Assembly (NCBI GenBank): GCA_947172415.1
Contig: OX359191.1
Span: 2,480,001-2,544,000, forward strand
Length of the DNA stretch: 64,000 bases
Source: Chondrosia reniformis
Taxonomy: Eukaryota; Porifera; Demospongiae; Chondrillida; Chondrillidae
Direction: 5' to 3'
The translations under genes were made by a program, and so were the position numbers. Below the pieces are notes generated by a model, which worked only from the letters and a program-made list of their open reading frames with translations, ran no database searches and was not told the DNA's origin. Shown piece by piece: positions 1 through 64,000 of this stretch. Every line of letters begins with the position of its first letter. Position 1 is the first letter of the stretch.

Positions 1-480
1 GTGGAAACTTGTGAGACCTTCAATTTAAGCCTGAAAACCTCTATGATACCCTCAGAATGGAAAGATGTAAAAGTTATTCCTATGCCTAAAACAGCAAAAG
101 CCAAATTTGGTAAAGATTTTTGTCCTATTTCCATTCTTCCAATAGTCTCATAAACGTTTGAGTCTCTGGTGCATTTGCAGGTATATTCGGATACCTTAAC
201 ACTCATCATCTGCCACACAGTGTTAAACCAGGCCATTTAACTCTGGATGTGCAATGAAGACTGGAGATGTGGTTTTGAAAAAATGAAAAGAATCTGTCTT
301 CATATTGACATTATTAAGGTATTTAACTCAGTGGATCATACTTTGCTGATTCAAAAACCCTCTTAATCCAATAAAAAAGTTTGGGCCCAGCTGAAAGGAC
401 ACTTATGTAGGAAAGTGAAACCCACCTCACAGACTGATCTTGTCAAAGGCATAGACTATTAGACTATTTTTTGGTTAAGA
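1..480 (+). pseudogene. Degraded non-LTR retrotransposon reverse transcriptase fragment
   Basis: Conceptual translation in shifting frames gives the hallmark order of an APE-type LINE reverse transcriptase. A segment PSEWKDVKVIPMPKTAK (about 45-105) and the following CPISILP (about 121-140) match the 'W..A.V.PI.K......RPISLLP' block. Further on, DIIKVFNSVDHTLLIQK (about 307-355) matches the catalytic 'DI.KAFD.VDH..LL' block. Stop codons and frame changes interrupt it, and no YADD block follows, so it is a dead fragment. It lies 3' of the last visible GCC1 exon, probably in an intron of that gene. The clade (CR1/Jockey/L2-like) cannot be fixed from so little sequence. Confidence 0.7.
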
Positions 481-1725
481 ACTTGTTTCCTGGTCAATAG
501 GAAATCATTTCTTCTATTAGCCTCATACAAAGAAAGGATAAGCCTCATTGTCTTTCAGGATGCCAAAAATTAGTGTTTTCCACAACCAAACTGTTGCCCT
601 AGTTCCTTTACACCAACTTTAGGGATATTCTCGGAAGCTTTGATGACATTCACTTTCTCTTTCAATGAGAGATGGTTACTATATTTCACTGCAGACATAG
701 CAACACGCAATTGAACACTAATTCATTAAGTAATTGAGGTTATATACAGCGGCTGCATGCTAACAAGCCACATTTGCACATGATAATAAACTATCATTAT
801 TGTGAAGTACAAACAGTAATTTGAGTGAGTTTATCAGTAGTGCTAGTTCAAAATCAATTGACTTTGTTGAGATCAGTTCCTTGTGAGAGCCCACTGTGTC
901 TATGAAGACATTTGGACTCATCTTAAAAGTGGAACCAACAGCTTATAAGATCTCTTTTCAGGAGCTGTTTTGAAAGGGGAACAGGTTGTCAGCCACATAC
1001 TGAGGAATCTGTATTCTATTACATTTTCTTAGGAGAGACTGTAACAGTGGTGTAGTGGAGAGAGGGCCGAGACTTAATCGTGGTGGCAGGTATGGACATT
1101 AAGTGCCATATAGTCCCATCCATTTAATGTGAGGCTAGATAGATTGTCATAACCCATTGACACGAAGGAAAGCTATACAGTCCCTATATGATATTCTCTA
1201 CATATTGGAAATGGAGAATTATGAAGACATATAGATTGCTTAATAACATCACAGTCACTGAGAGAATTGGATGCTTATAGCCTAAGGATACAACCATTGG
1301 CAGGAGCCATTACAGTAAGGATGGACCTGACTATGAGGGTATACTGGGATGTGGGAGTAGGGAAGGGATTAATCCGAAGAGTAGCTAGAGCTAGCAATAT
1401 GGAGAGATACACTGGAAGGTGAAACTGAGCAAAAAAGAGTTCAGGGTAAAGATTTTTACTACTTGTCCCATTGTATAGTGTATTAACAATTAGTTTTGGA
1501 CATCACAGTGACTCATGGGCCCTAGCTTGGCCTTGTGTTTTCTGTTCTTTCACATGACACATGTCACTGTAATAAATAACAATAATAATAATAATAACAT
1601 ATGTATATCATTTGCATGGACTGAAAGTTTACACAGATTGTACCAGAGAACTTTAGTAAGAAGATCCTCACTCAGTAAATAGCACTTTTTAATAATGTAT
1701 TTTGTACTTAAAAATATATGTTTAC
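481..1725. other. Non-coding stretch, no gene recognised
   Basis: No exon or protein similarity is recognised. A short AAT microsatellite occurs at about 1578-1597. Much of the stretch may be the eroded 3' part of the RT element before it or intron of GCC1. Nothing else can be supported. Confidence 0.4.
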
Positions 1726-1727
1726 TA

Positions 1728-1980
1728 GCATAGAAGCCCTCCTTCAGCGGGCTTCTCCGCTACAACAAAACAACAAAAAGTGGCGTCTCTCCCGTACATA
1801 AATTTGAGACTGGACGCTCTTCTCCACAGCGACAAATTTTCGGATATGATATACTTCAGGTCACTTCCCAAGTGATACTCCATAATCCGTGAGAATTAGA
1901 CTGCATTTCGTCCAGAAACGACGGTGTATAGCGGTAACAAACAAACAAACACACAAACTCTACTGAATTATATATATAGA
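1728..1980 (+). repeat. Candidate LINE 3' tail (RTE-like)
   Basis: A GC-richer island in AT-rich DNA ends in a CAAA-rich run (about 1939-1957) followed by a TATA-rich terminus, ATTATATATATAGATT. This layout resembles the 3' ends of RTE-type LINEs and the SINEs they mobilise. No ORF is present. The call rests on layout only, so it is tentative. Confidence 0.35.
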
Positions 1981-2289
1981 TTCCTTATTTTGCATTATTA
2001 CTGAGCAGCATAAATTTACAATTGAAATATTTCAAAATGGATTGTAGAGAGGGACTAATAATCAAGAGTAGTCATAAATTGTAGTCAGTTAATGGAGCTT
2101 AAGAAAAATGTAATTGACTTGTTTGGGAAAGAGACAGTGCTGCTTGAAAGTAATAAACCAGGCAACACGCATGTACCTTAGTGTACCTATTGTACATTTT
2201 TAAGTGTTAAAATGTCTATATGGCAATATCTATGTGTTACTGAGCCTCAGATGCATGTGAGGTTCAAAGTTGTAGTGAAATAAGTCGCT

Positions 2290-2735
2290 TAAAAAATGCC
2301 TGCTCGATTGTCTTTCTTGTTCGCCAAAGAATCGTGTTTCTAAACACGGAAGGAAATTCTGTTAGCGAAATTGTTCATACAGTATATTGCGTGAAGAAGG
2401 CACCATCACAACTACAATTACTGTCCGCAAATGTGATTCACCACTGGAAGACGCAACAAGGCTTAGAAAACACGTTTCGTTTACACGTTTCGTTTGGGTA
2501 GACCATCTCAAATCACAGAAGAAATTGGTTTTTCTTTAAACGAACACCTTAAAAAGGACGACGAATTGTCTTCACGGGAATTGAGTTACATCATAAGCAA
2601 AAGGTTTGGAGTGGTCATTGCAACACAAGCCAATGATTAGCGAGGTAAATAAAGTGAAAAGGAAGGAATTCGCCTTGAAATGTCTCCAAGAAAACGCTAA
2701 ACTCGCACTTCAAATGGCTGAATTGAATCGATGCA
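2290..2735 (+). pseudogene. Tc1/mariner-like transposase N-terminal remnant
   Basis: Translation across frames gives the helix-turn-helix region of a Tc1-type transposase. An early segment reads NTEGNSVSEIVHTVY, a second reads GRPSQITEEI (the GRPRK-type hook between the paired HTH motifs), then DDELSSRELSYII and SKRFGVVIA. The 2639-2710 stretch (ISEVNKVKRKEFALKC) fits the segment just before the catalytic domain. At least two frameshifts are present, and the DDE catalytic domain is absent, since the following sequence does not resemble it. It sits in GCC1 intronic or downstream DNA and can only be a fossil. Confidence 0.65.
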
Positions 2736-3140
2736 AGGCGTTATATTACAGTAAATTTGCACTCAATACATATACAAAGTATACCTATTGGCAGCTTAGA
2801 AGTGTTTATGTGAACACAATTTATAAATGTACATTAGTGTACACTAGTGTACTTGATGGTACCCTTGTGCTACATGCATGTTTTAGTATTATTACTTTCA
2901 AGCTGTAAATCTGTCTTAGACAGATTAGATCATTACATTCCGGGGCCAAGATGTCTTCAAAATGCAAAACATAAGTTAGGAAATTCAAGAATGTCTAAAT
3001 GTATAACATCCAGACAAAAAGCTAGTAAAAACACTACTTCAAGATTGTTGCAGCAACAGAATGGGCATATAATTATGTAAATTGGTATATTTGAGTGTTA
3101 AACACTATCACAGATTAGCAGACATTATTGCAAAATGTAC
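2736..3140. other. Intronic stretch, nothing recognised
   Basis: Short open frames exist here, but none resembles a known protein. It directly abuts the donor site of the last visible GCC1 exon on the minus strand. Confidence 0.35.
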
Positions 3141-6100
3141 CTGTGCTTGAAGTCGTAGTTCATCTTCAACTTCATTAGCTCTTTGCTGCTCCTTTTGAAG
3201 AGCTTCTGTGTGATGATGCTGTGTTACAAAAGACAAGTTTGATGCAAGAAGAAGGTTGGCTTTACAAGATTATAATATTTCTTAGGTAATGAATTTTAGT
3301 TTGGGCATCGTTAAGTGTTACCCAACAAAGCTAAGATATTACTATCAAATAAGTTTGTATGTTTAACTATGACTTCAATTAACGCAAAAATGAACATTTT
3401 AATATATTAATCTGGCAGTACAAAGGCATGGCAACATTTCACAAAGCTGCCAAAACATGAAATTATCTCTCACCTTCATTTGTTCAATTTCCTCTTTAAG
3501 GTGGTGCAGGAGGGATGGTGATTCAGTACTTGCTTCTTCAGAAGCAGATACTGACATTTTCACCTCTTGCAGCTCATGAGCCACCTGCTGCATCTCTTCT
3601 TCATGGTTACCTCTAACATGGGGTGGATGTACTATATACCAGAATATAACTACATCTGTATATAGCTAATAATGAGTGTGCCCATCCCACATAAAGGAAT
3701 GCAGAGTTAATAATGACTTCGACATTTGAACCTTTACGTCCATACTCCAGAGTACAAAACAATTATGAAACAAATTAAGCACTTCAAAACTATCCAATGA
3801 AAATATCTAACAAAAATAGTACACAAAATTATGCAAAAATAACAAAACTGGAGCAATTACAGTTATAAATATTCGGATAGCTTGTAACATTCCATACCTC
3901 AAATCATGTAGCTCCCTTTCAGCATTGTGCAACTATAGGGATTAAAAAGATAATAGTACATTTAAACAAACAAAACCTGGCCTTTAAAAGTACCAATACT
4001 AAGGAAATATGCTTCCTTAATAATGACACACATCAACTTACAGAATGAATACCACACATTGAAATCAAACTACGTACACAAAACAAGTAATTCAAGTAAA
4101 AAAAGACGTGGCTACCCTGGAGCGACTGATTCCAATAACTTGGCTACTACAGCATCCAGAAGTATCCTTATACTTTCGTAGTATACTTGTACTGGTTATA
4201 AATGTGTAGTTATAAATATTTTTAAGCTTCACAAGTCTCATGTACTGTACATAAATATGTCAAATATATTAATGTCCGGTTGTGTACAAATTGGTAAAAT
4301 GGCCACTGCATGACAATATATTCTTTTCAGTGGTTTTAATACAAATGCCATTTGCTGGCATAACAAACCAATTCACCAAGACGTTTGGATCATCTGGAGA
4401 ATCTAGAGATCTATAGTAGGGAAGTGCTACACACAAACTGAAATTGTTGTTGTTTGTTTGTTTCTCTTATATTGATGACAGTTGGAGATACTGAGATGAA
4501 TGCAGATCCGAGATACCACTATCCCTTTGTTTCTTGTTCGAAAACGATTCGAAATAGTGATCATCTGATACCCAACTGACCAAGGCTATTTCTGACTTAC
4601 AGCTGAATTCACCTGCACTCCTACAAGTCGGTCATTAGACATATTATTGGTTTCAGCTCAAGTCACTGGGTCACAGATAGACTTGAAGCAAAAGAGACCT
4701 TCACCAATTTAGGCAGACTGGTTCCTCTAGGGTTGGGTTTGTTATCCCAGAAAATCAGCCTGAGGAATTGGGCCAGGGAGAGTTTGGTACAGGCAGACTC
4801 CCAGGTAAGAAGCAGCTTATCCGTCAGGGAGCCTGGGTCTTCCACAGCACCACCATGTTCCAATATAAGGTTAATTAATATTAATTAATAAATTAATAAA
4901 AGTTTAGCCTAACATCATTCAGCTTTTATTAGTTACTGTAATTACCAGATGCTGTTTCCACTTACGATGTAGTCACAATAAGCTTCCCTGATTGTGAACT
5001 CCACTACATTACTGCTGAATGGCAGCAGGTGGATTACTGTTATGTGCATGATTAGAGAATGGACATGTCTACTTATATCAGTTTGAAGCCATTATGCTTC
5101 ACATGTATCTCCATATTGCTCATAAAAGTTGTGCATGTAGTAACCAACATTGGAACCTGGTTAGTATCCTATCTTCTATCCTCCTATCCTCTTTATTAAT
5201 GATTTCCACCTACTTTTAAGCTGTCCAAATGTATATATTTTCAACAACAACCCTTGAGTGGCTTAATTGGTAGTTGAAAGTTCTTTACCTTCTGGTTAAT
5301 CCTGTGTGTGATAAAAGCTTTATTAACCAAGCACTTAGAGGTTATGCGGGATCACCTAGAATTAGCTATGGAAGTGCATGGTATAATAACAAATGTCCAT
5401 GTCCAATTTGATAGTGTACTGCCGCTTTCCATGTTGGTAAAGAAGTGAGAATTCGCTAATATCCAAGCATTATGTGAACTGCCAGCCCTTCCAATGTAGA
5501 GATCAAAATATCTGTAATCATGTGATACTAATGCTTGTAATAACCCTTCCTATCCTATCTAATGGGTTTTACTTGGGAAACAGAAACTCTCGCCAGACGC
5601 CTGATTGACAACAAAACACAAGACCTGAAATCCAGAGTCAAATGGTGCCTGAAGCAAGCAAAGCCTCCCAGATCCAATGTAACGAGACAGCAGATGAAAG
5701 CCATCAGAAGATTACAAGAGGATGCCTCGATTAAAATACTACCAGCTGACAAAGGAAAATCAGTTGTGATTATGGATGCAACAGAGTACAGAACAAAAAT
5801 GGAAGACCTACTACAAGATGACAACTACCAGAAGACCCAACAGCAAAGATATCAAGGCATCTGAACCAGCAGTTGAAGACAAATAGAAAACAAAGGCTTC
5901 ATTGACAGAAACACCAGGCTGAAACTAGCACCAGCACATTGCTCACCACCCCAACTGTATGGAGTCCCTAAAGAAGGAATCCCAATGAGACCCATAATAT
6001 CCACCATAAACTCACCTACCTACCTATTCGCCAAAGAATTAGCAAGAATCATCTCCCCCCTAACTGGTAAGACCACTCACACTGTACGTAACTCTGCTCA

Positions 6101-9100
6101 TTTCGTCCAAACAGTGAAAGATATCAAATTGGATGATTGTGAGAAGATGGTCAGCTTCAATGTAACCAGCTTATTCACCAAGGTGCCAACACAGGAAGCC
6201 ATCAAAATTACAAGGTAAATACTACAGAAGGATAACACCCTCAACGAGAGAACCAACCTCCCACCAAACATCATAGCTGGTCTACTGGAGAAATGTGTGT
6301 AAACTACCTACTTCAATTCTATGATTCCTTCTATGAACAAACGGATGGAGCAGCCATGGGATCCCCACTGTCCCCCATACTCGCCAACATATACATGGAG
6401 TTCTTCGAAGAGCTAACCATGAACACGGCCACAAAAAAGCCATCAGTGTGGCTTCGATATGTTGATGACACTTTTGTCACCAGGAAGCAGGGAGAAGAAA
6501 ACCTAAAATCCTTTCTTAGCCACCTTAACTCCATTAGATCAACCATTCAGTTGATCTAATGGAATTAAGCAAAATGCTTGTTTCCCTCCATACACTCCTA
6601 CTTTTATATTTTTACGATAATATAAACCACAGAGGGAGTGAGCAGTTAATAGAAACATGAATAGTTAAGAAGGAAACATAGGGTAATCAGTTCATTAACT
6701 ATTGTTACATCTTTTTGTAGTTGTCTTCTGCAGATTTTCCAATCTGGCTGATCACTTTTCAGACTATCTGAGTTCAATTTATTCCATATCTCTGGTAAAA
6801 ACATATAACCATCTGCTGAAATCTTGGATTTTGTACGAAATCATTACAGGTCTACAGAAGGAGCTATAGAGGTAGAATACTACTCGAGCAGATTTAGGTA
6901 ACTATCCTTTGCTGTCTTCAAATTCAGGGTTAAGGGATTTCAGAGGTGTCTTGGTGTCACCATGCAGAAGTTTGCAAGTGAGACCTACAGCTGCTGCTTT
7001 ACATCTGTGCTGTAGAGAACTGATTGCGAGTTGACCAAACAAGTTGTGTGCCTGCTGCTGTACTTTGTCAAGCGTGTCCAAGCTAGTATCTGCTGCATTC
7101 CAATATGCAGGGTTGTCATACTCCAGCTCTGGATGGACAAATGCTGTGTGCGGTGTGTAGGAGCCACTGTTGTCAAGATATCTACTGAGTCGTCTAATAG
7201 CTCCTAGTCTTTGCTTGCCTCAACTGCAATCCTGTCAATCTGGGGCGACCATGTTCCCTTGCTATCCAAGGTAAAACCTAGGACATCCAATTTCTCACTC
7301 TCTAAGATCACTTCTCCATCCATTACCAGGGGTGCAGTCACTGTACCTCTCTTTTTGCTGATGGTGATTGCTTTTGCTTTCTTCTTCGCTTTAAGTTCTA
7401 GGAGCCTTTTTTGCCAAGGGTTAGTTTTTCCTTTGAATAACAGAATTTAACAAGGTAGCACTAGCCTCTCTTTCACCTATTGGTATTCTCATTACAAGGA
7501 TGACATCATCAGCATAGCAGAGCATTGCTGCATGCTGAGCGTCTTCAGGCAGCCTACAGCTAAACAGGTCAAAAAAGAGTGGTGACCATATTCTCCTTGG
7601 CCACCATTAAATGTTAAAAACATGGATATTCGCCTGTATATTATATCTCTAAAAAGAATTCTTTTACAGATAGTAGAGAAACGTTCAGGAAATTAAATAA
7701 TATGTAATGCAATGATTTCGTGCTACCAAAAATATTCACAATTTGTGGTTTGATATTAAGTCTTTGTGTGTTCACATTAAGTATTTAGGTTATACACAGT
7801 GGGGGAGACAATGAAGGTGTTGGTTATTGCTATGGTTCGAAGCTCAGGAACAAGCTTACAGCTGAAAGGTGTGAAAGAGGCTACCACATCTATAAGGAAG
7901 AATATCTGAGATGCAAGAGTTGAAGAAGAGCTCCAAATGCCATTTATCCCTGAAGCCATTGCATATCTAGCAACCTCAACCTACTGCCCTCAGGTACTCT
8001 TCATGTACAAGCCAATAAAGGTTACCTAGATCCGTGATTGTTCGCAGCAGAGTTACCAGTAGAAGCGAGCAGGGCCGATAAATTTCTGATGGAACTTTTA
8101 ATTGCCCCTGACTTCACCTTGGTAGACAAAGTACTGTTGGGCTCAAGTGAGGAACTTAGACTGAACCAAAAAGTACTTCGTCAGTCCCATGTTGCTGCCA
8201 AACAATCAATGGAACAAATGCTCTGCATTATACAGACATACTTGTTGTCTGGGTTACTATTATACATATATAGTTTCAATGAAGCCTAAAATTGTGAATG
8301 ACATTATCTGGTATACAGTAACGTTTTGTCCAAAAACTTACAAACTCAGCTGAATCACTAAAAATATAAAATTTAAATCTTGCAAGCTTTTTCCTCCCTA
8401 TGGTAGTCTCATACAATTAATACATTTAAGTAACATTTTCTTTCAAATTAACCTACCTGTTTTTCAATGTCATCCCTTTCCTCTCTTGCCTTTCCTAACA
8501 TTTTTTGTAGTTCCCTAATCATCTCCCCATGACCCTCTTCACTTATTTGTCTATCCTTCTCTGCCTTGTCCAGAACCATTTGTAATTCCCTTACATAGTC
8601 ACGAAGATTCACTAATTCTTCTTCTTTCTCCTGCTGAGTTAGCTTATGCTGCTGTGTAGAACGTTCTATCTCTGCCTACAAGTATGACATAAGGGACAAT
8701 ACAAATCTGTACATCTACTGTATGTAACACAATTCTACATGGAAGAACCAAGTTCGAAGAGGTTACTTATCCTGACTCCACATAGGCGTTTAAGGGTTAA
8801 CTGAGCATTAATAATAGAGACTAGGTACAGATAAGTAGAGCTGCACCTACGTAAGGGACACCTCTGAAATATGGCCACCTCACAAATGCTGACACATTTT
8901 GACGCATGGACTACTTATCAATATTCTGCCGATATAAAATTACCCTGAAATGTGGCCATCCTACTTCTCTGTAATACAGACAAAAGTGAAGATACCAACA
9001 TATTACACATCTCTATTAAACTTCTCCAATTACCGCCACCTCACCTATACCAGTATAATGGCTTTCATGATATAATTACGAGCAAATGTAATAAGCAATT

Positions 9101-12100
9101 TTCAGTCAGCACTTCCTGTGCAGAGTATAAGAGAGATGAAGGCACTTCTATGGGTAGCACTTTTTACTTATTACCATACAGGGAACAAACATCAATAGCA
9201 GACCATTGCTTGGCATCCAAGCTACATTCTAGCTACACTACAGAAACTGCACTACCTATCATTGCTTTTCAGTATGAATGCCTTCCGTTTAGCACTACAA
9301 CAATGATATCAGCGATAAAACATAGGAAGTACGTATCAACATTTAATGTAAGTTTCAATGTATGAATGTGTAAATGAATTAATGGTACAGTTAATTGCCA
9401 AACGGCGAGCGTAAGGGAGCAAAGGGAGGATAATGATTGGGTTTCTATTCGAGATTTTCCTATATATACAGTACAAGTTACAATATACTAAGGTAATCTA
9501 ATATAAATAAATAAATAATATAAATAATTAATATAATTAATATCAATAAATAATATAAATAATTCATATGGCTCCAGGAAAGGACCTAGCAACAGAATGG
9601 GCATAGTATCATAAAGTTTAGGGTATAAAACTCATTTGAAATTAAGGGATTTTTTATTTAGGTCTCCATTTGGTAGAAAACGGAGGACAAAGTCTGCATA
9701 TAAAATGCCATAGGACTATAGAAAACATATAGGAAATTTATATTGAAACCACGTGTTATATTGATAAAAATTATCAATTCGTCAGATCACTGTGAAACGA
9801 ACATATATCACAGTACATGTGTATGATAAACGTCTGGCGAAGTTTTGGTTAATTAAATGAGCAAAATAATCAAGATATAATGAAGAATGCAAGGTTACGA
9901 TTGCACAATCTGGTGATGTTTGTGATGTTTCCCTAGTGCGTCACCAACACCCTCGTATGTCGCTCCGTACACATTTTGGGAATCAGGTGATGTTGCGAAA
10001 ACGTCACCACCTTGTTGCTAAAGAAGATCATCCCTTTCGTGAACGGCTAGACAAGTCGATGTTCTCCTACGAGAAAGAGCTACCGTATAAGCGAGTTGTA
10101 GCAAAGGTTAGATAAAGCGTATTTGTATAAATGTTAAATAGACAGGAAATGATAGTAATGGAACATATGCCACCCCGTATTCCCGTCAAGTTTGAGGCAG
10201 AGTTGTTCCTATATTGATGCGAAAGACTGAATTCGTTTGGTCGACCGTTTTACTTTGGTAATTTAAGCTCTGTCTTCTCTCCTTACGTTATCTGTTAATA
10301 TTTTTTTACTTATTCATGTATATCATTATGCATGAGAATAAAGCCTTGTTGAGTGTCAGCAACATGAATTTACTAATTTCCTATTTATACTGACTCGTAT
10401 TCCCATTCTTCATGTATTGCTGATGATAACCTCTGGGTCTAAACATCCAGAATTAGTAAATTCATGTTGCTGACGTTCAAAAAGGCTTTCTTCTTATCCA
10501 TGTGTGTACGTTTTCCATGTGTACATACTGTAGAATCTCATAACGAAATTACTCGTAGCGAATGTCTATAAGTATACCTTGCTAGCTAATTACACTCAAG
10601 TACACTACACAGTGCAAGTTACTGGCAAATATATAAAATATTAAAATTACAATCAAGTACTACACAGTACAAGTTACAAATTTATGCGATCCAAGTGACT
10701 ATGTAATATTAAAATTACAATCAAGTACTAGCTACACAGTGCCAGTTACAAAATTAAAGAGATCCAAGCGACCCCTAGGATAATCAGTATTTTAAATAGT
10801 ACGTATAGTTGTAGGCTTTGAAATTCTCAACTACTGCATAGAGAGTAGTAGTTGATATAGATCATCCAATTGGAACACATGGCCTACCAATTACCGTTTC
10901 ACACCTTAGTATAGACTGAAGATAATGCATCTGCATGCCATATATCAACAAAGGTTCCAGTCTTAAAGGGTCTCAGCTAATAACCACAGCAGATTTGATT
11001 TGCCTTGTGAGGGAGCTAAGAATACCAACGGTTGGTTGCATGCATTCGCATAATCAACAGGGTTAGAGACCATTTTGTAACTTGTACACAAGGACATAAA
11101 TATATATATATATATATATGTCTGCAAGTTCGAGGCCCACATCAGGCGCTTTATATTTTATTTTTTCTGAATATACGGCACCTTAAATTGCACAAGCTTT
11201 CGCTTCAATTGCATAAACGTTCTATTCGCGATTTGACAATTGCGTAAGCCAATTCGATCTAGCAGCTGAAGACAATTGTGTAAGCTTAGCTGATCGATTT
11301 TCCATAGTCCATTGTCTGGTGTTAGTTCATCTAATATCTTGCTCATCACTTCTTGCTTTACTTGCCTTGATAATCTTTCTGCATGGTTAAGAAGCAAGGC
11401 ATGTGTTTGCGTATTGCGTATGCCTTATTTATTATCTACAGCTTTGTTGTAGCTTCTACAGCTGATGAAGCAGAAGTTAAAGTTTATTGGTTATATACTC
11501 AAGAAATATGTATATTGGACAGTGCAGCAACAGCAATCAAAACGGGGCCACCCTTTAATCAGGACACTTAATTTAGGAAGAATGTCATGACTATAGGGGT
11601 CCAGTGTAGAAATAACGTATATCAGATTACATACGCTGGACTGAACCCCATAACACACAAGAACCTGCAACACAGTTAGCTAGAGAAGAGACGGACAACA
11701 AGACTGCTTTCCCAGCTGGATATCCCTCAAGTAAACTGGGCCTCTCCTAGTGTACTATATATATATTCAGGAAGAATAACCCAACTGACAGGAACGTACA
11801 TTTTACATTATTCATCTCCCCTGAGTACCGTTAAGTGTCCCAAAAATGTGACAAGATGTGCAATAAATATAAATGAGAGAAAAAGGAGTTGATTTGTCAC
11901 ACCTGAAGATTTTTTGGTCAATTAAAACTCGAAATGGTTTTGGTGTAACAATTTATCAAACCACTAAAAAACACAGGTGTACTGACATAACTGAGAGAGA
12001 CATCTCAAAGAATCCCAGACTTACCCTACATCAAAGGACCCATAGAAAAACTTTCTGAGACACTGCAAACACCTTGACATCAAGACTATTTTCAAGTCTT

Positions 12101-15100
12101 CTAGTATAATAACAAATCCCTTGGTAAAAGTCAAAAACACACAATCCGCCAGTAAGAAGGTAAGATTAGTTTACTTGGATTGCAACAAGGCACATATTCA
12201 AGAGACTAAGGCAAGCTTACAAAAGAGAATGTCAGAACATAAGGCAGCAGTGTAAAAGAAGACATCTGTAACAACAGTGGTTGTTTGGGACTTTTTACTA
12301 GTCAATTTGGAAGGTTCCTAAGTGACATAGGTAAAACAATCTGGAAGGAATATCATGAGCCAAGTCAGAACCTCCAACCCAAACAGTAGCCAATCTTCAA
12401 TGGACTGTTAACCCCCTTCATTTCTCAACAATAATTATGTCATTACACTGACCTAAATATTACTATTAAAACAGGCTAAACGAAAAGCAGTGCTCATGGA
12501 GCACATATCCTGCACAATGGGTGTGGAAGGGTAAACGAACTTAAAATAATGTAGCAAATACAGCCGTCCTTTACATAAAACATATGAAAACCAAATGGCA
12601 GATCAAAAAAGTGTGTCCTAATGCAGAAATTGCCTGAAATATCAGTCGTTGGTCTCCACCTACATAACCACTATTAAAATGGCCACTGTCAACGTAAACT
12701 GCCAGTGAAGAGTCTTAAAAAGCTAGATTACCTGCCCGTTTCCAGATGACACACTAACTGACTGACAGACGGAGGGAATCAGATAACTCATGGCACAATT
12801 GCAAGGGGTAATAAAAACATTTGAAAGAGATGTTAGAAATAGGGATGGCAAGCACTGTTAACTGGGGAGAGTAATGAAACAAGACAGTGATCATGTGTTA
12901 AGGTTAACCATACAGATGTGGTTTATTGAAATTCAAGTGACTTTTTTAACTATATACGTACATCAGTTCTGTGCTAGGTCTCACTATGAGGGCAGAGGTT
13001 GTGATGGTTTATACAAATACAGAGGAGATGTGTATGGTTAAGTCCTTTAAATTTCAATATGACCCTTCTTTATAACACCGTCACACATGACACATGACAG
13101 TAATCATGACACATGACAGTAAAAATCACGACACATCATGATTACTGTCAATATTGCTACTTGACATGCTAAACTGTGAAGTAAAGAAATGTTCAACTGA
13201 GGAAATTGCTCTGAATTGTTGAATTAATATTCACACATGATTTACATTTACATATACATGTAGTGCAATAATAAAAATTTTCGTGTTTACGGCTCATGAC
13301 ATGATTGGTTCATTCCTTTTTCCATATGTGCTAGTCACTGTTGCAAAATTGTCATTTCTCTTGTTAATAGTAACTTGTTTAATTAAGACCATTATGGCTT
13401 ATTTTTAATGACAAAATAAAAAACCTATTTTTAATGGAAAGTAACTGACAGCAATGCTCTTTTCAGACATGGTATAACAATATCTGAAAGGGAGAACTCA
13501 CCAAACCCAATTTATGCCAAACTATTTTGACAACAGTGGTTTTATTAGAAATAACATAATTGTGTTACTGGTCTATAACTATACAGGGAAGCAGGCCTGT
13601 AGGAAGCATTTTGAATGTGTATAGGGGATGAGAAAAAGTTTCGGCTCCCAGTTATTGCACAATAACTGGAAACAGCGTCTAAATCTTGAGCCTGTGAACG
13701 TATTCTCTTGGGAATAAGAATAGATGTAGAATTTCAATTTAATCAATGGTAAGTCATGCATAAGATGAACAGGATTGTTATGGAGTTGACTGTAGCTATT
13801 TAAATACAAAATTTAAATATAAAAATGAAATCAAAGGCTCAAAAAGTGTAGCAGGCAAAGCTGCTACAGCCGCTACAGCTCCTACGCCCCTGAGGGAGTA
13901 GCCAGAAGTTTTCAAATGAGGTTTCCATTTTACTAATTATGTTAATGACATCATAAAATTACATAATCAACATGGCTGCTTCAAGAATGGTGAAGCTGAA
14001 ATCATGGGTAAACGATTTAAAAGTAAATCTAAGAGGGTATCTTCTATAGTGTAACAGCAAAAAGGCCAAAAGCATACTAAGTCATCGTTTCAAAAATTAT
14101 TACCGTTATTTCCTAAAGGGGGTCTCTTTTAGCTTTTTGCCCCCAGGGCAAAATGAGATGGTATGGTTTATTGAGAGGCAAGTACATTTCCATGTGCACA
14201 GCATGGGCAAACTAGGGGGTCTGGGGGCATGCTTCCCCAAGAAATTTTGATTTGGGAGCCTGTTATTAGATGCAATTTGGGACTGTATTCACACAAAATT
14301 GCAATTAAATTGCCACAATAACTATCTGATAATGATATTAGGACTAAAAACCATGAAATTGTTGTATAGAATATTGTGCATTCCATGTTATCCTTTATTG
14401 TGCTTTCATAAATGCCTGAACTGATTTACATGTAAAATAGAAATCTCAGCATATCCAAGATTTTCCCCCCCTGAAAGAAACCCTACTTGTAAACTATGTC
14501 CCTGCCTAACAGGTTCTATTTGATGGCAAGCATATAGTAGACTCAGTATCCCTTATAAAAAATAACAAGGACAAAAGAGTATAGATAGTCACGTTAAAAG
14601 GTGTTGTGGTATAAACGCACCAACATCTTTTTCTTGTCTGCTTGAAAATCACCTTCCATTTGTGACTTTTGCTCAGTCAGTGCTGCTAAAGATTCAGACA
14701 GAGTTGACACAGGATCTCTCAACTCATCTATATCATCTGGCTCTTCTCTTCCACCACTATCAAGATTATGTACACTGGTGTTCTGTTCAACTAAACAAGC
14801 AGCCACAGTGATCTGATGTGTCATGTCATTGTAATCTTTCCGGCTATCATCGCTTACACTTAATTTCTAAAAGAGTGAAAAGGAAACACAAAAACGATAA
14901 AGCAATCTGCAGCTATATGTGGATTATGTCACTAATTGCTCTTTAAGTAGGGGCTGGTGGTTAACTAGGATTAAAGATGATCTTAATTTATTAAAGCTTC
15001 CTAATAGAAGTAAGTTTAAGATCAGCTTTAATTCCAGCTTAGCCGTCATCAGAGATCCTTCAAAAGTTAAGGTTCAACTTAAGCCTTAAATAAAGGACGC

Positions 15101-17760
15101 TCCAGATGTAATATCCCATGCCATACATTAGTACCATATTTATTGTATATAGTGCTGTTGGGTTCATAGGAACAATCATAGGACATGCAGGTTATCACAC
15201 TTTAAATACATCACAAATATCAACCACTAAGGTACAAAACATTTTAACCCAGCTGAATGTCTTGGATAACACTAAAGACCTTACCTTATCTAAAGGCACA
15301 ACTATGAAGATAGACAAAAAGACCTAAGATGCTCCGAAACAGCTAGACAACTAAGGTATATGGATGAGAAACTTTGAAATCATCTTTACCAAGCTTCCTC
15401 CGTTGGCTGTGGTAGCAAGGGTATATTAGGATGGTACACCAGGACCGTAGGCTGGGGGTTCGCACAAATGGGTAAGTTCCGCCAGCCACTTAGACCTTCA
15501 CTACTTATTCTGAGTTTGCTGGTAATGAAGGTAAGACTTCAAAACTAGCACAAAGCTTAATTACCAGTAGTATTCCTTAATACTGTTTGTTCAACTGAAA
15601 TAATTCAGTAGCGCTCACAGTATTGCTTGTCCATCATCCTCATCGCAACACAAAGCGTTATAACTATTCTGTGTTATATTTCCGCATATATTTGACAAGT
15701 GCCATTTCCCTCCGGTAAGTTGGGAGTTGGACCAACGTATGAGTGTTTTTCGCCCAGTTCTAAATTCCACACATAGCTTCCAATAGAACTGGACTCTCTG
15801 ATTAAGTCCTAAGCATACTTTTTAATTAGCGACTGTACCCTTTATGCACCCTATTACAATCGTAGATTTTCCATGGAACTTTTCACTGCATGGTCCACTA
15901 CTGAATTACAGTAAAACCTCTAATAGCGGACTCTCCGAAAAGCGGACAACCTCTGTACAGAGGACAAATCTTACGCCCCCGATTGACTTTCCCATAGAAC
16001 TAGTACATTTCAAACCTCCGAGTAGCGGCACCTCCGAACCCCGGTCAACGGACACTGACCAAGCCTCAGACTGATCTCTGACAATACATACTGACCTCCA
16101 AAAGCGGAGAGTTAAACTAAAGATGACGACGACGACGATGAGACGAAACTAATACGATAAAACGATAATAGTACAGTGAACAAAATTAACGTAAGTCATA
16201 AGTATCTAGCTACATAAAATAGCTACAGATGTCCAGCGGATCGTACGGAGTCAACGTATTCCTTCATTTTATCAACGTGGGACTTGGGTCCATACGAACA
16301 GTAGGTACATGGGACCTCCAGTCCATACCCAGCTCCTCGGTTGACTTTGTCTCCAGTGACCTCAGCAAAACCCTTGTTGACGTCCCTCCTCAGAAATGCT
16401 GACACCTTTGGCGTTATATTGTAAGGAATATGCCCAACAATGTGGTTATCATAATATACGGCCACTGCATGTACATCATGGCTATTGGTTGGTTCTCGCT
16501 TCAGTACAAGTGCCTGTCCAGCAAAGTTACTATCATTATATATGTATGATTTTATTATGATATCACATTTCAAGGACATTCTAGTAGATTATAGACAAAC
16601 CTCTGAGAAGAGGACAACCTCTCTACAAAGGACAAATCGCCGTCCCCCGATGTGTCCTTTGTTCGAAGGTTTTACTGTACATCATGTTATGTTCCTTGAA
16701 ATCAATTGTGTTCCACTTTGGCTGGAAAAGAATCCCCCCCCATTTGCTGATCAGCCTTCGGGAATGTGACCCATTGTGTCACCAGTGGACTTATAGTGTT
16801 ACACTGGAAGAAATATATTTCCCAATTTTGCTAGATGTGGTTTCACCTTGTCTCTAGAGTAATTTTGGTCTCTACAAATTCAAAGCTGTAAGATACATGT
16901 TTCATATGCTTACTTTGGCCTTGTGCATTTTAGTTGTGACCTGCAGCAGTAACCTTCAGTTATGATATTAAATCAAAATCATTTCAGAATTGCAGAAGGA
17001 AAAATCACTGAAAAATGCACATAAGGTATACTGAAGTACGTATATCATTACTCTAATATTCTTAGTTTCAACATTAGTTAAAAGAATCTTAAACATATGT
17101 TGAGCAACCAAGAGTGGTCTGGCCACAATCTAACTCATGCCCTTGCATCAGGGAAAAAATAGTTCAACTCATAATAACTGTAAAACCAACTAATTTCATC
17201 TGTAACAGAATATTTCCAATGAAAAAAAGTATTCAGATCAACTTCAATACTAATAATGCTTCCACACTAACCTTGCCATCTACCTTCAAATTAGACCTTT
17301 CGGTGTCTGATTCACTCCTTGTCTGTGAGTCACTGTCATAGTTCTTCTGTAAAGTTGTATTTTTAAGTGGCCTTATCCTGGATAACCTGCTTTTACTCAA
17401 CGCTTTAAGACTAGCTTCTAATGCTTCTTTCTCTTTTAACATACCCTTGTAAGCTTTTACAACATCTACATTCACACAAACATAACAGGATTAAATTGTT
17501 GGCACTTCTACTGATCTACCATTAAAACACTGTCAGGAACGAGGACGTACTAATGTTATATGTCCTTGAGGATTATTAAATCAAGCTGTCGTTCTTAATT
17601 ATTTTAACAGAACACCTAGCTAATTCATTTGCCACTGTTTAAAATATAACATACCCCTAAACCGTTGTTCGTATCTCTGTAACTGATGACTCTGGGTTTC
17701 AATGTATTCTATTAACTCCTCTTTAGAGAGTTGGAGCAACCTCTTCATTTTCGCCGACAT
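3141..17760 (-). CDS. GCC1: GRIP and coiled-coil domain-containing protein 1 (GCC88), 5' and middle exons
   Basis: This is a trans-Golgi golgin-type tether. Seven minus-strand exons are read: about 17654-17760 (start ATG), 17272-17465, 14621-14866, 8457-8675, 3898-3932, 3474-3612 and 3141-3218. All have GT-AG borders and compatible phases. The N-terminus carries SKEELIEYIETQ. The exon 1/2 junction gives RDVVKAYKGMLKEKEALEAS, very close to the vertebrate GCC1 N-terminal signature (DVV.AYK.LLKEKEALEAS). Exon 3 contains TEQKSQMEGDFQADKKKM, matching GCC1 'TQEKSRMEASYLADKKKM'. The remaining exons are highly charged coiled coil (for example HLKEEIEQMK). The C-terminal GRIP domain, which binds Arl1 at the trans-Golgi, is not seen and should lie beyond the left edge. 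Introns reach about 6 kb because of transposon insertions. Other exons could be missed, but the visible frame is open throughout. Confidence 0.85.
3933..5545. other. GCC1 intron sequence without recognised genes
   Basis: This is AT-rich intronic DNA. Around 4450-4860 the base composition is less AT-rich and a 66-codon minus-strand frame is open, but I recognise no family in it. A short TTAATTAATA run occurs at about 4874-4900. Confidence 0.4.
5550..6560 (+). pseudogene. Penelope-like element reverse transcriptase fragment
   Basis: The translation follows the Penelope RT in order: ILPADKGKSVVIMD (about 5736-5780), GIPMRPIISTINSPTY (about 5970-6020), SPLTGKTTHTVRNSAHFV, VSFNVTSLFTKVPTQEA (about 6150-6200), DGAAMGSPLSPILANIYME (about 6344-6400), and the catalytic WLRYVDDTFV (about 6448-6480). 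Stops and frameshifts occur at about 5862, 5885, 6217 and 6300. It is a non-autonomous relic in a GCC1 intron. It breaks off at a perfect palindrome (6530-6563), where the GIY-YIG half would be expected. A separate GIY-YIG piece of the same superfamily lies at 11985-12400. Confidence 0.85.
6530..6563. repeat. Perfect 14-bp inverted repeat at the Penelope break
   Basis: The arms are 6530-6543 and 6550-6563 around a 6-base loop. The right arm is the exact reverse complement of the last in-frame codons of the Penelope RT fragment. It looks like a fold-back template switch that ended the copy. Confidence 0.8.
6564..7610 (-). pseudogene. LINE 3' half (reverse transcriptase end), degraded
   Basis: The minus-strand translation gives LCYADDVILVMRIPIGERE (the catalytic YADD box, about 7535-7480). 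Further downstream it reads HPELEYDNPAYWNAADTSLD and LQHRCKAAAVGLTCKLLHGD (about 7140-6950). The order is that of APE-type LINE RT and the 'thumb' region after it, with several stops and frameshifts. The 5' portion is missing. It abuts the Penelope fragment head to tail at about 6564. CR1/Jockey-like is the likeliest clade, but this is not certain. Confidence 0.7.
7611..8456. other. GCC1 intron sequence, nothing firmly recognised
   Basis: A plus-strand frame is open at about 8038-8289, but it has no recognisable family and no exon-border support. No repeat structure stands out. Confidence 0.35.
8676..9465. other. GCC1 intron sequence, nothing recognised
   Basis: A plus-strand frame is open at about 8952-9365, but its composition looks like chance and it has no recognisable domain. 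Confidence 0.35.
9467..10690 (+). repeat. Dispersed repeat, copy 1 (copy 2 at 38154-39135)
   Basis: From the CAAGTTACAATATACTAAGG start through a block containing CGTCTGGCGAAGTTTTG to about 10280, the sequence is closely similar to 38154-38900 in the same orientation, with small indels. Related CAGTRCAAGTTACAAATTTA motifs recur at about 10610, 10665 and 10735. No coding capacity is visible. The terminal motif of copy 2 is inverted at its far end, so a non-autonomous DNA transposon is likely. Confidence 0.65.
10355..10474. repeat. 24-bp perfect inverted repeat
   Basis: The arm at 10355-10378 (starting GTCAGCAACATGAATTTAC) is the reverse complement of 10451-10474, with a spacer of about 72 bp. 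It lies within or just after the dispersed repeat and may be the tip of a short foldback element. Confidence 0.75.
10691..11984. other. GCC1 intron sequence with a TA microsatellite
   Basis: A (TA)n run lies at about 11099-11119. A minus-strand 79-codon frame at 11158-11397 looks protein-like (Lys/Gln/Leu-rich) but has no recognised family and no clear splice borders. Nothing further is supported. Confidence 0.35.
11985..12400 (+). pseudogene. Penelope-like element GIY-YIG endonuclease fragment
   Basis: Translation gives PYIKGPIEKLSETLQ (about 12024-12068), then DIKTIFKSSSIITNPLVKVK (about 12078-12138), the linker between RT and endonuclease in Penelope elements. VRLVYLDCNKAHIQETKASL and RMSEHKAAV follow (about 12161-12255). 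The last part aligns with the GIY-YIG core 'VYKIPC..C...YIGET.RSL..R..EHK.AV', but the canonical YIG is degraded to HIQ, so the nuclease is probably dead. Stops are scattered downstream. It is oriented like the RT fragment at 5550 but lies 5.4 kb away and need not be the same copy. Confidence 0.75.
12401..14600. other. GCC1 intron sequence without recognised genes
   Basis: No exon or transposase similarity is seen. A small inverted repeat (TGACAGTAATCATGA versus TCATGATTACTGTCA) occurs within about 13097-13150. Confidence 0.4.
14867..15905. other. GCC1 intron sequence, nothing recognised
   Basis: The open frame at 15118-15327 resembles no family I know. No structured repeat is evident. Confidence 0.35.
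15909..16677. mobile_element. Pogo-like MITE carrying a HIRAN-like ORF
   Basis: The termini are CAGTAAAACCTC at the left and its near-complement GGTTTTACTG at the right. TA dinucleotides flank both sides (15907-15908 and 16678-16679), as expected for Tc1/mariner-pogo insertions. Subterminal blocks (AGCGGACAACCTCTGTAC on the left, its degenerate complement on the right) extend the inverted repeats. There is no transposase. The interior carries one intact 118-codon HIRAN-like ORF on the minus strand. It lies in the second intron of GCC1. Confidence 0.75.
16223..16579 (-). CDS. HIRAN-like domain protein, intact ORF inside a MITE
   Basis: This is an uninterrupted 118-residue frame from ATG to stop. 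Its core (LKREPTNSHDVHAVAV, then VGHIPYNITPKVSAFLRR, then a GYGLEVPC segment) has the pattern of HIRAN-like modules: a 'REP.N..D..AVAV...G..VG.IP' block followed by a G-rich C-terminal strand. HIRAN domains bind 3' DNA ends in HLTF-type proteins. In invertebrate genomes, stand-alone versions are often seen near mobile DNA. Whether this copy is expressed cannot be told. Its enclosure by transposon termini suggests cargo rather than a GCC1-related gene. Function is inferred from the domain only. Confidence 0.55.
   Translation of the reverse strand: MSLKCDIIIKSYIYNDSNFAGQALVLKREPTNSHDVHAVAVYYDNHIVGHIPYNITPKVSAFLRRDVNKGFAEVTGDKVNRGAGYGLEVPCTYCSYGPKSHVDKMKEYVDSVRSAGHL
16680..17271. other. GCC1 intron sequence, nothing recognised
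   Basis: AT-rich intron between the MITE and exon 2 of GCC1. No repeat or exon stands out. Confidence 0.4.
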
Positions 17761-17919
17761 TTTGGCCCGGGACTATTTCACGGAAAGGAGCGGAACAGAA
17801 CTGGGATCTGAAGGTACGGAAAGGAGCGGAACGGAACTGGGGAGACCACTTTCTTAATGACGTCACGTTGTCCCCTTTGTTCGCGCGGTAATTTTCAGGG
17901 GTACATTGTCGACCGGTCT
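17761..17919 (-). promoter_or_regulatory. GCC1 promoter region with CRE palindrome
   Basis: This is a compact, GC-richer stretch directly upstream of the GCC1 start codon. A perfect CRE/ATF site TGACGTCA lies at 17858-17865, about 100 bp from the ATG. A tandem pair of GGAAAGGAGCGGAAC-type blocks starts at about 17782 and 17818. The layout fits a TATA-less housekeeping promoter. A Mutator-like element starts only 9 bp beyond it and brings two more TGACGTCA sites (17976-17983 and 18508-18515). Confidence 0.5.
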
Positions 17920-17928
17920 CATTCTCCC

Positions 17929-18562
17929 TAGTCTCGCGTAGCCCAGACCGCTATCTCGCCTCCATATTTATATTATGACGTCACACGGTCAGCGAGATAG
18001 GGTCTGGTCAACTGCCTATACCATTTTTGTTCTGGCCCCCGGAAGTTGGGGGCTCATTAAATATGCAGTTACCATGGAAATAATTATATTCATACGAGAT
18101 ACGCGTATGTAACGTGAACTCCGCAAATCGTCCTATACGATCTACGTACGAGATGAGTACTTCTAAATCTAGTGATCTTACGGGAATTCTTATGGACGTT
18201 GCTAAATTGTTTGGTTGGGAGCTTTAAGGACAAGCAAATCGAAGCCTTTGTAAGCGGGAAGGATACCTTTGTTTCTCTGCCGACGGGTTATGGCAAATCC
18301 GTCATTTACGCAGCACTACCGATTATTTTTGATCGTTTATTACGAAAAGGGAGCATTACAGTTTGCATTAGCCCTCTGACATCGGTTAGGATTGATCAGA
18401 GCGTGTGCGTTAGAAGTGCGTTTATCATCGCCTACCACTTCCGGAACACTTCGGGCCAGAACAAAAATGGTATAGGCAATTGACCAGACCCTATCTCGCC
18501 GACCGTGTGACGTCATAATATAAATATGGAGGCGAGATAGCGGTCTGGGCTACGCGAGACTA
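17929..18562. mobile_element. Mutator-like element with 110-bp TIRs and captured helicase fragment
   Basis: The terminal inverted repeats 17929-18038 and 18453-18562 differ at only a couple of positions over 110 bp and begin TAGTCTCGCGTAGCCCAGAC. The 9-bp direct repeat CATTCTCCC flanks exactly at 17920-17928 and 18563-18571. Nine-base duplications and long TIRs are typical of Mutator-like elements. Each TIR also contains an imperfect internal palindrome (CCAGACCGCTATCTCGC against GCGAGATAGGGTCTGG). No transposase is present. The interior is a helicase gene fragment, so this resembles a Pack-MULE. Confidence 0.85.
18153..18450 (+). pseudogene. RecQ-like helicase N-terminal fragment inside the Mutator-like element
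   Basis: From an ATG at 18153 the frame reads MSTSKSSDLTGILMDVAKLF, then hits a stop. A frame change near 18225 restores a DEXH helicase start: KDKQIEAFVSGKDTFVSLPT, then GYGKSVIYAALP. This contains the Q-motif-like 'QIEA', the Walker A PTGYGKS (motif I), and at about 18355-18385 CISPLTSVRIDQS, corresponding to motif Ia. The sequence ends at the right TIR, before the DEXH box. It cannot be an active enzyme. The source is presumably a host or transposon-borne RecQ/BLM-like gene. Confidence 0.75.
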
Positions 18563-18785
18563 CATTCTCCCCTGCCCGAAAGCACTCCAGGTATTAAATA
18601 GATACAAAACTCTAGTAAGCACCTCCACCTTTACTGTATATTTTATATTCAAACATACTACTTATAATATGTATAAACGTAAGCACCTCGGCGACCGACA
18701 AAATGGCCACTGTGCGAACCCGGACAAGTCATTAGAGAGAGGAAGTTAGCATCTTACGTAATACTAATAAAAATGGCCGATATAT

Positions 18786-20312
18786 AAGTGAGCATGTATA
18801 TGTAATGTAGATACTGTAAATGTTGTAGAATTGGTAGAATTGGTAGATTCTGTAGATAGTGTAGATTCGGTAGATACTGTAGATTCGGTAGATGCTGTAG
18901 AATTGGTAGATACTGTAGATGTTGTAGATTCGGTAGATACTGTAGATTCGGTAGATGCTGTAGAATTGGTAGATACTGTAGATGTTGTAGAATTGGTAGA
19001 TTCTGTAGATACTGTAGATGTTGTAGAATTGGTAGATACTGTAGATTCGGTAGATACTGTAGATGTTGTAGAATTGGTAGATACTGTAGATTCGGTAGAT
19101 GCTGTAGAATTGGTAGATACTGTAGATGTTGTAGAATTGGTAGATACTGTAGATTCGGTAGATACTGTAGAATTTGTAGGTTTGGTAGATTCGGTAGATA
19201 CTGTAGATTTGGTAGATACTGTAGATGTTGTAGAATTGGTAGATACTGTAGATTCGGTAGATGCTGTAGAATTGGTAGATACTGTAGATGTTGTAGAATT
19301 GGTAGATTCTGTAGATACTGTAGATGTTGTAGAATTGGTAGATACTGTAGATTCGGTAGATACTGTAGATGTTGTAGAATTGGTAGATACTGTAGATTCG
19401 GTAGATGCTGTAGAATTGGTAGATACTGTAGATGTTGTAGAATTGGTAGATACTGTAGATTCGGTAGATACTGTAGAATTTGTAGGTTTGGTAGATTCGG
19501 TAGATACTGTAGATTTGGTAGATACTGTAGATTTGGTAGATACTGTAGATGTTGTAGAATTGGTAGATACTGTAGATTCGGTAGATGCTGTAGAATTGGT
19601 AGATAATGTAGATTCGGTAGATTCGGTAGATGCTGTAGAATTGGTAGATACTGTAGATTCGGTAGATACTGTAGAATTGGTAGATACTGTAGATGTTGTA
19701 GAATTGGTAGATACTGTAGAATTGGTAGATACTGTAGATGTTGTAGAATTGGTAGATAATGTAGATTCGGTAGATTCGGTAGATGCTGTAGAATTGGTAG
19801 ATACTGTAGAATTGGTAGATACTGTAGATGTTGTAGAATTGGTAGATACTGTAGATTCGGTAGATACTGTAGAATTGGTAGATACTGTAGATGTTGTAGA
19901 ATTGGTAGATACTGTAGAATTGGTAGATACTGTAGATGTTGTAGAATTGGTAGATGTTGTAGAATTGGTAGATACTGTAGATTCGGTAGATGCTGTAGAA
20001 TTGGTAGATACTGTAGATGTTGTAGAATTGGTAGATACTGTAGATTCGGTAGATGCTGTAGAATTGGTAGATACTGTAGATGTTGTAGAATTGGTAGATT
20101 CTGTACAATTTGTAGAATTGGTAGATTCTGTAGATGTTGTAGAATTGGTAGATTCTGTAGATACTGTAGATGTTGTAGAATTGGTAGATACTGTAGATTC
20201 GGTAGATACTGTAGATGTTGTAGAATTGGTAGATACTGTAGATTCGGTAGATACTGTAGATGTTGTAGAATTTGTAGAATTGGTAGATACTGTAGATACT
20301 GTATAGATTTGG
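18786..20312 (+). repeat. Left minisatellite arm: 9-bp words of GTAGANNNN
   Basis: About 1.5 kb consists of 9-bp units drawn from a small set (GTAGATACT, GTAGATTCG, GTAGATGCT, GTAGAATTG, GTAGATGTT, GTAGATTTG). Unit length is kept so strictly that several frames stay open for hundreds of codons on both strands. Higher-order repetition is visible; for example a block with GTAGAATTTGTAGGTTTG occurs near 19165 and again near 19470. The long translated products (VDTVDSVDAVEL and similar) are by-products of the periodicity. Confidence 0.9.
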
Positions 20313-20963
20313 TAGGTACTGTAGATTATTTTATTTCTGGCTTCAAACACTGTGCAAGCACACACACACATATACACATAGACTTTACTGGGCATGAGGT
20401 ACGCTGCACTGATGAGGACCCAATAAGGCCGAAATAGTGTGATACATGCATGCATATTCTTCCAAGCATATATCACACTGTCTGCAGCTCCTGTTTGTTC
20501 CATAAGTTGCACTGACAATATGATGTATAGCAAAGCAGGAATTAGGTGACCAACACAAATGCATGTGGTCTGCCATTTAGTATAGTTAAATGGGAAATTG
20601 GGGGAAGACATACGACACATGGGGTATACCCCAACAATTGGGTGTTCTGCTTCATGACTGTGCATGTATATAGTGAGAAAAAACAACAGTTCTTAGCTGT
20701 TCAATGGTTAGGAAAATATCATTGCTATGTGGAATCAAGGATATCAACCTTGATCTCTCTACAGGGTTCTTGTTTACATTGTGTTGCCACATCTCCAAAA
20801 TTATGCATTAAATAGTAATTATTATGATACATACGTTGTGCCATTGATTACAGTGGATCGTACCCTGAATGTAAGAATTTTTTTATTACTGCAAGTCAGT
20901 ATATAGGCACAGATAAAATGACTAATAATGAGTTCAAAAAATATCTAATTGTATAGTACTGTA
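20313..20963. other. Core of the 5.9-kb element, left part
   Basis: No protein is firmly recognised. A minus-strand frame at 20385-20576 contains a Cys/His cluster (CRQCDICLEEYACMYH) that might be part of a zinc-binding domain, but the spacing fits no family I can name. A CA microsatellite is at about 20358-20369. Confidence 0.35.
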
Positions 20964-21173
20964 CTAGTTTGTCTTTGTTAATTCTTCCATGCATACCCTA
21001 CATGTATATGAAGCATGTGTGTCTGACTCTGTAATTTCAGCACATGACTGATGAAACCAGCTGTCACATCTGTTGCACTGTATCCACCTTACATTGTTGC
21101 TTTCAGTGGAACTGGTTGCTGGATCATCTTCTTCATAGCAATATAAGGAGGAGGTAGACCAATTCTTTGCCAC
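20964..21173 (-). CDS. PHD-finger-like terminal exon in the 5.9-kb element
   Basis: The frame ends VCMEELTKTN-stop. It contains WIQCNRCDSWFHQSCAEI followed by SYTCRVC. This is the second half of a C4HC3 PHD finger: a Cys pair, the WFH..C signature, then the last Cys pair. One upstream Cys (LYCYEED) is present, but the first zinc pair is incomplete. The true exon may start near an acceptor around 21150 and join an upstream exon to the right. PHD fingers bind histone H3 tails, which suggests chromatin targeting. The first residues overlap a plus-strand frame, and only one of the two can be genuine there. Confidence 0.55.
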   Translation of the reverse strand: MAKNWSTSSLYCYEEDDPATSSTESNNVRWIQCNRCDSWFHQSCAEITESDTHASYTCRVCMEELTKTN

Positions 21174-21204
21174 AAAAATTGCAAATACGATACAACTGTA
21201 TCAA

Positions 21205-21504
21205 ATGGAATCAACGTTAACACCAGTAATAAGTGAATGCCAAATGCCAATGGACACCGGCCACAACTACATAGAGCAGTATGCACAAGAAGTGCTACTA
21301 TGGACAGGAACCCGATCAAGGAGTGAAATTTTGCAATGCCTGAAATTTCAGCCCAAGACTAATCAATTTATGTTTGTTTCAACTGAAATACCAGTCGATC
21401 CTACGACAGTAGCAATGTTACAGAAGGCTGCTGATCCTAAGAGAAATAATCCCCTTTGTTTAAAGGAACTGGGCGACAATTCCTCTCAAGAAAAGCAGCC
21501 ATGA
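21205..21504 (+). CDS. Unidentified ORF in the core of the 5.9-kb element
   Basis: A 99-codon open frame runs from ATG to stop and can be extended upstream to a possible acceptor near 21137. Its composition is protein-like, with segments such as LLWTGTRSRSEILQCLKFQP and IPVDPTTVAMLQKAADP. I do not recognise a family. It may be one exon of the same gene as 21882-22476, though it closes with its own stop. Its start lies only about 30 bp from that of the divergently read PHD frame. Confidence 0.35.
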   Translation: MESTLTPVISECQMPMDTGHNYIEQYAQEVLLWTGTRSRSEILQCLKFQPKTNQFMFVSTEIPVDPTTVAMLQKAADPKRNNPLCLKELGDNSSQEKQP

Positions 21505-21881
21505 AGATCCCTCCTGTTACTGAGGTGAATTTATATTCTTTATAGTAATGCCATGTGTACATACAAATACAAATATATAGTTACTGTAGTTTTCACTATA
21601 CTGGTATATATAGCATCAGTTATATAGCATTTGTGTTTTATAGGCCCAAAGGTAGCTATTTATTTTTAGTAGTGACATTAAAATTTGTCATCTTCAATAC
21701 TTTAGATTGGAACAGGGAAGCCCGAGTGCACCACAAAAAAGAGGTGCATAGTGGTGCATAAGTCATGTCTTGGTGATGAGCTTGCAGAAGCATTGCAATC
21801 AGGTTGGTAGCTTAATAGCAGATAAAAGTATAGGTATATATATGGGACACTTATTAAATATTTTTGTATTTTGCGATTCAG

Positions 21882-22476
21882 TTTGCTCAGCTCCCAAAGC
21901 ATCAGCTGCAAAAGATAAAAACAAGGACACAGTAGGGAATACTGACGTGAACAAGGACACAGCAGGGAATACTGACGTGAACAAGGACACAGCAGGGAAT
22001 ACTGACGTGAACAAGGACACAGCAGGGAATACTGACGTGAACAAGGACACAGCAGGGAATACTGACGTGAACAAGGACACAGCAGGGAATACTGACGTGA
22101 ACAAGGACACAGTAGGGAATACTGACGTGAACAAGGACACAGTAGGGAATACTGACGTGAACAAGGACACAGCAGGGAATACTGACGTGAACAAGGACAC
22201 AGCAGGGAATACTGACGTGAACAAGGACACAGCAGGGAATACTGACGTGAACAAGGACACAGTAGGGAATACTGATGTGGACACAATCTCCAAAAGAAAA
22301 AGAAAGTTAACACGAAAAAATATAAGTATATACATAATATTACATGTATATGCTACAACATGTGATTTAAATGCATATTTATATTAGTAGAATCTACTGC
22401 AAAGCGAACAAGAAGCAAGATTAAAGTGGCAGAATTCAGTAAAGAACTTTGCTTTGGAGATACAATTCTAAAGTAA
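21882..22476 (+). CDS. Gene fragment with twelve 10-residue repeats and a basic tail
   Basis: Two apparent exons are seen. The first (about 21882-22325, after a TTCAG acceptor) starts with APKASAAKDK, carries twelve copies of a decapeptide of the type NKDTAGNTDV, and ends with SKRKRKLTRK, a likely nuclear localisation signal. The second (22388-22476, after a TATTAG acceptor) reads VESTAKRTRSKIKVAEFSKE and stops shortly after. The repeat is hydrophilic and probably disordered. The only recurrent change between units is Ala/Val at one site. A partner start exon is not certain. Function is unknown; nuclear location is inferred from the basic cluster. Confidence 0.45.
21921..22280 (+). repeat. 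30-bp tandem repeat, 12 units
   Basis: There are twelve units of ACAAGGACACAGCAGGGAAT... with period 30 bp. They are almost identical apart from a C/T at one position (units 1, 7, 8 and 12 have T) and minor changes in the last unit. Its length is a multiple of three, so it is frame-neutral inside the coding region described above. Confidence 0.95.
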
Positions 22477-22740
22477 AATTTGACTTTTTTCTTTATTTAT
22501 TTATGTAATAACTTTTAAATTTAATGTTCATTAATTCTTTTATTACAAAATATATATAACCATAATAACAATCATAAAATATTCTTTTATTATATAGCAT
22601 GTTTTTAATTACATTTATATGAAATTCTAAAATATAATTACACTTTATAGGGTCCCGCATAATGTCATTACAATATTATATAAATTAAATATTACAATAT
22701 ATGTGCAGATCTATAGTCACTCATCAAAAGTACATGCATG
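22477..22740. other. AT-rich spacer in the 5.9-kb element
   Basis: Very AT-rich sequence between the end of the repeat-containing gene and the right minisatellite arm; no gene is seen. Confidence 0.4.
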
Positions 22741-22744
22741 CATC

Positions 22745-24525
22745 AAGTTTTCTACCAATTCTACAACATCTACATTATCTACCGAATCTACAACATCTAC
22801 ATTATCTACTAATTCTACAGCATCTACCGAATCTACAACATCTACCGAATCTACAGTATCTATACCAAATCTACAGCATCTACATTATCTACCGAATCTA
22901 CAGTATCTACCAATTCTACAACATCTACCGAATCTACAGAATCTACCAATTCTACAGCATCTACCGAATCTAGAGTATCTACCAAATCTACAGCATCTAC
23001 ATTATCTACCAATTCTACAAATTCTACAACATCTACCGAATCTACAGTATCTACCAAATCTACAGTATCTACCAAATCTACAGTATCTACCAAATCTACA
23101 GTATCTACCAAATCTACAGTATCTACCAAATCTACAGTATCTACCAAATCTACAGTATCTACCAAATCTACAGTATCTACCAAATCTACAGTATCTACCA
23201 ATTCAACAACATCTACATTATCTACCAATTCTACAGCATCTACCGAATCTACCAATTCTACAACATCTACAGTATCTACCAAATCTACAACATCTACCAA
23301 ATCTACAACATCTACAGTATCTACCAATTCTACAACATCTACAGTATCTACCGAATCTACAACATCTACAGTATCTACCAATTCTACAACATCTACATTA
23401 TCTACCGAATCTACAACATCTACATTATCTACTAATTCTACAGCATCTACCGAATCTACAACATCTACCGAATCTACAGTATCTACCAAATCTACAGCAT
23501 CTACATTATCTACCGAATCTACAGTATCTACCAATTCTACAACATCTACCGAATCTACAGAATCTACCAATTCTACAGCATCTACCGAATCTAGAGTATC
23601 TACCAAATCTACAGCATCTACATTATCTACCAATTCTACAACATCTACCGAATCTACAGTATCTACCAAATCTACAGTATCTACCAAATCTACAGTATCT
23701 ACCAAATCTACAGTATCTACCAAATCTACAGTATCTACCAAATCTACAGTATCTACCAAATCTACAGTATCTACCAAATCTACAGTATCTACCAAATCTA
23801 CAGTATCTACCAATTCTACAACATCTACAGTATCTACCAAATCTACAACATCTACAGTATCTACCAATTCTACAACATCTACAGTATCTACCAATTCTAC
23901 AACATCTACAGTATCTACCAATTCTACAACATCTACAGTATCTACCAATTCTACAGCATCTACCGAATCTACAAATTCTACAGTATCTACCAATTCTACA
24001 ACATCTACAGTATCTACCAATTCTACAAATTCTACAGCATCTACCGAATCTACAAATTCTACAACATCTACAACATCTACAGTATCTACCAATTCTACAA
24101 CATCTACAGTATCTACCAATTCTACAACATCTACAGTATCTACCAATTCTACAACATCTACAGTATCTACCAATTCTACAGTATCTACCGAATCTACAAA
24201 ATCTACAGTATCTACCAATTCTACAGCATCTACCGAATCTACAGTATCTACCAATTCTACAACATCTACAACATCTACCAATTCTACAGCATCTACCGAA
24301 TCTACAAAATCTACAGTATCTACCAATTCTACAACATCTACAACATCTACAACATCTACATTATCTACTGAATCTACAGTATCTACATTATCTACCAATT
24401 CTACAGCATCTACCGAATCTACAAAATCTACAGTATCTACCAATTCTACAGCATCTACCGAATCTACAGTATCTACCAAATCTACAACATCTATATAGTA
24501 TCTACCGAATCTACAGCATCCATTA
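22745..24525 (-). repeat. Right minisatellite arm, inverted relative to the left arm
   Basis: The same 9-bp words as in the left arm appear as complements (CTACAGTAT, CTACCGAAT, CTACAGCAT, CTACCAATT, CTACAACAT, CTACATTAT, CTACCAAAT) for about 1.8 kb. A run of about nine CTACCAAATCTACAGTAT dimers occurs twice (about 23040-23200 and 23655-23815) within a larger duplicated block of over 400 bp (about 22780-23200 and 23405-23815). This shows recent segmental duplication in the arm. Long open frames here are artefacts of the 9-bp period. Confidence 0.9.
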
Positions 24526-24640
24526 TCTACATATATCGGCCATTTTTAATAGTATTACGTAAGATGCTAACTTCCTCTCTCTAATGGCTAGTCGAACCCG
24601 GCGTTAACGTAAGGACTTGCCTGAAGTGATCGTTGCAGCG

Positions 24641-24700
24641 ATGGAGTCAAAAAAGGCACGGAAGAAGAATTTACAGCAATGGCGAATGATGTCGAACAGA
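24641..24700 (+). CDS. First exon of a KDZ-element plus-strand gene
   Basis: An ATG opens a 20-codon highly basic exon (MESKKARKKNLQQWRMMSNR) that ends exactly at a strong donor, GTGAGT (24701). It is read towards the exons at 30156 onward, but the phase does not join directly to 30156, so an intermediate exon is missing or the partner is different. The 5.9-kb element has inserted about 40 bp upstream and has likely cut off the promoter, which would lie around 18626-18714. Confidence 0.4.
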
Positions 24701-24701
24701 G

Positions 24702-25209
24702 TGAGTCGAATGCAGATTCATTTCTTGCCCAAATCTGAAGCCTGCAATTCTTAACCAGCAATTATGGAATGATAGATGGTTTACTAATTAATTGGTAGTT
24801 ACTACTTTGTTTTCATCTCAGCACATATAGTAATGTTGCACAATGTATGTGTGTGCGAAATGTATGGTCAAATGGTGAAATTTCGTGATACTTACTAGTT
24901 TCACATATATATAAATGTGTACATGCAAATTCTTCTTTCTATACTTATAGAAATTGTAAATCTATACATGTGTAAATTATATACTGCAGGTAGAGAAATG
25001 GAAACTTAGTCTTGGGTCTAGTATGGACTCAATTATTTGTATCTGAATGAGCCCTCGTGGCCAAATTCAGTTTTGTGGTAAGTACTTGCATGGTCACTAT
25101 AAGAGACATAGTTAATACACTGATGACTGTACGGGGTCTAGCACATTGAAAATCACAGCATTACAATGTTGTAGAATTTCCCAGTGCTACTGATGAGTGT
25201 GGTATTCCC
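24702..25209. other. Putative intron, nothing recognised
   Basis: No exon, repeat or transposon signature could be identified between the basic first exon and the 68-bp array. Confidence 0.35.
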
Positions 25210-25440
25210 AGAAACCCTACACAGGCATAAATACTTAACAATGACTTGGATGTTTTGGCATGCTAAGCACCTCCATGCACGTTTCGCTGTATATAGCCAT
25301 CAGAAGATGCTTAGGGAATGTTTTGGCATGTTAAGCAACTCCAAGCAGAAGGTGCTTAGGGTATGTTTTGGCATTCTAAGCACCTCCATGCACGTTTTGC
25401 TGTATATATAGCCATCAGAAGGTGCTTAGGGTATGTTTTG
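25210..25440. repeat. 68-bp minisatellite, left remnant
   Basis: About three units of the array built on TAAGCACCTCCATGCACG...TATAGCCATCAGAAGGTGCT. The array was split by the Gypsy element and resumes at 28719. Confidence 0.85.
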
Positions 25441-25445
25441 GCATG

Positions 25446-25640
25446 TGTAATGTTCTATGGGTTCAAATAATCAAGCAAACTTCACTAGCTAAGTAAAACA
25501 GTTGAACTTCAATTCTCCATTTTTAATAACAAAAACAATACAATAGCACTTCTATATAAACCACACACACACACGTGTTACAACTGGTTTCCACTAGTTT
25601 AAGCAATCAGTTTATAACGATTAACTAAACATACAGTACA
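25446..25640 (-). repeat. Gypsy 3' LTR
   Basis: A 195-bp repeat with TG...CA ends, about 98% identical to the 5' LTR. It includes a short (CA)n run. It is preceded on the minus strand by the polypurine tract. Confidence 0.93.
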
Positions 25641-25704
25641 CTCCTCTCCTCTAAATCTGAAGAGGACAAAGAAAAGCGTGTACACAAAAACAGAGTGAGT
25701 CTAC

Positions 25705-28498
25705 CTAATAAGTAAGCTTGTCCACAGGCCTACGCTCTCTAAACGGATATCTCCGAACTTCAACAGCAGTGTTCTCATGGCTAGAAGTGTCAGTAACATT
25801 AGTCCTCATTCCATCAACTGGACCTGAAATGCCACTCAATGAGGACGTTGGCTCCTGTGATATCACTGGGCTAGTTGCAACTTCACTCTCACTGGAATCA
25901 TTGCCAACTTGCCTAATCTGGTCCACGTGCTTCCTCCAAACTTGACCAGTATTTAACTTGACCAAGTACGACACAGGACCCCGCTGCTTCACGACCACTC
26001 CAGGAAGCCACTGGGACGGATTTTTGGAATCCTTAATAGTAACCGTAGAACCCAAGGGCAACTCCCGTTCTCTGGCCCGAACGTCATGATGTTTCTTTTG
26101 TTCAGCCTGGCGATCTCTCACACCACTTGCAACATCAGGCATTAACAGACTGAATCTGGTACGTATGTGTCTCCCTAAGAAGAGTTGTGAAGGTGTCTTC
26201 CCAGTAGTGCTATGAGGAGTGGTTCGATAAGTCATTAAGAAGTTGTTCAGATTGTGCTGAGACGACAAACTATTACCCGTCACAGCCCTCATTGCTTGCT
26301 TGAAGGTCTGGACTAGTCTTTCCACAGCACCATTAGAAGCTGGGTGATAAGGTGCCACTCTGATGTGTTTCACCCCATTCTTTTTCATAAAAGTTGCAAA
26401 CTCCTCTGAGACAAACTGAGGTCCATTGTCAGAAACGAGCTGTTCTGGAAGACCGTATGCTGCAAAGAGACGGCGTAAGACATCTATTGTTTTAGTAGCT
26501 GTTGTAGATGACATTTCCACGATCTCAGGCCACTTTGCATGTGCGTCTATCAACAAAAAGAACATCTTGCCCTGAAAGGGTCCCGCAAAATCCACGTTTT
26601 TCCTCTGCCAAGGTTGTGCTGGCCAAAGCCAGTGATGCAATGGCGCCTTCTGAGGTGTATTCTTGACTGATTGACAAGCTACACAACCCCTAGCTGTCTC
26701 CTTAATCTCTTTGTCTAGTGTTGGCCACCAGAAGTATCCCCGTGCTAAAGCCTTCATTCTCACCATACCCACATGTTCACGATGCAGCTCTGCTAGTAAA
26801 TTGGCCTGAAATTTTATTGGTACACTAACTCTGGTACCCCAAAGCAAACACTCCCCTTCCACTGTTAATTCATGTTGACGTGTTAGGTAGGGCTGAAAAA
26901 CCTGTGACAACTTGTCTTTTCCTGGCCACCCTTTCCTAACATTCTGTAAAATTTTGCTCAGTATGACATCCTTCCTGGTTTCATTCTCTATTTGCATTGC
27001 TGTCACTGGGAGGGCATTGATCTGACCAATGTGAAAGCATGCCGCTTCTGTAGCCTCCAAGGTCTCCCCTCCTCCAAGCTCTGTAGTAAGGGGAAGTCTG
27101 GATAAACCATCCGCATTGCAGTGCTGGAAGGTATTCCGGAACTGAATCTGATAATTATAAGTGGAGAGAATTGTAGCCCACCGCTGTATCCTTGATGCTG
27201 CCAATGGAGGTATGCTTTTGGCAGGATGCAAAATGGTCATCAACGGCTTGTGATCCGTTAGCAAGGTGAATTGACGTCCATAGATATACTTATGGAATTT
27301 CTTGACACCAAATACAAGTGCCAAGGCTTCCTTCTCTAACTGTGAATAATTCTTTTCACTGCTGGAAAGTGTCCTTGAAGCAAAGGCTATTGGTTTCTCT
27401 GCACCATTAGGATATTGATGTGAGATGACAGCACCGATACCATAAGCGGATGCATCTGCTGCTAGTTTCAAGGGCAACTTGGAATCGTAGTGTGCTAAGA
27501 CCTGTGTTGAAGTCAGAGCAGTTTTGGCCTGTTGAAATGCTTGATCACAATCATTTGACCACACCCATTTGATGCCATTTTTTAGCAAGTGGTTCAGAGG
27601 ATGAATGAGAGTGGCCAAATTGGGCAGGAATCGACCATAGTATAGTTCAACAGACCCAAGAAGGACCTCAGCTCAGTCACATTCTTGGGGACTGGAGCTT
27701 CTGTAATGGCTTTTAGTTTCTCTGATGTGGCATGAAGGCCATCAGCATCTATCCGGTGACCTAAGTAGTCCACAGAATTGACCATAAAAGCGCATTTCTC
27801 CTCCTTCACCCGAAAACCATATGACTGCAAGCGGTCCAGAACCTTGGCTAGGTTGCTCAGATGTTCTGAATCTGAGGTACCGGTCACTAGGACATCATCC
27901 ACATAGCAAACTACCCTAGGTAACCCCTGCAACACCATGTCCATAGTACGTTGGAAAATGGCAGGTGCTGAGGCCACTCCAAATGGAAGACGGTTGTAGC
28001 GGTATAGGCCCATATGCGTGTTGATGGTGATCAACTCCCTTGCTGCTTCATCCAAGGGTATCTGTTGATATGCCTGCAACAGATCCAACTTGGAGAACTT
28101 TTTTCCACCAGCCAAAGTTGCAAATATCTCTTCTGGAGTGGGCAATGGGTGTTGATCCACTTGCAAGCAGTAACCTTGTAGTCCCCACAAATGCGCAGTC
28201 TTCCATCCTTCTTTGGTACTGGCACTATAGGGGCTGCCCACTCGCTATGATCCACCTTCTCTAAGATACCTTCTTTTGCTAGTCTGGTAATTTCCTGACC
28301 TACAGCATCTTTGATAGCAAAGGGCACACTTCTTGGGCGGAAGAACTTGGGCTGTGCACCTTCCTTGAGTGTAAGAGAAGCCTTCAGGTTGCGCACCACA
28401 ATTCCATTAGCCCTGATAAAAATTTGAAGTCTCTCCAAATAACTAGAGATAGAGTCAACTTCAGGCTGAAACTCTTGCATACTGCCAATAGTCGCCAT
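25705..28498 (-). pseudogene. Gypsy gag-pol remnant: short gag start fused to RT, RNase H, integrase
   Basis: From ATG 28498 the frame gives a gag-type start (EFQPEVDSISSYLERLQIFI) and then jumps directly into the start of RT (LKASLTLKEGAQPKFFRPRS). Further domains follow: RT (SKLDLLQAYQQIPLD, then VVCYVDDVLVTG), RNase H (LAADASAYGIGAVISHQYP, then TDHKPLMTILHP), an HHCC zinc finger (ELHREHVG, CVACQSVK), and a DDE integrase (VDFAGPFQGKMFFLLIDAHA, then SDNGPQFVSEEF). Frameshifts near 28165 and near 27640 break the polyprotein. The protease and most of gag are absent. It could move only with proteins from another copy. The last frame (27618-25705, 637 codons) is still fully open. Confidence 0.9.
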
Positions 28499-28518
28499 CC
28501 CACCCCCGTCGCCAACTT

Positions 28519-28713
28519 TGTAATGTTCTATGGGTTCAAATAATCGAGCAAACTTCACTAGCTAAGTAAAACAGTTGAACTTCAATTCTCCATTTTTAAT
28601 AACAAAAACAATACAATAGCACTTCTATATAAACCACACACACACACGTGTTACAACTGCTTTCCACTAGTTTAAGCAATCAGTTTATAACAATTAACTA
28701 AGCATACAGTACA
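28519..28713 (-). repeat. Gypsy 5' LTR
   Basis: A 195-bp repeat matching the 3' LTR. The gag start codon lies only about 20 bp inside its inner border. Confidence 0.93.
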
Positions 28714-28718
28714 GCATG

Positions 28719-30125
28719 CTTAACACCTCCATTTACGTTTTGCTGTATATAGCCATCAGAAGGTGCTTAGGGTGTGTTTTGGCATTCTAAGCACCTCCAT
28801 GCACGTTTTGCTGTATATAGCCATCAGAAGGTGCTTAGGGTATGTTTAGGCATTCTAAGCACCTCCATGCACGTTTTGCTGTATATAACCATTAGAAGGT
28901 GCTTCCATGCACGTTTTGCTGTATATAACCATCAGTAGGTGCTTGGGGTATGTTTTGGCATTCTAAGCATCTCCATGCACGTTTTGCTGTATATAACCAT
29001 CAGAAGGTGCTTACGGTATGTTTTGGCATTCTAAGCACCTCCATGCACGTTTTGCTGTATATAACCATCAGAAGGTGCTTACGGTAGGTTTTGGCATGCT
29101 TAGCACCTCCATGCATGTTTTGCTGTATATAGCCATCAGAAAGTGCTTAGGGTATATATGTTTTGGCATTCTAAGCACCTCCATGCACGTTTTACTGTAT
29201 ATAGCCATCGGAAGGTGCTTAGGGTATGTTTTGGCATCCTAAGCACCTCCATGCACGTTTTGCTGTATATAACCATCGGAAGGTGCTTAGGGTATGTTTT
29301 GGCATGCTAAGCACCTCAATGCACGTTTTGCTATATATAGCCATCAGAAGGTGCTTAGGGTATGTTTTGGCATTCTAAGCACCTCCATGCACGTTTTGCT
29401 GTATATAACCATCAGAAGGTGCTTACAGTATGTTTAGGCATTCTAAGCACCTCCATGCACGTTTTGCTGTATATAACCATCAGAAGGAGCTTAGGGTATG
29501 TTTTGGCATTCTAAGCACCTCCATGCACGTTTTGCTGTATATAACCATCAGAAGGTGCTTGGGGTCTGTTTTGGCATTCTAAGCCCCTCCATGCACGTTT
29601 TGCTGTATATAACCATCAGAAAGTGCTTGCGGCATGTTTCGGCATGCTAAGCACCTCCATGCACGTTTTGCTGTATATAACCATCAGAAGGTGCTTACAG
29701 TATGTTTAGGCATTCTAAGCACCTCCATGCATGTTTTGCTGTATATAACCATCAGAAGGAGCTTAGGGTATGTTTTGGCATTCTAAGCACCTCCATGCAC
29801 GTTTTGCTGTATATAACCATCAGAAGGTGCTTGGGGTCTGTTTTGGCATTCTAAGCCCCTCCATGCACGTTTTGCTGTATATAACCATCAGAAGGTGCTT
29901 GCGGCATGTTTCGGCATGCTAAGCACCTCCATGCACGTTTTGCTGTATATAACCATCAGAAGGTGCTTGCGGCATGTTTTGGCATCCTAAGCACCTCCAT
30001 GCACATTTTGCTGTATATAAAATCAGAAGGTGCTTGCGGTATGTTTTGGCATTCTAAGCACCTTATGCCAAAATATACCCTAAGCACGTTTTGCTGTAAA
30101 TAGCCATCAGAAGGTGCTTAGGGTA
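28719..30125. repeat. 68-bp minisatellite, main array
   Basis: About twenty imperfect units of about 68 bp (shorter variants occur) contain TTCTAAGCACCTCCATGCAC, TGCTGTATATAACCATCAG and AAGGTGCTTAGGGTATGTTT. The AAGGTGCTTA and TAAGCACCT parts form an inverted pair that repeats the terminal motif of the enclosing element. It ends just before the exon at 30156, so it lies in an intron of the plus-strand gene. Confidence 0.92.
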
Positions 30126-30155
30126 TATTTTGGCATTTGGCATTTGTTTTTTTAG

Positions 30156-30752
30156 AATCAAATCATATGAAGGCATTTATGGAGGAGAAATCTATTATTA
30201 GTTTATTCAAGAAGTATGCCAATAGTCGCTCTCTGAAGATTGGACACAGAACTTCCCAAGGTATATGCTCATGTATATACATACTCCATAGCGGGCACAT
30301 ATATACAAAACCATTGTCACATGTATATGTTGCAATTACAGCACACACATTTAACAGAAAGGGGAGAGAAAAGAAGTTTCACCTCCCCAGCAATAGGTGT
30401 GACTTAAGGAAGCTCGTATCAGAATATGTTAATCCTTATAGTAAGCTTGCATGAATATATTATATTGCATGTACATTAACAAGCTTATACATTCATTCAA
30501 AGGAATAAAGGAAAGAGAAACTTTTGGCAAGTGGGGAATAAACCAGTATGGTGGCCTCCAACTGTTGATTTTTATTCACCAAATGGAACAAGAGGTATTA
30601 TAGAATATATAGTTTAACTATAATATAAATGACATATATTGCATAACATTGAAATATCCATCCTAGGAAAAGTAAGACCAACTTATGATAGTCTAGTTGC
30701 TGTAGCTGAATGTATGATTGCGGCAAATCCACAAGACTTCACATTTGATTGA
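30156..30752 (+). CDS. Unidentified spliced protein in the KDZ element
   Basis: Exons are supported at 30156-30260 (after TTTTTTTAG), 30342-30440, about 30491-30594 (acceptor unclear) and 30667-30752 (stop TGA). The product contains FMEEKSIISLFKKYANSRSL, HLPSNRCDLRKLVSEYV, KPVWWPPTVDFYSPNGTR and DSLVAVAECMIAANPQDF. The frame stays consistent over exons 1, 2 and 4, with exon 3 fitting if its acceptor is about 30490. I do not recognise the family; the WWPPTVDF segment would be the best search handle. It is upstream of, and on the same strand as, the OTU gene. Confidence 0.45.
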
Positions 30753-31919
30753 ACATCCAGGGGAAGTCAACAGGATGTAATGGAGGTTAACATGCACTTT
30801 ATAGCTTCATAGCTTCTGGTGTAACTTTTGCTCTTGTAATTGTGTCAACTGTAAAATGTAAAAATGCTATCAACCAAAGGAATTAACTCATGGATGTGTA
30901 GCACATTATTTGTCTGGGACAAAACTGAGAGTTAATTATTATGTATTGACATAATATAGGTCCAGGATTTTTCAGAATTGTTATCTAATGAAACAGCTTT
31001 AGACCAAATCAGAGAAGTACATGAAGAGATTTACAGCATCAACTGATTCATTTAAAGGTATATGTAATTAAACTTTTAATTATATATAGGTAGTATCAAG
31101 TGTTAGCAGTAAGTGTGATGAAGACAGGTCAGCTTCTCCACTTTGTTTGAAGAGGTATATAATTTTTGAATATTGCACGTATATGTTATATTGTATGCAT
31201 ATATGTAACCATCATCATTACGGCCTGAGGAAACCAATATGGAAATTTCTAACATCATAAATGAGGTATATACTCTATATAATACAGTCATGCACCTGTA
31301 TAGGTATAAACTGTTTGTATATAGGTTCCACTCAATGCCACTCTTTCAGCTGACATAGAAAGAAATAGACCACAACATTATGGAATGATAAAGGTATAGA
31401 TATTTTTTGTTATATCTTTATAATATAGGATATGTTTTTAATTCCATGTAAAAATACTTTTTATATGTAATGCCATGTATACAAAGGAAGGTCCATTGAA
31501 AAAGATGGCACAATTGTCTACACAAAGAAAAGGCACTGAGTATAAGGTATATAATGTGCATTGGTCACCTGCATGTAGCTATCAAAATATGAAATATATA
31601 GTACGTACCTCATTCAATATTAACAGAAGGAACTACGAGAAATATCAAAGTTATCAAACAGTAAGGATTTACTGAAGACATGTCTGAAAATATGGAGTAA
31701 CCTGGAGAAAGACACACCTTCTAATAAAAACCAAGTGGTTGACTTCAGGACATCCACTAACCTTGTAAAGGAAGAGAGGTGTGGTTGAAATCTGTTCTGG
31801 AATACAATAATAGGATTTTTGTATTACATCATTATGTATTATTGATTTGTATCTATTTTGTATTACATTCAAAAAAATATATTTTAAACTAGCTTAATTC
31901 ATAATTAAATTTTATGTAG
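30753..31919 (+). other. Interval with several possible small exons
   Basis: Three short stretches look exonic. At about 30962-31047, after a TATAG acceptor, the frame reads VQDFSELLSNETALDQIREV and soon stops. At 31326-31396 it reads VPLNATLSADIERNRPQHYG. At about 31490-31545 it reads LKKMAQLSTQRKGTEYK. They are small, rich in polar residues and bordered by GT/AG, but I cannot chain them or name a family. One may be the 5' part of the OTU gene. Confidence 0.3.
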
Positions 31920-33321
31920 AATCAGTGCCCTACATCAGGTGCCTGAGGCCATGTGGGCAGCACAATGCACAGGTGATGGGAACTGCCTGTTTAATGCAGT
32001 TTCAATTAGCATGGAAGGGAATGAAACACTAACAACCATGCTCCGTTTGGCTACAACAACATGGGCAGTTATACATTGTGATCTCTACGTGGACATGGTA
32101 TAAACTCACCATTTTCATTTATGCAGCTTATATTGATTTCCAATCTCTAACATTTTTATATAGTATTGTCAATCCATATCTGATATTAATGATGCTCGTG
32201 CCCTCCTGTACACAACATCCTCAATGAAGGCATGGAAAAATAAGCCAGAAAGCAGTAGTGCCAAAGACATCATTTCCTATTGCTTAAAGGAGGAAATCCT
32301 TAAAACAGCCAGGATTGGGGAATGGAGTGGTATGCAATACTGAAATATTCAACTCACTCTAAATGATGTCACTATACAGGTAATACTTCTATAGGATTAC
32401 TGCAGGTACTGTTTGTTGCTGGCATGCTCCAGAGACAAATCCAATTGTACTGTGAGCTGGAGCATGCTACAGGATATGACATACTAGTCCCACCATGTTC
32501 CTGTTGCAAAGCCATGTCAACACCTCTGCACTTGATGATGGTACAAAGTGGTGATGCTAGGAAGCATGACCTACCACCAAACCACTTTGTACCACTATTA
32601 CCAAACAAAGGTAAATATATTAACAGGATAATACAGTCTAATACCACTGTATACATTATCTGTAAGTAGATGTTAAAGCCCCTTAAAAGTGCTGCACACT
32701 TCCAGGCCTATCAAAACGGTTCTGTGCTATGAAACCATTCAATATGTGTAATATTGGGCAATTGGTGGGTGAAACATTGCAGGTGGATTGGGTGCAGTGC
32801 TGCACATGCAACAGCTACTATCACTGCCTTTGTGTTGGTTTGCCGAAGCATTTGATAAAAGCTGGTTTTTCCTGCTGTTCTGCAGAAAACACCCTACAGG
32901 ATACACCGTAAGTAACAGTCTAATGCCATGCATGACATGCACTATGTACCATATGCCTGGCATGAATGTTTCACACTTCCCTGAACTGAATGTAGGCTTA
33001 TTTATTACCCACATCGACGGGCCAAACCAGAAACTCTCCTTAATGTTTACAGCCTATATACAACACATTACATAAGTGAAGAAATCATTGATTTTTATGC
33101 TCAGTAAGTTCTAGATGTGGTATTTCAAATTTTGTTATTTGACTAATTGGATTACCATTTATTTGAATAGACTAATGTCCGAAAGTGGTACAGTGGGGTT
33201 TAAGTACTTAACCCACCTAGCCTGGCAGAGAATAGCTGCTGACAGGGAGCATGGGAAAATGGTTGCCAGCATTCATAAAATTTTGCTAAACCTAGCTCAG
33301 AAGCTACTTCCGAATGTGTGA
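31920..33321 (+). CDS. OTU-family cysteine protease with PHD-like finger
   Basis: The exons are 31920-32097, 32164-32329, 32380-32610, 32706-32907 and a last piece at 33171-33321; the first upstream exon is not identified. The first exon contains QCTGDGNCLFNAVSISMEGN, the OTU catalytic Asp/Cys motif (DGNCLF). The third ends with PPNHFVPLLPN, which supplies the catalytic His (NHFVPL) at the expected end of the domain. The fourth exon adds DWVQCCTCNSYYHCLCVGLP and a CC pair, a PHD-like zinc finger. The last exon reads KYLTHLAWQRIAADREHGKM. OTU enzymes remove ubiquitin; the finger suggests chromatin or DNA association. How 32907 joins 33171 is not certain. As cargo of a transposon it may protect the transposase from degradation, which is inference. 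Confidence 0.7.
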
Positions 33322-33700
33322 CAGGATATATCTTTCCACTCTGCATAAGGTTAGGTGTAAAAGGCTGCACAGTATGTATACAGGAATAATGTGCTGCACA
33401 AGCAGGATTATTATATCTATTACATGCCAGTGCATTTTATTATGTATAGCCAGCATTGGATTTTAGCAAGTGTCATGAAGGAGGATAATAGGTAATGAAA
33501 CCTTAACTTCATATGCAGTATTATGCCCATTCAGTTTACTCTTTAGCCTTACCTACCTTGATTCACTCACTGGGACCAAGTTTCAATCAACTGAAACCAC
33601 ACAATGTATAAAAAGGTATTACACTTGCAGGACTATAGACATTAACATATGTGACTTCCACTGTATCATGATTACAAAATAGGTTCTTACAACATGACCC
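33322..33700. other. Spacer between OTU and cysteine-protease-like exons
   Basis: No clear exon or repeat is visible. Confidence 0.35.
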
Positions 33701-33703
33701 ACA

Positions 33704-33996
33704 TTGGAAAACGGATCTCAAAAAATGAAGGTGGTCAAACCTTTGGTACCCAAACAGCAGAACTATCATGACTGTTGGGCCTTTGCTATGTATTTCTTTA
33801 GATGTTTATTTCGGGTGAGTTACTTTATCTCCATGTACATATATTGTATACATACATACATATATACATATTACAGGATAATCCTAAAAATACACAAGAA
33901 GTGGTCAAGTCTGTCAACACAGGCGGAATAAAGTTAGACTTCATAGGCCCAATTATCAGGAAGGAAGCACTTTTTAATATTTACTCAAAGTTATAA
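33704..33996 (+). CDS. Cysteine-protease-like exon pair (CWAFA motif)
   Basis: Two exons (about 33704-33814 with donor GTGAGT, and 33876-33996 after TTACAG) join in phase 0 to a stop. The first holds PLVPKQQNYHDCWAFAMYFF, where Q-x5-C-W-A-F resembles the oxyanion Gln and nucleophile Cys of papain-type enzymes. The Q.N..DC pattern also recalls Ulp1/C48 proteases. The second reads DNPKNTQEVVKSVNTGGIKL. No His motif is visible, so this may be a remnant or the end of a longer protein. It faces the end of the KDZ gene (34048) tail to tail, about 50 bp apart. Confidence 0.4.
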
Positions 33997-34047
33997 ACAT
34001 TTATCTAGCACTTTCTTGTTTCTAAAAAATGAATAACTTTAGATGTT

Positions 34048-37000
34048 CTAGAAAGTTTTGTTTCTCATATATGACAATGAAGACTTTTTGTTGTTAAATA
34101 CACTGTTTGCTTGTTCCACTACCTCAGTGTTGACGGATGAGAATTGGGAATATAGCTGAATATTATAACCTGAACTCCAAGCTATAGGACATACAAAATA
34201 CTGTGTGGCATTTTATATTTATATACCGTATATCTTCTATAAATTCGTGAACTTTTGAGACTTTTCAATTCTTACTTTTCGAAGTTTAGGAGGAAATACG
34301 CGCCTCTTCGTTCGCATCTTGCGAAAATTAGAGACTTCTTGCGAAATTAGAGGCGTTCTGACGCCATTTTATGGAGGTACACAATGGCTGCCTCTGGCTC
34401 GTTCTTTGTCACAATATCTTGCGTTATTCGTGGGTATCATGTCTACAAAGAGGTTTGGAGCCCCAATATTGGAGTGAATTTCATGTGCTTCGACGAGGAA
34501 GAGAACGTTCATGACAGGAAAGCGGTAGAAAGAGTCACCAGGAGATTCTTTGCTTGTTCGCTGCTGTGCTGGCCTCTTGCGTGTGTTACTCAGTGGCTTG
34601 AACCTCTGCAGAAACACTGGCCACGATGACGATGACCCTGACGGTCCTGGCGAGCCGCTGGCAAACTCCAACAGAGATCTCTGCCTAGTTTTCACCTCCT
34701 TCGTCAGGTCGACGCGCTCTGGAGATCTCCTCGTAACCAGTTATCTCAACATCCGACGACATCTCCTAGTGCAACACTGCTTCTAGGTGCGATTACCGTT
34801 GCTACAAGTTCCAAGGTTTACATCTGGTATTACAATACCCATTTTACACGCGCTTTGCCGAAATTAGAGGATGTTTGCGAACTTTAGAGTTCGCAAAAAG
34901 TTCGAATTTTTAGAGCGTGTCAGTGCAAGATCGCTAAATGTTTACGAAAATTAGAGTTTCGAATTTATAGAAGATTTACGGTATCAACAATATTATATAT
35001 ACCTTTATGATTATACCAATGAAATCTGTCCACAAAGAAGATTGTACTTTTAAAATGCATGGGACATCTGTTCAGAGCATACTCCTCCAGAAAACATGCA
35101 TTATCATAAACAACAGTTTTTGGAGCTTAGATTCAGAAGAAGTAAAGAACATGCATATACAATTAATGACATACTCGCATATCAAAATATTTTCCCAAGC
35201 AGACTCTCACCTTGTTTAAACCGTGTCATTAAAAGAGTAAAAGGAACTTCAGGCGACTCATTCTGACGCATTACCTGAAACCCATAACATACTCCTACAA
35301 AAAAGTATAAATCATACATTATAAATTGCAGATAAATTGCTCAGATCAAAAGAAATTACCGTGTGGACAGAATATTGTAAATATTCCAGGTAGCAAGGTT
35401 GGATGCCTGCAATTGGACTTCCTACACATGTCTGTTTGTGCAAAAGAAATTCTCTTGTGAAATTCAGTAGCCAATGGATCCTCTAAATCTGACTGCCTAC
35501 TACTCCACACATTAAAATAATGGTACATTGTACTTCTAAATTAAGAAATGGACATGTTATACCATCAGCTTCTACAGTATATTATGTATATATATACGTA
35601 CCCTATATATATATTGATTTATGTGGTTATATAATATATATGCTAACCTTCCATGTATAAAGTGGTATAAATGGTCTCTAAGCACAGAATGGGACATTAA
35701 TAGATTCCCCATGTTCAACACTCCATCTTCATTTCCATCATAGGAAATTTGATGTGAACATTGGTTGCACTGGAGACAAAACACTATGTCCAGAGAGACA
35801 AAAATGTATTTAGTAATCTTAAAGATCTATTATTGAAAAAAGCTTAAAAGCCTATACCTTTAGCTCTTTCAATAGTATCCATTGTAAAAGTGGATAAATC
35901 CCGTCAACCACAGGAATTAATTCAGTAGAACATTGTCTGGGACAAACTGACGGAGGTGGTATCAAATGTATCAAACTGTCCTCTGAATTGGATGGACTGA
36001 GATATTTAGATTTCTTGGATGGAATCAAGTTGATTGCTTTTGATGACACAACTCCTGTGGTTAAATCAGCAGGCTTAGAACGATATTCAAACCGCTTACT
36101 GATGAGTCCTTGGATAATATTGTGAAGACCTTGCAGTTCGTACTTTTCCAACTGCTCTTTGTCATCAAGGAGTAGTGACATGTACACCACATGGCAACAT
36201 GCCTTAGGTACGCAGCACGAAAAACATTTTAAAACACCTTTCTCAAGGCCAACCACTGCACTGCTACCATCTACATGAACATCCACTACGGCTGACAAGT
36301 CGTCGACTTCAAAAATATATTCTTTCACCTGATCTTCTATCAACCCTGAAATGATGACAACCTTTTTATGCATATAGATATACACATACAGAACTGTAAT
36401 CACCTGAACTCTCATGCAGCTGCAGTTATTTGCAAATCACGGTCCACAACTGTGAGTAAGTGCTTCAGAACAACTAAATGAATGCACCTCTGTTGCAGTT
36501 CTGAAAAGGCATCTAGACATATATAAAGACTATATATACTCCAAGCAAAAAGAATAGGGTAGATGGCATATACGTAAAGATAATTGATCGTGGTACCTTC
36601 TCATGATCCAATTATACTACTTGCAAGTTTATTCAATAGAACTTGTGCTTGGGGTAAACAACTACATGCATACATCCATATAAAAGTTTTTTACCCTCCA
36701 GACAAAAAGCACGGCGCTGAATACATAAATACCTATTATTCTAAAGAAATATTAACATACTAGGATGAGTCATCTGAATTAAGTCACAGCATACCTATTG
36801 TCAAAACTATATAGTCTTCAACTCACTATTAGCTTCTTTCTTATTGGATCAAAGTCCTTTATTAAAAATTCTCGGTAAGAGTTATCTACAGGCACACAAG
36901 TTGAATACTGCTTCAAAAGGTTGGAGTAGATAGTTTCATCAGCAGTTGTTAACTAAATCAGGAATGTCAAACAATGATCCATTCAGTAAATTGTTCAAGC

Positions 37001-37275
37001 TATATAACTCTTACCACATTCTCATCGATATCATCTAGTACTGAGTGTTGCCCTTCATTACCACTAGGAGATTCAAAGCCTAACATCCACTGGGAGTCAC
37101 TCTGGGGCAAAACGTCTGACAGTAAAGATGCGGCCGATTTACCTTTACTTTTTCCACTCAGTTTAGCTTTCTTCAGAGGCATTCTCGAATAATCATAACG
37201 TACCCCTTCTGGTAGAGCAAGAATTTTCACTGGAGTCAAAGACTTCCTCTTTGTAGTTTCAGCTTTGAAAGACAT
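34048..37275 (-). CDS. KDZ (Kyakuja-Dileera-Zisupton) / HMGXB3-like transposase
   Basis: The exons are 37015-37275 (ATG; basic, MSFKAETTKRKSLTPVKILA), 36827-36952, one or more unresolved, 35858-36345, 35648-35769, 35360-35535, 35211-35294, 35003-35125 and 34048-34181 (stop TAG). From 36345 to the stop every junction keeps frame. Family landmarks appear in order: a Cys/His cluster (CFSCCVPKACCHVVYM), CNQCSHQISYDGNEDGVLNM, FCPHG joined over an intron to VCYGFQVMRQNESPEVPF, VYDNACFLEEYALNRCP, FVDRFHWYNHK, and a last exon with INSQ-like VNTEVVEQANS and SSLSYMRNKTF. These match KDZ transposases and the related vertebrate HMGXB3. The core is open and may be functional. A MITE occupies the last intron. 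The exon between 36345 and 36827 is not settled. Confidence 0.75.
34384..34535 (+). pseudogene. HIRAN-like domain N-terminal fragment in a MITE
   Basis: From ATG 34384 the frame reads MAASGSFFVTISCVIRGYHV, then YKEVWSPNIGVNFMCFDEEE and NVHDRKAV. This fits the first half of HIRAN-like modules ('..I.GYH.Y..VW.P..G..L.C..E..N..D..AV'). After DRKAV the sequence changes character and the conserved 'VG.IP' block is absent, so the domain is broken. A second, different HIRAN-like ORF occurs in the pogo-like MITE at 16223. Confidence 0.5.
34530..34695 (-). pseudogene. Unidentified ORF start in the same MITE
   Basis: A minus-strand frame (MKTRQRSLLEFASGSPGPSG, then SSSSWPVFLQRFKPLSNTRK and RPAQQRTSKESPG) is Ser/Pro/basic-rich, like the disordered N-terminus of a transposon protein. 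It runs out where the HIRAN fragment meets it. No family can be assigned. Confidence 0.35.
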
Positions 37276-37415
37276 CACAGACAAGATCGGATACGATTTA
37301 CGTGCAGAAGTTACATCCTACATGGACGTCATAATAGTTGAAGGTGCTTTTTTATGCGTTTTAGTACGCCAGATATATATATAAATTGTATACTTACACT
37401 TCGAGGTGCTTACTA

Positions 37416-38084
37416 CATTTTGTTATTCCAAATATATCTCCGAAAGCTGCTGACGTGTTCGCAATACAGTGGTATAGGAAGGATTGCATAATGCTGCTGT
37501 GATGTCTTATATACATGTCATAAAGGTGAGTAATCTATTACGTCAACACTTCCTGGAGCCTCGGCACTGAATGGAAATAGAACTGATGACCTGTCAATTA
37601 GGGTGCACGTGTTTATATTACACGTGTTCGAAATGTTGTTGGGAGAATTGATAGAGAGAAGTATTCTGCAATTCATATTGCTTAAGGTGGGTTTAGCATT
37701 TAGAGTAAGCAATCAGAAGTCGTCCGGATGATATCTCGAAAGCTATAAACTTCAAATGAACATGTCATTACAAACAGCTTTCTTTGAGAAGTTCCTGTAC
37801 GCAATCAGGTATGGGGTGCCGTTTGAAAAAGTATTCAGAAAAAGTGTTACGGTAAAAAATCTGATATAACTAAATTTATTCCTGGAAAAAGGGGATATAT
37901 TATGGGGTGCCATTTGTAAAAATATTCATAAAAAAGTGTTCTAGCAAAAAAACTGATGTACGACTAAATTTATTCCTGTAAAAGGGGATATATCTCTAAA
38001 GATGCCCATCATTTAAGTGATATATAATTTGCACATCCAAAAATGTGATATATCCAAACGTTAGTGGAACATGTCCACACTCCC
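37416..38084. other. Intergenic, with a degenerate tandem duplication
   Basis: A block of about 95 bp beginning TATGGGGTGCC is duplicated in tandem (about 37808-37905 and 37911-37995). No gene is seen. A minus-strand frame at 37518-37712 is open but unrecognised. Confidence 0.45.
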
Positions 38085-38153
38085 GGCAGCCCCTTATATT
38101 GTTTTCATTTGCCGATTACGTTGTACGGCTTCATGTTACGGAAAGATATTTAA

Positions 38154-39135
38154 AGTGCAAGTTACAATATACTAAGGTAATCTAAATAAATAATTAAATA
38201 ATTCATATGGCTCCAAGAAAGGACCTAGAAACAAAATGGGAATATCATACTCAAGTATAGGGTATAAAACTCGTTTAAAATTAAGGGATTTCTTTATTAG
38301 GTCTCCGTTTGTTAGAAAACGAAGGACAAAGTCTGCATATAAAAGGCCATAGGACTATAGAAAGCCTATGGGAAATTTATATGCAAACCATGTGTTACAT
38401 TGATAAAAAATTTCAATTTGTTGGATAATTGTGAAATCCACATATATCATGGTACATGTGTATAAGAAACGTCTGGCGAAGTTTTGCTTAATTAAATGAG
38501 CAAAATAATCAACATATAATGAAGTATTCAAAGTTACGATTGCGCAAGCTGGTGATGTATTTTAATGTTTCTCTAGTGCGTCATCATCACCTTCGTTTAT
38601 ATGTCGCTCCGTACACACATTTTGTGAATCATGTGACGTTGCGAAAACATCACGCCTTGTTGCTAAAAAAGATCATCCTTTCGAAAACGGCTATGACAAG
38701 TCGACGCTCTCCTACGAAAAGGACCTACTGAATAAGCGAGTTGTAGCGAAGGTTAGATAAAGCGTATTTGTATACATTCCCATTAAGTTTGAGGCAGAAT
38801 TGTTCCTATACCGATGCAAAAGAAATTCGTTTCGTCGACCGTATTAAACTTTGGTAATTTAAGCTCTGTCTTCTCTTCTTATGTTTTTGTTCATATTTTT
38901 ACTTGCAATTGTCCATGTGTAGGAATAAGGAGTGTCATATATTATGCATGTTTAAATACAATCAAGGGCTTACACAGTGCAAGTTACAAATTTATACACG
39001 GCTAAAGTCTTGTAGCATTTAATATAGCTGATTGTGATTATTTTGGGAGTCATTTGCACCTGTATTATATTATATACCTCAGTGTGATTATCTTGGGAGT
39101 CACTTGCATCCGTGTATAAATTTGTAACTTGCACT
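38154..39135 (+). mobile_element. Dispersed repeat copy 2, inserted in the left TIR
   Basis: It starts AGTGCAAGTTACAATATAC and ends with the complement (TTGTAACTTGCACT). It interrupts the left terminal repeat of the composite element, whose right counterpart is continuous. Most of it matches 9467-10280. An internal inverted pair (about 38958-39002 and 39110-39152) can fold into a hairpin with arms of over 40 bp. It has no coding capacity. Confidence 0.65.
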
Positions 39136-39489
39136 GTGTAAATACTTGATTGTCTTTAAAATATATATATATATTTAATACAGGTTCATATGCAACTATT
39201 GTAACACTTAATTTATAAGTCAATACATCGTTTTTGCAAATGGCGGCGTTAATGAAGCTTTAGTTAACGAAGTTTTTCCATCGTTATTTATAAAGTTCAG
39301 GACACTTAAGCATTCTCAATCGTTAGTATTACAAATACTATATATAATATATTAAATCCCAACAATGCGGCCAAGTAGTTCGAGTTAATTCGAGGGGCAG
39401 CAGCCCCATGAGTTTTTAAAACTTCGAAAAACTTGCAGGGGTGTCAAGTTGACAATATGAAAATGAGTGAGATCAGTCAGCAGTGCGTA

Positions 39490-39585
39490 TAGTCTAGTAC
39501 CCAGCCCCAACTTCCACAAAAATGGTTGACGCCACCTTCCGCAGCGTCCACCATTTTGCGGAAGTTGGGGCTGGGTATGAGACTA
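39490..39585. mobile_element. 96-bp foldback MITE with 9-bp target duplication
   Basis: The termini TAGTCTAGTACCCAGCCCC and the complement of its right end (GGGCTGGGTATGAGACTA) fold the whole unit into a near-perfect hairpin. The flanks are CAGTGCGTA (39481-39489) and CAGTGCGCA (39586-39594), a 9-bp duplication with one change. The TAGTCT terminus is shared with the Mutator-like element at 17929. Confidence 0.8.
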
Positions 39586-39594
39586 CAGTGCGCA

Positions 39595-40461
39595 TTAAAC
39601 TACATTGGGATTATGTAATCTTCATGAGGCTCTTCCAGCTTCCAGTTCACTTTGCCTATCCCGTTATTGTTCGTGTATCTATGCTCTGACTCGGTTTCCA
39701 GTCGAACCGTTGTCGAATTTTCCCATGAACATGTGTTCAGCTACAAGGGACGGCAACTGATTGTGCAACTTTCAAGTCTCGAACCGGGAACATATAAACG
39801 AGGACTGAGTGATTAAGCCTCAGCCACTTTAGCAGCTAATGCGTGAGAAATGTTTCTGTATGAGTGTGAGAGTGAGAAATCTTTCGAATGCGTGTGTCAA
39901 ACGGGTAATGCGTGTGACTTGACAGGCCTGTACTTGTTTAATTTATTCTATTTTACGGTAGAAACATCGTATTGCTAAACAAATTATATAGAATTGGAGC
40001 GCTATTCTTTCTTAATATTTTAGTTACAAGAGCGTCACGATTGCAGGCTTAAGGGAGAAGGTAAGCGGCCGTAAGTGAGAGGTGCCAAATCGGCAAAAAT
40101 GTTTTACCAGGCAGTGGAAAATACAAAAATATTATAAATGGTGACGCCAATCTATGAAGGATAATGATATCTAATAATTGTATGCATACTCCTTTTAAAT
40201 TCCGTTTATTTTTTGAATTATAATCGAAAACGTATTTTCGTACCTTTATCGGGCGCCTCTAGTACTTCATATATCAGTTAAACAAGGGAATATTCCAGGA
40301 GTATATGTACAACTTTTAGGCTGTTACTTACTGAAGAGATTGATGTCAAAAAATGGTTAGATATACAATCCTCCACTGTGTAATAATTCATTTATTTTCC
40401 ATTTGTCTCCTTCGAGTAATGATATAGTCACGTGATTATCAGCCAAAATTAGTAGTACAGC
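39595..40461. other. Interior of the composite element, no gene seen
   Basis: No ORF or known motif is recognised. The stretch lies between the foldback MITE and the 3' end of the Ngaro-like retroelement. Confidence 0.4.
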
Positions 40462-40673
40462 TTAATGAACAGCCGTTACGTTACAAGTGTATAGTGATTA
40501 TTTGCGATCTCACCTTAAATCCTAAACCTGACTCTCAGTTCTCCTATAGTTCGCTTTCGGCTAATACCATCCCCCAACCTTTACCCTCGACATCATCGAT
40601 GCCGATAGGCTTTGGCGGTCCGGTCCAAAGAGGAGACCCACACCCTCAATGCTTTGGGTGGTGCCGACTTCCA
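40462..40673 (-). repeat. Split direct repeat B, outer copy
   Basis: A 212-bp sequence beginning TTAATGAACAGCCGTTACG on the plus strand, identical by eye to 41174-41385 and spaced 712 bp from it. Confidence 0.85.
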
Positions 40674-41173
40674 TCCCTGGACCGTGTCACATGGCCAATG
40701 ACCATGGAGAATAGGGAAACGGTTTCGCCTACTTGCCTCTCCCAACCTAACCTGCACAAATTCTACTATCTAGACAAAAACTATTCCTAATAGAACTACC
40801 CTTCTATATACTCCCATCTACTAAAAAACCCACTTCCCTACCTAACATAATCATTGATTGAATGTTATGGTGCCTCTATAAACTCCCATAAATTGACTAA
40901 CATACAACTATTAAGGATTAAAGGGTGGGAAGTATCAGGGAGGGAATAAAAACTGAAAGAATTAACGTCGTTTCCACCGTAGGTTCACGTTGTTGAATGC
41001 ACAAACATCACCTAGTAACAGCTTAACCAATCCACTTGATTCTCTTATCGATTTTAGCATACTATTCGCGGAGATTTCATATAGCGTATACCTTATATAC
41101 AATTATATATATATATATATATGCGTACATCCTTCACTCGTCCATTAACTCCGTTTACCTCCGTAAACTCCAT

Positions 41174-41385
41174 TTAATGAACAGCCGTTACGTTACAAGT
41201 GTATAGTGATTATTTGCGATCTCACCTTAAATCCTAAACCTGACTCTCAGTTCTCCTATAGTTCGCTTTCGGCTAATACCATCCCCCAACCTTTACCCTC
41301 GACATCATCGATGCCGATAGGCTTTGGCGGTCCGGTCCAAAGAGGAGACCCACACCCTCAATGCTTTGGGTGGTGCCGACTTCCA
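41174..41385 (-). repeat. Split direct repeat B, inner copy
   Basis: The second identical 212-bp copy, nearest to the recombinase gene. Both copies end at GTGCCGACTTCCA, after which the flanks diverge. Confidence 0.85.
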
Positions 41386-41840
41386 CAAAATGACAGCGGC
41401 ACGTGACCTATCACGTAACGCGTCATTCAAAGCATAGAAAAAACGAAACCACGGAACCGGACCCTGACAACAGCTGGTAATACACCCAGGCAACATTTCA
41501 CCTCAGCCCAAAACAGATGTGTATAAAAAACGATCTCAACATTGACCAAAAACGTGAGTTATTTTCCACTATACTTCTGATCTCTAAACTCCACTAACTA
41601 GCCCTTTGCTCACTTCAAAAACTGCAACCAAATGATTTACTAATGCTAACTTTCCTTGAGGCTTTAACCCCATATTCAAAGACGAATCCATTATCATACA
41701 TATAGTTACACAAATCAAATTGACAATTATTAATATTCTCCAATAACTAGATACATGCATATATTCTATATTCATTAAATAAATAACAGTTAATTAATAT
41801 CCTCCAAATTGTCCACATATCTCCATTCAATAAATAACAC

Positions 41841-42851
41841 TTAAATAGTCCTTTTCAGTAACTGGTTAGATATATTAGCCAATTCTGACTGAGGGGGACG
41901 AATATATAGCTGATATGCCGTACTTTTCCATCGTCCCAATCTTTTAATATCTGTTTCGGGAACTCCCGTACTAGCAGCAGTAGTTGCTGCTCCAATGCGT
42001 AAACTATGACTATTATAGTTCCTTGGGTTGATATCTGAGTAAGCCTCCAGCATTTTCCTAATACCCTTCACTAACTGAGATCGTGTCAAAGCACTGCCAT
42101 TTTTATGTATAAAAAGAATCCCAGGCCTGGGACCTCTAATTTTTAAATAATCCAATACAGCAGCCACAGGATAGAGATCACACCCTGTGCTATTTAAATA
42201 AACCGTTGTACCTTGCCTTTCCTGGTCTGTTTTTGAAGCTTTTATTTTAATAGCAATCTGAGATGGCTTAAATGGATTATTGAATGTAATATCACCCAAT
42301 GATAAATGTCTAGATGGGTCATATTGAACCCCATCTGCTAATAAAAATTCTGCTGATCTCAGAAAAGCAAAAAATCCAATATTAACTGCTGCCCATAATA
42401 ATCTATTCTCAAATTCTTTTGGATTCCTGGCTAATTGTTTCTTAATTAACCTTAAAATAGCTGGAGTAATTGGTAGCCTGATAAGCGGTCCCTTCTGAAT
42501 ATGTGGTTTCTGTCTAGCAATACCCTTTAGCAATAATTCTATTCTAGGTGATATACCACAGTACCACAAGCTTTCGCTTATATGAAAATATCTAATAGCT
42601 GATAAATATATTCGAATAGTTTTGACAGATACATTTTCCTTGCCCATAGATGTCACAAAAAGGAATAATGCATAATCCGATGTTGGTAAATAGGGTAACG
42701 AGAACTGAATGCAAAATTTTTTAAACCTTTTCATGCCAGAATTGTAGCATCTCCTGGTAGACTCTGATATTCCTTGCCTAATGAATTGATGAGCATTCTC
42801 TTCCAATCCTTTGAGAGCCAATCTGGACGATGAGTGACTAACATCTGCCAT
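41841..42851 (-). CDS. Tyrosine recombinase of an Ngaro/DIRS-like retrotransposon
   Basis: An uninterrupted 336-codon ORF. The N-terminal SAM-like part has STRRCYNSGMKRFKKFC and TIRIYLSAIRYFH. The catalytic domain shows FFAFLRSAEFL (catalytic Arg), IKASKTDQERQG (Lys), HSLRIGAATTAASTG (His-x-x-Arg), LGRWKSTAYQLYIRP (Trp, then the nucleophile Tyr). All catalytic residues are therefore present. The enzyme would insert circular cDNA by site-specific recombination rather than by DDE integration. Its start overlaps the preceding RNase H frame by about 120 bp in another frame, as is usual for DIRS-type elements. The ORF is intact even though the element looks 5'-incomplete. Confidence 0.88.
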   Translation of the reverse strand: MADVSHSSSRLALKGLEENAHQFIRQGISESTRRCYNSGMKRFKKFCIQFSLPYLPTSDYALFLFVTSMGKENVSVKTIRIYLSAIRYFHISESLWYCGISPRIELLLKGIARQKPHIQKGPLIRLPITPAILRLIKKQLARNPKEFENRLLWAAVNIGFFAFLRSAEFLLADGVQYDPSRHLSLGDITFNNPFKPSQIAIKIKASKTDQERQGTTVYLNSTGCDLYPVAAVLDYLKIRGPRPGILFIHKNGSALTRSQLVKGIRKMLEAYSDINPRNYNSHSLRIGAATTAASTGVPETDIKRLGRWKSTAYQLYIRPPQSELANISNQLLKRTI

Positions 42852-42929
42852 AAGCTGTCTGGAATTACAGTAGGACTTTTTTCTGCTTGAGGAACCTGAG
42901 TAAAGAATAAGTTTAATTTATTTCGAGAT
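42731..42929 (-). CDS. RNase H C-terminal end of the Ngaro-like element (partial)
   Basis: The frame emerges from the N gap reading SRNKLNLFFTQVPQAEK, matching the tail '(ADAL)SR....FF.QVP.A' that ends the RT-RNase H protein in DIRS-group elements. TVIPDSLWQMLVTHRPDWLS and a stop follow. It overlaps the recombinase ORF. Its catalytic part is not visible because of the gap. Confidence 0.55.
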
Positions 42930-43129
42930 NNNNNNNNNNNNNNNNNNNNNNNNNNNNNNNNNNNNNNNNNNNNNNNNNNNNNNNNNNNNNNNNNNNNNNN
43001 NNNNNNNNNNNNNNNNNNNNNNNNNNNNNNNNNNNNNNNNNNNNNNNNNNNNNNNNNNNNNNNNNNNNNNNNNNNNNNNNNNNNNNNNNNNNNNNNNNNN
43101 NNNNNNNNNNNNNNNNNNNNNNNNNNNNN
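42930..43129. other. Assembly gap (200 N)
   Basis: A run of exactly 200 N, the usual placeholder for a gap of unknown size, between the Ngaro-like element and a LINE fragment on the opposite strand. Confidence 0.99.
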
Positions 43130-43442
43130 AAGGCATGAGAACTTAAAGAAGAGGGAATATGGTGACCGGATTAGAGAAGTGGAGAATGGCTCCTTTACCC
43201 CCCTGGTTTTTGCCACCACGGGTGGTTTGAGCCGAGAAACAACCATCTTTTATAAGCGACTGGCGGAATTAATGTCAATCAGCAGAAATGCAAAATATCA
43301 TGAAACTATATCTTGGATGAGACGTAAACTATCTTTCCCTCTGGTCAAATCAGCAATTATGTGCATTAGAGGTAGCAGATCCATCAAAGCTAATTATAAT
43401 GACAATATTACACTGGGATTGACCGAAAGTCACCCAGTTTAA
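43130..43442 (+). pseudogene. C-terminal end of a REL-endonuclease LINE protein
   Basis: Emerging from the N gap, the frame reads RHENLKKREYGDRIREVENG, then SFTPLVFATTGGLSRET, FYKRLAELMS, ISWMRRKLSFPLVKSAIMCI and RGSRS before the stop. The LINE at 50821-54358 has the homologous tail (QRIREIEHGSFTPLVFSASG ... RLASLLS ... LSFSLLRSAVRCLRGARSS) directly after its restriction-like endonuclease. This is therefore the last about 100 codons of a related element on the plus strand. The upstream part lies in the gap or is lost. Confidence 0.7.
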
Positions 43443-44042
43443 TAACTTTACATGGACTTTATTTATTTATAATATCTATCAGTTAGTAATATATAAACTC
43501 ATCGACTTGTTTTATTTGTTACTATTATTGTTATTATTATTATTATTATAATAATTATTAAAACAAGTATTTCGAGTTTAAAAACTCGTGGGGCTGCCGC
43601 CCCAGAATTAACTCGAACTACTTGGCCGCATCGTTGGCATTTAATATATATATTCGTAATACTAACGATTGAGGACGCTTAAGTGTCCTGAACATTATAA
43701 ATAGCGACAGAAAAGCTTCGTTAACTAAAGCTTCCTAAACACCGCCATTTGCAAAATGATGTATTGATGTATAAATTAAGTATTATAAAGTATTATAATA
43801 GTTGCGTATATATGAACCTGTATTAAATATATATCGACGTATAAATAAAGTGTTATAATAGTTGCGTATATATGAACCTGTGTTAAATATATATCGACGT
43901 ATAAATAAAGTGTTATAATAGTTGTGTATCAACCCGTATTATATATATATATAAATATATATATATATCTTTCCGTAACATGAAGCCATACAACGTAATC
44001 GGCAAATGAAAACAATATAAGGGGCTGCCTGTGGCAGCCCCT
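43443..44042. repeat. AT microsatellite and right TIR of the composite element
   Basis: A (TTA)n/(ATT)n run at about 43519-43560 is followed by the right TIR (43564-44029). The TIR contains three tandem units of about 60 bp starting TATATATGAACCTGT (about 43808-43945). It ends in a small terminal hairpin GGGGCTGCC-TGT-GGCAGCCCC. Confidence 0.7.
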
Positions 44043-46509
44043 AAAAAAAATTTGTACATACAACTAGTACGCACAACTAGTACATACAACTAGTAAATAC
44101 AACTAGTACAAATAAGTAGAACACACAACTACTACATATAACTACTACCTGCACATATTAACGAGTACTTAGAAATTATACACAAAACTGGTACATACAA
44201 CTAATCCATAAAACTAGTACACAAAACTATTGAATATAACTAGTGCATATGACTAGCACATACAACTAGAACATACAACTATTACATACAACTAGTAACT
44301 AGTACCTACAACTAGTACCTACAACTATTAAATATAACTTTTACTAGTATATACAACTAGTACATGCAAATAGCAAATACAACTAGTTACTAGTACATAT
44401 TACTAGTAGGTACGATTAGTACATACAACAAGTACATAAAACTACTTACTAGAACTTACAACTACTTCATATAACTAGTACCTACAACTAGTACATACAA
44501 CTAGTATTGTCAACTAGTTACTAGTACATATAACTAGTACATTCAACTAGTTACTAGGACATACATCATGTACATATCACTAGTACATACAACTACTTCA
44601 TATAACTAGTACATACAATTAGAACCTACCACTAGTACATACAACTAGTACATACAACTAGTCCATAAAACTAGTACATACAACTAGTACATACCATTAG
44701 AACATAAAACCACTACATAAAACTAGTTCATAGAACTAGTACCTACAAACACTAAATATTACTAGTACTAGGACATATAACTAGTACATAGGACGAGCAC
44801 ATATACTTAAAACAACTAGTACATATAACTAGTGCAAAAAACTAGTACATATAACTAGTACATTCTACAATTATAAACAACTAGTACAACAACTAGTACA
44901 TAAAACTAGGACATACAACTAGTACACATAACTAGAGCATAAAACTATTACAAACAACTAGTAACTAGTAAATACCACTAGTACATACAATTAGAACCTA
45001 CCACTAGTACATACAACTAGTACATACAACTAGTCCATAAAACTAGTACATACAACTAGTACATACCATTAGAACATAAAACCACTACATAAAACTAGTT
45101 CATAGAACTAGTACCTACAAACACTAAATATTACTAGTACTAGGACATATAACTAGTACATAGGACGAGCACATATACTTAAAACAACTAGTACATATAA
45201 CTAGTGCAAAAAACTAGTACATATAACTAGTACATTCTACAATTATAAACAACTAGTACAACAACTAGTACATAAAACTAGGACATACAACTAGTACACA
45301 TAACTAGAGCATAAAACTATTACAAACAACTAGTAACTAGTAAATACCACTAGTACATACAATTAGTACCTACAACTAGTAAATATAACTTGTACTAATA
45401 CATTCTATTTGTACATACAATTTATGCCTACCACTATATAGTAAATATAACTAGTTCTAGTACATACAACTAGAACATACAACGAGTACATATAACTAGT
45501 ACATGCACCTAGCACGTAAAACTAGTTACTAGTACATACTACTAGTACATACGATTAGTATATACAACAAGTACATACAACTAGTTACTAGTACTTAGAC
45601 CAAGTACATCTAACTTGTACATACAACTACCACATACAACTACTACATATTACTAGTACATACAACAGGTACATATAACTAGTTACTACTATATAAAACT
45701 AGTACATACAAATAGTGCACACAACTAGTTCTACAACTAGTACATAGAACTAGAACCTACAACAAGTATAGGCAACTAGTCAATGCAACTAGTACATACA
45801 ACTAGTACACAGAACTAGTATATGGAACTAGAACATGGTACTAGTACATACAACTAATCCATACAACTAGTACATACAACTAGAATAGGCAACTAGTACA
45901 TAACACAAGTCACTAGTACTACAACTAGTACATAGAACTAGTGTATACAACTAGTATACATGACTAGTGCATATAACTAGAACACACAACTACTACATAT
46001 AACTAGGACATACTCATTAAACTGGTACATTGAAGTAGTACGAATACAACTAGTCCATCCAACTAGTACATACAACTAATACATACATCCAGTACTACAA
46101 CTAGTAAATAAAACTAGTACATAGAACGAGTACATCATGACTAGCACATACAACTAATACATACAACTAGTACACACAACTGGTATATAACTAGTACATA
46201 CACCTAGTATATACAACTAGTAAATACAATTAGTACCAACAAATACTAAATATATATAATAAGTACTAGGACATACAACTAGTAAATTCAACTAGTACAT
46301 ACAAATAGTACAAACAACTAGTACATTCACATATAACCAGTCCAATGAAGTAGTACATACAACTGGTACATAGAACTGGTTCATACAATTAGTACATACA
46401 ACTAGTACATACAACTAGTACATACAACTAGTACATGCAAGTACGTAGAACATACAACTAGTACATACAACTAGTAAATACAATTAGTACATTCCACTAG
46501 TACATACAA

Positions 46510-48850
46510 CTAGTAGTTGGCTTGTGTTCTGATGGCCAATTATCATTTGCTTTAAAGGGTTAGAAATGTGTTGTGAGCTTCCATATTGATCCTCACAAAT
46601 CGTGGATGGATTTATAATGCCTAGACCACCATGGGAGGTTGGAAGATGTAGGAGTTCCCGTACCAACTGAGAGGGAGGCTCCTGATTGGTCAAGGCAGGA
46701 ATAAGGTGGAACTTAATGGCGTCTTCGAGTGGATCAAACAAGTGTTTAATCCCATTGATGGTTCTCACGAGATATTGCCATTTGTTTACAAGTCCATGAG
46801 TAAAGGCAGCCATGGCTGCATGTGGATGTGATCTGGCAATGGATGACAGGATTTTAATCTCCTCAATCCAGTTGTCAATTTTATGCTTGACATAGCTCTC
46901 CCTGAATGACAGGCTGCCAATTACTGCCCCTAAATGACTCTGACCATGTTGTGTTATCTGTATACCTGTATCAGCAAACAAGGATTGGGCATCGTCAAGG
47001 ACTTCAGGTTTCACCACCAGATGAGTCTTAGATGGATTTGGAAAATAATCAAACCTTGGACCAAGCTCCGAGAGACTAGACTACCACTGATGGAGATCAC
47101 GTAGCTTGTCAGTAGCTGAGGCATCATCGGCATACCAAAGTTGCCCACTGTCAGGATGGTGTGTACCCAGTCTTTGTATGAGCGGTGTAATGGCCAAGGC
47201 ATACATGGCCGTGGCAAGAGGGTCACCCTGGGTTGTGCCCTCCATTGATTTAATTTCACCACCTCCGGTAATGAACATCCTGACAGGGGCATTGTAGGTG
47301 TTATTAAATATGGTTGCTATTGACGGACAGATATGCTCGATGTTGTGTAATGCAGCCTGGCGATTGATGGTATTGAAAGCATTACTTGCGTCCACTAGCA
47401 ACGTAGCATCACTGGTTTGTTGGTTGAACATTTCGTTTACTGCGTGTATAGCGGCTTCACATCCAGCTATATGGCCTGCACATAATTGAAGTGGGCCAGT
47501 AGCAGCACGAATATCTTCAGACAGTAGGCGAAGAACTGCTTTGGCGGCAATTCTACGAGCAACTTTCCCTATTCCAACAGGCCGAACACCAGGAGATTTA
47601 TCCAAAGGGATAAGTCTAGATGCTGTGAAGGCAGATAGTCCCTCTGGGTTGACATTTGTGGAGCAAATTCTCCGTGCACAGCAGCAAGTGAGTCACAGAG
47701 ATCTGATGATGCACCTTTGAATGAGGTACTTAATCGTCGCCAGGCATAGGCGTCCAAGCCGGAAGGGCCTGCTGCGCCCTGTGTATGCAGAGTGGCCTTT
47801 CTTATGACTTCACCGGTTATAGCCTCAAAAATGATGGGTGTGTGTAAGCAGTTTACATTGTCACCATTAAGCAAGATATCAACAGGAGGTATGGTACTAG
47901 GTGGATGCTTTGCTATAAGGATGTCAAGAACTGACCTTGGCCCATCTGTTGTAGATTGAATGCTGTTGGGAGAAAGCACATTGCCTTTTCCCACTCTTGA
48001 TACCAGCCTGAGAGCAGACTTGACTTTACCGAGCTTCATCAATTTGTCAAACTGTCTAGCACCGCTGTTGGCATAGTGACCCAGAGGAAGGTTCTGCAGT
48101 CTATTCTGAATACAATGACCTTCTTTCAGCAACTCTGCAAACCCACCCTTTTCCAAAGAGATAACCTTCTAGCAAGATGAGTACAGTGCTCCTTAGACTT
48201 GCTCTTTGGATGAGGCTTTTGCAGCAAGAGTGTGGAAGAATTGCACACGCTTTGAGGGCGACACTTTCTAGAACTGTGGCATGGGCATACGCTCGGTAAA
48301 GTCTGGCAAGCTCACGAACGAATTGACACCCACCTTTCCCATATGGAACAAGAAACGTATTCTGACGCCAGTGAACCACCACTTCAGAGGCGGCATTAAT
48401 AGTTTGTTCCAAAGATGAGCCGTCGAGATCTCCCCAATGGTAATTAGCAGGTAGCAGCGTCATTGGAACTTGGGGTGCGCGATTGGCGATATTGAAAGTA
48501 TTTATAAGATTAACTTCTCCACTAGAAGAACTCACACAAGGTGGCGATGAATGACTGGGCAGTGATGAGGCTACTGACAATGATTGTGAGTCTAAATCAT
48601 CTGAAAGTTGTTGATTTCTGCATTGTCCGGCTGTAGAAGGCCAGCAGTCTGAACATCGAATACCCGCTTTTACACAGGCACAGCTTATACACCGGCCTTT
48701 CTTCTGACAAGGGCAACATTTGGGCATCTTCAGGCCGCTAGCAGTAAAGTCTGCAACTTATCCCAGCACAGTTACAAAGAACAATCAAGCAAATACTAAT
48801 CGTGAAATCTAACGAAGGTAGCCATTTTTTCACACCATACTCTCTCATAC
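46510..48850 (-). pseudogene. CXC-domain REL-type LINE copy A, 3'-truncated
   Basis: From ATG 48727 the frame starts CCPCQKKGRCISCACVKAGI, a CXC (tesmin/TSO1-like) cysteine motif. An RT follows in several frames: DKSPGVRPVGIGKVARRI, TLLVDASNAFNTINRQAALH, SMEGTTQGDPLATAMYALAI, LWYADDASATD, and the thumb region (SHLGAVIGSLSFRESYV, LPTSHGGLGIINPST). Frameshifts lie at about 48150, 47580 and 47085. It stops abruptly in satellite at about 46510. The C-terminal zinc finger and endonuclease present in copy B are missing, which is the reverse of usual LINE 5' truncation. A short 5' UTR extends to about 48850. Confidence 0.85.
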
Positions 48851-49064
48851 ATACATATAACTGGTACATACACATAAAACTAGTACATGGAAATAGTACA
48901 TACAAATTGGACATACAACTAGTACATACATCTAGTATTACAACTATTACATATAACTAGTACACAGAACGAGTTCATCTTGACTAGTACCTACAACTAG
49001 TACATACAACTAGTAGACACAACTGGTATATAACTTGTACATACAATACACACGTACATACACT

Positions 49065-49350
49065 GGCCCCTCCCACTGGAAATGGGCTGGGTCTTGATTA
49101 TCAGCTTGTCTGATGAAGTGAATCACCACTAATTAAAAATGTACACTGATTATTTTGTAGTAGTTAGTTTAAGAGGGAGAACATGGGAGAGGCATTGCTG
49201 TGGCAGTTGTAGCTCAGTGGCAGAGCAACTGGTGGTCATAACCAGCTGTCCTGGGTTCAATTCCCAGCAATTGCTTCTTTCGTGTTTTTCCCTCTTTATG
49301 ATGTTTCATTAATTATTACTTGTGGTTTGATTATCACATTGATTATTCAT
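49065..49350 (+). other. Non-satellite insertion with tRNA-like sequence
   Basis: The satellite is interrupted by unrelated sequence containing a tRNA-like core at 49203-49275 and a T-run at about 49284. It may be a SINE or a tRNA locus fragment. The ends are not defined. Confidence 0.45.
49203..49275 (+). tRNA. tRNA-like sequence (possible SINE head; anticodon unclear)
   Basis: Pol III box A (TAGCTCAGTGG) and box B (GGTTCAATTCC) match their consensus. A 7-bp acceptor stem (GCAGTTG with CAATTGC, one G-U), a D-stem GCTC/GAGC and a T-stem CTGGG/CCCAG all pair. The anticodon arm is odd: CTGGT/ACCAG pairs but leaves GGTCATA as the loop, with G instead of U33 and an extra base after the D-arm. 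A normal decoding tRNA is doubtful. A T5 run about 10 bases downstream would terminate Pol III. Confidence 0.5.
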
Positions 49351-50820
49351 ACAACTAGTACATACAAATAGTACATACAACTAGTACCAACAAATACTAA
49401 ATATAATTAGTACTAGTACATACAACTAGTAAATTCAACAAGTGCATACCAATAGTACATACAATTAGTATATGCAACTACCCCTTACGACTAATACATG
49501 CAAGAAGTCCATACCATTAGTACATACATCTAGTTACTTTTATTTAGAAATATTACATATAATTAGTAACTAGCACTTACAAATATTACATAGAACTATT
49601 AAACACAACTAGTCCATATAACTAGTACATACAATGAGTACATCCAACTGGTTCAAACAACTAGTCCATACAACTAGTACATACAACTAGTCTATACAAC
49701 TAGTCCATACAACAAGAACATACAACTAGTGCACACAACTAGTAAATTATACTATTACTACAAATAGTACACACACCTATAATTAGTACATATAAATAGT
49801 ACATACAACTAGTATATACGACTAGTACATACAACTAGTTAATAATACTAGTACTACAACTACTACATACAGCTGTATGTACAACTGGTACATATATCTA
49901 GCACACACAACTGGTAAATATACCTGATACACACACATAAAACTAGTACATATAAATAGTACATATAAATAGTGCATACTACTAGTAAATACGACTAGTG
50001 CATACAACTAGTAAATTATACTTGTACCACAACTAGAATAAACAACTGGTATATTATCCTAGTTGTAGTACATAGAACTAGTACATAAAACTAGTACATA
50101 CAATAAGTACATACAACAAGTACATACAACCAGTTCTACAACTAGTACATTGAATTAGTACATTCAAATAGTATACAACTAGTACATATGACTAGTACAT
50201 ATGGCTAGTACATACAACTTGTACATACAACTTGTACTTACAGCTAGTTCTAGAACTAGTACATTAAACAAGAACATACAACTAGTACTTAAAACTAGTA
50301 CACCCAACTAGAGCAAACATCTAGTATATTAGATCAGTTGTAGTACATAAAACTAGTACTTAAAACTTGTACATAAAACTAGTACATAAAAAATACATAC
50401 AACAAGGACATACCACTAGCACTACAACTAGTACATAGAATTAGTCCATTCCACTAGTACATAAAACCAGTCCATACAACTAGTATATATAACTAGAACA
50501 TATAACTAGTACATATAACTACTACATACAACTAGTATATATATTTAGTATATACATATACAACTAGTACATATAAATAGTACATACAACTAGTACATAC
50601 GACTAGTACATACAACTAGTTAATTATACTAGTACTACAAGCAGTACTTAGAACTAGTACATAAAACTAGTACGTACAACTAGTACATTCAATTAGTACA
50701 TGCAACTACATCTATTACTAGTACATAAAACTAATACATAGAACTAGTACAAATAACAAGTACATACAACTAGTCTTACAACTAGTACATAGAAAAAGTA
50801 CATATAACTAGTACATACAA

Positions 50821-53800
50821 CTTTTTATTTTTTTATTTGTTTTACGTACAAACAACAAATTACAGGAAATTAGTACAAACATAGTAACATAGTATATATG
50901 TACAATGGTATATATGTGTACAGAGCAGTCCCATAGTCTACATTCATGTTTAGAGTGAGGGCACATGTCCTTCAAAGACAGCAAGGTACACGGCTGGTGT
51001 GCCTCTTGTGACATGTCCAATGCTTGACCTAGCTCCCCTCAGGCACCTGACTGCAGATCTCAGGAGTGAGAATGACAGGTGGCATCGCAGCCATGTCATG
51101 ACTATGCTGTATGGTTGTCCGTGCTTGAAGGAAAGCAGTGAGGCAAGTCGCTTGTAGGCTGTAGCAGCCAGTTCTCCCATGCCTCCAGATGCGGAGAATA
51201 CAAGTGGTGTAAAGGAGCCATGTTCGATCTCTCGGATGCGCTGCTCATAGGATAGTTGTTTCTCCTTCTAATGGCGACGGTAAGCAGAGTTTAGCTTGAG
51301 TTTCCAGTTGGATGGTGCGTTGGGATTAAATACCCTCACATTGAAGAATGACCGTCGTGACCGGTCGCCCCAGAACCCATTAGCCCGGATGTCAAGACGA
51401 GCTCCATCATCTCTGATGGAAATAGCATGGTGCAGCGGTTCATCTGACAGCTCCTGAAGCTGAGGCTCAATGCAGACGTCATGACACACTTCGGACATGA
51501 TGTTGGCCTTGAAGTCTCTGACCTCGTTATGCCTCAGGGTGGAAAACCTCCTGTGGGGCAGCTGAGCGCATGTTCCATGGTAAAGGATGCACCACAGGCA
51601 CATCTGCTGGGAAGGTTAGACGGCTGCCAACCATACCGCAAGCAGAGTGCATCTCGGAAATCCTCTTTGTGCAAGGCAAAGCTGTGGTCTTCAATTGGGA
51701 GTGCACTCAGCCATGAAGATGCAACCTTCTCCTTCCCCAGTTCCATTGCTCGTTTCTGTTGTGCAGACAGTTCTAACATGAGTTCTTCTGCAGTGGTGTT
51801 TTGCTGGTCACGTCTCATCTGTCTGACTTCTAGTTTCATTCGCCTTTGGTTGGTGATGGTTTCAATGGAGTAGGTAGGGCTTTGTTGCACAATTAAGAGC
51901 TGTGAGAGGGGCAGTTACCTTCAGAGAGGATATGTGTTCAAACAAAGCTGTTTTTGATGGTATTGTGAGGCCGAGGCCGCCAAGGCAGGTTGGCAGAGCA
52001 AGGAGCTGTCTTTCCGTATCACAAACACTCTGACGTCCAGTGAGTGCAGGGATGAAATGGGTGTTGATGACTTCATCAAGTGGCACTAGAAGGTCAGCGG
52101 TGTCTGGTATGGTGCGCAGGAAATATATCCATTTGCTGGAGAGGCCATGAATGAACGCTGAGTATGCTGCGTGTGGTTGTGTTCTGGCAATGACAGACAG
52201 ATTCTTGATGATGTCAACCCACTGGCCGACCTTATCTTGCATGTAGCTCTCTACAAAGGATCTGGATCCAAGTGCTGCGCCGAGGTGTTGCTTTCCATTA
52301 GTTGTTATGTTCACCCCTGTGCCTTGAAATAGTTTCGTTGCAGAGGGTAAATGTTCTGCTTTGACGATGAGCCACGTCTTAGCTGGGTTGGCATGGTAGC
52401 CGAAAGAAGGGCCATTGTGGTTTAAGCTTGTCCACCAGTCGTGCAGATGTTGGATTTGGCCTCCGGCAGTTGCATCATCAGCGAACCACGCTTGCTTGGC
52501 TGGGAGTAGGTTCAGTTGGTTGATGAGGGGGAGGATGCCAATTGCATACATAGCCATGGCCAGTGGGTGACCTTGGGTTGTACCCTCACGTGAAAGAAGG
52601 GTGTCTCCATCGATGAAAAGTTGAGTGTCTCCTCTGTAGGTGTTGGTTAGAATGATGGCCAGTGGTGGACATAGGGAGTGGATGTTCAGCAAGGCAGCTT
52701 GTCAGTTGAGGGTGTTGAACGCATTAGTGGCATCCACTAGTAGAACACCCTAGGAATCTGGGTCGTCAAAGACGTGCCGCATGGCATGAATGACTGCTTC
52801 ACTTCCAGCTTCTTGGCCTCCACAGAGTTGGATGGATCCAGCAGCTTCCTGAATGTCTGTCCTGAGGGCAGCGATGATAGCTTTTCCGATGATTCTCCTT
52901 GCTGTTTCACCAACACCAATGGGGCGCACACCTGGGCTTTTGTCAAGTGCTATCAGACAACATGCTGTAAGGGGAGCAATTCCTTGTGGTTCAACGTATG
53001 TTGTGCATATTCTCTTTGCGACTAGGGCAAGGCTGTTACAAAGGTCAGCAGAGGGGCATTGGAAGGATGTGCACAGTCGATTACATCCCACCTCATCCAG
53101 GCCGGAAGGGCCAGCAGAACCATTTGTGCGAATGGCAGCACTACGAATGGCTATACCATCGATGCATTCAAATAAAACAGGGTGGACATCAAGGGAATTG
53201 TCACAAGGGGGAAGTAGGGTACTTGGGTGTGCAGGCTGACCTGGTGGATGTTTTTTGCCAGTTCATCACGGACAGTTGTCGGTGGTTGTTGTGTACCTGT
53301 GGTCACTAAACTGTCTAGGGTTAGTGAGGTTCCCTTGCTTTCAGAGGACAGAAACCGCATTGCTGCTTTGACTTTGCCTTGAAACATCAGTCTTGTAAAG
53401 ATTCTTGTTGTCCTCTGCATGTCGTCAAGGCAACTGTTGGTTTGTCTGAGATGTCGTTGTATGGTGCGTCCTTCTCTCACTAGGCTGTCTATGTCGCCTT
53501 CCTGCCATGAGATGAGCCTACGCTGTAGACACGCTACATGGTCACGGTTCTTTGATGACACATGAGGCTTCTGGAGCAGGAGTGCTGGCATGATCATGAC
53601 AGCTGTAAGTGCAACTGATTCCAAGGTGGAGCCTTCACCATAAGCGCGGAACAGTCTTGCCAGTTCGGAGACAAATGCTTTGCCTGCTTTGCCTGATGGT
53701 GAGGAATAAGTTGCGTTTCCAGTGTATGACCTCTGCATATGCTACAAGGACGGCATCCCTGAAATCAACCCCATCCATGTTGTCACTCCAGACAAAGTTT

Positions 53801-54358
53801 GGGGGACTCATTCTGGAAAAGGAAGGAAGTTCAGCAGGGGGAGGTCTAGGGGTATTGGGTTCCGATGAAACGGTCGCTGAGGAGTCCATTGTAGCAGCAC
53901 CAAATGAAGGTGGCATAGCACTCAGTTGTGCGATGTCTGGTGTTTCAGTTGGGCGCCCAGAGGGTGTATTGGATGATGGCAGTCCTGTAACTTCTGTAGC
54001 TTCACTGATCCATGCTGGTAAAGTAGTGGAAAATCCATTGTGTGCACCCATTGTTGAGGGTGCCGCCGCGGGTGTATTGTAACAGCGTGCGAGTCTCAGG
54101 GGAAGGCAAGTGGAACATGTCTTGCCGGATTTCACACATGAGCAGTTCTTGCAGCGCCCGCTCTTATTACACGAACAGCATATGGACATTCTGCGATCTC
54201 TGGAGGTACGAAATCCAAGAAACAACTTCGTCAGACAACAACTCGTGGTACTCGCGCGTCCGACATTCTGCGATCTCTGGAGGTACGAAATCCAAGAAAC
54301 AAGTTCGTTAGACAACAACTCGTGGTACTCGCACGTCCGCCATTTTACTCCCTCCCTA
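50821..54358 (-). mobile_element. CXC-domain REL-type LINE copy B, near full length
   Basis: A 3.5-kb element on the minus strand within the satellite. It has a 5' UTR of two tandem repeats of about 77 bp (54187-54340), a coding region from ATG 54189 to about 50950, and an A-rich 3' tail (50822-50842 on the plus strand reads as T-rich). Several frameshifts and stops make it defective. Target duplications cannot be judged in repetitive flanks. Confidence 0.85.
50953..54189 (-). pseudogene. LINE copy B polyprotein: CXC - RT - zinc finger - REL endonuclease
   Basis: The domains in order are: CXC motif CCSCNKSGRCKNCSCVKSGK (start); a linker; RT blocks DKSPGVRPIGVGETARRI, LLVDATNAFNTLN, SREGTTQGHPLAMAMYAIGI and AWFADDATAGG; thumb LPTCLGGLGLTIPS; a C-terminal finger CACGASFTMEHALSCPTGGF; and the restriction-like endonuclease core RHNEVRDFKANIMSEV, ARLDIRANGFWGD, FFNVRVFNPNA. 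It ends with the conserved tail HGSFTPLVFSASGG ... LLRSAVRCLRGARSS. Frames break at about 53720, 53250, 52740 and 51880, and stops flank the DATNAFN block. Retrotransposons with a CXC start and REL nuclease fall near the HERO/R4/R2 group; the exact clade is not assigned. Confidence 0.85.
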
Positions 54359-56474
54359 ACTGGTACATACAACTACTTACTAGTACGTAAAAATAGTACA
54401 TATAGCTAGTACATACAACTACTACATACAACTAGTACACACAACTGGTATATACAACTAATACTTACAACTATTACATATAAATGGAACCCAGTACTAC
54501 TACATAAAAGTAGGACATACACATAAAACTAGCACATAGAAATAGTAGATAACAACAAGTACATTCAACTAGAATGTACAACATGTAGGTGCAACTAGTA
54601 ACTAGTACATAGAATTAGTACATACAACTAGTACCTACACCTAGTGAATATAACTTGTACTATTACATACTACTAGTATATACAACTAGTACACACAACT
54701 GGTACATACAACTAAGACATACAACTGGTACATACAACTAAGACATACAACTAGTATATATAACTAGGGACCACAACTACTATGTATAACTAGTACATAC
54801 ACATATAACTAGTACATATGACTAGTGCATACAACTAGAACATGCAACTAGTACATACAACTAGTAATTAGTACAAACAACTAGTTTTACAACTAGTACA
54901 TAGAACTAGTATATGCAATTGGTACCTACAACTAATACTTACAACTAGTACTTATAACTAGAACCCACAACTACTTCATAATATAACAAGTACATACACA
55001 TATAATTGGTACATAGAAATCGTACATAACAACAAGAACATACAACTAGTACATACAACTAGTATACATAACTAGTATCTACAACTAGTCCATACAACAA
55101 TAATACACAACTAGTAAATACAACTAGCACACACAACTGGTACATTCAACTAATATATACAACTAGTATATATACCTAGAACCCACAACTACTACATATA
55201 ACTAATACAGACAACTAGTACCTATAACTAGTAAATATAACCAGTACTGGTACATACAACTAGTACATACAATTAGTAAATACAACTAGTTACTTGTACA
55301 TACTACTAATACATAAAACTACTACATACAACGAATATAAACAACTAGTTACTAATGCAGAGAACTAGTACATATAACTAGTACATACAACTAGTATAAA
55401 CAACTAGTTACTAATACAGAGAACTAGTACATATAACTAGTACATACAACTAGTACATACAACTAGTACATACGATTAGTACATAGAACTAGTAGTATAT
55501 ACAACTAGTACATATAACTAATACATACTACTAGAATATGCAACTAGTACATACAACTAGTTCTACAACTAGTACATAGAACTAGTACGTAGAACTAGTA
55601 TATGCAACTGGTACATACAACTAATACTTACAACTAGTACATGTAACTAGAACCCATAACTACTACATATAACTAGTACATACACATATAACTAATACAT
55701 ATGACTAGTACATGCAACTAGCATATATAACCGGTACATGGAACTAGTATATGCAACTTGTACATAGAAGGAGTACATACAAAGAGTACATACAACTAGT
55801 TACTAGAACATTAAAGTAGTACATACAGCTACTTTCTAGTGCGTACAACTACTACATATAACTATAACACACAACTATTACATATAACTAGTACATACAC
55901 ATATAACCAGTAAATTGCAGAAGTTCATACAACTAGAACATACAAGTAGTCCATTCAACTAGTACATACAACTAGTACATACAAATAGTACTACAACTAG
56001 TACATAGAACTACTGCATAAAATGAGTACATCATAACTAGTTCATACAACTAGTACATTCAAATATTAGACAGAACTGGTATATAACCAATACATACAAC
56101 TAGTGCATACAACTAGTACATACAATTAGTAACTAAAACTAGTAAATAGAACTAGTACAGACAACTATTATACACAAATAGTACATGCAACTAGTTCATA
56201 CAACTAGTAAATACAACTAGTACATACAAGTGGAAATTACAGCTAGTACCCACAACTAGTACCCACAACTGCTACATACAACTAGTACAAACAAGTAGTT
56301 CATACATCTAATACACACCGAGTACCAAATGTAACTAGCAGTACAACCTACAACTAGTACATACAGCCTATATATTTAACTGATACACATAACAAATACA
56401 TGCAACTAGCACATATGCCTAATACATACAAATATAATTAGTAAATATAGATAGTACATACAACTAGTATATAC

Positions 56475-57836
56475 TTACTTTAGAAACAAAAGCCTTAACG
56501 GAGAACCTTGTTACTTCTTGCCTTAGTTTAATAAGGCTAGGAGTATCTGGCTTGGACAACCCTCAGTCAGTAATGTTTTCCCTTCTTCGGATTTTTAGCC
56601 AGAAGCCTCGGCTTTGCCTCCTTCCGGCAGCAGCAGACAGGTGCGTATCGGGCCAATTTTGACTGTCATAATAGGAGGGAGTACCTCCATACATCAATCC
56701 ACCAACACTTTCCAGAGGTCGACAGGCAAGGACTGGGACAGGACTACTTATCATCCAGGCCCCAATCCCTCAACAGATAGATGTCACCTCAATATCCTCA
56801 CAGCCGAACAGAGAACAGTTCTCTGCATGGCTCCCATCATTTCTACTGCACTTTTTGACAGCTTTGGAATTCCCCTAAGGTCTTCAAGGAGCGTGTCCAC
56901 TGTCCCCAAAGCACCAATTATCATTGGGACTACCTTAATTCGGTAGCCCCTAAATTGTTTCCTCATATCAGCCGCCAGCTTCTGGTACTTTTGGAACTTC
57001 TCTTGCCATCTTCCATTAATATTGCTGTCAGTAGGAACTGACATCTCAATAATGTATATGGACTTACTTAGCCGATCCTCAACCACTAAGTCTGGCCTTC
57101 TTTCTGTCATTTCATCATCTGTAGGGATACTAGGATCCCACAAGATTTTGAAAGCCCTATTCTCATAGACTGGTTTTGCTTCTAGTTTGTACCAGGGCTC
57201 TTCCTGCTTGAATCCATATTCTTTCAACAGTCTCCACAACACTATCAGTATTGCCCGGTCATGTCTCTCTTTGTAGAGAGAAAATCGCTTGGGCTCACAT
57301 ATGTTTAGTATGTGTTTGACCGTTTCCATAGCCTTGCCACATTCTCTGCACATTAGGAGGCTAGAATTCTTCAGAATCCTATTTTGGTACCACCTAGTGT
57401 GCAGCACATCATATTAGGCTGCGAGAATCAGAGCCTCAGTTTGAGGTTTGAGTCTCCCCTCAGAAAGCCATAAATAAGACTCCCTATTCGTGACTTGTCT
57501 GTGGTATGAGCCCTGGTGAGACTTTTCGGCTAGGTTACTTTTTAACCTTTTAGTCTGAGCCTCCTGGAGCTCACATGCCACTCTCCTCCATTCTCTTACA
57601 CTATTTTGTGAGGGATCTGTCTTCAGCCACATTTCCGGTTCTAGTTCTATTCCGTGGCTTCTCAGTATCAATCTGGCTTCTTTCAAGACAGTCCTCCTCT
57701 GCTTTGGGCACTCCAGCCACTTTTGGTGTTTAACCACAACAGCTATGAGTGGATCATTGGCAGTATGGAGGTATCTTGCCAGATTCACAACAGCCCTGTC
57801 GTGATCCAAAGGTAAACTACAGAGCCCTCTACCACC
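56475..57836 (-). pseudogene. R2-like LINE, 5'-truncated, at the satellite inversion point
   Basis: Two frames cover the C-terminal end of a REL-endonuclease LINE. The first (57836-57414) reads GGRGLCSLPLDHDRAVVNLA and REWRRVACELQEAQTKRLKS. The second (about 57407-56784) has MCRECGKAMETVKHILNICE (CCHC finger), YKERHDRAI, then the nuclease core ERRPDLVVEDRLSKSIYIIE with MSVPTDSNINGRWQEKFQKY. This PD..(V/I)IE pattern is the R2/NeSL-type endonuclease. A stop separates the frames. A 3' UTR of about 300 bp extends to 56475. RT and N-terminus are absent. Satellite units left of it read one way and right of it the other way. Confidence 0.8.
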
Positions 57837-58290
57837 TTGAGAGTGTGTATATATTAATTGTATGAACTACTTATATAGATTAGTTATATGTATTAAATGA
57901 ATGTACTAGTAATAATCACTAGTTATGGGTACTAGTTGTACGGACCCATTATATGTACCAGTTGTTTGTACTAGTTGTATGTACCAGTTGCATGTACTAG
58001 TTGTATGTACCAGTTGCATATACTAGTTGTATGTATCAGTTGCATGTACTAGTTGTATGTACTGGTTGTATGTACTATTTATATGTACTAGTTGTATGTA
58101 CTAGTTATATGTACTCTTTATCTGTACTAGTTATATGTACCATTTTTATGTACTAATTATATGTGTAAGTTCTAGTGATATGTGCTAGTTGTATGTACAA
58201 GTTGTATGTACTAGTTGTATGTACTAGTTGTACATATTACTTGAATGTTCTGTTTTTATGTACTAGTTGTATGTACTAGTTATTATTATT

Positions 58291-60480
58291 AGTATTTTTG
58301 AAACACATCGATGAAGGTGCAAAAAAACAGACAAATGCAAAATGATTATTATGGTTACATAGTTGATGCTGAAGACACAATAATGTCTAATTCATGTTGA
58401 CTGAAGTGAGGAATGACAGTGTGAGTGTCTTGGATTTCTCTAATTAGATAGCCCACAACAACATCATCAATGGAATAGGATTTACAAGGCGAGTTTCAGT
58501 ACATATAGTTATACCCCAAAAAAGCTTGAATTGCAAACTTGAGAGCTGTCCCGAAATACAGAACGGATAAGTCTAGATCGGTGAGAAGATGCACTTGATA
58601 GTAGATTCTTAAATCTGGAATAAATTATGTTATAGATACTGGCAGTTAAATCCAACAGAGTGGGCAATAGATGTATGGCAGTTATAAGGTATCTTCCAGA
58701 TTCGCCTTATAACCTTGTTAAATGAAACATTTAGAGATTTGAGGTCAGGGGCACCAAGCCTCCACAATGAGCAGCCATACAGTGAAAGACAGTAAGCATT
58801 AAACAGTTTCATCTTTGTCACTGATCACACCCTTTAAATTGAAAAAAAACAGAGTCAGCCTGGCGGATGAATGTCATCAATTTTAAATGAATATCCAATT
58901 TATCAGACAGATCATGCTGGAGAGTGTTCCCAAGGTACAACTGAGTCAACCAAAAGGAGGTGCTGACCACAGAGAGAGAAGCGGGTGTGGTCCGAAACTG
59001 CAATACACCTAAAACATATGAGTGAAGTCTTGCTGGGATTAAATTGAATGCTGTGGGACTGAGCATATTCTTCGCAAAGGGCAAGCATCTTTCTTAGAGC
59101 ATCTGGGGATGGAGCAAGAACGGTTAGGTCATCTCCATAACATAAAGACCCAAAGAAGTAAACCTCCCAGTAATAGCCAAGACCACCGGCACGAAGCGAT
59201 TCTAGCAAGCCATCAAGGTAGATTGTACACAATATTGGGCTAAGTACACCGCCTTGACGAACCCCTGTGGAGACCATAAAATAATCAGAGGCTCTACCAG
59301 ACCATTGGACCCGCAATTTCTGAGTCTTGTACCAGTGCACTAACAGGCGGATAACAGGCTTGGGCATCCTTCTATCCAGCAGTTTCTGAAACAAAATGCT
59401 GTAGTCAACAGTGTCAAAGGCTTTTGATGCATCAATCAGACAAGCATATACTTTAGAACTCTTATTCAAGTAACGGCTAATGACAGCTTTCAGGGCACCA
59501 GTACACAAGGTGGTAGAGAAGCCCGGTTTGAAGCCAATTTGTAGATCACTGGTGATGAGGTATTGACTCAAGGTAGTAAGAATAGACCACTCAAGAACTT
59601 TACCGAGAGAAGATGCTAGGACAATTCCATTGTAATTTGCAGAGAGAGATGGATCTTTAGAACCCTTAGGTATTGGCTGAATAGTGGCATCACGGAGTAC
59701 AGACGGCATGAGCCCTTGTCTCAGCAGTGATGTAATGAAGCCAGTGCATTCAAAATATGGTCTGAAGCCAGTGAGGCACCACCAACCTTTCCATGCTTGA
59801 GCTTCCCAATGGCCTCCTGGATTGTTTCCAATGACACAAATATTCGAGCAATATCCGTTGAAGTTAGAACTGATTCAAGATTTTCTGGCAGTTCTGTAGT
59901 GAAAGAATTGTCAATGGAGTTGTACAGGCGCTTGAAACTTTTGGACCACAGATTGGCAATGTTGACAGACCCAGTAACATTATCAACAACTGGAGATGGA
60001 GGACCTTTTTTCTGCCGACAGCTCGATGCACTTCAGACCAGAAACCACGGTTAAGGTCTTGATGTAATGCCTCAGCCAACTGATATGCCCCTGTCTTCTC
60101 TTTACACGTCCGACAGCATACCTGTATCTACGGTGGCAATGCTTTTTGAGCTGGAATAGAACACCAGCAGAAGGGGAACCAGCATCAAGCCAGAGCTTAT
60201 GCCACCGCTGGCTAGCCTGTAATTCTGGTGTGACAAACTGTGACCACCCAGCGATACCGGGCTGTTTGCCAGGTCCTTTGCATGGGATTGAACAGTCTGT
60301 AGCATCCTTAAGGCACTTAACAAGCTGATCACACACTTGCTCAAGCTGTTACGGATGAGCTGTGCAGGTTGAATTGCAATAGGAGATGATGTCATCGTTT
60401 AGTTCCATGTTCATAGACTCTAGTGCATGCCCAACTATATTCTGGAACATATTAATGTGATGATTATTGGCTTTATACAA
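58291..60480 (-). pseudogene. CR1/L2-like LINE, degraded
   Basis: In minus orientation a pre-RT region (QASQRWHKLWLDAG, LKKHCHRRYRYAVGRVKRRQ) precedes the RT: VLRDATIQPIPKGSKD, YACLIDASKAFDTVDYSILF, VRQGGVLSPILCTIYLDGLL, SLCYGDDLTVLAPSPDALRK and FNPSKTSLICF. The region after the thumb follows: YLGNTLQHDLSDKLDIHLKL, then KLFNAYCLSLYGCSLWRLGA and VIRRIWKIPYNCHTSIAHSV. The order is that of APE-type LINEs of the CR1/L2/Jockey group. Frameshifts separate at least four frames. The 5' end (endonuclease) is absent. A short (AATA)-like tail meets the satellite at about 58290. Confidence 0.85.
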
Positions 60481-60780
60481 CTTGTTTTAGATATATTTAC
60501 TGGGTTCATGGACAAGTGTATTCACTAGTTATATCTACTACTTGTATGTACTAGCTTTATGAACTAGTTATGTACTAGTAATATATACTAGTTGCATGTA
60601 CTAGTTATATGTGGTAGTTGCATGTATTAGTTTCAATCACTAGTTATAGGTACTAGTGATATTTACTAGTTGTATGTACTAGTTGTACCTACTAGTTGTA
60701 TATTCTTGTTAATTATGCTAGTTAAAGGTACTGGTTGTATACATGTACTAGTTATCTGTACTAGTTGTATGTACTAGCTA

Positions 60781-61295
60781 CAGTGCAGTCCACCTAATTC
60801 AAATCTCCAGGGAATCAGGAAAAATTTGAAATAACAGGAATTTTGATTTATCAGGATTATGTACAAAATAGCAAAGTGATGTCTAAACACCAAAATACAT
60901 TTGAAATATAATGAAAAAGAGAAAGTAACGCAGCCAAGTAGCAGTAGCAATGTCCTTTCTCTTTTTTCCAGATGGAGCGTTGTCCATGAGATCGATAATC
61001 TCTAGTTTTTTTCCAGAATATTGATTGGTAACGTGAATATTGCAAAGCTAGGGAATAACACCGTACTGAGAATGATTAATGACGATTTAGCTAAAATTCT
61101 TAACCGTTAAAGGTGCGATTGCCTCCTAAATAACTTTGAGCTCCCATATTGGTGTTGAAATACTTCCGTATTCTCTACGAAATAAATGAAAATTCCCAAA
61201 GAAATTTATGCACTGGGACTATAGGGGAACCAGAGTTCTATTCGTAATAGGGGAAATTTCGTCGAAAACGGATTCGAATTAAGTTGACTACACTG
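60781..61295. mobile_element. Pogo-like MITE, 515 bp
   Basis: The termini CAGTGCAGTCCACCTAATTC and the complement of the right end (CAGTGTAGTCAACTTAATTC) are imperfect inverted repeats. TA flanks at 60779-60780 and 61296-61297. No transposase is present, and the interior has no recognised protein. It is inserted in the right satellite arm. Confidence 0.8.
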
Positions 61296-61454
61296 TATAT
61301 GTACTACTAATATGTAATAGTTGCATGAACTAGTTATATGCACTTGTTGTAAGTACTAGTTGTATAGTCTAGTTGTATGTACTAGTTGTATGTACTAGTT
61401 TTATGTTCTAGTTGTATGTACTGGTTGCATGTACTAGTGTATATACTGGTTATA

Positions 61455-61700
61455 TGAAAAATCTAAGATACCATTTTCCTACATGCTATATGCCTATTCT
61501 GTAAAAAGAGCCTATAGGGGAACTAAACCTAAAGAGAGCTTTAGATGAAGATACAGTTGTCTTTTCTTCCTTCTTTTCCCTTCTTTCATCTTCTTCTCCA
61601 CTGGGTCAGACAACCGTTTCTGGGAATTCCACCCTTCATCAGTGATCCTGGGAGTCTTTGTCTTTTTCTTTATCTTGATCTTCTGTGAATCCTTGGCTAG
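61455..61700. other. Non-satellite segment in the right arm
   Basis: It begins with the 60-bp block that recurs at 61911 and continues with a pyrimidine-rich stretch (about 61555-61605). No protein or RNA is recognised. The block seems to have been duplicated together with satellite units. Confidence 0.45.
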
Positions 61701-63345
61701 TGGTTATACTGGTTATATGTACTAATTTTATGTACCAGTTATATATACCAGTTATGCATTAGTTGTAAGTACTATTTATATGTACTAGTTATATGTTCTA
61801 GGTGTATGTACAAGTTGTATGAACTAGATATATATCCTAGTTATATTTACTAGGTGTATGTACCAGTTGCAGGTACGCGTTGTATGTACTAGTTGTATGT
61901 ACTATTCATATGAAAAATCTAAGATACCATTTTCCTACATGCTGTATGCTTATTCTGTAAAAAGAGCCTAAGTTATAATTACTAGTTGTTATTATAAGAG
62001 CTAGTTATAATTACTAGTTGCAAGCACTCGTTGTATGTATATACTAGTTATATGTACTAGTTATATCTACTAGATGTATGTACTAGTTGAAGGTACTAGC
62101 TGTATGTACCAGTGGTATGTACTAGTTGTATGTTTACTTGTATGTACTAGTTGTGTGGTATTTACTAATTCTATGTGGATGTACTATCATTTATATGTAC
62201 TAAATGTGTGAACTAGTTATATTTACTAGTTTAATGCACAAGTTGGATGTACTTCTTCCGTGTTAAAGTTGTATGTACTAGTTGTATGTACTAATGGTGT
62301 TCACTAGTTATAGGTGCTAGTTAAATGTACTAGTTAAATGTACTAGTTGTAATCACTAGTTATAGATACTAGTTATATGTACTAGTTAAATGTACTAGTG
62401 GTAATCACTAGTTATAGGTACTAGTTCTATGCACTAGCTGCATGTAGTAGGTGTTTGTACTAGTTGTATGAATTACTTATATATATAAGTTGTAAGTATT
62501 AAGTATATGTGCTAGTTGTGATCACTAATTTTGGGTACTAGTTGTACGCACTCGTTATATGTACCAGTTGTTAGTACTAGTTTTATGTACCAATTGCATG
62601 TACTACTTGTATGTAATAGTGTCATGTACTAGTTGTTCATACTAGTTGTTTATTATAGTTGTATGTACTAGTAATATGTACTGGTTTTATGTACTATTTA
62701 TATGAACTAGTTGTATGTCCTAGTTTTATGTACTATTTGCATCTACTAGTTATGTAATAGTTTTATGTACTAGTTGTATGTTCTAGTTGTGTGTTCAAGT
62801 TGTATGTACTAGTTCTTCATACTAGTTCTCTGTACTAGTTTTGTACTAGTTTAATTTAGTAGTTGTATGTACCAGTTGCATATACTAGTTGTATTTACTA
62901 GTTGTAAGGACTAGTTGTATGTACAAGTTGCATGTACTAATTGTAGTACCAGTGGGGTAAGTACTAGTTGTATATACTAGTTGTATGAACTAGTTGTAAG
63001 TCCTAGTTGTATGTACTAGTTGTATGTAGCAGTTGTAGTTCTAGATTAATGTACTAGTTGTATGTAGTAGTTGTGGGTTGTAATGGCATGTACTGTTTAT
63101 ATATGTATGAACTAATTATATGCACTAGTTTTATATACTAGTTGTGTGTTCTAGTTGTATGTAATATTTGTATGTAATAGTTATATGTGCTAGTTGTGGT
63201 ACTAGTTGTGAGTATTGGTTGTATGTACTTATTGTATGTACTAGTTCTATGTACTAGTTGGAGTACTAGTTCTTAAAACTAGTTGTAAGTACAAATTGTA
63301 TGTCCTAGTTGTATGTACTAGTTGGATGTACGAGTTGTACTCTGT

Positions 63346-63743
63346 TAAAAAAGGTGGTGGGTTCAACCCACCAGAAGTGGTGGGTTTGACTTGTCCCTAT
63401 AAACCCACCAATTTGTGGTGGCTATAAACCATCATTTTACATTGGTGTGTGTTACACACCCGTTTTTTTACATTATTCATTGCTGGCACCGCCTCTAAAT
63501 AATCAACACAGTTTAATTGATTAATATGCTTGGATATTTCAAATAGCTCAATTAATTGTTAATATATCATTAAACATCCTAATACAACTTCAAAATTAAA
63601 TAAACCAAAATAAAAAGATGAATATTAAATAAGAAATAGAATAAGTCAATAAAAAGAATGGCTGCACGCATAAATAAATTAAAGTGATTGCAGTTCGGAA
63701 AATACTCTAGCAAAAGTGTTACCTTGCTTGGAAGGTTTAACCT
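63346..63743. other. Hairpin-rich border and AT-rich spacer
   Basis: Immediately after the satellite, GTGGTGGGTT-type and AACCCACCA-type blocks alternate (63350-63420) and can fold into several stem-loops. This may be the end of another small element. The rest is AT-rich with no gene. Confidence 0.5.
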
Positions 63744-63965
63744 TTAAAAAATATATTCTAAGAGTGAAATAATCTGTGTGCACTCTTGAGGATAGGTAAT
63801 GTTAAAAACATAATAAATGCCAAGTAATGCCACAACAATTTCCTCAGATCGCACTTCAAACAGTGGGATCTGATCTATTGAAATAAAACATTGGGTCTCA
63901 TGGCAGAGAAGGCACGGTGTTGGGGCTCTCTGCATTTTTGCCGCATCCTCCAATCCAAGGTTCTC
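63744..63965 (-). CDS. Terminal exon of an unidentified minus-strand gene
   Basis: After a polypyrimidine-AG acceptor (TGTATAG, at 63966 and above) the frame reads ENLGLEDAAKMQRAPTPCLL, then CFISIDQIPLFEVRSEEIVV, ALLGIYYVFNITYPQ and IISLLEYIF before TAA. The pattern resembles a recurrent C-terminal exon in uncharacterised invertebrate proteins ('..PL.EV.....AL..L...YVFNI.YP......FLE'), whose function I cannot state. The rest of the gene lies beyond the right edge. Confidence 0.5.
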   Translation of the reverse strand, partial: ENLGLEDAAKMQRAPTPCLLCHETQCFISIDQIPLFEVRSEEIVVALLGIYYVFNITYPQECTQIISLLEYIF

Positions 63966-64000
63966 CTATACAATAAATACAAGTATAATTTACAGCTATA

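Follow-up and report, generated by a model that had tools for sequence, protein, structure and literature searches.

DNA transposons of the Kyakuja-Dileera-Zisupton (KDZ) superfamily, for which the founding paper is reportedly that of Iyer in 2014, include the giant elements of Ectocarpus and the fungal elements with TET/JBP accessory genes, which, like the locus described here, are large and multi-exonic, encode the PF18758 domain and carry an accessory gene. No KDZ element with an OTU or Ulp1 domain was found in the literature searched, the founding KDZ paper being outside its scope.

In the excerpts of the publications cited here and below by PMC number, two Kyakuja families are described with 7-bp target duplications, CA...TG ends and no TIR, and the Zisupton elements of fish with 8-bp duplications (PMC12730594). 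A link of Zisupton to ubiquitin has been noted in the form of an F-box isoform (PMC12062965), and the excerpts of the literature on Zisupton and proteases mention neither OTU nor Ulp1. The transposases of Ginger1, in which a gypsy-type integrase is fused to the protease domain and the duplications are 4-bp CCGG/CCGT, contain an OTU or Ulp1 domain, and in one family Ulp1 together with PHD. Ulp1 is also an accessory domain of Mutator elements (PMC2836005), and OTU of Helentrons (PMC4067079).

Here, we describe a locus in the sponge Chondrosia reniformis, contained in a stretch of 64,000 nucleotides of contig OX359191.1 (hereafter the window), which is very probably the decayed copy of a DNA transposon of the KDZ superfamily, in which the gene for the KDZ transposase lies tail to tail with an OTU/PHD/Ulp1-like gene (Table 1). 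The accessory gene in the fungal KDZ elements is TET/JBP, whereas it consists here of OTU, PHD and C48 exons, and the element additionally contains an internal array of terminal octamers. Nested foreign elements common to several copies are also seen in the giant Ectocarpus elements (PMC12477816). The duplications of 7 bp are as in the two Kyakuja families, but a TIR is present and the ends are CAGG...CTC rather than CA...TG. Zisupton belongs to the same superfamily and is likewise linked to ubiquitin, but its F-box is a ligase adaptor, whereas the domains found here are deconjugase-like and encoded in a separate gene, and the duplications of the sister copies C9a and C10 are 7 bp long rather than 8 bp. 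Unlike in Ginger1, the OTU and C48 domains are encoded by a gene convergent to that for a KDZ transposase, and the integrase in the window belongs to a nested retroelement. Helentrons and the Ulp1-carrying Mutator elements encode Rep/helicase or a Mutator transposase, not a KDZ transposase.

Table 1. Coordinates of the element, its parts and the two sister copies (window positions unless a contig is given)
Feature	Position	Strand	Remarks
KDZ-superfamily transposon copy	18588..37440	.	18,853 bp, of which ~9.8 kb nested foreign DNA
Presumed 7-bp target duplication, left	18577..18583	+	CGAAAGC; 4 extra bases (ACTC, 18584-18587) lie between it and the element
Presumed target duplication, right	37441..37447	+	CGAAAGC, abuts element end
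Left terminal region	18588..18722	+	Left end CAGGTATTAA, as in C9a, C10, C9:2766106 and C7; two TAAGCACC motifs; TAGTAAGCACCTC at 18613
Nested element TE-B	18723..24593	.	~65-bp inverted ends, inverted GTAGATAYT-type minisatellites
KDZ left internal region beyond TE-B	24594..25249	+	Possible first accessory exon (ATG near 24642, by eye)
Internal minisatellite, first piece	25250..25445	+	
Nested retroelement within minisatellite	25446..28713	-	RNaseH and integrase Pfam matches; array resumes beyond
Internal 68-bp minisatellite, second piece	28714..30140	+	TAAGCACC in both orientations
Accessory gene exons (N-terminal, OTU, PHD, C48)	30155..33996	+	Candidate frame as a whole
OTU exon	31939..32100	+	GDGNC motif
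OTU exon	32400..32609	+	Ends PPNHFVPLL (presumed catalytic His)
PHD-like zinc finger exon	32702..32917	+	
C48/Ulp1-like exon	33722..33814	+	QQNYHDCWAFA
KDZ transposase gene	34048..37275	-	Internally deleted
MITE-like insertion	34242..34947	.	Last KDZ intron; missing from C1 copy
Transposase deletion point	35437..35438	-	Lacks 942 bp vs C1, 920 bp vs C8 (BLAST borders)
Right terminal region	37300..37440	-	TAGTAAGCACCTC at 37403-37415; terminates ...AAATATATCTC; border (37440) common to C1 and C8 copies
Sister copy C9a	C9:1341958-1353839		
Sister copy C10	C10:3672513-3698097		

The Transposase Gene and the Accessory Gene

The PF18758 domain scored above the cut-off of 26.6 bits both in the window (E = 7.3e-9, 36.1 bits) and in C9a (E = 4.3e-12, 46.6 bits), in agreement with the KDZ gene that the original prediction had placed on the minus strand at about 37275 to 34048. 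A CxC4 cysteine cluster in the window fell 0.3 bit short of its cut-off (E = 5.9e-6, 26.6 versus 26.9 bits) and was not among the listed Pfam matches of C9a. The KDZ protein of C9a had no match in IMG/VR. The gene had also been called apparently intact, but 0.92 to 0.94 kb is deleted in comparison with the C8 and C1 copies, and three segments of the C9 transposase (K7, K8 and K9) were unmatched in the window at an E-value of 0.001, while K7 and K9 do match the C1 copy. The deleted stretch encodes ...IPSIIVGDATALAF... in the C1 copy and includes the presumed first catalytic Asp. In C9a, the candidate acidic residues are located in VILCDATSLAY, VVIYDNAC and TQIVEQ, as assigned by eye with no known structure as reference.

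Resemblances to OTU, zinc finger and Ulp-like exons were found on the plus strand at about 31939 to 33814, as predicted, although each domain scored below its Pfam cut-off in the window (E = 0.015 for OTU, 0.015 for PHD and 0.022 for the C48 Cys box). The OTU Cys box GDGNC was identical in the window and C9a, and lies inside a weak match of the window sequence to OTUD1 (E = 0.0057). The Pfam score for OTU in the window was 16.2 bits against a cut-off of 23.3, and the OTU stretch of C9a did not match the Pfam OTU model at an E-value of 1. The motif PNHxVPL, common to both copies, was assigned as the OTU His box by eye and is located outside every database match. The PHD_5 match in C9a (E = 1.4e-4) was below the cut-off. 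The C48 box in the window reads DCW, with W replacing the usual G, and scored 15.1 bits, below the cut-off; C9a contains a Q..DCG box with the catalytic Cys (QQKNLHDCG) that can be aligned with SENP5, and its match to C48 (PF02902; E = 1.4e-4, 22.2 bits) was above the cut-off of 20.7. The E-value of the C9a C48 stretch against SENP5 was 0.0029 for the whole sequence and 0.19 for the best single stretch, with unrelated importins at 0.06. We infer from these resemblances that the domains act as ubiquitin/SUMO proteases. An HHF in C9a was noted by eye as a candidate for the catalytic His of C48.

Nested foreign DNA accounts for about half of the element in the window. TE-B was present at the same site in the C1 copy and missing from the C8 copy, and as a nested element common to the window and C1 copies it further supports the predicted unit. 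The sequence beyond TE-B (24597-25248) was 82.7% identical to C8:2354349-2354989. The nested retroelement is probably of the Ty3/gypsy type.

Retention and Constraint of the Accessory Gene

Protein searches of the genome identified at least 9 loci with KDZ exons, and the accessory gene adjoined the KDZ gene, tail to tail, at 8 of the 9, in three diverged subfamilies. The KDZ sequence at C2:6699k consisted of one 39-residue match only. A KDZ gene without the OTU/PHD exons would speak against a unit, and the single such case among the 9 was C2:6292k, where the homology ends inside the last KDZ exon; it is therefore a truncated copy that is uninformative on the accessory gene. Right ends with sequence of the first KDZ exon were also observed at C7:3236k, C5:4996k and C1:6928k, the latter two viewed over 200 bp each, with other KDZ exons and the accessory gene not among the matches listed. 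Pieces of the accessory gene were also seen at C1:4905k and C1:5117k, and further right-end-like pieces elsewhere. Many weak OTU matches (E above 0.001) were located in long frames and are probably other OTU genes.

The 24 exon pieces of C9a, which had been picked as open frames, all had stop-free matches in C10 (beginning at residue 6 for N2 and at residue 2 for ULPc), and all tested exons were open in these two copies. In the window subfamily, the accessory exons are under constraint comparable to that on the transposase, with dN/dS values over six pairs of 0.17 to 0.55 and 0.20 to 0.76, respectively. The values for the accessory gene in the C9 subfamily were mixed (0.35 for C9a/C7, 0.75 for C9a/C9b and 1.20 for C9b/C7), and those for the KDZ gene ranged from 0.82 to 1.16. 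C9a and C10 differed by 0 synonymous changes and one non-synonymous change per gene.

The accessory protein would be a chromatin-directed deconjugase whose substrates are the transposase, or silencing/repair factors at the element, and removal of their ubiquitin and/or SUMO would favor transposition or survival of the element. The originally suggested control of ubiquitin or SUMO turnover of the transposase or of host silencing would be compatible with these observations. Judged from sequence, we regard the chances of this functional step as about even. If the unit is right, the OTU/PHD/C48 gene could instead be a passenger that plays no part in transposition, as would fit the stop codons in its copies in C9b, C8, C12 and C1, the dN/dS of up to 1.20 in the C9 subfamily, and the accessory genes of the giant Ectocarpus transposons, which the excerpt of PMC12477816 describes as mostly of unknown function. 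We consider a passenger rather unlikely, because the gene has been retained tail to tail in three subfamilies under a constraint that in the window subfamily is about equal to that of the transposase, and because OTU and Ulp1 recur in unrelated DNA transposons (PMC2836005, PMC4067079, PMC9741609). Also conditional on the unit, the gene might mainly stabilize proteins or counter host defense in general, rather than act at the element during transposition. The deubiquitinases of Helitrons have been suggested to prevent the degradation of transposition proteins or to overcome inheritance limits (PMC9741609), but a PHD finger suggests chromatin targeting, and such a general function appears quite unlikely.

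Element Ends and Target Duplications

Alignment of the outer limits of the copies revealed common termini in C9a, C10, and others. C9a and C10 were 99.67% identical over 10,978 bp and started and stopped on the same bases. The right end coincided to the base in C9a, C10 and C9b, whose flanks differ, and the left end did so in C9a and at three further places. The termini of C9a and C10 are imperfectly inverted (30/41), and each copy has its own perfect 7-bp target duplication, ATTACGC on C9 and TTCGTGT on C10, where the KDZ superfamily has 7 or 8 bp at defined ends and 8 bp had been predicted. With these sharp common ends, inverted termini and perfect duplications, the sister copies bear out the predicted transposon with OTU, PHD and C48 exons.

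In the window, a 4-bp gap lies between the CGAAAGC duplication and the left end, which we count against a unit. Inverted copies of TAGTAAGCACCTC were present as predicted at 18613 (+) and 37403 (-), but the true ends are 25 bp further out, at 18588 and 37440. The CAGGTATTAA end was not seen at the left ends of the C1 and C8 copies. The C1 copy is flanked on both sides by exact TATTCAAA and the C8 copy by AAATGGAT/AAATGGGT, which may be chance matches because no recognizable end adjoins them; in a control, 59 of 200 octamers were matched with at most 1 mismatch in the same 500 bp.

The multi-exon genes and the few copies (at least 9 KDZ-exon loci) over several contigs could also be explained by segmental duplication, without transposition, of a host locus in which a domesticated KDZ gene happens to neighbor an OTU gene. 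This is very improbable, given that C9a, C10 and C9b end on the same right base in different flanks and that the duplications of C9a and C10 are perfect, differ from each other and are located exactly at the inverted ends.

The Terminal Motif and the Internal Array

The alignment of the left with the reversed right end region of the window transposon had a score of 54, reached by 0 of 2435 other window segments, which remained of 3000 drawn after removal of those near the ends, in TE-B or in arrays. The outer part alone scored 43 (reached by 2 of 2435) and the inner part alone 27 (reached by 332 of 2435). The exact 13-mer TAGTAAGCACCTC occurred 5 times in 117 Mb, and a control sequence in reversed order 0 times. 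Two of the sites were the ends of the element in the window and a third was the right end of the C1 copy; the other two were a left-end-like piece at C4:2723393, and C1:8739083, where a KDZ end was not recognized by eye. The 13-mer ends might be mere units of the 68-bp minisatellite, and thus uninformative on the borders, as would fit the 16 of the 22 near-matches in the window (at most 2 mismatches) that are inside the internal arrays, and so also away from the ends. This is extremely improbable, in that the exact 13-mer was found at the 5 genomic sites above, the score of the inverted end alignment is unmatched by the 2435 segments and the borders coincide with those of the sister copies.

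Beyond the original prediction, the terminal octamer is amplified within the internal minisatellite, and octamer and ends differ jointly between subfamilies. The internal array contributes from 6 to about 70 extra terminal-motif sites per copy.

Discussion

In the KDZ transposon proposed here, the transposase would bind the inverted ends at TAAGC(A/C)CC sites, for which TAAGCACC, TAAGCCCC and the array units are the predicted candidate motifs. It would duplicate 7 bp of the target as it inserts the element, presumably by cut-and-paste, the ends and duplications themselves being seen in the sister copies. The window copy, which lacks part of the transposase, would depend on other copies. A more elaborate, and quite improbable, proposal is a two-part control that would combine an element-directed deconjugase, acting on both ubiquitin and SUMO and equipped with a chromatin reader, with a self-amplified array of terminal motifs. 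The array might offer transposase and deconjugase a platform for docking, titration or de-silencing.

A terminal-motif array that varies with the ends by subfamily provides a handle on how the transposase recognizes its ends. Earlier reports describe proteases of the ubiquitin/SUMO type, with their role unproven, for Ginger1, Mutator and Helentron elements, and a KDZ element in which one separate gene combines OTU-like and Ulp1-like domains with a chromatin-type finger is a further, unrelated case. It strengthens the idea that animal DNA transposition is limited by ubiquitin or SUMO, which the near-identical, clean-ended copies on C9 and C10 make testable.

Copies and termini of the element

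Protein searches of the sponge's own genome (117.4 Mb, 15 contigs), followed by exon-level alignment, defined at least 9 loci with exons of the KDZ transposase gene. Among the matches listed, the cargo exons (OTU, PHD and the Ulp1-like C48) adjoined the KDZ gene tail to tail in 8 of these 9. The original prediction of one giant transposon would be contradicted by KDZ copies lacking OTU and PHD; the only such locus among the nine listed, C2:6292-6297k, ends within the last KDZ exon and cannot speak on this point. The single-match locus on C2 is a member of another, more distant subfamily, the third, and one of its OTU exons has 38% identity with the window.

Positions of element copies and associated features (C1, C2 and so on are contigs of the same genome)
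Feature	Position	Remark
KDZ-exon locus	C3:2480001-2544000 (window)	element at 18588-37440
KDZ-exon locus	C1:3645-3648k	
KDZ-exon locus	C8:2366-2369k	
KDZ-exon locus	C12:3950-3951k	fragment
KDZ-exon locus C9a	C9:1348.8-1353.7k	
KDZ-exon locus	C10:3693-3698k	
KDZ-exon locus C9b	C9:2816-2821k	
KDZ-exon locus	C2:6292-6297k	
KDZ-exon locus	C2:6699k	single 39-residue KDZ match
Cargo pieces, no KDZ detected	C7:4802-4804k; C1:4905k; C1:5117k	among the matches listed
Right ends with first-KDZ-exon sequence	C7:3236k; C5:4996k; C1:6928k	absent among the protein matches listed
KDZ-like right end	C2:6277204; C5:4042718; C2:4081706; C12:2158968; C10:4319399	
TE-B	window 18723-24593; C1:3624518-3632143; C1:1615226-1621787; C9:737593-744628; C14:2532258-2537209; C10:1506985	
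TE-B minisatellites	window 18806-20326, 22751-24493	GTAGATAYT-type, long, inverted
Retroelement	window 25446-28713	
MITE-like piece	window 34242-34947	0.7 kb, inverted ends
Insert in C10	C10:3673.7k-3683.8k	(GGTTAG)8 at edge
245-bp repeat	C8:2366080-2366324; C8:2371334-2371578; window 61454-61698	98% identical
Helicase-like open frame	window 18157-18483	DEAD/DEAH, E 9e-7; just beyond left end of element

The two genes form a unit with constant, inverted termini flanked by 7-bp duplications, and near-identical copies of it occupy two sites. The C9a and C10 copies were 99.67% identical over 10,978 bp and diverged abruptly to the right, and the right end of C9b, which has lost its left end, fell on the same base with flanks that were different again. 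The left start CAGGTATTAA was common to C9a, C10, C9:2766106 and, with one change, C7:4817891, and 30 of 41 bases agreed between the left end and the reversed right end in both C9a and C10. C9a was bordered on both sides by ATTACGC and C10 by TTCGTGT; at a given position, all seven bases would agree by chance with a probability of about 6e-5 (4^-7) in each case. The anticipated shared termini were thus recovered in C9a and C10, but with duplications of 7 bp rather than 8.

C9a measures 11,882 bp and C10 25,585 bp, the latter being longer because of about 10 kb of nested sequence in its array and a longer array. The nested sequence contained telomere-like repeats, inverted repeats of about 0.5 kb and a reverse transcriptase frame (GIPMGTDCAP, YRYIDD) that is Penelope-like in its motifs.

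The C8 cargo is split because the segment between two inverted 245-bp repeats is inverted. Homology of the C7 cargo pieces to C9a ended at C9a 1347135. At least 4 of the 5 places with the KDZ-like right end also had more sequence in common past it (TTTCACAACCTGG...), a pattern resembling capture of the end by a different amplified repeat.

Ends and nested elements of the window copy

The right border at 37440 was common to the window, C1 and C8 copies, and the left border carried CAGGTATTAA as in C9a, with a similar sequence on C4. The inverted motifs noted earlier outside both gene sets were confirmed as TAGTAAGCACCTC at both ends, although related forms also filled a 68-bp minisatellite within the element. 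Aligned in inverted order, the end regions scored 54, which was reached by none of 2435 window segments (maximum 47; 3000 were drawn, and those near the ends or in TE-B or the arrays were dropped). The outer part alone scored 43 (reached by 2 of 2435) and the inner part 27 (332 of 2435).

CGAAAGC was present at 18577-18583 and 37441-37447, with 4 bases (ACTC) between the left occurrence and the element. Since 59 of 200 control octamers matched with at most one mismatch in a comparable 500-bp stretch, we relied on where the repeat lies and on the duplications of C9a and C10, which are clean. The repeats flanking C1 (exact, TATTCAAA) and C8 (AAATGGAT/AAATGGGT) lay away from any recognisable left end and were not counted as duplications.

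The left end is broken by the nested element TE-B. The junction between CTCTAATGGCT and AGTCGAACCCG was also found in C1, while C8 was continuous without TE-B. Since the outer flanks of the window and C1 copies differ, the shared junction indicates that both derive from one TE-B-bearing parent and that the element moved when already loaded. Giant transposons of Ectocarpus, KDZ included, are likewise described as loaded elements that move (PMC12477816).

TE-B itself has inverted ends of about 65 bp, minisatellites in its inner parts and a 30-bp array in its interior; its end matches occurred in pairs at several places, and the one ORF tested gave no Pfam match. Furthermore, the retroelement divides the window array, and the MITE-like piece, not found in C1, lies in the last KDZ intron. 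Together, these three insertions account for 9,845 of the 18,853 bp of the element.

Coding capacity and sequence divergence

Pieces of the minus-strand window gene matched Pfam KDZ (E 7.3e-9), as predicted, and CxC4 slightly under the cut-off (E 5.9e-6). The transposase had been thought apparently intact; it lacks 942 bp relative to C1 and 920 bp relative to C8, including a stretch that encodes ...CPHCGPIPSIIVGDATALAFRQ... in C1, and is therefore not intact. The proposed OTU, PHD and protease exons were located on the plus strand as OTU-, PHD- and C48-like exons, but all Pfam matches were weak and under the cut-off (E 0.015, 0.015 and 0.022). The window OTU stretch weakly matched OTUD1 (E 0.0057) and was 40% identical to that of C9a, with GDGNCLF and PNHxVPL conserved.

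A rough C9a gene model had in-frame GT-AG junctions at 9 of the 11 steps in the cargo and at all 11 in KDZ; it is approximate, since its KDZ chain omits exon piece K10 and not all of its sites are strong. The protein matched KDZ (E 4.3e-12), C48 above and PHD_5 under the cut-off (both E 1.4e-4), whereas the OTU model of Pfam gave no match at E 1. Each of the 24 C9a exon pieces, which had been picked as open frames, was matched without a stop in C10, two being shortened at one end by BLAST, and the two copies differed per gene by one non-synonymous and zero synonymous changes.

The dN/dS values (Nei-Gojobori) for six pairs of four window-subfamily copies ranged from 0.17 to 0.55 for the cargo and from 0.20 to 0.76 for KDZ; each comparison covered 74-405 codons and passed over 1-5 stop codons. 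In the C9 subfamily, the cargo values were 0.35 (C9a/C7), 0.75 (C9a/C9b) and 1.20 (C9b/C7), and the KDZ values 0.82-1.16. With two stops in one OTU exon, C9b has probably drifted since insertion.

Motif array and proposed mechanism

The motif TAAGCACC occurred 3 times in the terminal regions and 29 times in the arrays of the window element, 44 times in the covered part of the C1 array and 69 times in the C8 array; neither the window genes nor the 45 kb of the window that flank the element contained it. Its place in C9-subfamily ends and arrays was taken by TAAGCCCC, which occurred 4 times in the terminal regions of C9a, 8 times in its array, 6 times in that of C9b and 30 times in that of C10, and never in the C9a genes. 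The exceptions were one TAAGCACC in the C9b array, and two TAAGCCCC in the window arrays and one in the C1 array. That ends and array vary together between subfamilies suggests that one factor, most likely the transposase, recognises both.

Kojima 2025 (PMC12730594) reports TET/JBP cargo, as well as duplications of 7 bp in two Kyakuja families and of 8 bp in Zisupton and in one family of Dileera type. Other papers describe Ginger1 transposases with OTU or Ulp1, one with PHD (PMC2836005), Helentrons carrying OTU (PMC4067079) and other deubiquitinases (PMC9741609), and an F-box isoform in fish Zisupton (PMC12062965). A literature search poor in subscription papers found none joining KDZ with OTU or Ulp1. 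In the mechanism that we propose, the transposase would bind TAAGC(A/C)CC sites, and the cargo protein would cut conjugates of ubiquitin and/or SUMO at the element or in its vicinity.
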